IMG/VR virus record: IMGVR_UViG_3300035172_000274
Location: 1-46,083 of that record
Length of the DNA: 46,083 bases
From: a virus
Reading direction: 5' to 3' (one strand)
The position numbers were made by a program, and so were the translations under genes. The notes beneath the pieces were generated by a model. The model was not told where the DNA came from. It ran no database searches and was given only the letters and a program-made list of their open reading frames with translations. This document shows positions 1-46,083 of the stretch, in pieces; positions within the stretch are counted from its first letter, which is position 1, and each line of letters starts with the position of its first letter.

Positions 1-127
1 GCGCATTTCGGTGGATAGGGCTGATTGGGAGATTGCCCAAGTCTTTGTCTTTCTGTCCCACTGAGCTCCCAATTCTTTCAATTCTTTGGATATCTCAGCG
101 GTGAAAGTTCCATGGAAATGCCCGCGG
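1..127. repeat. Terminal direct repeat, left copy (circular closure)
   Basis: Bases 1-127 are identical to 45957-46083. An exact overlap of 127 bases is what a de Bruijn assembler leaves when a circular or circularly permuted molecule closes at k=127. It is therefore probably an assembly overlap, not a biological terminal repeat. The unique genome is 45,956 bp, and the Mu F-like head gene reads through the junction without a break, which supports closure. Confidence 0.93.
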
Positions 128-324
128 TAGAAACTTATCTTACCTTTGGAGATTGCAGCGAGGACGTCATCTTTCGCATTCTTCAGAGTCGTCTGCGTCG
201 GTAAGCCCAGTTCCCGCACCAGAGGCAGGTAAATCTCCTTGCGGAACAGTTCCCTTATTATCTTTTCCATTCGGTCGAAGTCCTGGTTCGATTCCTTGAC
301 CGGCTTCAGCTCTTGAACCTTCAC
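1..324 (-). CDS. Mu F/SPP1 gp7-like minor head protein, N-terminal part (continues at 45956)
   Basis: This is the 5' part of the head morphogenesis gene whose remainder is annotated at 45312-46083. Joined across the closure it gives 322 residues from a GTG at 324, or 304 from an ATG at 270. GTG 324 is preferred because GAGGG lies 9 bases upstream; an in-frame TGA at 337-339 caps the frame. The N-terminal part is charged and helical. The family is a minor head protein linked to the portal that helps head assembly or DNA delivery. The upstream SEC-C frame overlaps this start by up to 158 bases in another frame, so the exact start is uncertain. Confidence 0.8.
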   Translation of the reverse strand, partial: MKVQELKPVKESNQDFDRMEKIIRELFRKEIYLPLVRELGLPTQTTLKNAKDDVLAAISKGKISFYRGHFHGTFTAEISKELKELGAQWDRKTKTWAISQSALSTEMR

Positions 325-658
325 TAGGTTTTTCCCTCATATGGGTCGCCAACTCTCTGCGATTGATTGTAGACACAAGCGGAACCGTTGGCGTTAATGA
401 ATTATGGCAGCATCTTTTGAACTTTTTCTCGCTTCCGCAAGGGCATGGCAGGTTCCTTGGATATTTCCTTGCTGGATTCCATATGAATCCCGGAGGCGGT
501 ACTTTGAGCAGGGACACTTGGCGGAACTTCCTCGGGTTGTGTTTCTTTGCCTTCCCATTCTCCGAACTTATTGTAGAGGGTTCGGACTGTAATTCCGAGG
601 GACATGGCTGTACGGGTTTTATCTTTTCCATAGAATTCATAGGCCTCAAGAATTGCAT
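167..658 (-). CDS. SEC-C motif zinc-binding protein
   Basis: A 163-residue frame with an unmistakable SEC-C motif, CPCGSEKKFKRCC (residues 72-84; Cys72, Cys74, Cys83, Cys84), the zinc-binding motif known from the SecA C terminus and many small proteins. GGAG lies 4 bases before the ATG at 658. The start lies inside the Fis-type HTH gene, in another frame, and the C-terminal third (after about residue 110, rich in Gly, Pro and Glu) overlaps the start of the Mu F-like gene. The motif is certain; the C-terminal extent is not. Function is unknown: SEC-C proteins may bind ribosomes, nucleic acid or metal. Confidence 0.65.
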   Translation of the reverse strand: MQFLRPMNSMEKIKPVQPCPSELQSEPSTISSENGKAKKHNPRKFRQVSLLKVPPPGFIWNPARKYPRNLPCPCGSEKKFKRCCHNSLTPTVPLVSTINRRELATHMREKPSEGSRAEAGQGIEPGLRPNGKDNKGTVPQGDLPASGAGTGLTDADDSEECER

Positions 659-704
659 TCTTCTCCAGTTGCGCGAGCGTTAATCCAGGCGTCCACCATC
701 TCAT
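402..704 (-). CDS. Fis-type helix-turn-helix protein
   Basis: A 100-residue protein. Residues 8-51 match the Fis/NtrC C-terminal HTH_8 fold: an opening helix (LTLAQLEKNAILEAYEFYG), then TRTAMSLGITVRTLYNKF as helix-turn-helix. The rest is a polar tail. The ATG at 704 overlaps the stop of the upstream gene (ATGA) and has GGAG 8 bases upstream. Isolated Fis-like HTH domains bind DNA and could regulate late genes or bend DNA near the head operon. The C-terminal half is also read in another frame by the SEC-C gene. Confidence 0.75.
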   Translation of the reverse strand: MRWWTPGLTLAQLEKNAILEAYEFYGKDKTRTAMSLGITVRTLYNKFGEWEGKETQPEEVPPSVPAQSTASGIHMESSKEISKEPAMPLRKREKVQKMLP

Positions 705-955
705 ATCGGAACTCCAGTAATGTCGTCTTCTTCGTTTTTCACGATTTTCAACAGACAGGTCGTCTCTTTTTCTTTGAACTTGGACACTTCGAAGTCGGGA
801 ACAAAAATGACATGCACCTTCTTGGCACTCTCCAGAGAGTCTCCTACAGGAACATAGAGGCATTGCATTTGCGTGAGAAGTCCATGGGCCGCATCTATGA
901 GAGAGCGATCAATGTGTTGGGCAAATTCCAAGCTGAATGGGTATTCGGATTCCAT
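701..955 (-). CDS. Small protein of unknown function (paralogue set, member 3)
   Basis: 84 residues, no family recognised. A helical N-terminal half is followed by a beta-type core, KKVHVIFVPDFE, that resembles the segment IHIIFVNGAPE in the next gene upstream, suggesting tandem paralogues. Its stop overlaps the ATG of the Fis-type gene (ATGA), so the two are probably translationally coupled. Acidic; no signal peptide or membrane segment. Confidence 0.65.
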   Translation of the reverse strand: MESEYPFSLEFAQHIDRSLIDAAHGLLTQMQCLYVPVGDSLESAKKVHVIFVPDFEVSKFKEKETTCLLKIVKNEEDDITGVPI

Positions 956-957
956 AT

Positions 958-1182
958 TCAGGACTTTGCTATCTCCAATACCGATTTTTTAGGCTCTGGA
1001 ACTGGCTCTTTCTTCAAGAACAGTTCTGGCGCGCCGTTCACGAAGATAATGTGAATCTTATTATGTCCGACGTTTATAGTGGACTGTGACATTTGTCCTC
1101 TTAATGCCTGATCAATATTCGCTCGAAAGGCCTCGGCCATATCAATTGGAAGCGGGTAGTCCACTATTAACCTCTGGGTCAT
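958..1182 (-). CDS. Small protein of unknown function (paralogue set, member 2)
   Basis: 74 residues from the ATG at 1182, or 78 from an ATG at 1194; neither has a strong ribosome binding site. It overlaps the end of the upstream gene and ends just before the 955 start. The middle contains a helix (MAEAFRANIDQALRG) followed by KIHIIFVNG, a pattern shared with the gene at 701-955. No known domain. Confidence 0.6.
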   Translation of the reverse strand: MTQRLIVDYPLPIDMAEAFRANIDQALRGQMSQSTINVGHNKIHIIFVNGAPELFLKKEPVPEPKKSVLEIAKS

Positions 1183-1444
1183 ATACGAAACCATCTTCGA
1201 AAATGAGAATACGAATATATTTGTCTCTGGCCGGTTTGCCTTCCGAGGCCTTCACGCCGATCTTATATTGCATCTGTTGCATCACGTTCCGTTCGAGAAC
1301 CATATGCAGAGCTATATTGAAGTCACTCAGCAGCCTGGGCGGAAGGTCGCTTGGCATAACCTGGACGTCTCCATCAGGTAATCCTTGTGCTGAACGCTGT
1401 TCTTTTTGTTTCCTGATTATTTCTTCTAGTTCTTGTTGATTCAT
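1142..1444 (-). CDS. Small protein of unknown function (paralogue set, member 1)
   Basis: 100 residues; the start at ATG 1444 is supported by AGGGAGAA just upstream. The N terminus is a charged helix rich in Glu, Gln and Lys, followed by a helical segment and a short beta-type stretch, KYIRILIFEDG, that loosely matches the HIIFV/HVIFV cores of the next two genes. It sits directly after the GT-A gene in the island between portal and minor head protein. Function unknown. Confidence 0.65.
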   Translation of the reverse strand: MNQQELEEIIRKQKEQRSAQGLPDGDVQVMPSDLPPRLLSDFNIALHMVLERNVMQQMQYKIGVKASEGKPARDKYIRILIFEDGFVYDPEVNSGLPASN

Positions 1445-1452
1445 ATTTCTCC

Positions 1453-2154
1453 CTAATGGAAAGCGAGCTTCACGTCTCCACGATATTGCGAGTACAAATC
1501 CATCTGTGGGTGCTGTTGAACGCCTTGCTCCCCGAACCTGTCGCAAATGAAATCTCTATTTATGTTCGTAAATGGTAAAGAAGTCTCCATGAGCTTCCCC
1601 TGATGCGCCATATACGGAGGCTCGGTAAAATCCTCAAATTGGTGCAGCGCAGGTTGTGTGAGCACATGAAACTCTGCGGACGGAAAATTGTATTTGTTTA
1701 TCCAAAAGGCCGTCCAGCCACTCTTTAGAGATTTTACGTAAGACGCAAGTCTCTGGCTTAGTACATACGCATCGGTGTCGAGCGTAATCGATTTGGAGTA
1801 GTCGAATCTCTCCATCACTGACCGCATCACATACAGGGCCTTCCAACAGTATGGATAGTTCACGCATGACCCGCCTCCGCTGACCAATGGTTTGCGATAC
1901 GAGACAATGTTCACCAATCCTATTCTCGGGTTGCCACCGTTCATCGGCTGAAGCTTGTCGTTCCAAATACTGGCACCTGTGGCTTCAAGATTCTCCGGAT
2001 CAGAGCAATCATCACTCATCCAAATCTCATCGAACCCCAATTGGTCTTTCAATTGAATGTGGAAAAACAACCAATCCTGAATGCGTTTAACGCGCTCATA
2101 TCCTTGCCAGTCTTTCCCGTCGAGATAACACGGGGCGAATAGAAGGGTTTTCAT
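1453..2154 (-). CDS. GT-A-like glycosyltransferase
   Basis: 233 residues. The N terminus MKTLLFAPCYLDG and the segment FDEIWMSDDCSD resemble the nucleotide-binding half of GT-A enzymes, and SITLDTDAYV (Asp126, Asp128) fits the metal-binding DXD motif. No signal peptide or membrane segment, so it should act in the cytoplasm. The ATG overlaps the stop of the cysteine-cluster gene (ATGA). Its place among head genes allows glycosylation of a virion protein or of DNA; the acceptor is not visible. Alternative: a degenerate relative without transferase activity. Confidence 0.65.
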   Translation of the reverse strand: MKTLLFAPCYLDGKDWQGYERVKRIQDWLFFHIQLKDQLGFDEIWMSDDCSDPENLEATGASIWNDKLQPMNGGNPRIGLVNIVSYRKPLVSGGGSCVNYPYCWKALYVMRSVMERFDYSKSITLDTDAYVLSQRLASYVKSLKSGWTAFWINKYNFPSAEFHVLTQPALHQFEDFTEPPYMAHQGKLMETSLPFTNINRDFICDRFGEQGVQQHPQMDLYSQYRGDVKLAFH

Positions 2155-2570
2155 ACTGCATCCGTCCTTTTTTGTTCATCGACTATGGATGCTACCTCTT
2201 CAGGCGACCATTCTTTTCCCTTGTTTATGCCGGGGCAAAATGAACTTAGGCTTTCCCATTTATTTGGCTCCATGTGTTCTGGAAAGAAAGGGAAGTTTCG
2301 ACAGGCAGCGGGTCTGTGTTCGTAGATGCCGCATTTGGTACCCTCTAGGAAACGACAACGGTCTTTATTATTTACCAGGTACCAGGACTCATCCGGCTTG
2401 CCGTTTGATCGCCTTGTGTAATCAAATTTTCCGTATGCTGCCCAATCGGTTCTCTTAGTGCCAAGATGTTTTTCGATTCGGAGCATGTCGTATTCTGTCA
2501 AGAAAACGAAACCGCAATCACCTTGTGCCACGCAGCACTTCCCGCAATCTGGCTGACACTCAAATCTCAT
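2151..2570 (-). CDS. YkgJ-family cysteine cluster protein
   Basis: 139 residues from ATG 2570, chosen for an excellent GGAGG 6 bases upstream. The cysteine pattern is that of the YkgJ/UPF0153 family, putative Zn- or Fe-chelating proteins: CQPDCGKCC at the N terminus, then CRFLEGTKCGIYEHRPAACR, then a late Cys in SSFCPG. Such proteins sometimes accompany modifying enzymes but have no firm function. Its stop overlaps the start of the GT-A glycosyltransferase (ATGA), so the two are probably made together. Confidence 0.75.
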   Translation of the reverse strand: MRFECQPDCGKCCVAQGDCGFVFLTEYDMLRIEKHLGTKRTDWAAYGKFDYTRRSNGKPDESWYLVNNKDRCRFLEGTKCGIYEHRPAACRNFPFFPEHMEPNKWESLSSFCPGINKGKEWSPEEVASIVDEQKRTDAV

Positions 2571-2621
2571 AACAATCCTCCGGAGAATTTGCATGGAGTA
2601 ATGTTCGTAGATGATTTGGAA

Positions 2622-4151
2622 TCAGGTTTTGGCTTGTTTGACTTCGTCTGCTTCTTGAGAGGAGCCTTCTTTGCCTTTAGACTTCGGGGCGCCTTCTTCG
2701 TTTTCCTGGTCGGCTTGTGCGTCTTTTTCTTCATCGATTAATGCAAGCGTCTGTTCGTCTGTGTCGAGCTGAATACTCAGCAAGCTATCTTTATTACAGG
2801 CATCCCTGAATTCCAATGAAGAAATTTCACCAGACGTTTTTGCTGCGAGGAGTCGATTGAATTTCTGGGTCTTCACGTTCTCTTCTTGTTCGGCCGACAG
2901 AACACGAAGTGGCTCGAACTCTATACAAAGATCCGTGGGAATCATTCCGTACTGTTGCTGACAACGCAGCTGCACCATGCGGAGAAGGTCTTTCTTGGCA
3001 AAACTGCGTATTTGGCTCTCGATCATCGCGTTATAGACTTCGATATCGTCTTCACCGGAATTGAATCCGGCCGCGGAAATTCCAAACAATTTCGTGAGAG
3101 GCATGCGCAGATCGGAGGCTACTTGTTTCCGGATACCGTCCATTGTCTCTGCGATGCCTGCGAAAGTGAGTTCTTTTTGGATGAAGTCATCCTCAGAGTC
3201 CATCACAATAGCGTGGTTGTAGTTTTTGAGTTGGTTGGCCATGGCTACTCGATTGCGCACTGTTTGTGTTCCAGTAGCGGCGAGAAGTGTGTTGGCCAGA
3301 TTCTTCATCTTGTATACGTCGACCTTGAACTCATCGAGGACTTCAAAAATCAGATTGTTGGTCTTCAGGTATTGGTTGATCGAATCAATCATGGATTCGC
3401 AAATCGATAGGCCCCATCCATGCAGTCTAGGCCTCAGAAAAGAAGGCGCATTGACGCCAATCTTCTTCAGAACCCTAGAACGATGAATTTCCCTACCGTA
3501 ATAGTCATAGTAATCAGTGACGTCCAGATTTTGAGCGTCTATTGCGAGGGAATAATCATCCGTATTTTGCTTGGTCCAGTAGAGTTCCCACATATCCACG
3601 GCGCGGAACTCCAGCGGATCTCCAACTCGGATCGCTTGGACGTTTAGTGGTTGATAGAAGTCTTGATTAGTGATGATGAGCGTTCCGGCACCACCGAACA
3701 ATCTATTCCAAGTTAGGGCATCTGCCTCTACAAGCAAATCTCCCTCTGTCTCCATGACATTCTGAATATCTTTGATTTGATCGGGGGAGAGTTGCTTTGA
3801 AATGATTTCGAACCCACCACGAAGCGCATCCTCCACAGGCACTCTGCATGCCGTTCGGATCAATCCCTTTTCACAATACGCCTGGGACAACATCTGCCGA
3901 AAATTGGATATGAAGTAATAGCGCAGATTGATCTGCATGGTAGTGACTTGTGTGATCGGTGTCCCTTGATTCGGACCGAATGGAAGTCCATTCCATGCGT
4001 TGCTGTTCATGCCTAGAAGAGCATCGGAGAGACCATTCACCACTGTATTGCGGAAAGTCTCTTCAGAAATTATGCCTGTTTCAAAAGGCATTGGTTTCGG
4101 CTTAAGGGACTTTGAACGCGGCGTGGAATTCTTTGTGATTTTCTTGGCCAT
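2622..4151 (-). CDS. Portal protein (DUF1073 family)
   Basis: 509 residues, typical portal length. It matches the DUF1073 family of phage portal proteins (Pfam now names this domain the N-terminal domain of Acb1-like proteins). Recognisable parts include YCEKGLIRTACRVPVEDALR near residue 90, the LFGGAGTLII core, and the C-terminal wing/stem region with KLFGISAAGFNSGEDDIEVY. The last 45 residues are a charged Lys/Glu/Gln tail. The portal forms the dodecameric ring at the capsid vertex through which DNA is pumped. GGAG lies 6 bases before the ATG. It follows TerL with one small gene between. Confidence 0.9.
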   Translation of the reverse strand: MAKKITKNSTPRSKSLKPKPMPFETGIISEETFRNTVVNGLSDALLGMNSNAWNGLPFGPNQGTPITQVTTMQINLRYYFISNFRQMLSQAYCEKGLIRTACRVPVEDALRGGFEIISKQLSPDQIKDIQNVMETEGDLLVEADALTWNRLFGGAGTLIITNQDFYQPLNVQAIRVGDPLEFRAVDMWELYWTKQNTDDYSLAIDAQNLDVTDYYDYYGREIHRSRVLKKIGVNAPSFLRPRLHGWGLSICESMIDSINQYLKTNNLIFEVLDEFKVDVYKMKNLANTLLAATGTQTVRNRVAMANQLKNYNHAIVMDSEDDFIQKELTFAGIAETMDGIRKQVASDLRMPLTKLFGISAAGFNSGEDDIEVYNAMIESQIRSFAKKDLLRMVQLRCQQQYGMIPTDLCIEFEPLRVLSAEQEENVKTQKFNRLLAAKTSGEISSLEFRDACNKDSLLSIQLDTDEQTLALIDEEKDAQADQENEEGAPKSKGKEGSSQEADEVKQAKT

Positions 4152-4163
4152 GGAAGTCTCCGA

Positions 4164-4454
4164 TTACTTCCCGCCTTGCTTCTTATAGAAATACTGGACG
4201 AACGGCCAGCGCACTTCTCCGAATGCGTGCTGGCTCGCGCGCTTCGATTTTTCCCACAACGCTTCGTCTACGTTCTGCATATCTTCAACGGGCTGTTTGA
4301 AGGAGTCAGGCCTAGCTTGCTTGTCCGTATCGGCAGGAATCATTCCATATTCTTTCAATGCGTCTGATAGGCCCTCGAACTCTTCATTTTCATTGAGGCA
4401 GAAGTTCGAACCATATCGGACTCGTCCCATAGCGACTTTATCTCTGATTTCCAT
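4164..4454 (-). CDS. Small protein between TerL and portal
   Basis: 96 residues with a strong ribosome binding site (AGGAGGGGAAA) before ATG 4454. The N terminus, RDKVAMGRVRYGSNF, closely resembles the last residues of the protease/scaffold protein encoded at 44126 (DKVSRGKARYGSN), an unexpected similarity between two different head-operon proteins. The C-terminal part is aromatic and basic (RWPFVQYFYKKQGGK). Function unknown; its position suggests a head assembly or packaging accessory. Confidence 0.75.
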   Translation of the reverse strand: MEIRDKVAMGRVRYGSNFCLNENEEFEGLSDALKEYGMIPADTDKQARPDSFKQPVEDMQNVDEALWEKSKRASQHAFGEVRWPFVQYFYKKQGGK

Positions 4455-4463
4455 TTTCCCCTC

Positions 4464-5819
4464 CTAGAGAACATCGAACATTGAAATTTCTTGAGTAAGC
4501 TCATTGAAGGCGCCCGAAAGAGCGTCCACTTGGTCAACATGGCCCTCTGTATCTTCGGAGAAGTTTTCCAGCTCCGAGAAGAATTCTTCGTTCCATGCCC
4601 CTTTTAATACCTTAACATTCCCTGCTTCACATTGCGCGGACACCGGCAGCGCGCGGGTTACCTTGTCGGCAGAAGGCTTTGACACGCGTACGTCATACCC
4701 TGCGAGCAACCGCACCATATTTTGTGCATCGGCAATACCCGAAGAGCCAGGCTCTTGCTCGATGACTATCCTGCAATTGTGGGTGTCTTGGGAAGCAATG
4801 TTTCTGATGAACTGCTCGACCTGCAGCGGCGTGTCTCTAATGCCTGCGACGTCCGCGACGATGAACGTCCCATCGGACATTTTGAAAAGTCGGACCCCCC
4901 TGGTCCAACAAGGATTCGGATTTCCTGGATTGGGCTTGGTTGCGGCGCGATCCCAAAATCTGACCTGCATCACCACTTGGGCAGGGAAAGCCTCTATAAT
5001 CCTAAACCAGCCCCGCTGGAACATGGTCCCCGCAGAGGCCGTAATGTTCCAATTGCCCTTCAGAAGTCTTTCCCTTTCTACCTTGGACAAAGCCATGAGG
5101 TTCGCCAGGTAGGCAGGGTCCTTCTCCATGAGGATCTTATTGTCGTGCAGCAATGAGGGGATAAAGGTGAAAGACTTAGGATGCTGCGCGGAGCCGTATT
5201 TATCTATGAGTTCTTTTCTGGAGTCAGCCCAAAGAAACATATCGTCCTGCCGAATAAACCATCTCAAGACGCCAGATCTTTCTGGTATGGGGAACCCCTC
5301 TGGTCCTATCCACCAGTCCACAAGTTGGCGAACCCAAGAATTAGCATCTGGATTACAGGTTCCACGCATTCTCCCGGGCAGACCGGACATGGAGCGGTTC
5401 CTTGAAAGCATGTACCAGAACTGTTTTGAGGTGAAGTGAGTGAGCTCATCCCACCCTATCCAGGCGATCTGAGAGCCCTGCCAATCGTAAACCGTGTTCT
5501 CGTTTTCGAGATGCGCGAACTTAACCGGCATTCCGCCGGGGAATTTCCACTCTAGTGTGGCCTGTCTCGGGTGTCCTCCTAGTGGGTAATAGAGCTTCAT
5601 GCTCTCATCCCAAAGACCTCCCTGGTTTCGGACCTGCACAGAATTGCGGCGGAATATGACGGCGCCGAAACGAGGATTTTTCAAATGGTAGAGGGGGTCC
5701 AAAAGCAGGCTATATGTCTTCCCCCCTCCGGCCCCTCCGCCAAAAAGGGCAATATCCGCATCACACATGAGGAACTGTTCTTGGGGCCCAGGTTGGGGTC
5801 TAATCTCTTGTAACGACAT
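4464..5819 (-). CDS. terL: Terminase large subunit
   Basis: 451 residues, T4 gp17-like (Terminase_6). ATPase: Walker A GGGAGGGKT at residues 27-35, Walker B IAWIGWDE at 118-125, then RMRGTCNPD. The RNase H-like nuclease domain starts near residue 285: the first Asp in VRFWDRAAT (Asp290), acidic centre in IVIEQEPGSSG (about 354-356), last Asp in HVDQVDALSGAF (429/432). It forms the packaging motor with the portal and cuts concatemers. The start overlaps the end of the small terminase gene by 20 bases. Confidence 0.95.
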   Translation of the reverse strand: MSLQEIRPQPGPQEQFLMCDADIALFGGGAGGGKTYSLLLDPLYHLKNPRFGAVIFRRNSVQVRNQGGLWDESMKLYYPLGGHPRQATLEWKFPGGMPVKFAHLENENTVYDWQGSQIAWIGWDELTHFTSKQFWYMLSRNRSMSGLPGRMRGTCNPDANSWVRQLVDWWIGPEGFPIPERSGVLRWFIRQDDMFLWADSRKELIDKYGSAQHPKSFTFIPSLLHDNKILMEKDPAYLANLMALSKVERERLLKGNWNITASAGTMFQRGWFRIIEAFPAQVVMQVRFWDRAATKPNPGNPNPCWTRGVRLFKMSDGTFIVADVAGIRDTPLQVEQFIRNIASQDTHNCRIVIEQEPGSSGIADAQNMVRLLAGYDVRVSKPSADKVTRALPVSAQCEAGNVKVLKGAWNEEFFSELENFSEDTEGHVDQVDALSGAFNELTQEISMFDVL

Positions 5820-6207
5820 TCTTGGCCGGGAGAATCACCACGACTTCCCTCTCCGTAGGTATCAATGGCGAATCATCCACTCCGACCAATGGTGTGGGGA
5901 CCTTTCCAATCAGCCTATTCAAGATAACTTCCCAAGCATGCACATCGCCTTTTTGAATGGCTTTGGCTGCGATTTGTGCGGTCCAGACCATGAAGACCGT
6001 GGAGGCGGGATCTTTAATAATCCGCTTCAACCCTTCCAAATCCTGTTTCAAAACGATATCGGTCATCTCCTGAACCTGTTCTTTGGCTAACATCTTCATT
6101 TCCTTCATGCCCACGAATTTACCGTTATAGCCAGTTGGATTTCGACCTGGTTCGCCCTTTTTGACTGGCTTGAGATAGGCATTTTGTTTTCTGGTAACGG
6201 GATTCAT
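5800..6207 (-). CDS. Terminase small subunit (putative)
   Basis: 135 residues from ATG 6207, chosen for TAGGAGTAACGTTT just before it; an in-frame extension to 6309 lacks such a site. The basic, Gly/Pro-rich N terminus (KPVKKGEPGRNPTGY) is followed by a helical body ending in DVHAWEVILNRLIGKVP, a pattern common in proteins encoded directly before TerL. It overlaps terL. Assigned mainly by position, size and the first-gene role in the head operon. Confidence 0.7.
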   Translation of the reverse strand: MNPVTRKQNAYLKPVKKGEPGRNPTGYNGKFVGMKEMKMLAKEQVQEMTDIVLKQDLEGLKRIIKDPASTVFMVWTAQIAAKAIQKGDVHAWEVILNRLIGKVPTPLVGVDDSPLIPTEREVVVILPAKNVVTRD

Positions 6208-6335
6208 AAACGTTACTCCTACATAAGATATTAACATCGAAGCTGCAATTTTTTCATTTGCATGATTCACGGCGTTGATATTTAAATGAAATTCTCTTCT
6301 TAAAGCCAATTGATGCTGTTCCTTGTTGATGGGTG

Positions 6336-6369
6336 GGGGAGGCGGGGAATTAAAACGCTCCGTCTCCCC
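6336..6369. other. GC-rich hairpin upstream of the terminase genes
   Basis: GGGGAG (6336-6341) and CTCCCC (6364-6369) pair, continued inside by CGG/CCG with one mismatch, giving a nine-pair stem. Neither strand has a T-run after it, so it is not a clear terminator. Its place between the early-operon terminator and the small terminase gene makes it a candidate element for packaging recognition or for late-transcript leader control. Confidence 0.4.
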
Positions 6370-6377
6370 TTCGCATT

Positions 6378-6432
6378 AAAAAACCCCGAAGAAAAACTCC
6401 ATGGGTAAAGTATTAGGAGCTCTTCATCGGGG
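6378..6432 (-). terminator. Intrinsic terminator of the leftward early operon
   Basis: On the minus strand CCCC(GAT)GAAGA pairs with TCTTCGGGG, with a further inner pairing CTCC/GGAG, and is followed directly by TTTTTT. It lies about 45 bases after the stop of the RecU-like gene, so it closes the early leftward operon and separates it from the terminase genes on the same strand. Confidence 0.75.
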
Positions 6433-6477
6433 CCAGTTGTTGAAGTATTCCGAAGGGTGAGAACGCTCCGAAACGCT

Positions 6478-6966
6478 TCAAGCCCGTTGTATCATGTCTG
6501 GGTCACGTGAAAAGAGAAGTCTGGTATCGAATTCTGATAGTCGGCCTAGGGGCGTGCCTTGTGAGCGCCCGAATTGCAGGCGTCGGCCGTGTCGTTGGAT
6601 ATCCAATCCTGAGTAATAGACCACCCAATCTAACTTCTCGAGCCACACCACAAAACCAGATGGCACCTTACTTTCATTTAGCTGAATGGCGCGCGCGAGT
6701 TGCGTGGAATCGATATCAGAATAGGTGAAATGTATTCGGTTGAATGCCTTACAATCGAAAAATCCAACGTCCCCTGTTTTTGTAACAACGGTGAAGTCGA
6801 GGTGGCTCTTCAGCGGTTGCCAGCGCATGCCTACGCGCCGACAGCTTATTTCGTTCTTGATGGGCCATAGACCTCGAGACAGGCATTCCTTACGAAAAGC
6901 CTCCTCAAAAAATTTACCTTGAGCCTGATTACTTGCGCCCTGAGAGAGCCAAGGGATTCTGGGCAT
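6478..6966 (-). CDS. RecU-like / PD-(D/E)XK Holliday junction resolvase
   Basis: 162 residues from ATG 6966, just after the stop of the upstream gene whose end (CGAG) may serve as ribosome binding site. Family features: an N-terminal helix with QGKFFEEAFRKECLSRG, a catalytic strand HLDFTVVTKTGDVGFFDCKAF (Asp, then Asp-x-Lys), and FTYSDIDSTQLARAIQLNES followed by SGFVVWLEKLDWVVYYS. RecU enzymes resolve four-way junctions during recombination and replication. Last gene of the leftward early operon, before a terminator. Confidence 0.75.
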   Translation of the reverse strand: MPRIPWLSQGASNQAQGKFFEEAFRKECLSRGLWPIKNEISCRRVGMRWQPLKSHLDFTVVTKTGDVGFFDCKAFNRIHFTYSDIDSTQLARAIQLNESKVPSGFVVWLEKLDWVVYYSGLDIQRHGRRLQFGRSQGTPLGRLSEFDTRLLFSRDPDMIQRA

Positions 6967-6970
6967 TGCA

Positions 6971-7192
6971 TTACTCGATTCCGAGTTTTTTCGCCTGCTC
7001 TGGATTGGAAGAGAGTAAAAATGACGAGAGGCCCCATTCGACCACCTGCCGGAGCGTGAGGTTTCGTTTCTTGAGTTCGGAACGGACCAAGACGAGCATT
7101 GCTGCATTCACCTCGGCTGTGATCAATATTTTGGCTTCCTTTTGAGTACTAGGAATCGGAATAGACCCATGGCTTTTCATAGAATGTTTCAT
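6971..7192 (-). CDS. Small ribbon-helix-helix-like protein
   Basis: 73 residues; GGGGAAG lies 6 bases before ATG 7192. A short strand (EAKILITAEVN) is followed by two helices (AMLVLVRSELKKRNL and TLRQVVEWGLSSFLL), the order seen in ribbon-helix-helix DNA-binding proteins. It ends four bases before the RecU-like start. Possible operon regulator or accessory protein; the fold is inferred from pattern only. Confidence 0.55.
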   Translation of the reverse strand: MKHSMKSHGSIPIPSTQKEAKILITAEVNAAMLVLVRSELKKRNLTLRQVVEWGLSSFLLSSNPEQAKKLGIE

Positions 7193-7228
7193 TGTTTCTT
7201 CCCCATATGCAAATACATCCTATCGTAT

Positions 7229-7561
7229 TCATTCTGCAAGTCCCAATCTTGACTCTAATCCCTTTCTCACCGCGGCAGTCATATCTAATCCGTCGGCGCC
7301 TAAGGACTGCGGAATATATTGAATTGCTTCCATTGGAACTCTTCCTGAGGGGGACTTCCAATAAGACATCAATCCGCCCTCATCGGTAACTGTAATTTTT
7401 CCCATTATCACGATACTTGTGCGGCGTTTATTCAAGAAGACCAAGAGATCCCCGGAGGAAAGCCTTTCTATTTTCACGCCAGCCTCTTGAGCCTGAGACC
7501 AGAGACCAGGCTGTCTTGCCCTCATATCCGCATTCAGAATTAAGTATTTGATTTTTTTCAT
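7229..7561 (-). CDS. Conserved-looking phage protein, function unknown
   Basis: 110 residues from the ATG at 7561, which overlaps the stop of the upstream gene (ATGA). The N-terminal half shows alternating strands and helices (KIKYLILNADMRARQPGLW, then SSGDLLVFLNKRRTSIVIMG), suggesting a compact alpha/beta or SH3-like domain. No catalytic motif is visible. Part of the tightly coupled leftward early operon. Confidence 0.65.
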   Translation of the reverse strand: MKKIKYLILNADMRARQPGLWSQAQEAGVKIERLSSGDLLVFLNKRRTSIVIMGKITVTDEGGLMSYWKSPSGRVPMEAIQYIPQSLGADGLDMTAAVRKGLESRLGLAE

Positions 7562-7842
7562 TGAAACATCCTTACCCAAACATCAACCGGCACCATAATC
7601 ACGAATCCCTCTGTGGGTTTTTGCGTGACGACTCTTTCCATAACTTCAATAGCTTTAGCGGAGTGTTTCTTTCTTAAAGGAAACTTTCCCTCCCTATTGC
7701 GCAACTGATTTCTCGCCGAGAAGTAGTAATACCTCACGCCAAGTTTCTTACATGCCTCTTTCCCAGTTACGTTATGTTCTTTGACGTAAGCCTCTATCTG
7801 TTTTATTTTTTCCAGGCGTTCTTGTTTTGTCATTATCATCAT
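7558..7842 (-). CDS. Small helix-turn-helix protein
   Basis: 94 residues; the start overlaps the preceding stop. Residues 5-45 (QERLEKIKQIEAYVKEH, then VTGKEACKKLGVRYYYFSAR) read as a homeodomain-like helix-turn-helix of the kind found in transposase and phage regulator N termini. The basic linker KFPLRKKHSAK fits DNA binding. Possible regulator of the early genes; no enzyme domain is attached. Confidence 0.6.
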   Translation of the reverse strand: MMIMTKQERLEKIKQIEAYVKEHNVTGKEACKKLGVRYYYFSARNQLRNREGKFPLRKKHSAKAIEVMERVVTQKPTEGFVIMVPVDVWVRMFQ

Positions 7843-8315
7843 TTACTCCCTTCGTTTTTTTCCTTTTGGATTTTGTCGTGTTCTGCGTTCAGGTCATCGC
7901 AAATCTCTTGCGCCGTCTTCAGCATCATTGATCCGCCTACGCAACAGTTCTCCCCTTCTGGAATATGTGTGTCGATAACGACGTAACCGACGTAATCGAG
8001 CACCACTTCGAACCGTTTCCTTTTTCTATTCGAACGGATATCCATGAAATGTCTCCTTTCCATGGGTTTGCTTTTTTCGAGAAAATCGACAATGAAGGCG
8101 ATTGCCGCATCTTGAATCAGATCGGTCGCTTCGTTCAGTGCGTAGGCCTTCAATATCTTTGCGTTCAACGGGTCGCGTTCCGTTATCTGAGCATTATCAG
8201 TGAGTTCGAATATATTCTGACCTTCCGTGGATAATTCGGCGTAATTCAAATCATTCTGATCGGTAGGGACCAGGCCCACTATTTTCTGGACTATGCGATA
8301 TTCTATTGGGTGCAT
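7839..8315 (-). CDS. Unknown early protein
   Basis: 158 residues, no recognised family. The middle (AYALNEATDLIQDAAIAFI, then VDFLEKSKPMERRHF) is helical; the second half contains strands around VVLDYVGYVVIDTHIPEGE. No membrane segment. Its stop overlaps the start of the next gene (ATGA). Confidence 0.65.
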   Translation of the reverse strand: MHPIEYRIVQKIVGLVPTDQNDLNYAELSTEGQNIFELTDNAQITERDPLNAKILKAYALNEATDLIQDAAIAFIVDFLEKSKPMERRHFMDIRSNRKRKRFEVVLDYVGYVVIDTHIPEGENCCVGGSMMLKTAQEICDDLNAEHDKIQKEKNEGSK

Positions 8316-8322
8316 TTTTTAA

Positions 8323-8748
8323 TCACCTTTCCCTTAGGTTCCTTAGAATTCCCTCGAGAAGAGCCTGGTGCTCAAAGGGACGCAGCCCTTTAAAAATGGG
8401 GCGCAGCACCTTAACTGCATCGAGAACTTTAGAATTGCGCGCCATCGCGTTTCTGTCCCGATTTTTGTAAACTTCTCCTTCGGCTTTCAGCTGCTCTTTT
8501 TCCCAAGCGATAATTTGCTCGTCCGAGTACGAGTACGACTCTGAAACCAATCCTGGGCGCCGCTGGCAGATGAACCCCGTTGCCGTTTTTTCAAGCCAAT
8601 ATCTATAGCCAATGGCGCATCCACCGATTGAACTGAACAAAATTTCCTTTTTTCCAATCATGAAACAATGGAAGAAAGAGGTATTGGTTGCTCGGCGTTT
8701 ACCGACATAAACGGCCTTAACCATCGTCGTTTTGGCTTTTTTTCTCAT
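8323..8748 (-). CDS. Unknown early protein
   Basis: 141 residues from ATG 8748, which overlaps the stop of the upstream gene (ATGA). Basic N terminus (MRKKAKTTMVKAVYVGKRR), a central stretch rich in aromatic residues and strands, then a charged helical C terminus ending ILRNLRER. No family recognised. Confidence 0.65.
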   Translation of the reverse strand: MRKKAKTTMVKAVYVGKRRATNTSFFHCFMIGKKEILFSSIGGCAIGYRYWLEKTATGFICQRRPGLVSESYSYSDEQIIAWEKEQLKAEGEVYKNRDRNAMARNSKVLDAVKVLRPIFKGLRPFEHQALLEGILRNLRER

Positions 8749-8975
8749 TGATACCCCCAGCATTTGGATGGCTTGGGCAAATTTTGTTTATAGGATTCGA
8801 ACTTGGAAAAGTGTCCGTCGCCCAACTGCCTAATGATGGTGCCGTCCTCGCATTCGATAACGATGTTGCCCTTAATCGGAATTCCCCTGTCACGGAATCG
8901 GGACATATATAGGTATCCGCTCACGCCCACCCCTGCACAAATCAATGCCAAGATGATTTCGGTTTTGGTGTTCAA
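8745..8975 (-). CDS. Small membrane-anchored protein
   Basis: 76 residues. An N-terminal transmembrane segment (residues about 6-24, IILALICAGVGVSGYLYM) is followed by a soluble tail. Start and stop overlap neighbouring genes by ATGA. Likely anchored in the inner membrane with the tail on one face; function unknown. Confidence 0.65.
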   Translation of the reverse strand: MNTKTEIILALICAGVGVSGYLYMSRFRDRGIPIKGNIVIECEDGTIIRQLGDGHFSKFESYKQNLPKPSKCWGYQ

Positions 8976-9175
8976 TTGATCACCTTAATGATTTGGCTCG
9001 CCGGTACGTCAGCCGCGAAATTAAAGGGACAAGCCGATGGCCCGATATTCGTAGACTGAGGCTGATACATTACGGCCGGATACTGCTGAGTCGCAGATTG
9101 CCATGCTATACAATTTGCCCGACCACATGCACTCAAGGTCATCAATAGAATGAAAAGAAGTATTAGAGTTTTCAT
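8972..9175 (-). CDS. Small predicted lipoprotein
   Basis: 67 residues from ATG 9175, which overlaps the preceding stop. The N terminus MKTLILLFILLMTLSACG is a classic lipoprotein signal peptide with lipobox LSAC. The mature part is about 50 residues, rich in Ala, Gln and Pro, with two further Cys. It could act in superinfection exclusion or envelope modification early in infection, as many small phage lipoproteins do. Confidence 0.7.
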   Translation of the reverse strand: MKTLILLFILLMTLSACGRANCIAWQSATQQYPAVMYQPQSTNIGPSACPFNFAADVPASQIIKVIN

Positions 9176-9381
9176 AAACATTTCTCCCAACTGTTTCGAC
9201 GGGGGTTGTAGTGGAACCGTCCGCCAGGCAACTTGCCCATCTTAGGAAACTTTTCTTCGAGCTCTTTCGAGTCGATGCAAATCTGTCCGGGCCAATAAAC
9301 ATCTAAAATGACTTGCGTTCTATTACCTTTGAAATCCTGCACCATGATGAAACTCGAAACCGCCAATTCGATGAGAAACAT
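9172..9381 (-). CDS. Small early protein
   Basis: 69 residues with GAAGGAG upstream of ATG 9381. The first half is hydrophobic and strand-like, the second basic (GKLPGGRFHYNPRRNSWEK). No signal peptide or known domain. Its stop overlaps the lipoprotein start (ATGA). Confidence 0.6.
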   Translation of the reverse strand: MFLIELAVSSFIMVQDFKGNRTQVILDVYWPGQICIDSKELEEKFPKMGKLPGGRFHYNPRRNSWEKCL

Positions 9382-9384
9382 GAC

Positions 9385-9579
9385 TTACTCCTTCGAGTGA
9401 TTTTTCAGGTACGCTTTCAAAACTCTTTCCAAAGAGGCGACGGTCTTTTTTTGTTCCGCCTGCCGAATGAGCATCGCGTTGGGGACTGGTTTATTCAGCT
9501 CAATCGCATCTTCGGTGTCCTGAAGGGCACCATCCGCTTGCGTTAACTCTTCTCTCAGCATCTTCTCGAACTCGGTCAC
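9385..9579 (-). CDS. Small coiled-coil-like protein, first gene of the leftward early operon
   Basis: 64 residues starting at GTG 9579, chosen because GGAGG lies 6 bases before it; the longer frame to 9636 would run through the promoter region. Entirely helical and charged (TEFEKMLREELTQADGALQ and ASLERVLKAYLKNHS), compatible with a coiled coil. First translated gene after the proposed promoter at 9601-9630. Function unknown. Confidence 0.65.
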   Translation of the reverse strand: MTEFEKMLREELTQADGALQDTEDAIELNKPVPNAMLIRQAEQKKTVASLERVLKAYLKNHSKE

Positions 9580-9600
9580 AACCAACCTCCATCTATATAT

Positions 9601-9630
9601 AGGATACCATATACATGGGTATATATGCAA
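9601..9630 (-). promoter_or_regulatory. Promoter candidate for the leftward early operon
   Basis: On the minus strand TTGCAT (9630-9625) and TATCCT (9606-9601) are separated by 18 bases, close to a sigma70-type promoter. The first gene's GGAGG and GTG follow within about 25 bases. The region is the divergence point between leftward and rightward early genes. Confidence 0.4.
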
Positions 9631-9646
9631 GGCCAATTAAAGGCCT
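9630..9646. promoter_or_regulatory. Inverted repeat, operator candidate
   Basis: AGGCC (9630-9634) and GGCCT (9642-9646) form an inverted repeat around AATTAAA, abutting the -35 element of the leftward promoter. A dimeric regulator bound here could control both divergent early units. The arms are short, so chance cannot be excluded. Confidence 0.35.
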
Positions 9647-9698
9647 ATGGTTCCGACGAGTTGACGAGCTCAGGGTTGGCCTGCAGGATTGCCTCTAT

Positions 9699-10373
9699 AT
9701 GGCCAAGCTCAAAACCATCCCAATTCGCTGTAAAGGGGCCTCTACCTTGAAGCTCTCGGAACTCCATGACTTTCAGGGCAACTTGAAAGTGCTCACGTTC
9801 GAAAATCAGGGCAAACTGGAGCGTGAGATTCTTGAACTCGGGTTTTCCGAGCCCGTAAGTGTTTGGGTAGATAAGAAGAAAAAAGCCCACATCCTGAACG
9901 GTCACCAAAGGGTGCGAACCGTGAAGGCCCTTGTTGAACGTGGTTCTCACGCATGTCCAGGGCTTCCAGTGAGCTTTGTGGAAGCCGATAACATGAAACA
10001 GGCCAAACAAAAGGTGCTCGCTCTAACCTCTCAATACGGTTCGATGACAGACGATGGACTCAGAGAGTTCCTGGATGACTCTGGACTTGGCTTAGAAGAC
10101 CTCGAACGTTTTGAATTCCCGGAAATCAATCTGGACAATTTCCGTTTGGAAGCCGAAGGGGAAAAGGCGCCCGGCGAAAAGGTGGCGGTCTCTTTCGATG
10201 CTTACCAAAACGCCGCCATCAAACAGATTGTGGTTTACCTGGCCAGAGAAGACTACGACAAGGCCCTACCAAAGCTCGACGCCCTAATGGATAAATGGGA
10301 ACTCGAAGACTATTCTCAGGTCATCTGGAGACTCATAAATGAAGCGGTTCCAGCTCTCTCGAAAAGAGATTGA
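9699..10373 (+). CDS. ParB-like nuclease-fold protein of the DNA modification cassette
   Basis: 224 residues from ATG 9699 (AGGA 10 bases upstream; an in-frame ATG at 9615 would add 28 residues). The first 110 residues form a ParB/Srx-type domain: a strand-rich start, LEREILELGFSEPVSVWVD, then the hallmark ILNGHQRVRTVKAL. The C-terminal half is acidic and helical (EDYDKALPKLDALMDKWEL). ParB-like proteins accompany TET/JBP dioxygenases and DNA glycosyltransferases in published phage hypermodification neighbourhoods. It overlaps the dioxygenase gene by 35 bases, implying joint translation. Likely role: DNA binding, CTP-dependent clamp or nicking to guide modification; which one is inference. 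Confidence 0.8.
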   Translation: MAKLKTIPIRCKGASTLKLSELHDFQGNLKVLTFENQGKLEREILELGFSEPVSVWVDKKKKAHILNGHQRVRTVKALVERGSHACPGLPVSFVEADNMKQAKQKVLALTSQYGSMTDDGLREFLDDSGLGLEDLERFEFPEINLDNFRLEAEGEKAPGEKVAVSFDAYQNAAIKQIVVYLAREDYDKALPKLDALMDKWELEDYSQVIWRLINEAVPALSKRD

Positions 10374-11160
10374 CGCCAAAAAGCTGCAACGCCGAACCGC
10401 GCAGGAATCCGACACCTCCCTAATTTACGACGAGCCAGGAGTGTACGAACTCGACAGCAAACCGGTCATCATTTACGGAAGGCTCGAAGAGCGACACAAG
10501 GATATTCTGTGGGCGGTCAAAACTTTGGGCATGCAAACGGCAACCAGAGAGACTTCCAAAGACGGTTCCAGCCGCATTTTTGGCTTCCGTCCTAGAATCA
10601 CAATGGGAAGCGGCAACTTCTGTTCGGTCACTTCTGCATTCGAGACCCATCCAGAGCAACACAAAATCATTTGCGAGTTCGGAAAAACGTTAGACCGAGT
10701 TTACAAAAAGAACGCTCCAAAGGTTTACCAAAAGCATCAAAGGTTGCTGGCAGAATTCATCAAGAAAGATTGGCGGATTCCCGGAACGAGTTTCACATCT
10801 GGCATCGTTAACCGAAACAATCCCCTTCTCTATCATTACGACAAAGGGAACTTGTTCGACGTCATGAGCTGCATGGTTGTCTTTCGTCACCTTTGCGAAG
10901 GCGGGTTCTTAAGCATCCCGGAATTCGGCGCTCGTTGGTTATTGAACGACCGAAGTTATTTTCTCTTCGATGGTCAGAGCTGTCTTCACGGGGTCACTCC
11001 GATTCAAAAACTGAACCAAAAAGCCTACCGCTATTCCGTTGTCTATTACGCTCTACGAAAGATGCAGGAATGCGGAACGAGAGAAGAGGAACTCTGCCGT
11101 GTTCGCACCAATCGTCGATTAGTCGAAAAAAGAAGAGCCACCAAGTCGGAGCAACCCTAG
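10339..11160 (+). CDS. TET/JBP-family 2-oxoglutarate/Fe(II) dioxygenase
   Basis: 273 residues; GGAG lies 8 bases before ATG 10339. Residues about 148-238 carry the double-stranded beta-helix signature: HYD (His166, Asp168) within LLYHYDKGNLFD, EGGFLSIPEFG, then LHGVTP (His217) and RYSVVYY (Arg231). His-x-Asp plus distal His bind Fe(II), and Arg binds 2-oxoglutarate. The order and the GGxLxxPE and HGVxP elements fit the TET/JBP group, which hydroxylates the methyl of 5-methylcytosine or thymine in DNA. It overlaps the ParB-like gene and faces a TET-associated glycosyltransferase. No methyltransferase partner is visible. The basic, Arg/Lys-rich C-terminal 35 residues may contact DNA. Confidence 0.8.
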   Translation: MKRFQLSRKEIDAKKLQRRTAQESDTSLIYDEPGVYELDSKPVIIYGRLEERHKDILWAVKTLGMQTATRETSKDGSSRIFGFRPRITMGSGNFCSVTSAFETHPEQHKIICEFGKTLDRVYKKNAPKVYQKHQRLLAEFIKKDWRIPGTSFTSGIVNRNNPLLYHYDKGNLFDVMSCMVVFRHLCEGGFLSIPEFGARWLLNDRSYFLFDGQSCLHGVTPIQKLNQKAYRYSVVYYALRKMQECGTREEELCRVRTNRRLVEKRRATKSEQP

Positions 11161-11201
11161 GGATATCCCCGAGGTGTTGGAAAGGAGATCGATTACGCAC
11201 T

Positions 11202-11939
11202 TCACTTCGGCCGGAACGCAGCCCAGTTGATCTTCACATCCGGGCGCCCATCTTTTTTGATCGTGGCCTTGCAGATATTTGGCCAGGCGTCTTCCATTCT
11301 CTGACTCGCGGTTTTTTCCAAACCCGAGCGATAGATGTCGTAGAGGCCGCCCTTATTGCTACCGTTTTTGGGCGCTGCAAAAGAAAGCTTGCTACTTCGT
11401 ACAGTTAGCATGCCACTAGCAAGCACCTGTAAGGTGAAGTCTCGGTCCTCCTTGAGGTTCATTTCCGGTCGATAGTTCAGATTTTTGGTCCGCTCCACAT
11501 TGATGGCTACGGCGACGTCACAGTATCCAATGGCATGTTCCTTTTTGGCAGACCATGAGAACTGTTGATACTCGAGCGCTCCCTGACCTACTTGTCCCAG
11601 TGACTGGAAGATTTTCTGTGCTTCCGCCAATACTATGGCCGGATCGGTCTTGTGATTTCTGCCGCCTTCGGACCGATTGAAGCCGGTGATGTCATCGTCC
11701 AGCATCCAAAACCATTTGTGGTTCAGCTCCCGGCACAGATTGAGAACGAAATTCCGAACGTAGGCTATGCCTTGGTTGTCTTTCTGCAAAGAAAGTAGCT
11801 TACTGCCGATTTCGTTGACACGGGCGTAGGCGCCCATGTCCTGAGGCTCCACAATCAGCGTGTGCGGGATCGCCGCCAAAGTCTTGGCAGTGGCTGGATT
11901 CGGACGGCCTTTCGACGGTATATAAATCGGCCAAATCAT
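11202..11939 (-). CDS. TET-associated glycosyltransferase (TAGT-like, GT-A fold)
   Basis: 245 residues. The N-terminal YIPSKGRP, then GIAYVRNFVLN (about residues 57-67) and WFWMLDDDITGF (Asp81-Asp83) match the family of GT-A glycosyltransferases encoded beside phage TET/JBP enzymes, where the Asp triplet holds the metal and nucleotide sugar. RPEMNLKEDRDFTLQVL resembles the acceptor-side acidic motif of GT-A enzymes. Convergent with the dioxygenase gene, 41 bases apart. Proposed role: add a sugar to the hydroxymethyl base in DNA. Its own promoter should lie between 11940 and 12228. Confidence 0.82.
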   Translation of the reverse strand: MIWPIYIPSKGRPNPATAKTLAAIPHTLIVEPQDMGAYARVNEIGSKLLSLQKDNQGIAYVRNFVLNLCRELNHKWFWMLDDDITGFNRSEGGRNHKTDPAIVLAEAQKIFQSLGQVGQGALEYQQFSWSAKKEHAIGYCDVAVAINVERTKNLNYRPEMNLKEDRDFTLQVLASGMLTVRSSKLSFAAPKNGSNKGGLYDIYRSGLEKTASQRMEDAWPNICKATIKKDGRPDVKINWAAFRPK

Positions 11940-12011
11940 TGGCTGAACACACCATGCGCCGCGTTGAAGAAAATGGGCGCCTTTTTATTATTTTCGAGGC
12001 ATAAATACTTG

Positions 12012-12034
12012 GCCCTGGGGGATTGTCCCAGGGC
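12012..12034. promoter_or_regulatory. Perfect hairpin in the TAGT/replication intergenic region
   Basis: GCCCTGGG (12012-12019) and CCCAGGGC (12027-12034) form eight perfect pairs around a seven-base loop. No T-run follows on either strand. It lies in the 289-base divergent gap between the glycosyltransferase and replication genes. It could be an operator, an RNA leader hairpin or part of the replication control region. Confidence 0.45.
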
Positions 12035-12139
12035 GATTGCCTTCTGCGGCGCGGTTAACGCCCAGGGGCCGGTCCGACTCAAGTGAAGTCGCGACGCTTA
12101 AAAGCTCGCCCTTTCTTAGTCAGATCGCAACATTTTTTT

Positions 12140-12217
12140 CGCTGGCTTCAGTCCCGTAAGGGACTGCGGTGTCCTCATAGTCACTCGGCCGGATCCTGGC
12201 AGCCAGCGTTATTTTTT
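12140..12217 (+). terminator. Structured leader with terminator (attenuator candidate) before the replication gene
   Basis: CGCTGGCT (12140-12147) pairs perfectly with AGCCAGCG (12201-12208), which is followed by TTATTTTTT. Inside sits a second stem, CAGTCCC (12149-12155) and GGGACTG (12160-12166), closed by a GTAA loop of GNRA type. The structure ends 12 bases before the replication gene's GTG, so a rightward transcript must pass it. This suggests termination with antitermination control, or a branched leader RNA. Confidence 0.5.
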
Positions 12218-12228
12218 GAGGGTTTGGG

Positions 12229-13122
12229 GTGCGTGTAAATATTGAAACTAGGGCTATGGCAGAGACTAGGTTTTTTAAGCTCATGAAAACGATGCAGTGG
12301 GGCAGAGGCAGGACTATCGGTTGCCTTTTAATCCTCTGGCATGACTCACAAGAGAAACTCGCTATTACTGCCTCCAAAGAGCAAATCCTGGATTGGTTAG
12401 ATCTGGAAGAATCAGAAGACCCAGAGAGATTTTTTGACGCTTTGGTTAGACACGCCTACCTGAGAAAAACGGAACAAGCGAATGTGTTTCGCATTAGCGG
12501 AAATCAGAAACATGTCGATGCACACCAGTCCAGAATTGTAAGTGCGCGCGAAGCCGGCAAGGCATCTGGAAAATCTAGGAAAAACAATGACTTCGAACGG
12601 AATCGAACGACTCGTTCAAAAAAGGAACACAATTCAATTCAATTCAATGCAGTTCAATACAATTCAAAACAAGAAGAAAAAGAAAAGAAGCCACTCGAAA
12701 AAATTCATCCACTCGCAGAGACCCATCCAGCTCAGGAGGCACTCGAACTAGAAACGGCTTCGCCGCCGGTGCCTACGGCACGCGGCAATCCGGTGGGATT
12801 TCTCATTGGGACTTACGTACAGGCCTGGCAGAGGCGCTACAGCACCAAGGCGCGTCCCGATGTGGGTGGCAAGAGCCAGGGCATCCTCAAACGCATTTTG
12901 GCGCAATGCCCGGTCCAAACGGTCGCAAATCTGCTTCAGGTCTACTGCCAGATGAAAGACCCGTGGTTTGAAAAACAACGCCACAACCTCGTCACGTTTG
13001 AGGCTCAGTTCAACGCAGTTGCTTTGGCGCTGGACCACGGAGAAGAAAAAGGCACTTACGATTGGGCCAAAGTTTTTAAGGAGGTACCGAGTGAAGAAAG
13101 AGCACTTCCAAGACCAGGTTAA
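12229..13122 (+). CDS. Replication initiator (lambda O / phage replisome organiser type)
   Basis: 297 residues from GTG 12229 (GAGGG 7-8 bases upstream; ATG 12256 is possible). Residues about 14-95 look like a winged-helix DNA-binding domain of phage replication proteins (TRFFKLMKTMQWGRGRTIGC, ILDWLDLEESEDPERFFDAL, RHAYLRKTEQ). A Lys/Asn/Gln-rich linker follows, then a helical C-terminal domain (GILKRILAQCPVQTVANLL) of the kind that recruits helicase or loader. The linker DNA contains four direct 10-base repeats, as origins do inside lambda-type O genes. The loader gene overlaps its 3' end. Confidence 0.75.
   Translation: MRVNIETRAMAETRFFKLMKTMQWGRGRTIGCLLILWHDSQEKLAITASKEQILDWLDLEESEDPERFFDALVRHAYLRKTEQANVFRISGNQKHVDAHQSRIVSAREAGKASGKSRKNNDFERNRTTRSKKEHNSIQFNAVQYNSKQEEKEKKPLEKIHPLAETHPAQEALELETASPPVPTARGNPVGFLIGTYVQAWQRRYSTKARPDVGGKSQGILKRILAQCPVQTVANLLQVYCQMKDPWFEKQRHNLVTFEAQFNAVALALDHGEEKGTYDWAKVFKEVPSEERALPRPG
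12631..12670. repeat. Four tandem 10-base repeats (iteron array, origin candidate)
   Basis: Four adjoining decamers, AATTCAATTC, AATTCAATGC, AGTTCAATAC and AATTCAAAAC, share the consensus AATTCAATNC and so lie on one face of the helix. A further TTCAA is at 12615. A purine-rich stretch (12671-12690) follows. The array lies in the linker of the replication initiator, the same arrangement as the lambda origin inside gene O, so this is the best origin candidate in the genome. Confidence 0.6.
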
Positions 13123-13540
13123 AAGACTCATGGGGGTATTCGGGGAGAAATATTATCCCCCCGAACGCTCCGCGATGTTCTGGAAGTCTTACAGCCATCT
13201 GCGGGATGAAACTTTTCAGGAGGTGGTGGATTTATTAATCGCGACCCAACGCTCCGCACCCATGTTGGACGATTTCGAAAGATGCCTCACAGAGGTCAAA
13301 AAGAGCGAGCAACGTAGGTTTCGAGAAATCGCCGACAAACAGGCATCTGGTGGATATGTATCGATGCTTCAAAACAAAGCCAACGCCGAGACGGACCCGC
13401 AACGACGAGCCTTTGCCAAGCGATGCGTGCAACACCTGATGGATAAGCTCAACGGAAAAATCTCTGGTCCGCAGTTCTACCAAGGCTGTAACTATCTCGA
13501 CGACGTGGCCAAACAACTCAACCCTGGAGACAAACTATGA
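13091..13540 (+). CDS. Helicase loader-like replication protein
   Basis: 149 residues. The start is GTG 13091, with a perfect AAGGAGGT 6 bases upstream inside the end of the initiator gene (overlap 32 bases). The N-terminal helices include RLMGVFGEKYYPPERSAMFW and LRDETFQEVVDLLI, then SAPMLDDFERCL, the pattern of small phage loader proteins of the SPP1 G39P kind. The C-terminal half is basic and helical. Gene order initiator-loader fits replication start. No helicase gene was recognised, so the host helicase may be recruited. Confidence 0.65.
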   Translation: MKKEHFQDQVKRLMGVFGEKYYPPERSAMFWKSYSHLRDETFQEVVDLLIATQRSAPMLDDFERCLTEVKKSEQRRFREIADKQASGGYVSMLQNKANAETDPQRRAFAKRCVQHLMDKLNGKISGPQFYQGCNYLDDVAKQLNPGDKL

Positions 13541-13605
13541 AAACACCACGCAAATTCCTGAAGAGGTGGTCGGGGTCGCGGTCGTGGTCGGGATCATCTA
13601 AATGA
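13537..13605 (+). CDS. Possible 22-residue basic peptide
   Basis: An ATG overlapping the loader stop (ATGA) opens a frame of 22 codons, MKTPRKFLKRWSGSRSWSGS plus SK, rich in Arg, Lys, Trp and Ser. Its second half is encoded by a GGTCG-type hexamer repeat. Coupled overlaps are common here, but so short a frame could be chance. Confidence 0.3.
   Translation: MKTPRKFLKRWSGSRSWSGSSK
13567..13590. repeat. Hexamer tandem repeat NGGTCG x4
   Basis: TGGTCG, GGGTCG, CGGTCG and TGGTCG adjoin without gaps. It looks like slippage-grown low-complexity DNA directly after the loader gene; it encodes WS/GS-type residues in the small peptide frame. Confidence 0.7.
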
Positions 13606-13643
13606 CTCATTTTTATCGACGATGAATTAAAAGGAGAAAGTAA

Positions 13644-13844
13644 ATGGCAAAGCAACAACAACTGAACGAAGTTGAAGCGGTAGAGGTTGAAGCGGTAGAG
13701 CACTTATTTGAAGTGCTCAAAGCCGAACGCGGATGCATGCTCTATGAGAAAAACGGCAACCTCAAAAAGGTGTGGATCAATGTAAACAAAGTTGAGGCGA
13801 TTGGAATATTAGAGCTCACAAAACATTCGGCGCTTAATGGATAA
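13644..13844 (+). CDS. Small protein, paralogue of the 16221 gene
   Basis: 66 residues, with AAAGGAGAAAGTAA before ATG 13644. The middle, LKAERGCMLYEKNGNLKKVW, and EAIGILELTKH recur almost unchanged in the gene at 16221-16436, with close to 90 percent identity over 46 DNA bases (13719-13764 against 16281-16326), so the copies are young. The N terminus contains a perfect 15-base tandem repeat (13671-13700) giving VEAVEVEAVE. Function unknown. Confidence 0.75.
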   Translation: MAKQQQLNEVEAVEVEAVEHLFEVLKAERGCMLYEKNGNLKKVWINVNKVEAIGILELTKHSALNG

Positions 13845-14115
13845 GAATGTGCCGGCTTTTCCTACTGAGCAAATTTTAAAGGAACATGATGAGCAACGCC
13901 TCCAATATGAATACGTCCCCCAAAAATATTCCGGATTGAGCAAACGCGAACTATTCGCGGCAATGTGCATGCAGGCGTTGGTTGGGAATGTGAATTGTAT
14001 AGAGAGTATAAGTGATTGGATGGGTGATCATCCAGGTGAGACTTCTGTTTCTGTTGCCGTAAAATGTGCCGATGCCCTCATCGCAGAGCTGGAGAAACCA
14101 AATGGATGCGATTGA
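13837..14115 (+). CDS. Conserved phage protein of unknown function
   Basis: 92 residues. The core GLSKRELFAAMCMQALVGN and the C-terminal KCADALIAELEK match a widespread class of small phage proteins (usual form S-x-R-E/D-Y/L-F-A-A-x-A-M-Q-x-L ... ADALLAE) with no assigned function, often found near recombination genes. The start overlaps the preceding stop by eight bases; the end overlaps the RecE-like gene by 14. Confidence 0.7.
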   Translation: MDKNVPAFPTEQILKEHDEQRLQYEYVPQKYSGLSKRELFAAMCMQALVGNVNCIESISDWMGDHPGETSVSVAVKCADALIAELEKPNGCD

Positions 14116-15052
14116 AGAACGCCAATATAAACCCGTCACTTGGGAGCTGAACCAAATTCATCGCGATATCTCGTTCGAGGAATATTCTTCCGCGGACGCA
14201 ATCAATAGCCACGGTCTGATGGACATGCTTCGTTCCCCGGCACACTTCTACGAGCGCAGGTTCCGCGGGGAGGACAAGTCCACCAAGGCCACGGAGTTCG
14301 GTAGGATGCTCCATTTCGCTGTGTTGGAACCTGAACAATTCGCGAAGAAGTGCGTGGTCGAGCCAGAATTCATCGGACTGACGAAGGACGGCAAGCCTTC
14401 GAATAGGTCCGGTGAAGCTCTGGAGAAAAAGAAAACGTGGCGCGCATCGCTTGCTCCGGACGTTCTTATTGTGACGCCGGAGATACTAGAGAAACTTATT
14501 CGCATGTCGAATAAGATTCTATCTCATCCAATTGCCGGAAAACTTCTGAAGGGTTCCGTTACAGAGGCGACAATTTTTTGGCAGGACGAAGAGACTGATA
14601 TCGTTTGCAAGGCTCGTCTGGATGTTGTCAGCGCGAGCGGATACATCATTGATCTGAAAACCACGAGAGACGCGCGAGATTTCAAATTTGTTTGGCAAAT
14701 TAAAGATTACGACATCGATCTGCAATTGAGCCATTATCTAAAGGCCGCCCAATCCACGAAACAAATCCGCAGTGATGCTGCCATTCTTATAGCCGCGGAG
14801 TCTGAACCTCCTCATGAGGTTGCAGTCTATCCGGTAGGTACGAGGATTCTTTTCCGCGGAGAACATAGACGTTCGAAGGCAATGCGGGTCTACGCCGAAT
14901 GTCTTAAAACCGGTAAATATCCTGGCTATAATCCAGAGGCTCGAACCATAGACTTCGGCGAATGGGCCGAGAACGAGGTGGGTGCAGAGATAGAAAGGGA
15001 ACCCCTAGAAGTCCCAGAGCTAACCCCAGAGCCTATGGAAACCGCAGAATGA
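14102..15052 (+). CDS. RecE-like exonuclease (PD-(D/E)XK, DUF3799 type)
   Basis: 316 residues from ATG 14102 (GGAG 7 bases upstream). Features of the RecE/exonuclease VIII C-terminal family: an early substrate loop (SHGLMDMLRSPAHFYERRF), TEFGRMLHFAVLEPE with the first active-site His, then CKARLDVVSASGYIIDLKTT (Asp ... Asp-x-Lys-Thr), then QLSHYLKAA. It should resect double-strand ends 5' to 3' and hand the single strand to the RecT protein encoded next. Acidic C-terminal tail (about 25 residues of Glu and Pro). Confidence 0.85.
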   Translation: MDAIEERQYKPVTWELNQIHRDISFEEYSSADAINSHGLMDMLRSPAHFYERRFRGEDKSTKATEFGRMLHFAVLEPEQFAKKCVVEPEFIGLTKDGKPSNRSGEALEKKKTWRASLAPDVLIVTPEILEKLIRMSNKILSHPIAGKLLKGSVTEATIFWQDEETDIVCKARLDVVSASGYIIDLKTTRDARDFKFVWQIKDYDIDLQLSHYLKAAQSTKQIRSDAAILIAAESEPPHEVAVYPVGTRILFRGEHRRSKAMRVYAECLKTGKYPGYNPEARTIDFGEWAENEVGAEIEREPLEVPELTPEPMETAE

Positions 15053-15116
15053 TAATTAAAATTATTTACTTTCCTAAATACCTCGGTTAATAAAATTATA
15101 AATTGGTGGTGTTACG

Positions 15117-15860
15117 ATGATCGACGTTCATGAACAGGCAGCCCAAGCAATTGACTCACCCAGTCCTAAACCGATTCAAAGTCAATCTTCCGGAGCTGTC
15201 TGTTCCTCCCCAAAAGAAATAGCTCTGACGGGTGAGGGACGAATTGCTCCTACAACCCACACACAGCAATGGCGTATAGCCGTAGAGTTTTTGAAGTCTG
15301 GTGCAATGCCGTCTTCGTTCGAGAATGCAGCTCAGGCCTTTATGGCATTGCAGTTTTTGTCCGAACATAAGATTCCCTACGTTACTGGAATTCGACAGTT
15401 GATGATCGTGAACGGCGTGGTGTCCTGTTGGGGGGACCTTCCGCTTGCCTTGGTTCGTAGGTCTGGAAAACTAGAGTTCATCGATGAGCGCATCTTTGAT
15501 GTGAACTTCAAGGAAATCTGTTTCGAAAACCGTAACCTTACCGACGAAGCATTTTACGCTGTCTGTCGCCTGAAGCGCGATGACATGTTTCAAATAGAAC
15601 GTGTTTTCAGTCTAGCGGATGCTAAGAAGGCCGGTCTTTTGAATCGCGAGAGAAAGACCCCTTGGGACACTTACCCAAAACGCATGCTGCAAATGCGTGC
15701 GAGATCCTGGGCGCTCAAGGATACGTTCAGTGACGTACTTTGTGGTACCGCGATAGCTGAATACGACTTTGACGCGATACCTGAGGCGTTGCCGGCTAAA
15801 AATCAATGCTCTATTGCAGATGAATTGAATGCGGCCTACCTTCCGAAAGGTGAGCAATGA
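15117..15860 (+). CDS. RecT-family single-strand annealing protein
   Basis: 247 residues. The RecT core is clear in the C-terminal half: KKAGLLNRERKTPWDTYPKR, then MLQMRARSWALKDTFSDVLC and GTAIAEYDFD. The first 40 residues are disordered (Pro/Ser/Gln). With the upstream RecE-like nuclease it forms a two-component phage recombination pair that anneals complementary strands and may help produce concatemers. The gene follows an AT-rich 64-base gap that may hold its own promoter. Confidence 0.85.
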   Translation: MIDVHEQAAQAIDSPSPKPIQSQSSGAVCSSPKEIALTGEGRIAPTTHTQQWRIAVEFLKSGAMPSSFENAAQAFMALQFLSEHKIPYVTGIRQLMIVNGVVSCWGDLPLALVRRSGKLEFIDERIFDVNFKEICFENRNLTDEAFYAVCRLKRDDMFQIERVFSLADAKKAGLLNRERKTPWDTYPKRMLQMRARSWALKDTFSDVLCGTAIAEYDFDAIPEALPAKNQCSIADELNAAYLPKGEQ

Positions 15861-16101
15861 ACCTTGCATTGTTTGTGGCCATCGACCTAGCGACCGAGCT
15901 CACATCAAGTCGCGAGGCTCAGGAGGGACGTGGGATGAATTCAACATTCTTCGCCTTTGTCGGAAGCACCATCAGGAAAGTCATGCGATTGGTTGGCATA
16001 GGTTCGCACAAGCACATTCTGTCGTCGGGATATATCTTGAAATCAAAGGATGGGGTTTTGAATTTCACGGGGATGTGCCGAAGTTGCGACGAAAAGAGTG
16101 A
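15829..16101 (+). CDS. HNH-type nuclease-like protein of the recombination module
   Basis: 90 residues if it starts at ATG 15829; GTG 15850 is an alternative. It overlaps the RecT end. CIVCGHRPSDRAHIKSRG, then NILRLCRKHHQESHAIGWHR forms a Cys-x2-Cys ... His ... Asn ... Cys-x2-His-His pattern of treble-clef HNH proteins found in phage recombination regions. It may nick or resolve recombination intermediates. The competing frame from 15857 lacks any family signal. Confidence 0.7.
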   Translation: MRPTFRKVSNEPCIVCGHRPSDRAHIKSRGSGGTWDEFNILRLCRKHHQESHAIGWHRFAQAHSVVGIYLEIKGWGFEFHGDVPKLRRKE

Positions 16102-16220
16102 AGTGAGATTGGAAAATTAAAATATGCCGAAGGCTGAGCGAAGCGTGTGAATCGATTCAGTCAACGGGGAGGCCGTGTTATGAGACTACGGCGAGGGTCT
16201 AATTATTAAGGATGGGCAAA

Positions 16221-16436
16221 ATGGCAGAACAAAAACAACTGACCGAAGGTATGGCGATAGAGCAACTATTGGTGACATTCAAAGCCGAATGCGGATGCAT
16301 GCTCTACGAAAAAAACGGCAAACTTGAAGAGTTTTGGTTCAATATGACGACCCTTCAGGCGATTGGAATGTTGGAGCTCATAAAGCATCGATTCTTAACG
16401 GCTGAAAGTTCTGGGTACTCAAGTGGAGAACTGTGA
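16221..16436 (+). CDS. Small protein, paralogue of the 13644 gene
   Basis: 71 residues from ATG 16221, with AAGGATGG upstream. FKAECGCMLYEKNGKLEEFW and QAIGMLELIKH copy the gene at 13644. The C terminus is longer (SSGYSSGEL). The two copies flank the recombination genes, so one may have been carried with that module. Function unknown. Confidence 0.7.
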   Translation: MAEQKQLTEGMAIEQLLVTFKAECGCMLYEKNGKLEEFWFNMTTLQAIGMLELIKHRFLTAESSGYSSGEL

Positions 16437-16488
16437 CGAGCGCCGCGCGCTTAACGTTGACCTTGGACTCGGTGGTTGTGTGAAATGG

Positions 16489-16667
16489 TGAGCCGGTACT
16501 CAAGCCCGGCCCGCAGCAAAGAATTTGATTGGGTCAAGTGATGTGAAAGTCATCAGCGCCGTTTAGGTTGTACCTATAGTGGGAACCACCAATCAAAAGC
16601 ACGACGCGGTGGGGAGTTCGATTCTTTCAGCGCTACGATGGTTCGGCTGCGTCGTGCAGATTTTGGA
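16489..16667 (+). ncRNA. Densely structured gene-free stretch, ncRNA candidate
   Basis: In the 237-base gap 16437-16673 five stems follow one another: GCCGG/CCGGC (16492-16496, 16506-16510), TGATG/CATCA (16539-16543, 16551-16555), TAGGT/ACCTA (16564-16568, 16572-16576), GTGG/CCAC (16579-16582, 16586-16589), and a nine-pair GCACGACGC/GCGTCGTGC (16599-16607, 16649-16657). The last encloses a T-arm-like hairpin, GGGAG-TTCGATT-CTTTC (16612-16628). No tRNA could be folded. A regulatory or decoy RNA, or a structured leader of the membrane-protein genes downstream, is possible. Strand is assumed from the flanking genes. Confidence 0.45.
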
Positions 16668-16673
16668 GGGTGA

Positions 16674-16859
16674 ATGACTGAGTGGATAATGATCGGTGGA
16701 TATTTTGCGATGATGCCGCTCGCTGCGTTTTTGATTTCCAAAATGGTTAAAGCTGACATCTCAGACGACCTAGGTTTTTTGGGTTTTTGTATGTTTCTTT
16801 GGCCACTTGCTTTGTTTTTGTTTCTTTGTTTTTGGGCATCTAAAAAGGGAGGGGAGTAA
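16674..16859 (+). CDS. Small two-helix membrane protein
   Basis: 61 residues with GGAGGGTGA before ATG 16674. Two hydrophobic segments: residues about 4-23 (WIMIGGYFAMMPLAAFLI) and 34-54 (GFLGFCMFLWPLALFLFLCF), separated by a short charged loop, with a basic end KKGGE. It resembles a hairpin inner-membrane protein, size-compatible with a holin or a membrane-active early protein; its place among early genes argues against lysis. Confidence 0.65.
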   Translation: MTEWIMIGGYFAMMPLAAFLISKMVKADISDDLGFLGFCMFLWPLALFLFLCFWASKKGGE

Positions 16860-16861
16860 TA

Positions 16862-17047
16862 ATGACCGAAGAAGAACAACTAAGACGCCTCACACAGGCA
16901 AGCATCGCCCGCGACAAGATGTTCTATGAGATGCAGATGCTCGAGTTAAGTTCATATCCTTTTGGGCGATATGCGCCGTTGGTGGTGGGTATTTCTTTAG
17001 TCGGCTGTCTAGGATTGCTTATGATTCTTTTGAGGGCGTTTTTGTGA
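16862..17047 (+). CDS. Small single-pass membrane protein
   Basis: 61 residues with GGAGGGGAG upstream. A charged N-terminal helix of about 35 residues is followed by one transmembrane segment (about 39-58, PLVVGISLVGCLGLLMILL), i.e. tail-anchored. Its stop overlaps the GTG start of the next gene. Confidence 0.65.
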   Translation: MTEEEQLRRLTQASIARDKMFYEMQMLELSSYPFGRYAPLVVGISLVGCLGLLMILLRAFL

Positions 17048-17334
17048 CTGAACAGCAATTGAAAGAGATTGAGGATTCGGTCGTTGATTTAGCGGACCAC
17101 ACTTTTGCGGGTACTTATCGAGAGCTTATCGCCGAGGTGAGGCGGTTGCAGCCAAAAGGTCCATGGCGTTCAGTGCACACAGTTCGACAAGAAAACCAAG
17201 CCATACGCGAGTTGTTGAGAGAGGCACTGCCATACCTACCTAAGCAAGCCCTACGCGAATTGTTGAGAGAGGCACTGCCATACCTACCTAAGGCCATATC
17301 GATAGCTGAGCGCATCGAGGCTGTGTTGAAATGA
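17044..17334 (+). CDS. Small helical protein with a 16-residue duplication
   Basis: 96 residues starting at GTG 17044, overlapping the previous stop. A helical N terminus (LIAEVRRLQ) is followed by two copies of QA(I/L)RELLREALPYLPK in tandem (17197-17292), then a helix RIEAVL. The next gene has the same plan with a single copy, so this is a diverged paralogue that has just gained a repeat. Confidence 0.65.
   Translation: MTEQQLKEIEDSVVDLADHTFAGTYRELIAEVRRLQPKGPWRSVHTVRQENQAIRELLREALPYLPKQALRELLREALPYLPKAISIAERIEAVLK
17197..17292. repeat. 48-base in-frame tandem duplication
   Basis: Bases 17197-17244 and 17245-17292 differ at only two positions. The duplication keeps the frame and repeats 16 residues. 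The near-identity implies a recent event. Confidence 0.9.
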
Positions 17335-17660
17335 CTGAAGATCGATTAAATTTACTCAGCGAATTCTCTAAGGACAGGATTCATCGAAATATTGACACCG
17401 TGACACTTCATGGAAATGACGTGGATGAGCTCATCGCCGAGGTGAAACGACTGCGGCAAATTTTAGACCGAAGAGACGGTCAACTACTACAAGAAGTGAA
17501 GAAGGGCCAAGGCCTGCGCGAGTTATTGAAAGAGGCTAGGCCATTTATAGTCAACGGCCCACTTTTGGATGCTGAGTGTATTGGGGTTTGTAAAAGCCCT
17601 GGGAACTGCGAATGTTGCACGATGGCAAAGCGCATCGACGCTGCGTTGGGGGAGAAATGA
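17331..17660 (+). CDS. Small protein, paralogue of the 17044 gene, with cysteine cluster
   Basis: 109 residues; ATG overlaps the previous stop (ATGA). VDELIAEVKRLRQ, LRELLKEARPF and RIDAAL match LIAEVRRLQ, LRELLREALPY and RIEAVL of the neighbour. The segment ECIGVCKSPGNCECC adds five cysteines that could bind a metal. Function unknown. Confidence 0.65.
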   Translation: MTEDRLNLLSEFSKDRIHRNIDTVTLHGNDVDELIAEVKRLRQILDRRDGQLLQEVKKGQGLRELLKEARPFIVNGPLLDAECIGVCKSPGNCECCTMAKRIDAALGEK

Positions 17661-17791
17661 GTTTAGTAAGGTATTTGTGGCATGCATGGGGAGTTTGTTT
17701 GTGTTGGTTTATTGACAACCACGATTGGAAATTTACCGGAGATGACTTGCAGTTAAAATGCAACACGTGCGGAAAGGTTTATTTCAAGTGA
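17657..17791 (+). CDS. 44-residue protein with a Cys-x2-Cys knuckle
   Basis: The ATG at 17657 overlaps the preceding stop (ATGA). The frame reads MSLVRYLWHAWGVCLCWFID, continues with NHDWKFTGDD, and ends LKCNTCGKVYFK. The last part is a zinc-knuckle-like CNTCGKVY; the first is Trp-rich and hydrophobic. The end overlaps the GTG of the next gene. Small, but supported by coupling on both sides. Confidence 0.5.
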   Translation: MSLVRYLWHAWGVCLCWFIDNHDWKFTGDDLQLKCNTCGKVYFK

Positions 17792-18045
17792 CTTCCCTCC
17801 CTGACAAACTCAAAGGCCTACTAGAAGAATGCGAAAGATTTCCTAGAGCGGAAGCGTTTCGGTATGTGTTGTTCAGTCCCACTGAAATGCAGCTATTTAT
17901 GACCAATTTCCCCGCCGCGTTGAAGGCTCTTCAAGTGTCTATTAAAGCCTTGGAAGATGTGATTTGGCATGGGGGTCAGGGCGACAAGATAGAGGGCAAA
18001 ATAGCTTCTAAAGCTTTAGCATCCATCGAAAAGGAATTCCAATGA
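17788..18045 (+). CDS. Unknown small early protein
   Basis: 85 residues if translation starts at GTG 17788, which overlaps the previous stop; an ATG at 17758 would add ten. Helical and mixed charged (LPDKLKGLLEECERFPRAEA), ending IASKALASIEKEFQ. No family recognised. Confidence 0.55.
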   Translation: MTSLPDKLKGLLEECERFPRAEAFRYVLFSPTEMQLFMTNFPAALKALQVSIKALEDVIWHGGQGDKIEGKIASKALASIEKEFQ

Positions 18046-18302
18046 AGTTTACCTACGAAGATTTCTTGAATCACGACATGAGTCCTCCCAGCGTATCGGT
18101 TTCGCGCTATAGCCTGGAGAAGTTCCAAGCCGAAAGAATTGCCGAGATAGCCAATACCAGACTTTTAGAATGGCTCCGGGAAGCACAAATCGTTTTTGAT
18201 TGTGGTTCAGCTTACCCAAAGTGTTACTGGACAACTGAATTCGAAGTAGACAAGAAGTACGCGCACAAAGCCAAATTAATCTGCATCGAGGAAATCAAAT
18301 GA
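18042..18302 (+). CDS. Unknown small early protein
   Basis: 86 residues, ATGA-coupled at both ends. The N terminus MKFTYEDFLNHDM is followed by a helix rich in Ala and Glu (KFQAERIAEIANTRLLEWL). No family recognised; soluble. Confidence 0.6.
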   Translation: MKFTYEDFLNHDMSPPSVSVSRYSLEKFQAERIAEIANTRLLEWLREAQIVFDCGSAYPKCYWTTEFEVDKKYAHKAKLICIEEIK

Positions 18303-18529
18303 ATGGACCTGACTCATATCATACGTCTGAAACAAAATATTTCGTCTTTGAAGCGCATCATGTGCACTCAAGCGTGCGACTTGAATGCGATAGCCTTTAC
18401 TCAGCGGTGCTCCATGTTTTTGATGGTAAGCAGCAGGTTCAGATAAGGCTAGATTCTCCGGCACTCCTTAGCCTTTGGAAGGTTATGGATTTATGGGCCG
18501 GAAAACAAAATCCACAAGGTGAGAAATGA
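18299..18529 (+). CDS. Unknown small early protein
   Basis: 76 residues, ATGA-coupled at both ends. Strand-rich (KYFVFEAHHVHSSVRLECD) with several His, followed by a Trp-containing helix (SLWKVMDLWAGKQ). No known domain. Confidence 0.6.
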   Translation: MNGPDSYHTSETKYFVFEAHHVHSSVRLECDSLYSAVLHVFDGKQQVQIRLDSPALLSLWKVMDLWAGKQNPQGEK

Positions 18530-19251
18530 ATAACTACGAACGCATCCTCACTCCATACCGCAATCAACTAGCAAAATTTATCGACGATAACTACATGACG
18601 TTGGAAGCGCCTAGAGCCATGGAAGCGCTGCAGAAATACACCAGGCTTGGTTATGAGATGACTAAGGATGTCGTCCATTGGCTTACTTGTGCAGGAGATA
18701 CTTGTTTCGATTTTGGGGTAGCGAATTTTCTTGTGGCTCGGGCTGAAGAAGAAGAAGGCCATGAAAAACTAATGACGAGAGATGCCGACAAGCTAGGCGC
18801 AGCAGGTAACTTTTCGTTAGCCCCAGGGGTTAGGCAATATGAGCGACTGCACTGGGAAGCCATCAAAGAAAGTTGGGGGGCAATTGTCCCCATAATGTAC
18901 GAAATCGAAATGCTGTCCATCACCCACGGCCCGAGAATTCTGGACCACGTGAAAAAGGTTCTCGGAGAAGACGTTGTAAATTCACTTTCCTTTCTGCAAA
19001 GCCACGTGAACTTTGACGTCACGCACACCAAAGAGAATCGCGAGTGCATGGAAATGATGCTTAAGGACGACCCGTCGAAATTACCGCACCTGGTAGAATA
19101 TGGAGTGAGGGCACTTTCTGCCTACCAACTATTCCTCCAGGACTGTCTAAATGAAGCAACGCAAGGCGTGGCTATCTCGTCAGCGGGACGGGAACTACAT
19201 GTTCAGTCTTCTCAAGCCGGTGAAATCGAGGGTTCTGGGAACGGAATATGA
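18526..19251 (+). CDS. Haem-oxygenase-like diiron protein (HDO-type)
   Basis: 241 residues, all helical. Residues 71-90 (ARAEEEEGHEKLMTRDADKL) and 157-170 (LQSHVNFDVTHTKE; His160, Asp164, His167) match the ligand motifs of haem-oxygenase-like diiron oxidases and oxygenases, with another candidate ligand in YEIEML (Glu126). Members hydroxylate, desaturate or N-oxygenate small molecules. Its role here may be to make or modify a sugar, amine or nucleotide used by the modification genes. The C-terminal 34 residues are dubious because the next gene reads the same DNA in another frame. Alternative: a non-catalytic helical bundle. Confidence 0.55.
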   Translation: MNNYERILTPYRNQLAKFIDDNYMTLEAPRAMEALQKYTRLGYEMTKDVVHWLTCAGDTCFDFGVANFLVARAEEEEGHEKLMTRDADKLGAAGNFSLAPGVRQYERLHWEAIKESWGAIVPIMYEIEMLSITHGPRILDHVKKVLGEDVVNSLSFLQSHVNFDVTHTKENRECMEMMLKDDPSKLPHLVEYGVRALSAYQLFLQDCLNEATQGVAISSAGRELHVQSSQAGEIEGSGNGI

Positions 19252-19402
19252 GGATTGGTACGTTCAATACTCAGAGCCGATTGGGTTAAGATATTGGTGC
19301 CCGGGTGGCGTTAAGGCATTTTTCGGAGTGGACATTCCCATCGGGGAACAAATTAGGGTATGGATATCGGGCGGAATTTTGAATAAGGAGACAAATGAGT
19401 AA
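19151..19402 (+). CDS. Small conserved-looking protein overlapping the diiron gene
   Basis: 83 residues. It begins inside the preceding gene and overlaps it by 101 bases in another frame. WLSRQRDGNYMFSLLKPVKS and YVQYSEPIGLRYWCPGG look like a compact beta-rich domain, more protein-like than the competing frame here. The stop overlaps the next start. Function unknown. Confidence 0.65.
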   Translation: MKQRKAWLSRQRDGNYMFSLLKPVKSRVLGTEYEDWYVQYSEPIGLRYWCPGGVKAFFGVDIPIGEQIRVWISGGILNKETNE

Positions 19403-19721
19403 CGAACAAAAACCAGCGGTAATCAATCAAGACGCACTTCAAAAAGCCTTGGCAGCAACGAAACACCTTTTCGTTCCATCGCTGGCTAACAAGCTTCAAC
19501 CATTTCTAGATCAAGTGAATATGTACGAGCACGAAGTCGATAGACTCCACCGGGCATGGGTTATCATGCTGGAGAAAAACACTGGATTCCCTCCAGGCTG
19601 GGCAACGCTTCGCGATCAGTTGGTGGAAAAGCATCGCGCGGCAATGGATTTGTATTCGAACAAACTCAGGGAGTTCGAAGGCATTGCTTCCACGATAAAG
19701 CCAGCGCCACCTGCTAAATAA
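19395..19721 (+). CDS. Unknown helical protein
   Basis: 108 residues. Helical (LANKLQPFLDQVNMYEHEVD, then EKHRAAMDLYSNKLREFEG) with an Ala/Pro-rich end. GGAG lies shortly before the ATG. No family recognised. Followed by a weak terminator-like hairpin. Confidence 0.6.
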   Translation: MSNEQKPAVINQDALQKALAATKHLFVPSLANKLQPFLDQVNMYEHEVDRLHRAWVIMLEKNTGFPPGWATLRDQLVEKHRAAMDLYSNKLREFEGIASTIKPAPPAK

Positions 19722-19784
19722 TTGGTTTTGGGTTGGGGAGTACCATAATTAGCAATGGGTCGACCTGTTAAGTCGGAATATGCC

Positions 19785-19811
19785 GGGGCGGAGCCGGCCT
19801 CCCCAGCTTTT
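19785..19811 (+). terminator. Weak terminator-like hairpin
   Basis: GGGGCGG (19785-19791) pairs with CCTCCCC (19798-19804) except for one C/T mismatch, loop AGCCGG; AGCTTTT follows. It lies in the only non-coding gap of this part of the early operon and could lower readthrough to the genes beyond. Confidence 0.4.
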
Positions 19812-19823
19812 AGGAGTAAACAA

Positions 19824-19868
19824 ATGGACCAACGGGCTAAATCCTTCGCAGAAACCTCGAGATTTTGA
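19824..19868 (+). CDS. Possible 14-residue peptide
   Basis: ATG 19824 has TAGGAGTAAACAA directly upstream, a strong ribosome binding site, and opens MDQRAKSFAETSRF then TGA. The site is better than that of many neighbours, so translation is likely even if the product only serves as a leader peptide for the next gene. Confidence 0.35.
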   Translation: MDQRAKSFAETSRF

Positions 19869-19874
19869 GAAGTC

Positions 19875-20084
19875 ATGAGCGGCATCCCACTGAAAAAGCG
19901 GCAGCGATTAAATCGAGAGCAACGTCTATGGAAAAAGGGATACGCTTATTTCAATTCCTGGACCAAAACGCCCGAAGCTCAAGAACTGATAGAAAAGTCT
20001 CTTAAAGAGCCGAATCCGTTTTTGAAGATTCCAAAGACCAGTGATTGGGGCGCCTATATACCTGTCCCGTTACAGTGGCCATGA
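19875..20084 (+). CDS. Small basic protein
   Basis: 69 residues. A basic N terminus (LKKRQRLNREQRLWKKGYA) precedes a helical middle and Pro-rich C terminus ending VPLQWP. Its stop overlaps the ATG of the glycosyltransferase gene (ATGA). Function unknown. Confidence 0.6.
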   Translation: MSGIPLKKRQRLNREQRLWKKGYAYFNSWTKTPEAQELIEKSLKEPNPFLKIPKTSDWGAYIPVPLQWP

Positions 20085-21165
20085 TTCATAACTTGCATTT
20101 TTTTCATCTGCCGGCTTTGATTCGCACACGAACCGAAATTATCGAATTCTTCTCGCTTACAAAAACTTCTCCAAAGATTGCAACGTATCCCATATAGGAC
20201 TCGGCGTTACTGCTGCCTATACTGCTAAAACACTCATGGCTAATGGCATCATTGCCCAAGCCTTCCCGGCCTTTGGTGCGGACGACATCGGCAACTATGT
20301 AGAATCCCAGGAATCATCTCCACGTCCGATCACTCACGTCATCGTAATGGCTCAGTGGATTCCGACGATATTTCTAGCAAAGCTTTGCAGAAAATTTCCG
20401 CACGTTAAGTTCACCTTGAATTGCCATTCGAACGTAGGTTTCTTGCAAGCGGAGCCAAGGGCCATTGACCTGCTGAGAGAGGCGATTGATCTAGAGACTG
20501 GGACAACGAATTTCTTTGCCTCGGCGAACAACCAACGCCTGGCCAGCATCTTGGGGAGCATATATGGGAGACCAGTGCAGTATCTGCCAAACCTGTATTA
20601 CCTCCATGGACACGAACCTATTCATCGACCTCTGTATAATGGTGGCCCTCTTCGCATCGGCGCTTTTGGGTCTGCTCGCGTGTACAAAAACTTCTCGACG
20701 GCAGTCACCGCGGCCATGGAAATAGGGTTCATGTTGAAGGTTCCAGTTGAGATTTGGATGAACGCCGGTCGATCGGACGGCGCTGGAAATATCGTCTACA
20801 AGACAGCCAAAGCCTGGACGCATGATGTTCCTGGCGTGACACTGAAGGAACTCCATTGGTGTTCCTGGCCAGATTTCAAAAGGTTCTGCGGCACAATGAA
20901 CCTAATGTTGCAGCCGTCGTATACGGAGACATTCAATAACGTGACTGCGGATGGAATTGCTGAGGGCGTTCCATCCGTTGTCAGCGACACGATTGAATGG
21001 GTTCCTGAGAGTTGGAAGGCTTCCAGTGATGACTCGAAGGACGTTGCCGCTGTAGGGCGGAGACTTCTATATGATCACCACGCACCAAGAGAGGGCTACG
21101 AGCACCTGAGAAAATACGTACAGAATGGGTTAGAGTATTGGAAAACCTACCTTGCCAGACCATGA
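20081..21165 (+). CDS. GT4-type glycosyltransferase with a frameshift at a T7 tract
   Basis: The ATG at 20081 overlaps the preceding stop (ATGA) and starts MIHNLHFF, but the frame shifts after TTTTTTT (20098-20104). The body reads on in the -1 frame as SSAGFDSHTNRNYRILLAYK, then VSHIGLGVTAAYTAKTL, and so on to 21165. A slip on the T7 or an eighth T joins them into 361 residues. The only in-frame start for the body alone is ATG 20236, which would lose the first strands. The C-terminal half is GT-B: PLRIGAFGSARVYKNF for the nucleotide-sugar loop, and SYTETFNNVTADGIAEGVPS with the conserved Glu. The acceptor is unknown. Confidence 0.75.
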
Positions 21166-21335
21166 AAGAGATAAAGAAGATAAGTCACTCTCAGTGGAAA
21201 GAACTCGACTCAGAGGACGTTCATATTGAACTCGCAGAAGTCGGTCTCGGAGTGTTCCAAGTCTGGGGAACAATAGAAAAAGACAACGGGGACCTGATTG
21301 AGTACCTTCTCGAAGAATGGCAAGAGACCCAGTGA
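21162..21335 (+). CDS. Small acidic protein
   Basis: 57 residues from ATG 21162, overlapping the glycosyltransferase stop (ATGA). Acidic, strand-rich (VHIELAEVGLGVFQVWGTIE) with a Trp- and Glu-rich end. It overlaps the next micro-frame by GTGA. Function unknown. Confidence 0.55.
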   Translation: MKEIKKISHSQWKELDSEDVHIELAEVGLGVFQVWGTIEKDNGDLIEYLLEEWQETQ

Positions 21336-21400
21336 TTCTTACTGTTCAGATTATAGGAATTCCGCTAGCCGTTTATCTGAAAAAGAAATCATCACAATAA
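21332..21400 (+). CDS. Possible 22-residue membrane peptide
   Basis: GTG 21332 overlaps the previous stop (GTGA) and encodes (M)ILTVQIIGIPLAVYLKKK plus SSQ: one hydrophobic helix followed by lysines, the topology of a single-pass micropeptide. Last frame of the rightward early block, ten bases before the convergent gene. Could be chance. Confidence 0.3.
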   Translation: MILTVQIIGIPLAVYLKKKSSQ

Positions 21401-21409
21401 TTACCAAGA

Positions 21410-21769
21410 TTATCGAGAAGGAAGAGCCTTAACGGGACCGCCGTCAATCATTTGTGGCTGTACAAGTTCAATCGTTTTACACGGTCGAATATCCACAGGG
21501 GTGAAATATCCGTAGAAATGTCCCATGATAAAACCCATTGCGAAGATAGTTGCAGGCGCCTTCAGACCAGCCCAAATCATCACGGCAGATATTGAAGTCC
21601 CAACCTTCCCGTCCTTAACCATCCAAACATCCCAGGCTGCAGCCGTTCCAATGAGAACCAGAACAAGAATGGCTGTGGGCGCATGAGTCGGTAAAAGAGT
21701 TACGAATAAAGAAACAACTCCTACAGAGATGACCAGCGTCGTTATTATTAGGTTTCTGAAGGTCATCAT
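21410..21769 (-). CDS. Small membrane protein with three helices
   Basis: 119 residues. Hydrophobic segments at about 6-26 (LIITTLVISVGVVSLFVTLL), 31-48 (PTAILVLVLIGTAAAW) and 62-85 (AVMIWAGLKAPATIFAMGFI). Coupled to the papain-like protease gene by ATGA. It may export or retain that protease, or act as a holin-like protein; neither is shown by sequence. Confidence 0.65.
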   Translation of the reverse strand: MMTFRNLIITTLVISVGVVSLFVTLLPTHAPTAILVLVLIGTAAAWDVWMVKDGKVGTSISAVMIWAGLKAPATIFAMGFIMGHFYGYFTPVDIRPCKTIELVQPQMIDGGPVKALPSR

Positions 21770-22722
21770 CGGCGGCGATGCCTTTTTTGATCGCCCAATT
21801 CAAACACCAATGCATCGTGTCCTATTTGATTGCATCGGTTGCCATTGATGTCCGTGACTTTCATAGTGATGTATCCGGCATCTCCCCAAGGACCCCAAGA
21901 GTTCCTCACCAAATAAGTTCCAATACCCGGAGGCAAATTGCCATTGGGATCAAGAGCACAATTGCCAGAACTATCCACAGAACCTTCACAATCATAACCC
22001 TCAATAACCACCATGTGGTCGATGTCATTTTCTCCTCCCTGGCAGACATTATAGACGCCACCGGAGTAGTTTTCCCATTCCCCAGATCCGGCTGCGACAT
22101 CAGTAGAGACCGGATGATTTTGGGATATTTGGCTGGCTATGTCGTAGAAACTCGGCCCGTTATTATCTCCCAGAAGTTGATATCCGGCTGCCTGCGCGAT
22201 CGCTTTTCCCTTTACGCATTTCCCTTGGGAACCGGAGTAGGGAGCGCGATCGTAAGAATAATCACCTTGAATACCTTTACCACCCTGAATAAGCCATTCC
22301 GCAGCAGATAAGTCCCCTCCGTTACAACCATAATCGTCCGTGTCGCAATTCAGGAGGTAGTTGAAACTAAGTCGACCAGGGTCTTGATTGGCAAGAATCA
22401 TGGTCCCTCGAAGAACTGTAGTCAGAGAAAAATCCCAACAGCTACCGCACTGTCCTTGATCCTCTACTGGTCCGGCCGTTCCTCTTAGGGAAATTGACTT
22501 CGGAATCGGGGAAGCGCCCAAGTGACTTCGTTTGAGTTTCTTGGACTCACGTAAAAACTTCTTCGCGTGTTCATGTCTCTTAAGTCCCTTGTGGTGCTTG
22601 TGACCATGCTCGATTGTTCTGAAGTTCTTTACTGGCTGAGGAACAGGAGATGGTGGAACAGGCTTACTGCTGTTGCATCCACAGAAGAACATCAAAAACA
22701 TAAAAGGTAATAAAATTTTCAT
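21766..22722 (-). CDS. Papain-like (C1A) cysteine protease, predicted lipoprotein
   Basis: 318 residues from ATG 22722, preceded by GGGGGAAAA. A signal peptide MKILLPFMFLMFFCGC with lipobox is followed by a His/Lys-rich linker (about residues 35-70). The catalytic domain has all papain landmarks: oxyanion Gln91 and nucleophile Cys95 in DQGQCGSCWDFS, CNGGD with the conserved CxGG, His236 in HMVVIEGYD, Asn274 in VRNSWGPWGD. The usual inhibitory propeptide is absent or replaced by the linker. It should act at the periplasmic or outer surface of the host. Secreted papain-like proteases are rare in phages. A short membrane protein is coupled downstream. Confidence 0.85.
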   Translation of the reverse strand: MKILLPFMFLMFFCGCNSSKPVPPSPVPQPVKNFRTIEHGHKHHKGLKRHEHAKKFLRESKKLKRSHLGASPIPKSISLRGTAGPVEDQGQCGSCWDFSLTTVLRGTMILANQDPGRLSFNYLLNCDTDDYGCNGGDLSAAEWLIQGGKGIQGDYSYDRAPYSGSQGKCVKGKAIAQAAGYQLLGDNNGPSFYDIASQISQNHPVSTDVAAGSGEWENYSGGVYNVCQGGENDIDHMVVIEGYDCEGSVDSSGNCALDPNGNLPPGIGTYLVRNSWGPWGDAGYITMKVTDINGNRCNQIGHDALVFELGDQKRHRRR

Positions 22723-22773
22723 TTTTCCCCCGAATTGATTTGACGCACCCATCACACGAAAATCCTCATCCGC

Positions 22774-22782
22774 TGCTACAAT
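22774..22782 (+). promoter_or_regulatory. Extended -10 promoter candidate for the rightward lysis/surface genes
   Basis: TGCTACAAT fits an extended -10 element. It lies about 90 bases before ATG 22871, in the 148-base divergent gap between the protease and the small membrane protein. No clear -35 box is seen. Confidence 0.3.
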
Positions 22783-22870
22783 ATTCGTTGGTGTGACGTC
22801 ATGGGAGCGGCGGAGGGCTAGTGGGGCACTCGTCTCACTTCCCTTCGTTCCCAAAACAAAGGAGACACAA

Positions 22871-23062
22871 ATGGCACAAATTTGGCAAGATATTTTGAAT
22901 ATCATTCAAGGCGTGAAGACAGGAACCTGGGCAGCTGTCGCTGGCGGAGCGGTGGCATTACTCGTTGCAGTAGCATCTATGTTTCCGAGCGTGGTCCCTG
23001 CGTGGCTTGCTACCCTGGTATCTGGTTTGTGGGCAGCGATTCATGGCGCGTTAGGGCACTAA
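22871..23062 (+). CDS. Small membrane protein, holin candidate
   Basis: 63 residues with AAAGGAGACACAA before ATG 22871, one of the best ribosome binding sites in the genome. One or two hydrophobic stretches (WAAVAGGAVALLVAVASMFP and VPAWLATLVSGLWAAIHG), hardly any charge. Size, amphipathic start and place at the head of the surface/lysis block suit a holin or small pore-former. Confidence 0.6.
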   Translation: MAQIWQDILNIIQGVKTGTWAAVAGGAVALLVAVASMFPSVVPAWLATLVSGLWAAIHGALGH

Positions 23063-23063
23063 G

Positions 23064-23393
23064 ATGCTTCAAAAACTATTAGATGCAATCATCGACGTTG
23101 GGCTTCCACTGTTGGTCAAGTTTTTGGTCGCGCTCATTCCTAAGCTCAGCGCTCTAATAAATATTCCTTTCGTTGGATGGATCTTTCAATGGATGATCAA
23201 CTCTCTCGCTGGGAAAGTCGTCGATTGGATGAATATCATCATCAATCGAAGGGGACTTCAAAATGAAAAGGCCAATGAACTGAATGCCGCACAAGCCGCG
23301 TCGGCTGCCCTAGATAACGCGACCAAGGAAGATCACGATGCAAAACTTAAGGCCTGGCAGGACGCTATGCTTAATTTCAATTCTATTGGTTAG
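23064..23393 (+). CDS. Membrane protein with coiled-coil tail, inner spanin candidate
   Basis: 109 residues. Two hydrophobic segments within residues 4-48 (DVGLPLLVKFLVALIP; INIPFVGWIFQWMINSL) precede a charged Ala-rich helix (ANELNAAQAASAALDNATKE). An outer-membrane-type lipoprotein gene begins inside its 3' end in another frame, the arrangement typical of spanin pairs. Inferred from layout only. Confidence 0.5.
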   Translation: MLQKLLDAIIDVGLPLLVKFLVALIPKLSALINIPFVGWIFQWMINSLAGKVVDWMNIIINRRGLQNEKANELNAAQAASAALDNATKEDHDAKLKAWQDAMLNFNSIG

Positions 23394-23742
23394 TGGTTGC
23401 GGATCTATTCGCGCTCCGAAAATTCCCATAAAGGACATGGAGTTCTGCGAGCCTTCTCCGAGAGATGGTGTTTTCTGCAGTAAGATGCTCTCGAAGACCA
23501 TTCGCACTATCCCTGAGTCGGACAAGGTGGATTTTCTCACAACGGCGAATCCTCCGAGAGTTTCCGTGTCTATGGAGGACATAGCTTGGGTAGAGACGTT
23601 CATAGAGTCTGTTTGCAACGAGAATCCAAAGCTTTGTGATCGCACGTTTCTAAAAAAAACTCGGGAGATGTTCGACAGACACCGCAGAGCCAGAAGGCAA
23701 CACCGGGGACTTCCGCCCACAATGGAGGCTAGAAATGAATAG
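23338..23742 (+). CDS. Predicted lipoprotein, outer spanin candidate
   Basis: 134 residues, GGAAG 6 bases before ATG 23338. Signal peptide LCLISILLVSGCG with lipobox VSGC; the mature part is polar with four Cys and a basic end (RHRRARRQHRG). It overlaps the previous gene by 56 bases and the trypsin-like gene by eight. Longer than typical o-spanins, so another envelope role is possible. Confidence 0.6.
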   Translation: MQNLRPGRTLCLISILLVSGCGSIRAPKIPIKDMEFCEPSPRDGVFCSKMLSKTIRTIPESDKVDFLTTANPPRVSVSMEDIAWVETFIESVCNENPKLCDRTFLKKTREMFDRHRRARRQHRGLPPTMEARNE

Positions 23743-24610
23743 ATTTTTAATAGCTATCGTTTCCCTTTTTTTATCGTCCTGTTCCGAGGGGGTCCCAGTG
23801 TCCCCGACCCTTATAGGCGGAAGGGTTCCTTCGAAGGGGGATTTTCAAGCCGTGATATTCAGCGGAGGGTGCACAAATACTCTCGTAGGGAGCCGCGCAG
23901 TATTGACCGCCGCGCATTGCGTGAACACATCGATGGTTTTCTCAGTAGGCAGAGACAGCTTCAAAGCCGAATGCAGAATACCAAAAGAGTACTCGGACGG
24001 TGATATCTCAGCTGATAATTCACTTTGTTTTCTCGAGAGGGAAGTGAAAGGCATTGAGTTCGAGAGTCTCGATATCACAGATTCTGTTTCGACAGGGGAT
24101 CAGGTTCTTTTGTCAGGTTTTGGTTGTACGAAAAAGGGTGGGCCTACGGATGGTATTTTCCGCATTGGAGAGGCCATCGTTTCTACCAAATCCACCCGCA
24201 TGGGAGATGGATATTTCGTTACCCGCAAACCCGTGGCAAATTTGTGCCCTGGTGACTCCGGTGGGCCATGTTGGAGCATGAAGGACGGCAAGAGAGTGTC
24301 AGTCATAGGAAATAACTCTCGAAGCGACCTTGAGAATTATAGCTACATCGCGTCAACCTCTGCGAAATCCTTTGTCAGGTTCTTAGCGGCGTGGAAGAAA
24401 ATCCATCCCGAGGCCAGGATTTGCGGCGTGGATCTCGACGCGAAGGGCTGCCGTGGGGCCAAAACTCCTACAAAGCCCCAGACGGAGTTTGAATTGGACC
24501 ATGAGGTGGCATGGGTCGGTGTCATCATGAAACCGCAATACGTGCCAGTTTTAGAGAAATTCAGGAGGATTGTGGAGGCAGCTCTGGGGTCGTTGGTGCC
24601 TTCCCGGTAG
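23735..24610 (+). CDS. Trypsin-like (S1) serine protease, predicted lipoprotein
   Basis: 291 residues. Signal peptide MNRFLIAIVSLFLSSC with lipobox at Cys16, then an N-terminal IGGR that in trypsins becomes the new N terminus after activation. Catalytic triad: His61 in VLTAAHC, Asp94 in ISADNSLCFL, Ser175 in CPGDSGGP. Disulphide cysteines are present (SGGC, AAHC, FGC, NLC). A C-terminal extension of about 60 residues follows. It should be exported and anchored at the cell envelope. Such lipoproteins are common in Bdellovibrio-like bacteria. Its 3' end overlaps a convergent gene by 50 bases. Confidence 0.85.
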   Translation: MNRFLIAIVSLFLSSCSEGVPVSPTLIGGRVPSKGDFQAVIFSGGCTNTLVGSRAVLTAAHCVNTSMVFSVGRDSFKAECRIPKEYSDGDISADNSLCFLEREVKGIEFESLDITDSVSTGDQVLLSGFGCTKKGGPTDGIFRIGEAIVSTKSTRMGDGYFVTRKPVANLCPGDSGGPCWSMKDGKRVSVIGNNSRSDLENYSYIASTSAKSFVRFLAAWKKIHPEARICGVDLDAKGCRGAKTPTKPQTEFELDHEVAWVGVIMKPQYVPVLEKFRRIVEAALGSLVPSR

Positions 24611-24878
24611 CTAAGGTCTGAATGAGTGCTGCGGTGTTGCCATGAAGCAGTGCGGCCCACCAAGATAATCCAGTCAGCTTCAATCCCATAACATTCGAGG
24701 CCCAGCCCAATGCGAAAACAACGAACGGGTGAGACCTCCCGAGGAACTGAAATCTGGGAGTCCGGAGGATAAGCACCAGGCCGTGAGTAACGCATGATGC
24801 TAATCCAAGAGCCCCAAGACCAGCTGCTCCGCCTATGGAGTCCATGAACTTCTGAATTTCATCAACCGATGGATCCAT
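24561..24878 (-). CDS. Small membrane protein, second holin candidate
   Basis: 105 residues with hydrophobic stretches about 17-37 (GAAGLGALGLASCVTHGLVL), 51-66 (PFVVFALGWASNVMGL) and 72-86. The start overlaps the preceding stop by one base (TAATG). With the next two genes upstream it makes a lysis-like set after the tail fibre genes. Its 3' end overlaps the protease gene on the other strand. Confidence 0.6.
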   Translation of the reverse strand: MDPSVDEIQKFMDSIGGAAGLGALGLASCVTHGLVLILRTPRFQFLGRSHPFVVFALGWASNVMGLKLTGLSWWAALLHGNTAALIQTLATGKAPTTPELPPQSS

Positions 24879-25165
24879 TAACTCTCCTCATCGTTAGAGG
24901 GGGAGAACCGGCCCTTTTTTCTTGGTCTGTCCCCCAAGATGATACGCACCTGAGATTGAAGAACCCTCACGTCAGAAGTCAGCTCGTAGTTCTGCCTGGT
25001 GTTTGCATCCACAGCGCGAATTAACCGACTTGTATTATTCTCCATCGCGTTCACAGATTTTTGAATGAACCAAAGATTTAAACTCCCCATGCCTAAGACA
25101 AGGGAAAGCGCTGTGCCGGCGAACCATTTTTGTTGCGTGAGTTGTCCGAGTAGGTCTGCCTGCAT
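24878..25165 (-). CDS. Membrane-anchored coiled-coil protein
   Basis: 95 residues. One transmembrane segment at about 14-33 (WFAGTALSLVLGMGSLNLWF) followed by a helix with heptad character (NNTSRLIRAVDANTRQNYEL, TSDVRVLQSQVRIIL) and a basic/acidic end. The plan suits an inner spanin or a holin partner. Ends one base into the next gene. Confidence 0.6.
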   Translation of the reverse strand: MQADLLGQLTQQKWFAGTALSLVLGMGSLNLWFIQKSVNAMENNTSRLIRAVDANTRQNYELTSDVRVLQSQVRIILGDRPRKKGRFSPSNDEES

Positions 25166-25185
25166 GGTCTTATCCCTTTTGTGGA

Positions 25186-25620
25186 TTATACCAAGAGCAC
25201 GTTCCCGCTCACTATCTCTAGCGAGAATTCCTGGTGATCCATGAGCGCCTCGAATGAGGCAACCGCCCAGTGGGACTTCAGTAGAGCTTTTTGTCCGTTC
25301 ATTTCCCCAATCATCTTACCAAGACCTATGCATCCCTCTACGTCAGAGCTTAGGCCGCGCCTCTTGTCGCCGCAGAAGTTCGCCGGGTGAATTCGGATAT
25401 CCTCCCTGCCCCACACGTCCCTCAGTAGATAAGTGTCTCTTTTGAACTTCTTGGAATATTCCCAAACGCAATAATACGTTCCGTAAGGAATACACGAAAA
25501 ATTCCTTTGATTCTCGACCCAAGGTAGTTCCCCGGTTGCATAATGGTATTCAGAGAATGAGATTGTTCCGAACGTTCCCTGTTCTGAAAATTGGCTACGT
25601 ATTAGACGAACGTGGTTCAT
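25186..25620 (-). CDS. DUF5675-family protein, possible endolysin
   Basis: 144 residues. TGELPWVENQRNFSCIPYGT, then IRIHPANF (His78) and DVEGCIGLG (Cys97) match the DUF5675 family of phage proteins. The His ... Gly-Cys arrangement recalls L,D-transpeptidase-like folds, hinting at peptidoglycan cleavage or cross-link editing. It is encoded with small membrane proteins right after the tail fibres, a typical endolysin position, and no other lysozyme was found in the genome. Confidence 0.65.
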   Translation of the reverse strand: MNHVRLIRSQFSEQGTFGTISFSEYHYATGELPWVENQRNFSCIPYGTYYCVWEYSKKFKRDTYLLRDVWGREDIRIHPANFCGDKRRGLSSDVEGCIGLGKMIGEMNGQKALLKSHWAVASFEALMDHQEFSLEIVSGNVLLV

Positions 25621-25623
25621 TCT

Positions 25624-26136
25624 TTAACTGGCTCTTAATCCCATTACTATAAACATCACATCGCTTGCCACTGGCGAACCAGCCGTTCCGACTTCATATG
25701 TGAATCCTGTTGCTGTGGCATTACTGATTGTTACGGCGTATCCGGTACTGCCACCTAGTGAATTGTATGGAGACGCGGTTATCACTGGTTTACCGCCAGT
25801 AACAAATGCGTTATCGAATGTGATTGTATAGACGTGAGTACCGCTATTGTAAGCAGAAGAATAACCTTCCCCATCGACGGCTGTTCCGGCAGCGCTCACA
25901 AATCCGCGCACCACTTCCATGGCAGTGCTGGCATTGGAGGCAGATGTAACTATCTGCTGTGATCCGACTGTAGCCTTTGTCCCAGGAAGATCTACGTTGC
26001 TTGCTATTCCTTCCCCTCGAATTGTTCCCCATGCCGGAAGTGATCCTCCGTGAGGAACACGCCAAATGAGATCCTGCGTAACTGCCTGCAAACATGAGGC
26101 GAATAGCATCAAATATATAATAAAAATAGTTTTCAT
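25624..26136 (-). CDS. Secreted fibre-like protein
   Basis: 170 residues from ATG 26136 (AAGGAG upstream). The N terminus MKTIFIIYLMLFASCLQA is a Sec signal peptide. The mature part is Gly/Ser/Thr/Ala-rich beta sequence (TGGKPVITASPYNSLGGSTG, then YAVTISNATATGF), as in fibre tips. A signal peptide is odd for a virion component assembled in the cytoplasm. Confidence 0.65.
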   Translation of the reverse strand: MKTIFIIYLMLFASCLQAVTQDLIWRVPHGGSLPAWGTIRGEGIASNVDLPGTKATVGSQQIVTSASNASTAMEVVRGFVSAAGTAVDGEGYSSAYNSGTHVYTITFDNAFVTGGKPVITASPYNSLGGSTGYAVTISNATATGFTYEVGTAGSPVASDVMFIVMGLRAS

Positions 26137-26146
26137 TTTTTTCTCC

Positions 26147-26839
26147 TTATCCCGCGGCAACAATGTACCAGTTCGATCCGTCTGATCGAAGCCCAACGAA
26201 TTGTTGCGGCTGTGTTAAATCGTAAGGCGGCGCAATTGAACCGATGGTCTGTCCACCGGTTGTCGTTATGGCGATTACGTTTCCGACGGAGGCATTCGTA
26301 TTGATGATGTCGTATTGCAATCCGGTTACCGTCGTAGCATCAGGCATCGTTAGGGTAATATTTCCGAACGCCAGAACAAAACTGTCCGTTGGCAGGATTG
26401 TGTAGTTAGAACTGATTCCTTGTTGCACAGTGCTGTTGGAGTGAACTTGCCAGTTTGCCGTCGAAGAGAGGGCATTTCCCGTGTTGCTGTTCGTCAGAGA
26501 GATATAAAGATTTCCGACGCTGTCGTTGACGATGCTCCCAATGTAATAAGTGGTTCCAGAGTCCCATTCCGGGACGCCTGCCTGAAAGACATAAGCGAGT
26601 TGATATGCGAACAAATAACAAAGCGCATTCATATCCTCAATAGTTGGCGAGTTGTTACCGACTACGGCACCGAACCAACCAGTGAGGTAGTTAGAAAGGG
26701 TTTGGATGATTGCAGGAGTGATCGTGGAACCAGAGTAACGGGCCGGTGAACCGGCAGCGAAACTTCCATATTCCCCCAGCTGGTTCGAGCCAGCAGAGGA
26801 ACCGAAAATCTTTTGTGTATACCTGGAAAGCTTGGCCAT
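26147..26839 (-). CDS. Tail fibre / tail tip protein
   Basis: 230 residues. The N terminus MAKLSRYTQKIFGSSAGSNQ is of the type that docks phage fibres to the baseplate. VPEWDSGTTYYIGSIVNDSV resembles carbohydrate-binding modules (W-x-x-x-x-x-Y-x-x-G-x-x-V), and the C terminus is a beta-rich domain ending in WYIVAAG. No signal peptide. Likely a receptor-binding part. Confidence 0.7.
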   Translation of the reverse strand: MAKLSRYTQKIFGSSAGSNQLGEYGSFAAGSPARYSGSTITPAIIQTLSNYLTGWFGAVVGNNSPTIEDMNALCYLFAYQLAYVFQAGVPEWDSGTTYYIGSIVNDSVGNLYISLTNSNTGNALSSTANWQVHSNSTVQQGISSNYTILPTDSFVLAFGNITLTMPDATTVTGLQYDIINTNASVGNVIAITTTGGQTIGSIAPPYDLTQPQQFVGLRSDGSNWYIVAAG

Positions 26840-26849
26840 CTGTTCTCCT

Positions 26850-27473
26850 CTAAATCACGACCGAGTCACTATAGCTCAGCCAAGTGTAACCTGTGTTATA
26901 TGCATCGTAAGTATTGAAAGGCCAAATGTTCGGCAAGAACGGGGTGTCATAAGAAGGCATCCCGAAAAGCTCAAGCGTTGGGATATAGGTCAGTGAAGCC
27001 AACTCCACACCCATCGGTTTTGGCAATAAGCCTTCCTTCACAAAAACTTGTGCAAGCTGTTGATTACCAAGGGTGGCGATCATCAAATAAGAAATCGACA
27101 TGTCATTGTTGTCGAAGATGAAAAGCTCTCTCGGAAAATACGTGTTCAAAAAACCAACTATTGTCGCTAGAGAACTGCCAGCATTGTTCTGAATAATTTT
27201 GAGCTGTATCAACTTAGTGAAATCAGAATCGTTCAGGGAGATTGGTCCATTGAATCCATTCGCGTTCCTACTGACGCCGACATATTTACCGATAATGTCC
27301 AATTGCACACCGGTGGCAGTGCCGATGGTAAAGGCATTCTGAACCTGCAATGGAAGCTGGTCCATGATCGCTGGAGCAACCAAGACTTGAATCGTGGCGT
27401 AAGCATTCGGCTTCCCCAAGTATTGGAGAATGAGTAGATTCGCGTAATAGAGAATTAGCTCGCTAGTATTCAT
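26850..27473 (-). CDS. Baseplate protein, DUF2612 family
   Basis: 207 residues. GTATGVQLDIIGKYVGVSRN and the FTKLIQLKIIQNNAGSSLA motif match DUF2612/gpI-like tail proteins that connect baseplate J protein to fibres. It starts by overlapping the end of the J-like gene (TGATG). The C terminus is aromatic. Confidence 0.75.
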   Translation of the reverse strand: MNTSELILYYANLLILQYLGKPNAYATIQVLVAPAIMDQLPLQVQNAFTIGTATGVQLDIIGKYVGVSRNANGFNGPISLNDSDFTKLIQLKIIQNNAGSSLATIVGFLNTYFPRELFIFDNNDMSISYLMIATLGNQQLAQVFVKEGLLPKPMGVELASLTYIPTLELFGMPSYDTPFLPNIWPFNTYDAYNTGYTWLSYSDSVVI

Positions 27474-28936
27474 CAGGTTACCGTTATCGCAACGTCAAAA
27501 GTTTGTGATTGTGAGTCTGTGACTCGAATAGTGTCGGTCACGCTTCCTGTTACCCCAGGGGTGTAAATTCCAGAGGAACTTCCAATTGAACCGCCGCTAT
27601 TGTTTGTCGCGAAAGAAAACGTGTAAGAACCAAACCCACCGATAGCGGTAAATGTTTGTGGTGCACCGCTCGCGGTTGCGGTGCTTGTGACAGTAACTAC
27701 GGATGAAATCACGCTGGTCAATGAAATCGGTGACGTCATCATTATTGGCCTGATGATTGTGTTCGGAGACGTCACGGAGAACTGATTATATTTGTTCGTC
27801 GGGGTCAGAGTATTTGTGTATGAACCGCCTGATGTTGCTGAAAAACCTGCGCTTGTTACCAGGCTGTTTGGATCAATCTCCTGTATCAACGTCGCGAGGT
27901 CGTTGACGTTAACCTGCTGCGCAACACCCGGCTTAAATAAGACGGGAAGTTGTGAACGAATCAAAGATATATTTGGAGCGTTGACTCCGTCGAGAGAAGT
28001 GAGTGTGAATCGAATAAAAAGGTTCTGAGAAACAACGGTATCCCATACGACCACAAAAGGACTGCCGTCTACTTGTGTGATGGTGAAACTCACAGAGGTG
28101 CCCGAACCAGTAGAATATATTCCGCAGCCAGCGTTTCTTTTTGTATAGATCGCGTTAGCGATATCCGCGGCCGTCCCGCTACCGGCGACAATCACCCAAA
28201 TACTGTGTCCTGGAACCCCATCAGCATTTGTACTGCCAGTATTGTTTTCTTCTACAAAAGCAAAAGAAAGTCCGGTGACGTTCAATAGAGCTGCATAGAG
28301 ACCTGCCAAGTATCCTTGAGAGCCAAGAGATACGGACTTTTGCCTTCGAATCCTGAGGGCCGCATCTGACTCTTCATTGAGCCCTATGTTTATCTGGGAG
28401 GAGGGGTTGTTGATTGCCGTGACACCTAGGACGATGGTCACCGGCACGGTAATGGTGTTGGGAATGCTCAGGACCTGTCCGGGATTCGCGGCCTGGAACA
28501 GTAGAACATTCGCACCAGCTCCACCAATCACCGATGTGTTCACTAGTTGCCACTGGGTGCCGGCGCTATCTGAAACGGTATAGACAGGATTCACGGTTTG
28601 GTTCAAACCGGAAAGAGTAACTCCTTGATTGGTAGTGACGGTTACGTCTGTCGTCGAAAATGTACCTGCCTGCCTTTGGATTCCGTTGATTGCGCAACGC
28701 TGGTCGAGAACCACGCCGATTGCGTTATCTGGGTCGAATCCGTTATAGACTTGGGCAATAAGGTCTTCCACGTCCAGGATTGCCTGGATGAAAATATTAA
28801 TCATCTGTCCATCAGGAGAGTCCGGGTCCAGATTTATATCTGCTCCATAGATGGCCTGAAACTGAGCTGTGAAATTGGCGAGAAGCTCCGCCTGCGTCGC
28901 GACCTCAAGTCCTGTAGGCGTAATCAAATTAGGCAT
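27473..28936 (-). CDS. Baseplate J-like wedge protein with C-terminal Ig-like domain
   Basis: 487 residues. J-type features: LITPTGLEVATQAELLANFT, INLDPDSPDGQMINIF, and the mid-region LRIRRQKSVSLGSQGYLAGL. The C-terminal 65 residues (FTAIGGFGSYTFSFATNNSG onward to DSQSQTFDVAITVT) form an Ig-like domain that resembles the N terminus of the gene at 35959. It forms the wedge ring of the contractile baseplate. Confidence 0.85.
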   Translation of the reverse strand: MPNLITPTGLEVATQAELLANFTAQFQAIYGADINLDPDSPDGQMINIFIQAILDVEDLIAQVYNGFDPDNAIGVVLDQRCAINGIQRQAGTFSTTDVTVTTNQGVTLSGLNQTVNPVYTVSDSAGTQWQLVNTSVIGGAGANVLLFQAANPGQVLSIPNTITVPVTIVLGVTAINNPSSQINIGLNEESDAALRIRRQKSVSLGSQGYLAGLYAALLNVTGLSFAFVEENNTGSTNADGVPGHSIWVIVAGSGTAADIANAIYTKRNAGCGIYSTGSGTSVSFTITQVDGSPFVVVWDTVVSQNLFIRFTLTSLDGVNAPNISLIRSQLPVLFKPGVAQQVNVNDLATLIQEIDPNSLVTSAGFSATSGGSYTNTLTPTNKYNQFSVTSPNTIIRPIMMTSPISLTSVISSVVTVTSTATASGAPQTFTAIGGFGSYTFSFATNNSGGSIGSSSGIYTPGVTGSVTDTIRVTDSQSQTFDVAITVT

Positions 28937-28947
28937 TTATACCCCCC

Positions 28948-29316
28948 CTAGCCAATCGCAGTGCCAAAATCATAAGTAAACGTGCTCGCCAGACTGGTGC
29001 TAAGCGACGTTTGAATCTGAAACTGTGCCGTGAATACCCTGTTGTCGTCCAGGGAATATGAAAGCTGTTTTAGACCGGTGACGTTATTCGTGTTTAGGAT
29101 GGTGGTTTGAATGGATAGTTGTAGAGCCAATGAATTTTTACCACCCAGTAAATTCCACCAGTCGATTCCGGATTGGGTTGCGAAAAAACAATCCCCCAAG
29201 AAACTGGCCAGTCTGGTCTGGACATTCTGTCCAATAGCCAAAATGCCAGATCGGTAATCGTTTCTGCCTTTGCCGAAAAGCCAATCTCCATTCGAATCCA
29301 GAGCTCTCACTATCAT
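28948..29316 (-). CDS. gp25-like baseplate wedge protein
   Basis: 122 residues, typical gp25 length. ILAIGQNVQTRLASFLGDCF and FFATQSGIDWWNLLGG follow the pattern of phage baseplate gp25-like proteins, with a C-terminal beta section (VFTAQFQIQTS). It sits between spike and J protein, the usual order. The start overlaps the spike stop (ATGA). Confidence 0.75.
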   Translation of the reverse strand: MIVRALDSNGDWLFGKGRNDYRSGILAIGQNVQTRLASFLGDCFFATQSGIDWWNLLGGKNSLALQLSIQTTILNTNNVTGLKQLSYSLDDNRVFTAQFQIQTSLSTSLASTFTYDFGTAIG

Positions 29317-29960
29317 TTTAATAGACTCGCTATCTCCGTATTGATGCTTCCAGGAACGCCTGACACACCGAAAGTCCCAGGAGTAAATGGAACGCTCACG
29401 GTCATTGCATTAATGGCTGTAATGAGGTCGTCTAATATCGTCTTCAAATTCGTAATGTCGTTCTTAATCTGTATTAACGCAGCGCCACCATCGAGCGTCA
29501 CATTATCCGCGTCATAACCAGAAATAGAGTTAAGCCCGACCAAGGCCAGTCCATCTGCCAGGTTGTGAGTCCTGGAGCTGGATACCGGCCCGGATCGGGC
29601 CCCAGCTGCCCAATTATCTATCGATCGGTCATTAAAGAGAATAAGAGCTTGATCACCCTGCTGAATAGGGAACGTCAGGGCACTCTTACCCCCACCGAGT
29701 ATTACAACCGGAACGTCCACGAGAATCGGATAATTGACGAGCCGCCGCACGTACTGGCCTGTATTGGGGTCAGTATTGAAGTAAGTCCTCTGATAATTGA
29801 TAGTGGCCGTGACTGTTTGTTTAGAGGAGTTAAAACTTTGAATCGTGGATATAGCGTGGCAATTCAAAGAAATCATGATGTCTTTTTTGAGCGCGTCCAA
29901 AACATCCTTTAATTCTGGATCGTATATCGTATTGGGAACTGGAATCGTTGGCTGGCTCAC
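29313..29960 (-). CDS. Baseplate spike / gp138-like OB-fold protein
   Basis: 215 residues. The region TIQSFNSSKQTVTATINYQR, then LVDVPVVILGGGKSALTFPI and QQGDQALILFNDRSIDNW matches the gp138/gpV-like N-terminal OB domain of contractile-tail spikes. The C terminus has helical and Gly-rich parts. It should form the central membrane-piercing spike. Confidence 0.8.
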   Translation of the reverse strand: MSQPTIPVPNTIYDPELKDVLDALKKDIMISLNCHAISTIQSFNSSKQTVTATINYQRTYFNTDPNTGQYVRRLVNYPILVDVPVVILGGGKSALTFPIQQGDQALILFNDRSIDNWAAGARSGPVSSSRTHNLADGLALVGLNSISGYDADNVTLDGGAALIQIKNDITNLKTILDDLITAINAMTVSVPFTPGTFGVSGVPGSINTEIASLLK

Positions 29961-30862
29961 GCTATTCCCCCTACTGAAGGCACTGAACCTACTTGCTGGA
30001 CTTTATTCAACTGGCCAAGTTTAAGGCACTTTAAGGAGGTCGTAGCCTCTCCACAGACAGCGCTTGAAATCATTCCCCTGTGGTGAACTCCGATCACCTT
30101 ATAGAATCCGTTCATGTTCTCGTCTTGAGAACTATCGAGTAATAATTGCTGTCCGCATGACACCATAGGCTCAAAAAGAATCTCTATATTTATGTACTGT
30201 TGCTCCCGTATTGGCGTATTCAACAAACCGCTCGAACTGTTTAGCAAGAAAAGACCATAGCTGCCAATGACATCATTGTCGGCCAGAATATTTAAAACGC
30301 TGTTGTCTATAAAAGCCTTCCCATTTGTGATCTCGTTCAGGATGGACATTGGACTTCCAGAATAAGAATTTCCCCTGCTTATTGTTCCAGGGAAAGAGCT
30401 TATGGCCCCAGTTCTGACTCCGAATTGATTCACAGAATTTGCAATTTCTTCCACAACGGTTTGTTGAGGAGTGTTCTCAGGAAATGGGGAAAGTTGAAGT
30501 GTTGCATCCGCAAATGCTCTTCCTCCATCCAAGACTTCTATCTGGGAGATGAAATTATTCCCTTCTCTCACACTCCAGCATTGACTGATTGTGCCGCTTA
30601 AAACCACAGGAAGGATAGGCCCAGGTCCGTAACCTGCTTGAAGGGTTACCTTTCGAGCATAGTCGTTTCCGCCCTGGTTTTTCAGGATTAGGTTACGGTT
30701 AACTCTGGACAGGTTATACACACGAATTGTTCCGACATTCGCTGAACCAAGTGTGGATCTTTGAGCGTCGAATTCTATTGTCAGTGGAAGCTGTACTGAC
30801 ACAAAAGAATCGTCGACGGCTTGAATGGATAGAAAATAATTTCTTCCAAGCTTCCTATTCAC
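29957..30862 (-). CDS. Baseplate hub protein (gp27-like)
   Basis: 301 residues. The N terminus (LPLTIEFDAQRSTLGSANVG, TIRVYNLSRVNRNLILKNQG) is that of the phage hub proteins next to the spike gene. YARKVTLQAGYGPGPILPVV follows the same family plan, and FPENTPQQTVVEEIANSV opens the second domain. It joins the tail tube to the spike. Confidence 0.8.
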   Translation of the reverse strand: MNRKLGRNYFLSIQAVDDSFVSVQLPLTIEFDAQRSTLGSANVGTIRVYNLSRVNRNLILKNQGGNDYARKVTLQAGYGPGPILPVVLSGTISQCWSVREGNNFISQIEVLDGGRAFADATLQLSPFPENTPQQTVVEEIANSVNQFGVRTGAISSFPGTISRGNSYSGSPMSILNEITNGKAFIDNSVLNILADNDVIGSYGLFLLNSSSGLLNTPIREQQYINIEILFEPMVSCGQQLLLDSSQDENMNGFYKVIGVHHRGMISSAVCGEATTSLKCLKLGQLNKVQQVGSVPSVGGIA

Positions 30863-31202
30863 TTAGGTACGCCTCGTATTCCAGTACCTCCGCTTCAGTG
30901 AGGATGTACAGCTTAGAGGCACCTGAAGCGAAGTCTTGCTGTAGTGATGGCTCTCTATTAGCCGTAGAGAAACAGGCCATACCGAATGGGATTTGATTTT
31001 TGTATTGACGGAGCATGTTCGGGGAATTGCAAATGCGCATATTCTCGATTGTGAAACCTACCTTCTGATAGGTGATATTCTTGATCAACCACATATACTG
31101 CATTGGAACGAAATATAAAGTCAGAGCAACACTCGATCCGTCGTCGAGCAAAAGAATTTGATTCTGAAGAGAGTCCGTCGTTATTTGAGCTATTTGATTC
31201 AT
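30855..31202 (-). CDS. Baseplate plug protein (DUF6983-like)
   Basis: 115 residues. IAQITTDSLQNQILLLDDGS, VALTLYFVPMQYMWLIKNI and the late YILTEAEVLEYEAYL fit the small baseplate plug family found between the Dit-like gene and hub in such phages. ATGA-coupled upstream and overlapping the hub start by eight bases. Confidence 0.7.
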   Translation of the reverse strand: MNQIAQITTDSLQNQILLLDDGSSVALTLYFVPMQYMWLIKNITYQKVGFTIENMRICNSPNMLRQYKNQIPFGMACFSTANREPSLQQDFASGASKLYILTEAEVLEYEAYLSE

Positions 31203-32098
31203 GGAAGAACACCATTCACGGATTGGAATATAGAGGTAGCCAAGGAAACGGGTGCCAGAGCTGGAGTAGAAGTTCCAAGATTTACCTGAGACGCGGATTG
31301 ATTCGCGGCCCTTCCGTTTTGTTGGTTCACGTTCAGAGTGAATAGTGCTGTGCTGGCGAATCGCATTTGTTTGAATGTGACTTCAAAGTCAGTGATCATT
31401 CTAGTGGTCTCGTCTTGAATGGCCCTCAAAGTTTCTATGGCGCAGTCCTGAAATATTGCCCATGGGGTCTGCACAGTGAAGAGGGTGCGCGTCAGAGCAT
31501 CCGCTGGACTCCAATAGCCGTAAAACTGTTGGAACATGATTTGTTGTTTGTTCTGCCCAGGCTGACCAGTATTTTCTATCCCTGCGGTTGTCACCACAGC
31601 CTCGCCAGCGCCTTTACCGCTTGGAGATATCGAAGACCAAGCGGCAACAGCGGCTTGAACTGTTTGTTGAGCAATAGAATATAGTTGCGCAGCCTCGTTG
31701 TACGCGTTCAGGGCCGCAACAGAAACCTGAGGGAGGTAACCGGAAACCGTAGTCAATTTATTGGCTACTGCGTTTAGAGACGCGAGGGCCGCTGGTACCA
31801 CATCGTTCAATTCACCTATAAATCCATGAGTCGTTATTCTCACAGGCCTCAAAGCGATTTGGTCTTGTATCGAAGTGTTGTCCTCGGCAAAATGGTCTGT
31901 GATATCAGATTGAAGCGTAACCGTCTGTTCCCCTTCATAGTGGAAAATAAGGGTGGGGGGTTGCTGATTCTGTTGCCCAGTTTGATCTGGATTTAACTGT
32001 GGCTGATATCCAGATACATTTTGCGGCGTCACGAGAATAAGGTTTGTGAGGGCTAGGGCTGCGTTTTGTGCATTCGCCAGGGAGGAGATGTTTCCCAT
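31199..32098 (-). CDS. Dit-like distal tail / baseplate protein
   Basis: 299 residues. TLIFHYEGEQTVTLQSDITD, HFAEDNTSIQDQIALRPVRI and TTHGFIGEL match the Dit-like domain of contractile phage tail proteins. The middle is Ala/Gln-rich and helical, the C terminus disordered (Ala, Ser, Pro). It follows the tape measure. Confidence 0.75.
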   Translation of the reverse strand: MGNISSLANAQNAALALTNLILVTPQNVSGYQPQLNPDQTGQQNQQPPTLIFHYEGEQTVTLQSDITDHFAEDNTSIQDQIALRPVRITTHGFIGELNDVVPAALASLNAVANKLTTVSGYLPQVSVAALNAYNEAAQLYSIAQQTVQAAVAAWSSISPSGKGAGEAVVTTAGIENTGQPGQNKQQIMFQQFYGYWSPADALTRTLFTVQTPWAIFQDCAIETLRAIQDETTRMITDFEVTFKQMRFASTALFTLNVNQQNGRAANQSASQVNLGTSTPALAPVSLATSIFQSVNGVLP

Positions 32099-32099
32099 T

Positions 32100-33194
32100 T
32101 TACTCTCCGTTCCCGTTGAACTGCTTGATAACGTCGCGCATGGCCTTTTTGTGTAACTGCGCAGCGTCCTTCGCGTCCTTCACACCGTGATTGTGGATGG
32201 TCATGGACATGTTTGGTATAGGCTTCAATGAATTTAAATACTGCTGACTATGTGACGATCCGAATCCAGCGAGAGATTCTGACATTTTTCCAAGCCATGG
32301 ATAGATACTCTTTCCAAGTTCATTCTTTTCACCTGATTTGAAATTGGAATTACCAAGTAAAGCGTTGCCTGTCTGCCCGAATATTTTTGCTATTCCTGAA
32401 ACACCATTGAATATTTCATGCATGAAATCGAAGACGTGCAGCTTTTCCCCTAGCTTCGATAGCACTTCAATCAAATGAAGCAGTTCCTTGGAAAGTTTCG
32501 CGACGTCCTGGACTATGGGAAGACCTTGCTTTGCATTCAATTTTCCGAAGTGAGTTTCCCATTCTGCGAACAGATTTGCCCAAGCGGTTCTAACCTGTGC
32601 TAGCTTAGAAATCTCCGATGAGTTGTATAGATTTTTTGGGCTGATCTTGTCCAGCTCCATGCGCGAAGTGCGCATCATTTGAATAGTTCCGTCTGTAAGG
32701 TTGAATCCCTTAAGCACAGAGTTTGATACGTCTGGGGTGTTTCTGGTGGCCTGGGCGAACTCCCTGAGTTTATCCATCACATAGAAAGTGTCCCTCATTC
32801 TACTTCTGTCGAATTTCACGACAGTTTCGAACATGCCCATTCCTTCGGGCTGTCCCTTGCCGAGGATGAGGTTGGACATGGCGTTCTGCACGCCCTTTAT
32901 AGAACCCGCAATATCCTCAGCAGCCACGCCGGATTGTCGGGCCATGTACTGCCATCTTTGAAGTCTGTCTGTGGAGAGGCCTGTTAGGCTTGCGAACTGC
33001 TGAAGGCCCATACCGGCTTGTGCCGAATTACTGGTCAATCTTTCGAGTGCGTAGAATGCGGCTATGATTGCGGCCTTTGCCTCTAGGCTTGTGGAGGCAA
33101 GGGAACTCATTCCCTTTTGAACTCCGGTCACTGCTTGAACGGATTTTTCTCCGCCCTTGACCGCTATATTGACGACTAGCTCACCCGCAACCAT
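32100..33194 (-). CDS. Tape measure protein
   Basis: 364 residues, largely helical with an N-terminal AIIAAFYALERLTSNSAQAG region and AQAGMGLQQFASLTGLS, common in tape measure proteins of myophages. By the usual 1.5 angstrom per residue rule the tail would be about 55 nm, short for a myovirus. The C terminus has no lysozyme or peptidase domain. The start overlaps the tail chaperone fusion stop by 14 bases. Confidence 0.8.
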   Translation of the reverse strand: MVAGELVVNIAVKGGEKSVQAVTGVQKGMSSLASTSLEAKAAIIAAFYALERLTSNSAQAGMGLQQFASLTGLSTDRLQRWQYMARQSGVAAEDIAGSIKGVQNAMSNLILGKGQPEGMGMFETVVKFDRSRMRDTFYVMDKLREFAQATRNTPDVSNSVLKGFNLTDGTIQMMRTSRMELDKISPKNLYNSSEISKLAQVRTAWANLFAEWETHFGKLNAKQGLPIVQDVAKLSKELLHLIEVLSKLGEKLHVFDFMHEIFNGVSGIAKIFGQTGNALLGNSNFKSGEKNELGKSIYPWLGKMSESLAGFGSSHSQQYLNSLKPIPNMSMTIHNHGVKDAKDAAQLHKKAMRDVIKQFNGNGE

Positions 33195-33728
33195 CCTTCA
33201 CCTTTTCTAGAAAAGCGGCCTCGTAGTCGTTGATGAACTTATCGTAAACCAACGCTTGAAGCACCGTTCTTGCGTCGAACATCTCCACTTCCGATAGCGA
33301 CCCGTATCCTGATCTAACCAACTTGAACATTATCAACAGGTCGTCGTCCACTACCTCCATGCGGACTTTAATCCCCCTGTCAGGGACGAAGTCCTTAACT
33401 AGGCACAGAGGCTTTTCGAGAAAGGGACGATGTTCTCCTGGATCACATAAGTCCTGATTTCCAGGTAGTCCTCCCTGGCCTTTTCTGGCTCAAACGTGTC
33501 GTCATCTATCTTAAGACCATTGTAGAGGACTCGCCTCATACATGGTTCCAGAGCCTGTTCAACTTTTTCAGAGCATTGAAAAGCTAGGAAAGATTGTCTG
33601 GCCAAATCCGCATCCAGATTGGCCCCTGACATTTCCCTTTGAACGGCCTGGAATAATGCTTTGGCCTCTTTGAAAGGGGCAAGAGTAATTTGTATTGTAT
33701 TACCGCTGTTAAGCGTGATTTCCTTCAT
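33181..33728 (-). CDS. Tail assembly chaperone, -1 frameshift fusion (gpGT-like)
   Basis: At CCCTTTC (minus strand, 33426-33420) a -1 shift carries the frame past the stop at 33399 into a second open frame that ends at 33181. The extension reads LEKPLCLVKDFVPDRGIKV, MEVVDDDLLIMFKLVRSGYG, and ends YDKFINDYEAAFLEKVKD, the aromatic DYE-type ending known from gpT-like extensions. The fusion has 182 residues (103 + 79). It starts with the tube-coupled ATG at 33728 and overlaps the tape measure start by 14 bases. As in lambda, the long form should bind the tape measure and the short form the tube protein. Confidence 0.8.
33399..33728 (-). CDS. Tail assembly chaperone, short form (gpG-like)
   Basis: 109 residues from ATG 33728, four bases after the tube stop and so probably reinitiated. 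A beta start (MKEITLNSGNTIQITLAPFK) is followed by helices (EAKALFQAVQREMSG, VEQALEPCMRRVLYNGLK). Ends at TAG 33399 just after the slippery heptamer. Short chaperones of this size coat the tape measure during tail assembly. Confidence 0.8.
   Translation of the reverse strand: MKEITLNSGNTIQITLAPFKEAKALFQAVQREMSGANLDADLARQSFLAFQCSEKVEQALEPCMRRVLYNGLKIDDDTFEPEKAREDYLEIRTYVIQENIVPFSKSLCA
33420..33426 (-). promoter_or_regulatory. Slippery heptamer CCCTTTC for -1 frameshifting
   Basis: In frame the codons are CCT TTC; both tRNAs can re-pair one base back on CCC TTT, the standard X XXY YYZ form. It lies 18 bases before the 0-frame stop, exactly where tail chaperone genes shift. No stem-loop was traced downstream. 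Confidence 0.75.
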
Positions 33729-33731
33729 TCA

Positions 33732-34187
33732 TCAGCCGACAGCTCGCGGAGCGTTCGAGAACTTCAGAGAGTACATCGAAATGCTCTGCTCTGTGTCGCC
33801 CTCCACGTTGTTCTTGCCTTCCACCGGTTTGGTGAAGATACCTCCGCTCATCACGTAAGTATCGTTGGTGATGTTACCAGAGCCATCCCCCAACTTCTTG
33901 ACGAAGTTTCCAATCATCAAAGGGAATCCAGCAAAGTTGCTGTTCTGCGCAACAAGTAGGCTATTTAGGAACTTATCATCAGACGATCCCCTCACGACCC
34001 GAACTTTTACCTCGGCCTGGAAGCCAGTGGTGTTCAGACCGTAAATAGAGTTCCCGTTCTTGCCTGTCTTCACGTTCGCGATGTCGTTGGGGAACGTGAG
34101 CTCCACACAATTTCCATCCGCGAGGTCGTTCAAGACCCTGTTATTTAAAGTAATCGTGTCATTGCCTGACATTGCGACCGTGGCCAT
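33732..34187 (-). CDS. Tail tube protein
   Basis: 151 residues, the usual tube protein length. Compact beta-sheet profile with NDTITLNNRVLNDLADGNCV, VELTFPNDIANVKTGKNGNS and a C-terminal SISMYSLKFSN. Encoded directly after the sheath and before the tail chaperones, the standard order. Forms the inner tube of the contractile tail. Confidence 0.8.
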   Translation of the reverse strand: MATVAMSGNDTITLNNRVLNDLADGNCVELTFPNDIANVKTGKNGNSIYGLNTTGFQAEVKVRVVRGSSDDKFLNSLLVAQNSNFAGFPLMIGNFVKKLGDGSGNITNDTYVMSGGIFTKPVEGKNNVEGDTEQSISMYSLKFSNAPRAVG

Positions 34188-34204
34188 GCATTCCTCCTAA
34201 ACTT

Positions 34205-35944
34205 TTATGGGTTGACGTATACGATCATCGACCCGGATTGGATAGCGCCAGCGTACTTGATGGCCACCTGCACTAGCGGGGCCACGCGAGCCTGACGTTG
34301 AGACGGAGATTGCTGAGATATGGGTACAGAATAAATGTAGTACCCGTACTGAGCTATATTCGCCAAAAAGTCTGCTTGATTGCCGAAGGTCGTAGGATTG
34401 GTCCATTTACCTGGAGCCACAAATCCATTGGTAACGGCCTGCTCACAAACCTGACGGGCCGCAGCCTTCAGGATGTCCATGCCTTGTTCGGTCTGTGGAA
34501 TCTTGGTGTTTGTCTGGGCCAGAGAATTCACTTCGGCTACCAGAAGAGCTCCAACCAACCATTGAAGGTTGTCTTGATTATCGAAGAAGTCATTAGCTCC
34601 CGATGTGAACACTTTTGGAACGCCTTGCAATGAAGGATAAGTATCCGCACCAGCATTGATGGCTAGATTTAGATACGACTGCGAGAGGCTGGGGTCTGGT
34701 TGAACGCCAGCCAGTGTTTTCAGGTGCATGGTCTGTGTGGTGTTTGATCCAGAATAATTCGTAGAGAACCCACGACCAGAATATGCAGCCATATATACCA
34801 AAGCGTTCGCTAAAACATCTCCATAGTACAAGCCACGACTCTGAGTAAACCCACCAGAACGAAGCAGGTCCAAAGTTCCGCCAGGCATGATATCCGCGAC
34901 AGTATTGTCGACGAGCATCAACAATTTATTCAAAGGCTGCACGACCCTCGCCGCAGCCAATTGAACTTGTTGAACAGGTATTTCAGCAGTCATGATTCCA
35001 AAATATTGAATTAAGCCTTGGGTTCTGAGAATCGCCTGATCCAGCGTCTCAGCACTAGAACCAGGAACCAATAGGGTCACTACCGGTACAACCGAGACAT
35101 TGTTCGAGTCCACAAGGGTATTGCTGGTGACAGTGAAAGGGAACCCGGCGCCAACTACACCGTCTAGGACAATGGTGAATCCATCCGAAAAGCTTCCGGA
35201 GACCTGCGCAGATCCAAGACCAGAAATGGTCTGGACTGCCGTCTGAACTGCCGCAGCATTACCGTTGAAGGAAATAGAGCTGGAGCTGAGACTATTATAG
35301 GTCAAAACAAAAGCGCCTGCTGCCGGAGTCGCTGGGAAGCTAACCAGTTGGGTATTCGTTTGAGCATTGTTTAGGTACGGAATGATGACGAGGTAACCGC
35401 CATTCGCCAGGATATTTGGCTGCTGAGAGAATATCGCGTTCGCCATCGCGAATGTGTTAGATGAACTACCAAAATCGATCCCCACCTGCGTAGGTGAAAG
35501 ATAGATCTGATATCCCAAGGTCCCAAACGAAGATGCATATGCCTCTCTGCTGAATATGACGAGGTTGCTGGTGTTATAAGCCCCGAATCCTACTTGAGGC
35601 GTGGAGATTGAAATATTGAAAACGTTCGCGAGAGAGAGATTGATTTGAGGCGCCAATGTCGTTACGGCCAGCTGGCTTGTCGTGACGGATGCCGGAGTTC
35701 CGGCGCTGTCTACCTGAACCATCAGGTAGTAATAAACCGTTTTTGGGGTCAAATTGCTGTCGTTCAAGGTGAGCGCAGTTGCACTGGCTACAGCGTTGGA
35801 GCTCGCCGGAATAAAACCGCTCGAGGTCGATCTGTACCATTGGTACGCATAGGGTGTGGTCCCCCCGGTTGGGGCAGTGGCCAAAAGGCTATCTGACACC
35901 GCCGTAACAGAAATTTGGCTTAGTGAGCCTGCTGAAAGTGACAT
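34205..35944 (-). CDS. Tail sheath protein (DUF3383) with N-terminal Ig/FN3-like domain
   Basis: 579 residues. From about residue 105 it is a DUF3383-type sheath (LANVFNISISTPQVGFGAYN, LVIFSREAYASSFG; C-terminal LVQVAIKYAGAIQSGSMIVY). The first 95 residues are an added beta-sandwich domain (GTTPYAYQWYRSTSSGFI, LTPKTVYYYLMVQVDSAGTP) which recurs at the N terminus of the decoration protein (43326). A further beta domain sits at about residues 215-290. The fused domain probably lies on the tail surface and may bind host glycans. Confidence 0.85.
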   Translation of the reverse strand: MSLSAGSLSQISVTAVSDSLLATAPTGGTTPYAYQWYRSTSSGFIPASSNAVASATALTLNDSNLTPKTVYYYLMVQVDSAGTPASVTTSQLAVTTLAPQINLSLANVFNISISTPQVGFGAYNTSNLVIFSREAYASSFGTLGYQIYLSPTQVGIDFGSSSNTFAMANAIFSQQPNILANGGYLVIIPYLNNAQTNTQLVSFPATPAAGAFVLTYNSLSSSSISFNGNAAAVQTAVQTISGLGSAQVSGSFSDGFTIVLDGVVGAGFPFTVTSNTLVDSNNVSVVPVVTLLVPGSSAETLDQAILRTQGLIQYFGIMTAEIPVQQVQLAAARVVQPLNKLLMLVDNTVADIMPGGTLDLLRSGGFTQSRGLYYGDVLANALVYMAAYSGRGFSTNYSGSNTTQTMHLKTLAGVQPDPSLSQSYLNLAINAGADTYPSLQGVPKVFTSGANDFFDNQDNLQWLVGALLVAEVNSLAQTNTKIPQTEQGMDILKAAARQVCEQAVTNGFVAPGKWTNPTTFGNQADFLANIAQYGYYIYSVPISQQSPSQRQARVAPLVQVAIKYAGAIQSGSMIVYVNP

Positions 35945-35958
35945 TAGGTTCTCCTCTC

Positions 35959-36696
35959 CTAAGAATTCGTTAAGACGCTGTCGGCCCCAAACGTGTCAAA
36001 GTATCCCACTGATTGGGTGGTTTTCACAAAGTATTGCAAGCCCACCGATATATTGAAGTGATACGGGATCGCTGCTCCATCCACTTCCGACAAGTTCACA
36101 AAGTTCGTGGATATCTGGAAAATACGAAAACTATTCAATTCCATCTGTTGCTCTGCATAAATGCTACTCAGAGTCAAAAGCACCCTCTCCTTGAGCTCCA
36201 AAGCTTGGATGCCTCTAGACAGTATATCAATGGAAAGTGTTGCCAGGAAATTTGTCGATTGAACAGCTCCTAGGCCTGAACCTGAGCTATCCCAAGAGGT
36301 GCTATTTCCGAAAGGCTTGCACGTCAAAACTCCAACCGTTACGTAGGGCCGTGAATCGTTGGGAATGTTCACCTTTTGGTTATATAGCCAGACCTGATCC
36401 GTAGAGAACCCCATCTGTTTCCTGATGATGTCGCAAACTAACTCTATGGGCGTCGCTACGATAACCGTGGCTGTCACCATCTGTGGACTTGGTGTAGTCG
36501 AATCTATGGCGATAATCGTGTCCACCCCAGTATTAGATGGCGAGACATATAACCCGGTGCTGGGATTAATCGATCCACCAGCGCCACCGGCCTGGACAGA
36601 ATATGTATATGGAGCAACTCCGGAAACGGCCTGGAAAGGAAGATTGGTGCCTCCGTAAGCGACAGCCGTGGCGTTTTGAAGTAAAGAGATGCTCAT
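35959..36696 (-). CDS. Tail terminator-like protein with N-terminal Ig-like domain
   Basis: 245 residues. Residues about 5-80 form an Ig-like domain (FQAVSGVAPYTYSVQAGGAG, SINPSTGLYVSPSNTGVDTI) like the C terminus of the baseplate J protein. The remainder (IELVCDIIRKQMGFSTDQVW onward to VGLQYFVKTTQS) has the size and place of the tail completion protein before the sheath gene. ATGA-coupled to the previous gene. Confidence 0.65.
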   Translation of the reverse strand: MSISLLQNATAVAYGGTNLPFQAVSGVAPYTYSVQAGGAGGSINPSTGLYVSPSNTGVDTIIAIDSTTPSPQMVTATVIVATPIELVCDIIRKQMGFSTDQVWLYNQKVNIPNDSRPYVTVGVLTCKPFGNSTSWDSSGSGLGAVQSTNFLATLSIDILSRGIQALELKERVLLTLSSIYAEQQMELNSFRIFQISTNFVNLSEVDGAAIPYHFNISVGLQYFVKTTQSVGYFDTFGADSVLTNS

Positions 36697-37109
36697 GGAT
36701 TCGGACCACTGCCTGTGTAGTCTTGTTGGAGATGATATTCGTTATAACCGTAATTCGTGTAATCGAGTTTTTTCATAACCCGAAATTGATCTCCGTGATA
36801 GGTGACAACTTCATCCGGAGTTAGGACAAGAGTCGGGTCAGCATGAAGCTGAAACCATCTCCAGGCCCTTTGTCCCTCAGGTTTCATTCTGAGTTCCTGT
36901 GGTCCCATGGGCTGCCATACCCCATAGAATGTAACATTGGTTGGTGTCTCGATGACTTGAAAAGTAGGACTAATTGTTTTCACGATTTGTGTGAAGGTCA
37001 TTTGTTGGAAATAAGACAAAAGCGCATCACCAACCCAAGGGAGAGTCCCAGGATTTTGATCCAGTAGAGTATCAGCCCCATTTTGAATAGGTCCGAGAGC
37101 GGTGATCAT
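36693..37109 (-). CDS. Head-tail connector / neck protein
   Basis: 138 residues. The second half (RMKPEGQRAWRWFQLHADPT, LVLTPDEVVTYHGDQFRVMK, KLDYTNYGYNEYHLQQDY) shows the beta pattern of head closure proteins in phages with DUF4054 adaptors, just before the tail terminator. ATGA-coupled on both sides. Assigned by position and pattern. Confidence 0.6.
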   Translation of the reverse strand: MITALGPIQNGADTLLDQNPGTLPWVGDALLSYFQQMTFTQIVKTISPTFQVIETPTNVTFYGVWQPMGPQELRMKPEGQRAWRWFQLHADPTLVLTPDEVVTYHGDQFRVMKKLDYTNYGYNEYHLQQDYTGSGPNP

Positions 37110-37567
37110 TCTTTTATCTCGTAGGAAATTGAGTTCCTGAGTTGCTGGGTGTCGACCAAAATCATGCCTGTGTTATTTGTGTATCCAGGAGCATGTGCCT
37201 TCCATTGTCCGAATCCACCAGTCGCGAATGCATCCAGAACGATAGTTTCCGCTAGAATGGCAGTCTTCGTTGTCCATCCCATTAAAGACGCCTCTCGGAC
37301 AACCGTTTCGAAAGCCTGCAGGTTATAGAAAGAAGATTCCTCAAGATACTTTTGAAACTGTTCAATAAGAGGCTTCCTAAGAAACGAGCGTTGGGGCACG
37401 CCGATTCCAAATTCATGCTTGGCACCGATCTCAGCGTTCGTCGCTGCCGAAGAGCTTCGCGCATTATTATCTCCTAAAATCCCAATACGAATCCTTGGTG
37501 CCGGTCCCTTCAAGGCTTTCAGAAACTTATTCAGCTTTCTCGTATCAATTGTGACTTCATCTGCCAT
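37106..37567 (-). CDS. HK97 gp10 / virion morphogenesis-like neck protein
   Basis: 153 residues from ATG 37567; the longer upstream frame lies within the adaptor gene. APRIRIGILGDNNARSS, AEIGAKHEFGIGVPQRSFLR (an E-x-G ... P-x-R-x-F-L-R motif) and a C-terminal NTGMILVDTQQLRNSISYEI are typical of gp10-like or Mu G-like neck proteins. Confidence 0.75.
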   Translation of the reverse strand: MADEVTIDTRKLNKFLKALKGPAPRIRIGILGDNNARSSSAATNAEIGAKHEFGIGVPQRSFLRKPLIEQFQKYLEESSFYNLQAFETVVREASLMGWTTKTAILAETIVLDAFATGGFGQWKAHAPGYTNNTGMILVDTQQLRNSISYEIKE

Positions 37568-38592
37568 TAGGGATTCGTCCTCGACCTGACGGTGAATATT
37601 GCTCCGCACATCGTCGGGTAAACCTTCATGAAGAATTGCTGTCCATAAAAAGTTGTGTTCAGGAGAGCGAAGTCTGGGTTGTCCAGAATCCTCTGTGGGA
37701 TTGTGAAGCCTTCCGATACTGAGCCGACACCTTTGCTGGTTTGTAGCCACCCTGCTTGCCCGGCTATTCCCTGAGATGAAGCCCTTAGGTTCAGAACCAA
37801 ACAATGGGCCGCATATAGCAAGACTCCCTCGTTGTAGGAACCAGTCGTACAAAAGAGGTCCTGGTTAACGAAGCAGGTGGCCTGAGTAATGGCCTTGCTG
37901 ATGTCGATGTCCATTACCTGCGAATTCAAAGTCCCATATGGGAAATCCCTGTAGAACCAAGACTTGAAGCCCTGCACGCTGATTGTCGGGTCCGGGCACA
38001 TCGGAAGCGGTTGCTGATTGTGGCTCAGGTTGATGACCACATCTGAACCCAAAAGCTCAGCAGCCAAAACCGTATGGCCAGAATCCGTATAAGGAATCGT
38101 TTGGATAATGACGAAAGGCACGTCTGGCATCAAAGGCCCTAAGACTTGATAAAGGCCGTTGTCGACTTCGACAAGGTTCATCGGAGAACTGGCCAAAAGT
38201 GAGCCATCCGGCAAAAAGAAGTTTGCAACCGGGAAAAGCCCTTCGGTGCCGTCCCCGTATTGTGCGACCGCAGGGATGGGGGTATTGACCGTCGTTCCGC
38301 CTGATTGGGCAAGAGTGAGAGTAAAGACCTGCGCTTCAATATATGAATCGCTTGGGGTGGTGTAGCCAGAGTCATCGAAGGACTCGGCCTGCACGGTGAT
38401 AAAAGTGACGTTTGGCATCTGAAGGCTTGTATTTAAATACAGGCCGTTCGAAACATGCGAGAGGGCGAAAGGAGAACCAACAACTAGACTGCCGTCCGGG
38501 TTATAGACGTTGGCCCTGACAAATTTGTTCGTCGCACCGTTACCCAATTGTGCGAAGACAGGAATCGTCTCATTTATGGCAATAAGCGGCAT
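37567..38592 (-). CDS. DUF4054 head-tail adaptor with duplicated N-terminal beta domains
   Basis: 341 residues, about 200 more than the usual DUF4054 adaptor. The adaptor is the C-terminal part (VQGFKSWFYRDFPYGTLN, VMDIDISKAITQATCFVNQD, then GVLLYAAHCLVLNLRASS and ILDNPDFALLNTTFYGQQFF). The first 190 residues are two tandem copies of one beta domain: INETIPVFAQLGNGATNKFV with YNPDGSLVVGSPFALSHVSN, and VNTPIPAVAQYGDGTEGLFP with FLPDGSLLASSPMNLVEVDN. The extra domains should project around the neck. Confidence 0.8.
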   Translation of the reverse strand: MPLIAINETIPVFAQLGNGATNKFVRANVYNPDGSLVVGSPFALSHVSNGLYLNTSLQMPNVTFITVQAESFDDSGYTTPSDSYIEAQVFTLTLAQSGGTTVNTPIPAVAQYGDGTEGLFPVANFFLPDGSLLASSPMNLVEVDNGLYQVLGPLMPDVPFVIIQTIPYTDSGHTVLAAELLGSDVVINLSHNQQPLPMCPDPTISVQGFKSWFYRDFPYGTLNSQVMDIDISKAITQATCFVNQDLFCTTGSYNEGVLLYAAHCLVLNLRASSQGIAGQAGWLQTSKGVGSVSEGFTIPQRILDNPDFALLNTTFYGQQFFMKVYPTMCGAIFTVRSRTNP

Positions 38593-38601
38593 AAACTCTC
38601 C

Positions 38602-39429
38602 CTAGTGCGGCAATGAACCCGAAAATGTCGGGGTCCCGAGCGCTGTCCCAGTATTGCTATTACCGCTGGCATCCGCAACGGATCCGGTATTCGAGTCCGG
38701 TGGTGCCACCATTGGAAAAAATAAGGCCACGTTCCCAGAGGAGGAGTAACTCCCACTGTTCACTCTTGGGTCATGTGGTGTCCCAGAATTATACAGAGCA
38801 GTAATTGCAGCTGCTGACAAAACAACGTTCCACACTGTGGGCCAATAGGCGCTGCCTGCATAAGGCCAAAAAATACTGGAATTAGTAAATCTTCCAGCGA
38901 CAGTTATGCCGTTTCCAGTGGATGGGCAAAGTGTTGTGATGCTGTTGTTTTGAATCGTCTGAGGGGATGGATCGACTACTCCATCCTTGTATATCTTGAC
39001 CGTTCCGCTAGCGAAGCTAGTGGTGATCATATGCCAGTTGCCGTCGTTTATCGCGGTGGAGCTCCCGTACCATGCGAGCTGACTACCTAGCAGACAATCC
39101 TGAGAATACAGAATTTCGAAACACCCAGTGGTAGAGCAACCGTTTTTACTGGAAAAAACCCATCCCCAGTTCGTCGACCCAGCATGGCTTTCCGCCTTTG
39201 CCACGAACGCCCCAGGGCTTCCAGGAGAAGTATACTTCACCCAAACATTTATCGTTATGTTGTTGGTGATTGTTTCTGAGACAGAGTCAGCAGTCGTCAC
39301 CCATTGGGTGCTTCCATTAGTGAGCAGCGAATAAGATGCTCCACCAGTGGGGATGAAGTACCAATTTGCCGCGACCGTGGAGAAGAGAAGTGACGCGACA
39401 ATAAAAAACGATGTGAGAGTCTTTTTCAT
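38602..39429 (-). CDS. Secreted LamG/concanavalin A-like lectin protein
   Basis: 275 residues. Signal peptide MKKTLTSFFIVASLLFSTVAA. A LamG-like domain follows: ITINVWVKYTSPGSPGAFVA, WHMITTSFASGTVKIYKDGV and, near the end, a segment with SGNVALFFPM, SVADASGNSNTGT. Such domains bind glycans. Encoded directly after a long secreted fibre-like protein (TAATG overlap), inside the structural operon. Either exported to the cell surface or a virion fibre whose leader has another role. Confidence 0.75.
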   Translation of the reverse strand: MKKTLTSFFIVASLLFSTVAANWYFIPTGGASYSLLTNGSTQWVTTADSVSETITNNITINVWVKYTSPGSPGAFVAKAESHAGSTNWGWVFSSKNGCSTTGCFEILYSQDCLLGSQLAWYGSSTAINDGNWHMITTSFASGTVKIYKDGVVDPSPQTIQNNSITTLCPSTGNGITVAGRFTNSSIFWPYAGSAYWPTVWNVVLSAAAITALYNSGTPHDPRVNSGSYSSSGNVALFFPMVAPPDSNTGSVADASGNSNTGTALGTPTFSGSLPH

Positions 39430-41153
39430 TAGTTTCTAGTTGTTTGCACAGTGAACGCTAGGTCAAGGCATGCCGAGTTTGAAGTAGTCACCATCGTCAA
39501 CTGGTCATCAGCCACCATGGCGTTAGCCGCCGTGCAGGTGGTGTCTCCCGGCGTGGACGTCACAGAAATCGCCGAGCAACTGGTGATAGAAGTACTTCCG
39601 ATCTTCAAATTCACAGTGACCGTGCCGCTAGTGTTACAGACGATGTTGATCTTATCGACCGTGCGCGCGTAACGCGCCTTATCGACAAGGACATAGGTCT
39701 TGTTGGCCACCGTCTCGACTTGGCCGTTTATTTCATCTACCCAAATTTTAACTATCCAACCGTAAACCTTATTGAATGCGGTCAATATGGTATCGGAAGC
39801 AGTAACGGTACCAGATCCTGAGGAGAATCCGGTAAGTGCCTGACCAGTGACGGAAGCGTTTGTGAGAGTCGCGGCCACGGAACCTGGACCGGATGCTGTG
39901 ACGTCCCCGGTGAGGGCTGTGATGTAATTACCTGTCGCTTGCTTACCGTTTATCTGGGACTGAATCCCGGAAGTGACTCCGCTTACGTATCCCAATTCTG
40001 TAGAAGTGACACTGGAGGAAGAAATATTTTTCGAGCTATCCGCAACCAAAGCTGTAGAAGCTGTTAAAGAACTCTGAGTGATTGTTCCGGTAACAGATAG
40101 ACCCGACGTCCCATAGGATGCGTTAGCCGGCATCAACCAATGTTTGTCCCATTGTCCGGCTGCAAACGAAATAGATGTTGTGATCACCTTGACGTAGGAA
40201 CCGGCAGTCATTGTGAAAAGCGTGGAGGCGGTATTGTCTTTGACGGTGACCACGCCACTCGCGTTGTTGTTAAGCTCAAATTCCCAGCCAATCGCCAATG
40301 TTGTTGCATCAGGAAGAACCACAGAACAGGAACCAGATCCGCTTGAAAAAACCTGGATTTTACTGGAAGCGGCACTGAGAGTAATGGTCCCGCTGCAGGC
40401 ATTACCAGTGGAAACATTGACCGTATTGTTGGATACGAAATTACCGTTCGAATCCCTTTTTACTATTGTCGAAACAGTGTTTATAGAAGTCGCGGCGTTG
40501 GCGGCAAGTTCAGCGGAATGGACATTCGCAGCGCTAGAACCACCTATACTATTTACGGTAGCCGAAGCTGAACCTGGGCCAGAGGCAGACACGTCGCTTG
40601 TTAGGGCAGTGATATAGCTTCCGGCCGCCTGTTTACCGTTGAAAGTCGTGAAATCTGCCGAAGCTAAGCACCCAGCCTGAGACCCGGAGGCAACCTGACA
40701 GGCGAGGGCATTTGAGGAATAAGTGAGAGGCGAGGAAACAGTGGAACTTATTAGTTTTTTACTCGCGTTGAAACCTGGAAGTGTGCTCGCCGTGACGGAA
40801 GAAGAGGTGAGAGAGGCTACGCTCAAATTCCCAGAACCATCCGTCGTCGCCGTATCTCCACCGAAGGAGCCCAAATTATTGTACTGAATCTGTCCGTTCG
40901 TTCCTCCCGGATTACTTCCAGCGCCACCGGAGGAGTGAAAATTGATAGTCTTGGTGGAAGAATTACCGGTGATGGTCACCGAATTATCGAGGCTCGTGAA
41001 ATTGAGCGTATCGTTCGCTCCGGAAGCTGCGGGATTCGTGCCATTAGGGACCACAATGGTCTTGAAGTTATTAACCTTGGGATTGATGTTCTCTCCGTTC
41101 GTCGAACCCATAAAGAGGGTCAGCGAGACGCAAAGCGCTTTGAAGAAGTTCAT
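39429..41153 (-). CDS. Long secreted fibre-like protein with repeats
   Basis: 574 residues. Signal peptide MNFFKALCVSLTLFMGSTNG, then a Ser/Thr/Gly/Ala-rich beta fibre. A repeat occurs twice: GKQAAGSYITALTSDVSASG with PGSASATV, and GKQATGNYITALTGDVTASG with PGSVAATL; paired beta-helix-like segments follow each. The C terminus is Cys-containing beta sequence (INIVCNTSGTVTVNLKIGS). I recall the ITALTGDVTASGPGS motif from surface proteins of Bdellovibrio relatives. AGGGGAAAA lies before ATG 41153. Confidence 0.75.
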   Translation of the reverse strand: MNFFKALCVSLTLFMGSTNGENINPKVNNFKTIVVPNGTNPAASGANDTLNFTSLDNSVTITGNSSTKTINFHSSGGAGSNPGGTNGQIQYNNLGSFGGDTATTDGSGNLSVASLTSSSVTASTLPGFNASKKLISSTVSSPLTYSSNALACQVASGSQAGCLASADFTTFNGKQAAGSYITALTSDVSASGPGSASATVNSIGGSSAANVHSAELAANAATSINTVSTIVKRDSNGNFVSNNTVNVSTGNACSGTITLSAASSKIQVFSSGSGSCSVVLPDATTLAIGWEFELNNNASGVVTVKDNTASTLFTMTAGSYVKVITTSISFAAGQWDKHWLMPANASYGTSGLSVTGTITQSSLTASTALVADSSKNISSSSVTSTELGYVSGVTSGIQSQINGKQATGNYITALTGDVTASGPGSVAATLTNASVTGQALTGFSSGSGTVTASDTILTAFNKVYGWIVKIWVDEINGQVETVANKTYVLVDKARYARTVDKINIVCNTSGTVTVNLKIGSTSITSCSAISVTSTPGDTTCTAANAMVADDQLTMVTTSNSACLDLAFTVQTTRN

Positions 41154-41161
41154 TTTTTCCC

Positions 41162-42196
41162 CTAGTGAATTCTAGACGGACTCAGTTTCTGAATCGCCCA
41201 GCTCGCGAATTCCTCTGGAGCCGGCAACCAGCATAACAGTTTCTCTGGATCTACTTTATCGAAGGCTATGCCCTCTAAATTATTCGGCGCGACATTCCTA
41301 TTAACCCAATCGCCTCCGCGGGACAGGTTTTGCATCCTCCAAGCCCATTCTCCCCCATTTCTCCAATGGTAGATATGATCTGGGTGTCGAACTGTAGAGA
41401 CAAAGCCTATCCACGCGTTTCCTGAAGATGCTAAATGCACGGGCATCGAGTCATTGGACAAAAGCACCCTGGCGGTCTGAAGGACTGCCGTTGTCTCCAT
41501 CAGGGTCAGTTTATCCCGCAAATCGAGGCATCCCAGAGCATTCACGGGAACTGTTCCTCGTTCCGGATATAGGCTGTTGTTTCCGATAAGAACTGGACGC
41601 ATTCCGCAAGCCATCAAATACGTCAACACAGTGTCCCACCAATCCTTGGGGAACGTCTTCGACTGCCAGCTCCGCCCGGGATGAACCACGACGTCGGTAG
41701 TGGAATCGATTAGGGATAGGGCCTTGGTTTTTTCTTTCGCGTCCGGAACCAATTTTATGCATCGATCTGCACAAGGTAGCTGACTTCGAAACATCGTCAT
41801 CGAGACATAGTCCACGCAATGGCAAAGCGGATGCGCGACGAACTCGGACTGAAGATGATCGTGGTCTTCGAGAGTATGGAAAACGAAGTAACCAGCATCC
41901 AGGGGTTTTTCCTTTTTCCCATCGTAAACATGTACGAATGGTATGTGCCTGAATAGATCAGGGAAGTCCGTGACCAAAGATATTGCGCTATCCTCGAAAT
42001 GGGACACCGCATATCTGAAAGACGGTTCCGCACAGACAATATCGCCCAGGCCGCCGGCTGTGCGGAAAAGCAGATTTTTCTCCGTGCGTCTTTGAATGGA
42101 CAGATTCAAACGAAACGACGGCAATAGCATAGACGGCAGCAGTATTTGAGCGTCTGGATCGAGAGGTTTTCCCGTTGGATTGTTGATCAGTCCCAT
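41162..42196 (-). CDS. GT9 (heptosyltransferase-like) glycosyltransferase
   Basis: 344 residues from ATG 42196. GT-B fold: FRTAGGLGDIVCAEPSFRYA near the N terminus, and in the C-terminal half VVVHPGRSWQSKTFPKDWWD, TLMETTAVLQTARVLLSNDS and MPVHLASSGN, the GT9 nucleotide-sugar motifs. It is out of place between the major capsid and fibre genes. ATG 42196 lies directly after an intrinsic terminator and has no ribosome binding site, so expression should be low; ATG 42133 is a later option. Acceptor unknown: virion protein, host LPS or DNA-linked sugar. Confidence 0.75.
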   Translation of the reverse strand: MGLINNPTGKPLDPDAQILLPSMLLPSFRLNLSIQRRTEKNLLFRTAGGLGDIVCAEPSFRYAVSHFEDSAISLVTDFPDLFRHIPFVHVYDGKKEKPLDAGYFVFHTLEDHDHLQSEFVAHPLCHCVDYVSMTMFRSQLPCADRCIKLVPDAKEKTKALSLIDSTTDVVVHPGRSWQSKTFPKDWWDTVLTYLMACGMRPVLIGNNSLYPERGTVPVNALGCLDLRDKLTLMETTAVLQTARVLLSNDSMPVHLASSGNAWIGFVSTVRHPDHIYHWRNGGEWAWRMQNLSRGGDWVNRNVAPNNLEGIAFDKVDPEKLLCWLPAPEEFASWAIQKLSPSRIH

Positions 42197-42232
42197 AAAC
42201 AAAAAAGGGAAGGAGGTCTGCGCCTCCCTCCC
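42197..42232 (-). terminator. Intrinsic terminator after the major capsid gene
   Basis: On the minus strand GGGAGGGAGG pairs with CCTCCTTCCC (ten pairs, one G-T) around CGCAGA and is followed by TTTTTTGTTT. It ends the strong capsid transcript and probably lowers expression of the GT9 and fibre genes that follow on the same strand. Confidence 0.85.
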
Positions 42233-42262
42233 CTTCAACCCCAATTGCACTAACCCCGAAAT

Positions 42263-43300
42263 TTACGTGTACTGATAGTACAGAATTTCAGTGGGTCGTA
42301 AAGCCAATACTCCCGTAAACTGGCCGTAACCAACGTTCTGGAACTGGAAATTATTGATCGAGTTCGCAAGGCTGTTGGTGTAATCGACCGGGATGCTCAT
42401 GCGAAGAGAATCCTCAACTGAGTTATACAGCGCGTAGCACTGCTTCCCAATGATTCCGGTGTTGTAAGCCTCATCCCCGTATGCGCATGGCAAGAGCTTA
42501 AAGTTCCGGTTTCCGGTCATGACCTGGAAGGTCTCCAGCATCAACTGCATTTTCGACTTGATCGGATAGGTATCCGAAGAAGGCGCTGCCAACCCTAGAT
42601 AGTCACTCTCCGGGATCACGAAGTGCGTGGGCCAGGCGGTCCGTGCGCAGTTCGAACGATAGTCATTCAAGACGTTCTCGATGAAGATCGACAGATTCGC
42701 CGAGCTCAAACCGCTCAAGGGAGCAGTGATTCGAGTCGTATTGATGGTGACTCCGGACTGATTCAACAGACCGAGAGCCGGACTGGGCGTCGCCGCAGTC
42801 AGACCAAGGAACGCGACCTTTTGAATACCGAGGTCCCAGTTCTCTTTACGCGAACGCTCGCGAGCAGTGACCAAGTCCCAGTTACCTGAACGCGCGGCTT
42901 GTTCTAGCTCGAACAATGACCAGCCGAGTTCTTTTGCCCAGTTAATGACTGGAATATTGATACTCGACACGGCCGCTTCGACCTGCGCCAAACGGGCGTT
43001 ATTCGCACCCATGTTCATGACGCCGGTTGCGAAATCGTCCGATACGTTGAAAGAAGTGTAATTGGTCAGATTACTGGACCAGGCACCTTCTCCGACAACC
43101 ATCGGAATATAGTCTGCGGGTGGAATTCGAAAGAACTTTTGCTCAATGACCCGCTTCATGATCGTGGTCAAAGAGGTGATGTTAATTTCGAATCCCAGAG
43201 CGTTAGCGAGGCGTTGATTAACCTCGACGACGCGTTTTTCGCGGGCGTTCAGAATTACTTCTGTTTTCCCGTCGTTGTAGAAAATCTTCTGGTGTTGCAT
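42263..43300 (-). CDS. Major capsid protein (DUF2184 family)
   Basis: 345 residues, with HK97-like plan: N-terminal helix (VVEVNQRLANALGFEINITS), VVGEGAWSSNLTNYTSFNV, a spine helix region (NWAKELGWSLFELEQAARSG), AFLGLTAATPSPALGLLNQS with the P-loop-like turn, and the C-terminal LANSINNFQFQNVGYGQFTG then VLALRPTEILYYQ. This matches DUF2184-type capsid proteins of myophages. It follows the decoration protein gene and is closed by a strong terminator. Confidence 0.85.
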   Translation of the reverse strand: MQHQKIFYNDGKTEVILNAREKRVVEVNQRLANALGFEINITSLTTIMKRVIEQKFFRIPPADYIPMVVGEGAWSSNLTNYTSFNVSDDFATGVMNMGANNARLAQVEAAVSSINIPVINWAKELGWSLFELEQAARSGNWDLVTARERSRKENWDLGIQKVAFLGLTAATPSPALGLLNQSGVTINTTRITAPLSGLSSANLSIFIENVLNDYRSNCARTAWPTHFVIPESDYLGLAAPSSDTYPIKSKMQLMLETFQVMTGNRNFKLLPCAYGDEAYNTGIIGKQCYALYNSVEDSLRMSIPVDYTNSLANSINNFQFQNVGYGQFTGVLALRPTEILYYQYT

Positions 43301-43325
43301 TTGATTTTATCCCCCAGTTTGCAAT

Positions 43326-44105
43326 TTAAGAAACGATGTAGCCCGGCGACGATAAGAAGATCCGTACCAGATTGCCTTGGCTAACCGTATCCAAGGCGAA
43401 ACCCACCTTGGGAAGTCCGCCAGAACCCACGGCCGGAATAACTCCGCCGACTACTCCGCCAGCTACGCCAGCAGGAAGACTTGTGACCTCTTGGCCGCGA
43501 TTAATAGCCAGGGCAGCCAGTAAGTACATGACGTTGCCGCGCATGGAAATTTCTAAATTTGCGCCAGGAGCAAACGACTGATCCTTAATGCTGAAATTCA
43601 CAAATCCCGCAACCACATCAGAAGTGGCCGTGGAGGGCAGAACCATCGGAGTTCCGTTGGCTACCGTGCTCCAGTAAACAGCTTGTCCAGCGACGAGGTT
43701 ACCCGATCCAGCTGGGTCATACCGAACTTCCAGTGTATCGCCATTGAACATTTGATCGAGCTGACCAAGGACGGGCGCCATCGCAAATTGGTTGAGCGCC
43801 TGATTGGCCAATGCCGTTGTGGTAACTACCAACTGAGAGGTCGTAACCGAAGCGGGCGTTGCCGCGCTGTCGATGGCGATCACCTTGTAGTAGTAAATCA
43901 CTCCTGGGACTAGACCCGTATCATTCAGAGCCAAACTCGTGGCACCTGAAAGTAAATTCCCTGCGCCTGGCGAGAAACTTGTCGTGGTCGACCGATACCA
44001 TTGATATGCGTACGGGGTCGTGCCGCCTGTGGCGGCAGTCGATAATAGGCTGTCGACTGTTTGTCCTACGGAAACTTGGCTTAGTGAACCGGCTGCTAAT
44101 CCCAT
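43326..44105 (-). CDS. Head decoration-like protein with N-terminal Ig/FN3-like domain
   Basis: 259 residues. The first 95 residues (GTTPYAYQWYRSTTTSFS, LVPGVIYYYKVIAIDSAATP, ASVTTSQLVVTT) copy the added domain on the sheath. The remaining 160 residues look like a capsid decoration or cement protein encoded just before the major capsid gene (FNGDTLEVRYDPAGSGNLVA, GNVMYLLAALAINRGQEVTS, VRIFLSSPG). The Ig-like domain should stand out from the capsid surface. Confidence 0.75.
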   Translation of the reverse strand: MGLAAGSLSQVSVGQTVDSLLSTAATGGTTPYAYQWYRSTTTSFSPGAGNLLSGATSLALNDTGLVPGVIYYYKVIAIDSAATPASVTTSQLVVTTTALANQALNQFAMAPVLGQLDQMFNGDTLEVRYDPAGSGNLVAGQAVYWSTVANGTPMVLPSTATSDVVAGFVNFSIKDQSFAPGANLEISMRGNVMYLLAALAINRGQEVTSLPAGVAGGVVGGVIPAVGSGGLPKVGFALDTVSQGNLVRIFLSSPGYIVS

Positions 44106-44125
44106 GATTATCTCCTTTTAAAAAT

Positions 44126-45319
44126 TTAGTTGGAACCGTATCGCGCTTTGCCGCGAGAGACCTTATCCAAATCGATCTTGGTGGCTTGCTCGCGAATGGC
44201 CGTTTGAGGGGCATTCTTCAAAACGTCAAACCAAAGACTTTCTTTGGAGTTTTGGGTCTTTTCAAAATCGTCCGGCTTATCAGCGACTGCTTCCTTGTCA
44301 GGCATTTCATCGTTGGCCTTTTTGGATTCTGCGGATTTTTCTGCAGCCTCTGCTTCCTCTACCGACTTATGACCCTCTTCTTTACCGGCTTGAGGAGCTT
44401 TTGACTCCATGTTCATTTTCATTGCACTGTAGTCTTCGTTGAGCTTCAAATGCTTTGCAACGAGATCGTTAAGCTTCATCTTCTCCTCGCCAACCATTAC
44501 ATGATGGTCGAGGTTGGCCATGACGTGGCTCCCAGCATCTTCTACCTCGGGAACGACTTTCTCGCCTTTCTCTTCCTTTGGCTTTCGTTCAGCATCAGCA
44601 TCTGACTGCATCTTCTCTGGCTTGTTCACAGACTTGATGGCTTCCATTTCATCCACGTCGTTGATTAATTGAGAGATGGTCACTTCTCTTTTGCTCTTGG
44701 GGAGAACTACGGTGAGGTTTTCCAAATCTTGATTTTCTACTTTTGATTTTTTGAAGAAGCTAAGCACTGATCGCTCTCCTTTTGAATTTGCAAATTTCTT
44801 GAGCTCTTGCTCTTTGCGTTCATTGTACGCTTTGAAATCTTCCGGGGTGTAAACAACCGACTCATCGTAACGGGGGTTGGGCACAATTGCCAAGTGCTCG
44901 TATTCTCCCATTGTAACTTCTTTTTGGTATTCGGCACCATGCCAAAATCCACCAGGGCCGAAGGACTTTGGCATATATGCGTTAGATAGCCTCCAACCAT
45001 TGCGGATAGCTTCGTGTCCACGATCCGAGACTACGAGGAACTCCACCCAATGCTTGCCATCGGCTTTGTTGAAGAAGGACTTCACCACATATCCATCGGC
45101 TTCCATTTGAATGTTTCGGAGGTCCACTTCTTCAACGTGCTTCACGTAAACAGGGCGTCCTTCGAAGGATGGGTCCATCTTCTTTATCGTCGATTCATTA
45201 ATTAGAATGACGAGTGGATCAGTGCCAATTTCTTTATATTCAGCGATTCCCTCGGACATGTGCAGACCGAAGTACCTCTTTGGAGGCTCTGTCGCGTTTT
45301 TTAGTTTTTTTTCACTCAT
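44126..45319 (-). CDS. Prohead protease (DUF2213) with scaffold domain
   Basis: 397 residues. The N-terminal 165 residues match DUF2213 (FEGRPVYVKHVEEVDLRNIQ, GRPVYVKH; YMPKSFGPGGFWHGAEYQKE with the serine protease-like region, EYEHLAIVPNPRYDESVVYT). The rest is Glu/Lys/Ala-rich and helical, a scaffold. The last residues, DKVSRGKARYGSN, recur at the start of the gene at 4164. It overlaps the Mu F-like gene end by eight bases. Confidence 0.8.
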   Translation of the reverse strand: MSEKKLKNATEPPKRYFGLHMSEGIAEYKEIGTDPLVILINESTIKKMDPSFEGRPVYVKHVEEVDLRNIQMEADGYVVKSFFNKADGKHWVEFLVVSDRGHEAIRNGWRLSNAYMPKSFGPGGFWHGAEYQKEVTMGEYEHLAIVPNPRYDESVVYTPEDFKAYNERKEQELKKFANSKGERSVLSFFKKSKVENQDLENLTVVLPKSKREVTISQLINDVDEMEAIKSVNKPEKMQSDADAERKPKEEKGEKVVPEVEDAGSHVMANLDHHVMVGEEKMKLNDLVAKHLKLNEDYSAMKMNMESKAPQAGKEEGHKSVEEAEAAEKSAESKKANDEMPDKEAVADKPDDFEKTQNSKESLWFDVLKNAPQTAIREQATKIDLDKVSRGKARYGSN

Positions 45320-46083
45320 TAAACTTTACGATTGGTTTTGCGAAACAACGGCAATTGTAATCCTGTCCTGGATTATTTCTATCACCTTTTTCACTGGTGA
45401 CTGGTGGCGAGTCCCACCTGAAAACTTTTCCTTCGAGAGCCTTATGCATTGGTCGCACAGGATGAAGGGCCGTTCCTTTAACTGTACACCATTTATATTC
45501 GTTGAGCCCTGCCGCAGTGTATCGGGCTTGCTTGAAGGCCGCCATCATTAGGCCCGTCTCTTGTCTGGCTAGGAATTTGGCCTTGTTCAAGCTGACGTCG
45601 TAGCTCTTTTGGATGGTCTTTACGAGTCCTTCGTAACGATTGCCTTTGAGAGAGCTTTCTACAATTTTCTCCCTGAGCGAGGTGACTTCTTTTTCGGTGA
45701 ATTCCTTGATGTGCCTCTTCAGGTCCTGCGTATAGTTCTTGGCGATTTCAGCTGATTGCTCTTTGGTAAGGGATGGCGAAACGGTTACTGCCTTCATGCT
45801 CTCCTTCAAAGAGCCTGCGGTTTTCCAAAGAACAGAATCGAATATGGGCTGAAGCTTCGCTTTTTCCGCAATTTGCTGCGGAAGTATCTTGGCGAGCCTC
45901 GTATCAATTGCTTCGAGAACTCTTTGGAACTTAGATTGAGACATCGAGATGGCGGAGCGCATTTCGGTGGATAGGGCTGATTGGGAGATTGCCCAAGTCT
46001 TTGTCTTTCTGTCCCACTGAGCTCCCAATTCTTTCAATTCTTTGGATATCTCAGCGGTGAAAGTTCCATGGAAATGCCCGCGG
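45312..46083 (-). CDS. Mu F/SPP1 gp7-like minor head protein, main part (5' end at 1-324)
   Basis: Within the window this part runs off the right end and joins position 128 across the closure. The Mu F-like domain lies at the C terminus: ARQETGLMMAAFKQARYTAA, EYKWCTVKGTALHPVRPMHK and NPGQDYNCRCFAKPIV, with the conserved H-x-x-x-x-x-G and N-C-R-C. Before it is a long helical part. Minor head proteins of this class sit inside the capsid near the portal; some carry toxin or effector domains, but none is seen here. Confidence 0.88.
   Translation of the reverse strand, partial: RGHFHGTFTAEISKELKELGAQWDRKTKTWAISQSALSTEMRSAISMSQSKFQRVLEAIDTRLAKILPQQIAEKAKLQPIFDSVLWKTAGSLKESMKAVTVSPSLTKEQSAEIAKNYTQDLKRHIKEFTEKEVTSLREKIVESSLKGNRYEGLVKTIQKSYDVSLNKAKFLARQETGLMMAAFKQARYTAAGLNEYKWCTVKGTALHPVRPMHKALEGKVFRWDSPPVTSEKGDRNNPGQDYNCRCFAKPIVKFNE
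45957..46083. repeat. Terminal direct repeat, right copy (circular closure)
   Basis: Identical to bases 1-127. See the left copy. One copy should be removed when the genome is treated as a circle. Confidence 0.93.

Follow-up and report, generated by a model that had tools for sequence, protein, structure and literature searches.

An uncultured tailed phage carries a ParB-TET/JBP-TAGT cassette with an inverted glycosyltransferase that probably modifies its own DNA

The virus record that makes up the window spans 46,083 bases, with a 127-base direct terminal repeat that fits a circular assembly. It comes from an uncultured virus of bacteria, a tailed phage encoding terminase, portal, Mu-F-like head, major capsid and baseplate proteins. 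Three adjacent genes at positions 9699-11939 (9615-11939 if the first open reading frame is taken at its full extent) encode a ParB-like protein, a TET/JBP-type dioxygenase and a TET-associated glycosyltransferase (TAGT). Their neighbors are early genes with primosomal-like, exonuclease and RecT-like products, and the terminase gene (4464-5819, minus strand) lies about 4 kb off in divergent orientation. The reading frames and coordinates given for the three genes in an earlier note on this DNA were correct on an ORF check. Rfam returned no matches, and scanning the cassette for promoters and terminators yielded little beyond the shuffled expectation.

The ParB-like gene (9699-10373, plus strand) occupies a frame open from 9615 to 10373, and the internal ATG at 9699 is preferred as its start because the relatives align from that codon. 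Its product comprises a ParB/sulfiredoxin N-domain bearing a G-H-Q-R box (NGHQRVR) and a helical C-terminal part, and no methyltransferase or helix-turn-helix family matched it. By sequence the ParB identity is weak: a Pfam scan of the protein itself gave no ParB match, PHROG profiles detected a ParB-methyltransferase family over the N-terminal part (4.7e-13) and a ParB-like family (1.6e-7), and the proteins of the relatives match ParB_N at 6e-7 to 1e-4. The predicted fold supports the ParB-type designation made earlier, since the AlphaFold model (pLDDT 87.4) resembles Noc, KorB, ParB and PadC (1e-5 to 6e-4) and combines the N-domain fold and GxxR box of the ParB/Srx superfamily. The label "DNA methyltransferase" offered by phrog_498 was rejected, as only the ParB N-domain is shared (residues 36-182), with no methyltransferase part.

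The dioxygenase gene (10339-11160, plus strand) starts within the end of the ParB-like gene, overlapping it by 35 bases. Its product matches Pfam Tet_JBP (PF12851) at 4.3e-13 and 49.3 bits, against a curated cut-off of 34.9. The iron ligands H166, D168 and H217 and the 2-oxoglutarate Arg R231, which the earlier note had picked out as a motif, are all present, and none varies among the aligned relatives that cover them; the base-pocket positions are N171, Y237 and L239. An AlphaFold model built from a 55-row alignment (pLDDT 95.5) found CcTet, NgTET1, CMD1 and TET2 as its top folds (1e-11 to 2e-9), with FTO and AlkB-type enzymes ranking below them (from 5e-8). Both the Pfam match and the fold thus bear out a 2-oxoglutarate/Fe(II) dioxygenase of TET/JBP type, and the AlkB or prolyl-hydroxylase fold that had been named as speaking against it was not the best match. 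The enzyme is predicted to oxidize 5-methylcytosine (5mC) or thymine in DNA. Many GenBank phage records name this family "queuine tRNA-ribosyltransferase", a label apparently inherited from PHROG 6059; we rejected it because Pfam and fold both say TET, and on phage TETs it looks wrong.

The TAGT gene (11202-11939, minus strand) is convergent with the dioxygenase gene and lies 41 bases past its stop. Its product scores 80.8 bits (1.8e-22) with Pfam TAGT (PF20691), well over the curated cut-off of 27.5, which upholds the family assignment, and the YIPSKGRP and WMLDDDI motifs reported earlier are present. It is of the GT-A type with LDDD and KEDRD motifs, and D81, D82, E164 and D165 are invariant across three aligned TAGTs.

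Related loci were collected from IMG/VR through their similarity to TET or TAGT, with ParB never serving as bait; single-sequence searches with the TET and ParB proteins returned nothing there, and alignment queries were required. Layouts were assigned with custom profiles in 163 TET-bearing loci, including the window and four cultured-phage records. Many of these contigs are related, so that the layout counts are not independent: ParB-TAGT-TET was found in 94 of the 163 and ParB-TET-TAGT in 18, about two dozen paired ParB-TET with an amino acid:DNA transferase (ADDT) and/or a kinase, 14 had ParB-TET with no recognized partner, and a few others were clipped by contig ends. Only two loci with a full flank, both Nonlabens-type (L005 and L090), were without ParB. 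Six bacterial contigs were also found, three of them from named Bacteroidota or Ignavibacteria members with a window-type TET; an Ignavibacteria contig (L250) and one from an uncultured Siphonobacter (L252) carry ParB-TAGT-TET. This conservation as a cassette shows that the three genes form one system, as had been claimed. The inverted TAGT occurs in the window only, among the 163 loci compared; its nearest full relative (L087) has a co-oriented ParB-TET-TAGT.

The constancy of ParB bears on what that protein does. It could be a packaging or partition gene that sits beside TET only through a shared nearness to the terminase, and in most relatives the cassette does lie directly upstream of the terminase genes. 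The window is alone in the set in having its cassette apart from a terminase, which is distant and divergent, yet ParB overlaps TET there. Moreover, ParB keeps adjoining the pair when the gene order varies, and does so on contigs of Bacteroidota, Ignavibacteria and Actinomycetota; it is absent throughout a sister TET lineage (0 of 80 loci, L170-L249, with TET at about position 7001 in many). We therefore regard a mere packaging neighbor as very improbable. In 60 of these 80 sister loci, TET is followed directly by a conserved ORF (about 160 amino acids) that has a weak phrog_13596 match and no Pfam family and might replace ParB in that lineage.

ParB-TET is a stable core, and the decorating enzymes beside it are exchangeable: TAGT, a GT-B-like glycosyltransferase, an FkbM-type methyltransferase, or ADDT with a P-loop kinase. 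The GT-B-like "YGGW" protein takes the place of TAGT in eight loci (L027, L030, L036, L037, L054, L063, L076 and L085); the L054 protein weakly matches Glyco_trans_1_2 and most of the others have no Pfam family. The FkbM-type methyltransferase adjoins ParB-TET in L014 (3982-4716), L053 (2858-3544) and Prochlorococcus phage MED4-184 (L167, 4300-4998), where neither TAGT nor ADDT occurs; it belongs to phrog_28597 in the first two, and O-methylation of a hydroxymethyl base is a possible activity. When the presence of TAGT was mapped on a tree of 63 TET rows (quick IQ-TREE with SH-aLRT support), 14 changes were needed, of which at least seven are forced by well-supported branches. The window TET groups with L007 (SH-aLRT 99) and L087 (97), and its 16-row clade (97) also includes L016 and L039, which carry ADDT and kinase, as well as the methyltransferase-bearing L014. 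A TET-made hydroxymethyl group, on which all of these decorators could act, would be their common intermediate.

These partners bear on the identity of the base, which the earlier note had left open between the pyrimidines. Comparison favors thymine, and we consider it the likely target. The L016 ADDT (Pfam ADDT, 9e-21) is homologous to that of Salmonella phage Vi01 (2e-15, 84% coverage) and to hundreds of related records, which places a window-clade TET beside a ViI-type ADDT, itself tied to hypermodified thymidine. ViI DNA contains 5-(2-aminoethoxy)methyl-dU, whose synthesis passes through 5hmdU and involves a 5hmdU DNA kinase (PMC6449724). Thymine is favored as well by cultured actinophages (Gordonia MossRose, Rhodococcus Tonitrus and Mycobacterium Prince), in which an adjacent ParB and TET/JBP pair, the TET about 30% identical to ours, heads ParB-TET-ADDT-kinase operons; unlike the window, these decorate via ADDT and P-loop kinase and adjoin the terminase. 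One of their products is annotated "thymidine hydroxylase", in line with this reading, although that name is an annotation and not a measurement.

The base pocket, with N171 and L239, is a further argument for thymine. The N4 of 5mC is contacted by Asp350 in CMD1, Asp234 in NgTET1 and Asn1387 in TET2, and the authors of that comparison remarked that an Asp to Asn exchange at this position might permit a hydrogen bond with the O4 of thymine (PMC7854593). The aligned residue, N171, is Asn in all 160 ParB-linked TETs, and L239 is Leu in 150 of the 160, its equivalents being His1904 in TET2, His297 in NgTET1 and Arg418 in CMD1. Because TET2 also has Asn there and still oxidizes 5mC, N171 is permissive rather than diagnostic.

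The shared Asn is also one of the points in favor of a cytosine route, in which TET would oxidize 5mC laid down by the host and TAGT would glycosylate the resulting 5hmC, so that only host methylation sites are decorated. T6 TAGT works on modified cytosine DNA (PMC13216743), and TET-TAGT-C5 methyltransferase arrangements exist in 3 of the 80 sister-lineage loci. Phage TETs acting on 5mC are reportedly known, Burke and colleagues (2021) being said to have shown enzymes directed at that base. A cytosine route needs a C5 methyltransferase, and a family search of the window found no cytosine-C5 methyltransferase, which in turn favors thymine; such genes occur in 6 of 50 relatives' records, most of them fragments, and in none within 3.5 kb of the ParB-TET cassette. 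Host-made 5mC is a possible source of substrate. Taken with the ViI-type ADDT and kinase partners that window-clade TETs also serve, and with the Leu that stands where TET2 and NgTET1 use His, and CMD1 uses Arg, to read the cytosine ring, these observations render the cytosine route unlikely.

The sister lineage tempers the preference for thymine. A CMD1-like Asp/Arg pocket pair is present in 81 of its 81 sequences, and its partners are again TAGT (47 of 80) and ADDT or kinase (29 of 80); with a different pocket and the same partners, partners alone are not diagnostic of the base. Either 5hmC is also a substrate for the TAGT and ADDT partners, or the pocket pair fails to separate cytosine from thymine. 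We rejected the view of the Asp/Arg lineage as a cytosine type with C5 methyltransferase partners, since the three loci mentioned above are the only ones of the 80 with such a gene adjacent, and this weak contrast lowered our estimate for thymine.

Sugar transfer to modified DNA is the predicted role of the window TAGT, the activity of the family being known only for T6. The T6 enzyme, a beta-glucosyl-HMC-alpha-glucosyltransferase of the same family (PF20691), adds a second glucose onto an existing sugar on cytosine, and solitary TAGTs are described as unexplained (PMC13216743); we counted this activity against a direct action of TAGT on a thymine-derived base. T6 further differs from the window in drawing 5hmC from the nucleotide pool and in having neither TET nor ParB. 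The window TAGT might likewise add a second sugar after another enzyme and so build a disaccharide, and a gene at 20236-21165 (plus strand) could supply the first sugar through its weak GT4/GT-B similarity (Glyco_trans_1_4, 0.013; GT4-conflict, 0.016); some relatives, too, have a GT-B-like gene adjoining ParB-TET. Both matches of the 20236-21165 gene are under cut-off, no relatives of it were found beside other cassettes, and most ParB-TAGT-TET loci have no second recognized glycosyltransferase in the cassette. A second-sugar role is thus distinctly improbable, more so than the cytosine route, and the 20236-21165 gene is only a possible member of the pathway.

Together, the three adjacent genes probably find, oxidize and then sugar-coat a base of the phage's own DNA. 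The account that we favor, and hold to be somewhat more probable than not, is a post-replicative cassette in which a ParB-aided thymine hydroxylase makes 5-hydroxymethyluracil and TAGT glycosylates it, shielding the DNA. After replication, the ParB-like protein would load on phage DNA, perhaps at particular sites or outward from them, and would recruit or license the TET/JBP enzyme, which, with 2-oxoglutarate, O2 and Fe(II), would hydroxylate the 5-methyl group of thymine to give 5-hydroxymethyluracil in DNA. TAGT would then move a sugar from a nucleotide sugar directly onto the hydroxyl, and the resulting base-J-like glycosyl-5-hydroxymethyluracil may shield the DNA from host nucleases. The earlier suggestion that the phage replaces or decorates a base stands in its second half: replacement is unlikely, as Pfam scans found no nucleotide-pool enzyme of the thymidylate-synthase-like hydroxymethylase kind, and decoration fits the post-replicative layout. 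Its further proposals, that ParB chooses the sites and that escape from nucleases is the purpose, are inferences.

Base J synthesis in kinetoplastids, by the JBP1/JBP2 thymidine hydroxylases and the JGT glucosyltransferase, likewise proceeds in two steps, a TET/JBP oxygenase acting on a DNA pyrimidine followed by a glycosyltransferase. JBP has its own J-binding or SWI2/SNF2 part in place of ParB, JGT is not a TAGT, and on the window side of this comparison both base and sugar are predicted from genes, thymine being favored by comparison only. In ViI and M6, a 5hmU intermediate is decorated post-replication, as proposed here, and the ViI ADDT is homologous to that of the window-clade relative L016; unlike in the window, 5hmdU comes from the nucleotide pool and not from TET, and no sugar is added. 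Nonlabens phage P12024L, with the layout TET-TAGT-(N4/N6-type methyltransferase), has the closest TAGT in cultured phages (40% identical) adjoining its TET, and differs in having no ParB, an Asp/Arg base pocket and a divergent TET lineage.

The window system is a ParB-TET-TAGT cassette with an inverted TAGT, of a partly described kind; phage TET/JBP systems, as well as TAGT, were reportedly predicted by Iyer and colleagues (2013). When 50,697 phage records were searched for similarity to TET and TAGT, the full trio was found in none at the thresholds used, TAGT matches being limited to 11 records of which only the Nonlabens phage also matched TET; this, together with the inverted TAGT, marks the variant as new. 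In the freely readable literature we found no paper tying ParB to phage TET, a link for which the earlier note assumed general biochemical support, and no report so far of a phage version of base J. As of 2019, no phage was reported to contain glucosylated 5hmdU (PMC6449724). The broader proposal, that phages make a base-J-like glycosyl-5-hydroxymethyluracil at chosen thymines by a ParB-guided TET/JBP enzyme, that ParB-TET is a general module for different decorators and that the bases on which many solitary phage TAGTs work derive from thymine rather than cytosine, is put forward tentatively, as somewhat more doubtful than likely. If true, base J chemistry would extend beyond the kinetoplastids and their relatives, and phages would be a rich source of ParB-guided enzymes that modify DNA site-selectively.

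Several further features of the window are recorded here. GATC and GTAC are scarce over its whole length (137 observed against 203 expected and 75 against 97, respectively, from trinucleotide-based expectations). A tRNA-Asn (GTT) gene at 19734-19807 (plus strand) is the sole tRNA gene detected, and the gene at 18526-19251 (plus strand) encodes a haem-oxygenase-like iron redox protein (PF14518, 4e-6, slightly under cut-off). Two proteases are unusual for a phage: a papain-like enzyme at 21766-22905 (minus strand; PF00112, 5e-35) and a trypsin-like one with a lipoprotein-like start at 23735-24610 (plus strand; PF00089, 3e-12). Finally, a GT9 heptosyltransferase-like gene (41162-42250, minus strand; PF01075, 6e-9) lies within the head-gene block and adjoins the major capsid gene, and its product could glycosylate the capsid.

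Follow-up and report, generated by a model that had tools for sequence, protein, structure and literature searches.

Probable singleton frameshift, rather than an evolved switch, at the start of a phage GT4 glycosyltransferase gene

Slippage at homopolymers near the starts of glycosyltransferase genes serves as an on/off switch in bacteria. A phage locus in which the start of a putative glycosyltransferase is out of register with the body, and a run of seven T residues lies between the two, raises the question of whether such a switch, a slipping ribosome or simply a damaged gene is being observed. The locus lies in the window analysed here, a single IMG/VR virus record of 46,083 bases from a contractile-tailed phage (portal, terminase, tail sheath and baseplate genes are present). 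Direct reading of the sequence confirmed the layout originally predicted, namely an ATGA-coupled ATG, a T7 run and a body in the -1 frame (Table 1). The frame opened by ATG 20081 (frame 0) translates to MIHNLHFFHLPALIRTRTEIIEFFSLTKTSPKIATYPI, 38 residues before the TAG, and reading through both frames yields the unbroken product of 361 amino acids that had been claimed. ATGA coupling is the local gene style, 4-nt overlaps being found at 4 of 8 neighbouring junctions in the upstream gene cluster; a search for relatives of the upstream ORF found none. No ATG, GTG or TTG occurs in the body frame between 20092 and 20236, and upstream of the body initiation codons (ATG 20081 and two TTG) exist in frame 0 only. 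Hence a change of frame is required somewhere between about 20084 and 20143, unless translation begins at an unconventional start. Farther upstream, an ATG at 19824 with a good Shine-Dalgarno (SD) sequence (AGGAG) opens a 14-codon frame ending in TGA, and the ATG at 19875 resumes the same frame a few bases on; 19824-19875 is possibly an interrupted or re-initiating small gene.

Table 1. Features at and around the glycosyltransferase locus (window coordinates).
Feature	Coordinates	Strand	Remarks
tRNA-Asn(GTT)	19734..19807	+	Upstream of the glycosyltransferase gene
Upstream 69-aa ORF	19875..20084	+	TGA overlaps ATG 20081 by 4 nt (ATGA)
Frame-0 reading from ATGA-coupled ATG	20081..20200	+	39 codons to TAG 20198-20200
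Open frame with glycosyltransferase body	20092..21165	+	-1 relative to ATG 20081; preceded by TAA 20089-20091
T7 run, phase CAT TTT TTT CAT	20098..20104	+	Fits X_XXY_YYZ in frame 0; probable break site
Conserved GT-B/GT4 body	20143..21162	+	Homologous to relatives (two alignments)
Beta-strand 1 of N-terminal Rossmann domain (RILLAYK)	20143..20163	+	DSSP of model, residues 16-22
First in-frame ATG of body frame	20236..20238	+	Residue 47, within helix 1
FGSARVYKN, putative GT4-type donor-site R...K motif	20665..20691	+	R194 and K197 invariant
ETFNNVTAD, putative EX7E-like motif, D as second acid	20926..20952	+	E277 and D285 invariant in family

Single-protein searches of IMG/VR, the phage collection and genome_contigs with the 309-aa body recovered no relatives. 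The N-terminal half used as query found two, and alignment searches of growing depth raised the count to 16 and finally to 44 loci, every one of them from IMG/VR; 50,697 phage records and the genome_contigs candidates gave no match to the family. The locus belongs to a phage GT4 family that is uncharacterised and, in these searches, was seen in IMG/VR alone. Identity to the window protein ranges from 40 to 69% among 15 aligned relatives, and the family profile matches window positions 20128-21153 (E 4.3e-169) without stops. The window copy scores below the Pfam cut-offs (Glyco_trans_1_4, 15.8 bits versus 27; GT4-conflict, 14.3 versus 26), and the same two models match 14-15 of 16 family members weakly, with a best E of about 1e-8.

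The assignment to a GT4-type glycosyltransferase, made originally from the sequence, was borne out by the predicted fold and motifs. An AlphaFold model built with a 16-sequence alignment (pLDDT 86.3, pTM 0.86) found its best PDB matches among GT4 enzymes, with Z scores of 20-25 (up to 25 over 310 residues) and a best Foldseek E of 2e-10; BshA, TarM, SenB and TreT are among the best structural matches. The predicted two-Rossmann fold extends over the whole body, as in the GT4 GT-B enzymes BshA, TarM, SenB, TreT and PimA, and the FGxxRxxKN and EX7-acid motifs are common to these enzymes and the window protein. From what is known of GT4 motifs, we take FGSARVYKN to be the donor-site R...K motif and ETFNNVTAD to be EX7E-like. 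The window protein differs from the known enzymes in sharing only 9-15% identity with them, in having D as the second acid of EX7E and in its out-of-frame start. Judged from the model, the body is a real, soluble GT4-type enzyme of the GT-B fold. Residues 1-12 of the model are disordered and helix 1 comprises residues 35-48. Most chains of the best structural matches begin at equivalents of model residues 13-15, with residues 1-3 of solved GT4 chains aligning there, right at beta-1. The N-terminal extension encoded at T7 is disordered and barely conserved. MIHNLHFF was considered as strand beta-1 and rejected, beta-1 being RILLAYK in the model. The claim that T7 splits a GT4 enzyme thus needs to be divided: the start is indeed out of frame, but the tract precedes GLGVTAAYTAK and everything that folds.

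Where the gene should begin was judged from the 32 records in which the YKNF...SHIGLG motif is recognisable and the N terminus alignable. In all 32, an in-frame ATG, GTG or TTG lies 3-24 codons before the Y of the invariant YKNF, often just 6-16 codons before it; the window alone is without one. The original prediction had allowed that relatives might start at the equivalent of ATG 20236, which none of the 32 does. That ATG was rejected as the true start, since it sits inside helix 1 and matches no relative's start; beta-1 and most of helix 1 are encoded 5' of it according to the AlphaFold model. All 33 genes sampled in the genome start with ATG or GTG. In the nearest relative, L011, a tRNA-Asn(GTT) (L011:2417-2494) directly precedes the glycosyltransferase gene, much as one stands upstream in the window; the genomic neighbourhoods of the gene otherwise differ, that of L011 being beside terminase. 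The L011 protein also carries an extra C-terminal tail with six consecutive histidines (L011:3607-3627).

Genome-wide the T7 run is unremarkable. The window contains 11 A/T runs of at least seven against 12.7 expected, and TTTTTTT occurs 13 times on both strands against 20 expected; long runs are not enriched. Within the ~51 nt open to the break, T7 is the sole run of at least seven, and the chance of such a run falling there is ~1.3%, taking 12 runs in 46,083 nt. Body-frame homology is firm only from about 20143, with a weak extension to about 20116, and the break may therefore lie elsewhere than exactly at T7: conservation is poor from T7 to beta-1, and in that segment upstream of beta-1 codon usage does not tell the frames apart. 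The read-through N terminus weakly resembles those of two relatives, L149 (MIH...; 3% of shuffles score as well) and L110 (9% of shuffles as good). All in all, T7 is likely the site of the frame break. A search of IMG/VR for a second copy of the locus, with exact flanks and a variable run length, found none, and T7 is known from one consensus.

The body itself appears still to be under constraint, with no sign of long decay. None of the 335 codons from YKNF onward is a stop. Of 50 alignment columns that do not vary among the other 15 members, the window breaks one (the others break 0-7). Its tree branch measures 0.225 against 0.244 for its sister, and third codon positions hold most of its differences (210, against 89 and 62 at the others). 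An intact, constrained body implies that the lesion is recent, artefactual or tolerated. The locus is one broken copy among intact homologues, as expected for a singleton indel or recent pseudogene. It resembles GeneTack singleton frameshifts and recent prokaryotic pseudogenes (PMC3711429) in having one broken member with intact homologues, a conserved body and a homopolymer at the break; it differs from them in belonging to a phage whose genome is represented by one metagenomic consensus, for which sequencing error stays an alternative. We consider it somewhat more probable than its alternatives combined that the locus is a lone frameshift lesion or polymorphism in a recently functional phage GT4 gene, and not an evolved switch. 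The gene would have encoded a soluble GT4-type (GT-B) glycosyltransferase, functional until recently, whose ATG, coupled to the upstream gene, now stands one base out of register with the body, most likely owing to a change in the length of the T run through replication slippage. Translation from 20081 would then mostly yield a dead peptide of 38 residues, and the enzyme would be absent or made at trace level through basal slippage. Three steps of this account are inferred: the placing of the break exactly at T7, the presence of the changed base in the virus population itself, and the loss of expression.

Two readings would give the run a function. The full enzyme might be made at low dose by a -1 ribosomal slip on T_TTT_TTT or by transcriptional slippage; the heptamer sits in the correct frame-0 phase, as the X_XXY_YYZ heptamers of dnaX, IS911 and IS3 do, and a body still under constraint would fit as well. 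Unlike those systems, the locus has no stimulators and no conservation, its site lies six codons past the start, and its heptamer is a poor one in E. coli. More precisely, no stimulator was found at T7, either as an SD-like element upstream (6-17 nt from the heptamer) or as a stable nested structure starting 4-10 nt downstream. The local RNA is less structured than its shuffles (z +1.3), and the nested structure downstream of the run is matched or surpassed at 72% of random positions. E. coli genes avoid UUUUUUU whatever the frame. Published figures speak against an efficient shift at U_UUU_UUU: in E. coli this heptamer is much less shift-prone than A_AAA_AAG (PMC5009743), and the heptamers tested in the absence of stimulators did not depart by more than about 10-fold from a background of 0.055% (PMC4066793). 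For bacterial transcript slippage, a review gives runs of 9 A/T (PMC5009743), longer than T7. Nor is the frame transition conserved in homologues, the starts being in frame in 32/32 relatives; runs of at least seven are absent from the 120 nt before YKNF in all 32, a few of which have a run of six. With neither stimulator nor conservation nor run excess, the productive or programmed slippage that had been proposed is quite unlikely. A low-level leak is possible, and would leave no trace in the sequence, but a programmed device is not indicated. The other functional reading is phase variation, an adaptive switch by which changes in T-run length would turn the enzyme on or off within the virus population. 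It draws on the finding that homopolymer tracts near glycosyltransferase gene starts switch by slippage in bacteria, and on the length of the run, which reaches the poly-A/T threshold of 7 nt or more used for screening in that work (PMC3711429). Here, however, the run is short and lies in a phage, not a cell-surface, locus; no relative keeps it (0/32), run counts are at chance level genome-wide and the case is a singleton, whereas programmed and phase-variable frame transitions form clusters (PMC3711429). The evolved on/off switch of the original prediction thus fails to find support, and we hold it to be very unlikely.

The two remaining alternatives deny that the virus carries a frameshift at all. 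One is that the length of the T run is an error of consensus or assembly and the gene in the virus is intact. This would account for the absence of decay, and a singleton homopolymer frameshift in an intact, constrained gene is its classic signature, such cases in intact families being classed as indel or sequencing error (PMC3711429). The record itself argues otherwise. Positions 1-127 and 45957-46083 form an exact 127-bp direct terminal repeat and relatives' proteins span the end-to-start junction, from which the record is probably one essentially complete circularised genome. A repeat of 127 bp is what circular short-read metaSPAdes assembly at k=127 leaves, suggesting that the window was so assembled (a k list ending at k=127 is documented for one JGI metagenome set; PMC7171226); run-length errors are rare in such assemblies. 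In a tblastn comparison of ORFs from about 100 related loci with the window, none of the other genes with relatives was frameshifted, and the other runs of at least seven do not obviously break genes, as judged by ORF positions and not one by one. Moreover, a separately assembled contig of the same virus from another metagenome (IMGVR_UViG_3300046679_000359), 99.7% identical over 1226-7525 (6.3 kb; 17 mismatches and one 3-nt indel), has the same length as the window at each of the seven runs of at least six that the shared stretch contains; this contig stops short of the glycosyltransferase gene. A real indel is the more likely of the two, and we regard error as unlikely. Alternatively, there may be no frameshift, translation beginning at an unconventional start near beta-1, or the start codon having been lost by substitution, with ATG 20081 and T7 forming an unrelated leader. 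The short distances seen in relatives would suit this idea, as would the solved GT4 enzymes that begin right at beta-1 and a T7-fused N terminus slightly longer than that of any relative. It has to contend with the lack of any in-frame ATG, GTG or TTG and of an SD near beta-1, with the exclusive use of ATG or GTG in the genes sampled and with an ATGA coupling at 20081 that fits the local style; it also leaves the run in so narrow an interval to a chance of about 1.3%. We judge it decidedly improbable.

Several further features of the genome were noted. A ParB/DNA-methyltransferase-like protein (9615-10373), a TET/JBP oxygenase (10339-11160; Pfam Tet_JBP, E 4e-13; named queuine tRNA-ribosyltransferase in PHROGs) and a TET-associated glycosyltransferase (TAGT; 11202-11939, E 2e-22) form a cluster that is likely, from its gene content, a cytosine hypermodification set. 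Searches for TET and TAGT genes in 16 records with the GT4 family gave no matches, the TET search having been run without a positive control and most records being possibly fragments. A heptosyltransferase-like GT9 domain (41162-42250, E 6e-9) adjoins the major capsid protein gene. The first ~100 residues of the tail-sheath protein (34205-35944) and of a Hoc-like protein encoded next to the capsid gene (43326-44105) match the same relatives, and the two proteins appear to have a decoration-like N-terminal domain in common. Unusual phage cargo includes a papain-family protease (21766-22905, E 5e-35) and a trypsin-like protein with a lipoprotein-type signal (23735-24610, E 3e-12). A protein of haem-oxygenase-like or iron-containing redox enzyme fold is encoded at 18526-19251 (PF14518, E 4e-6, just under the cut-off).

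There is a very slight chance that T7 is a lineage-specific contingency site in a glycosyltransferase that may serve the phage's own modification chemistry, alongside the encoded TET/JBP oxygenase and TAGT; the population would then carry in- and out-of-register lengths, and some virions would be without the sugar modification. If the run varied in clonal stocks, it would provide a simple, testable case of phase variation in phage sugar modification. As it stands, what was striking when a single sequence was read comes down, with relatives at hand, to a singleton frameshift, and the work reveals an uncharacterised phage GT4 family of 44 IMG/VR loci together with a phage that carries TET/JBP and TAGT genes.
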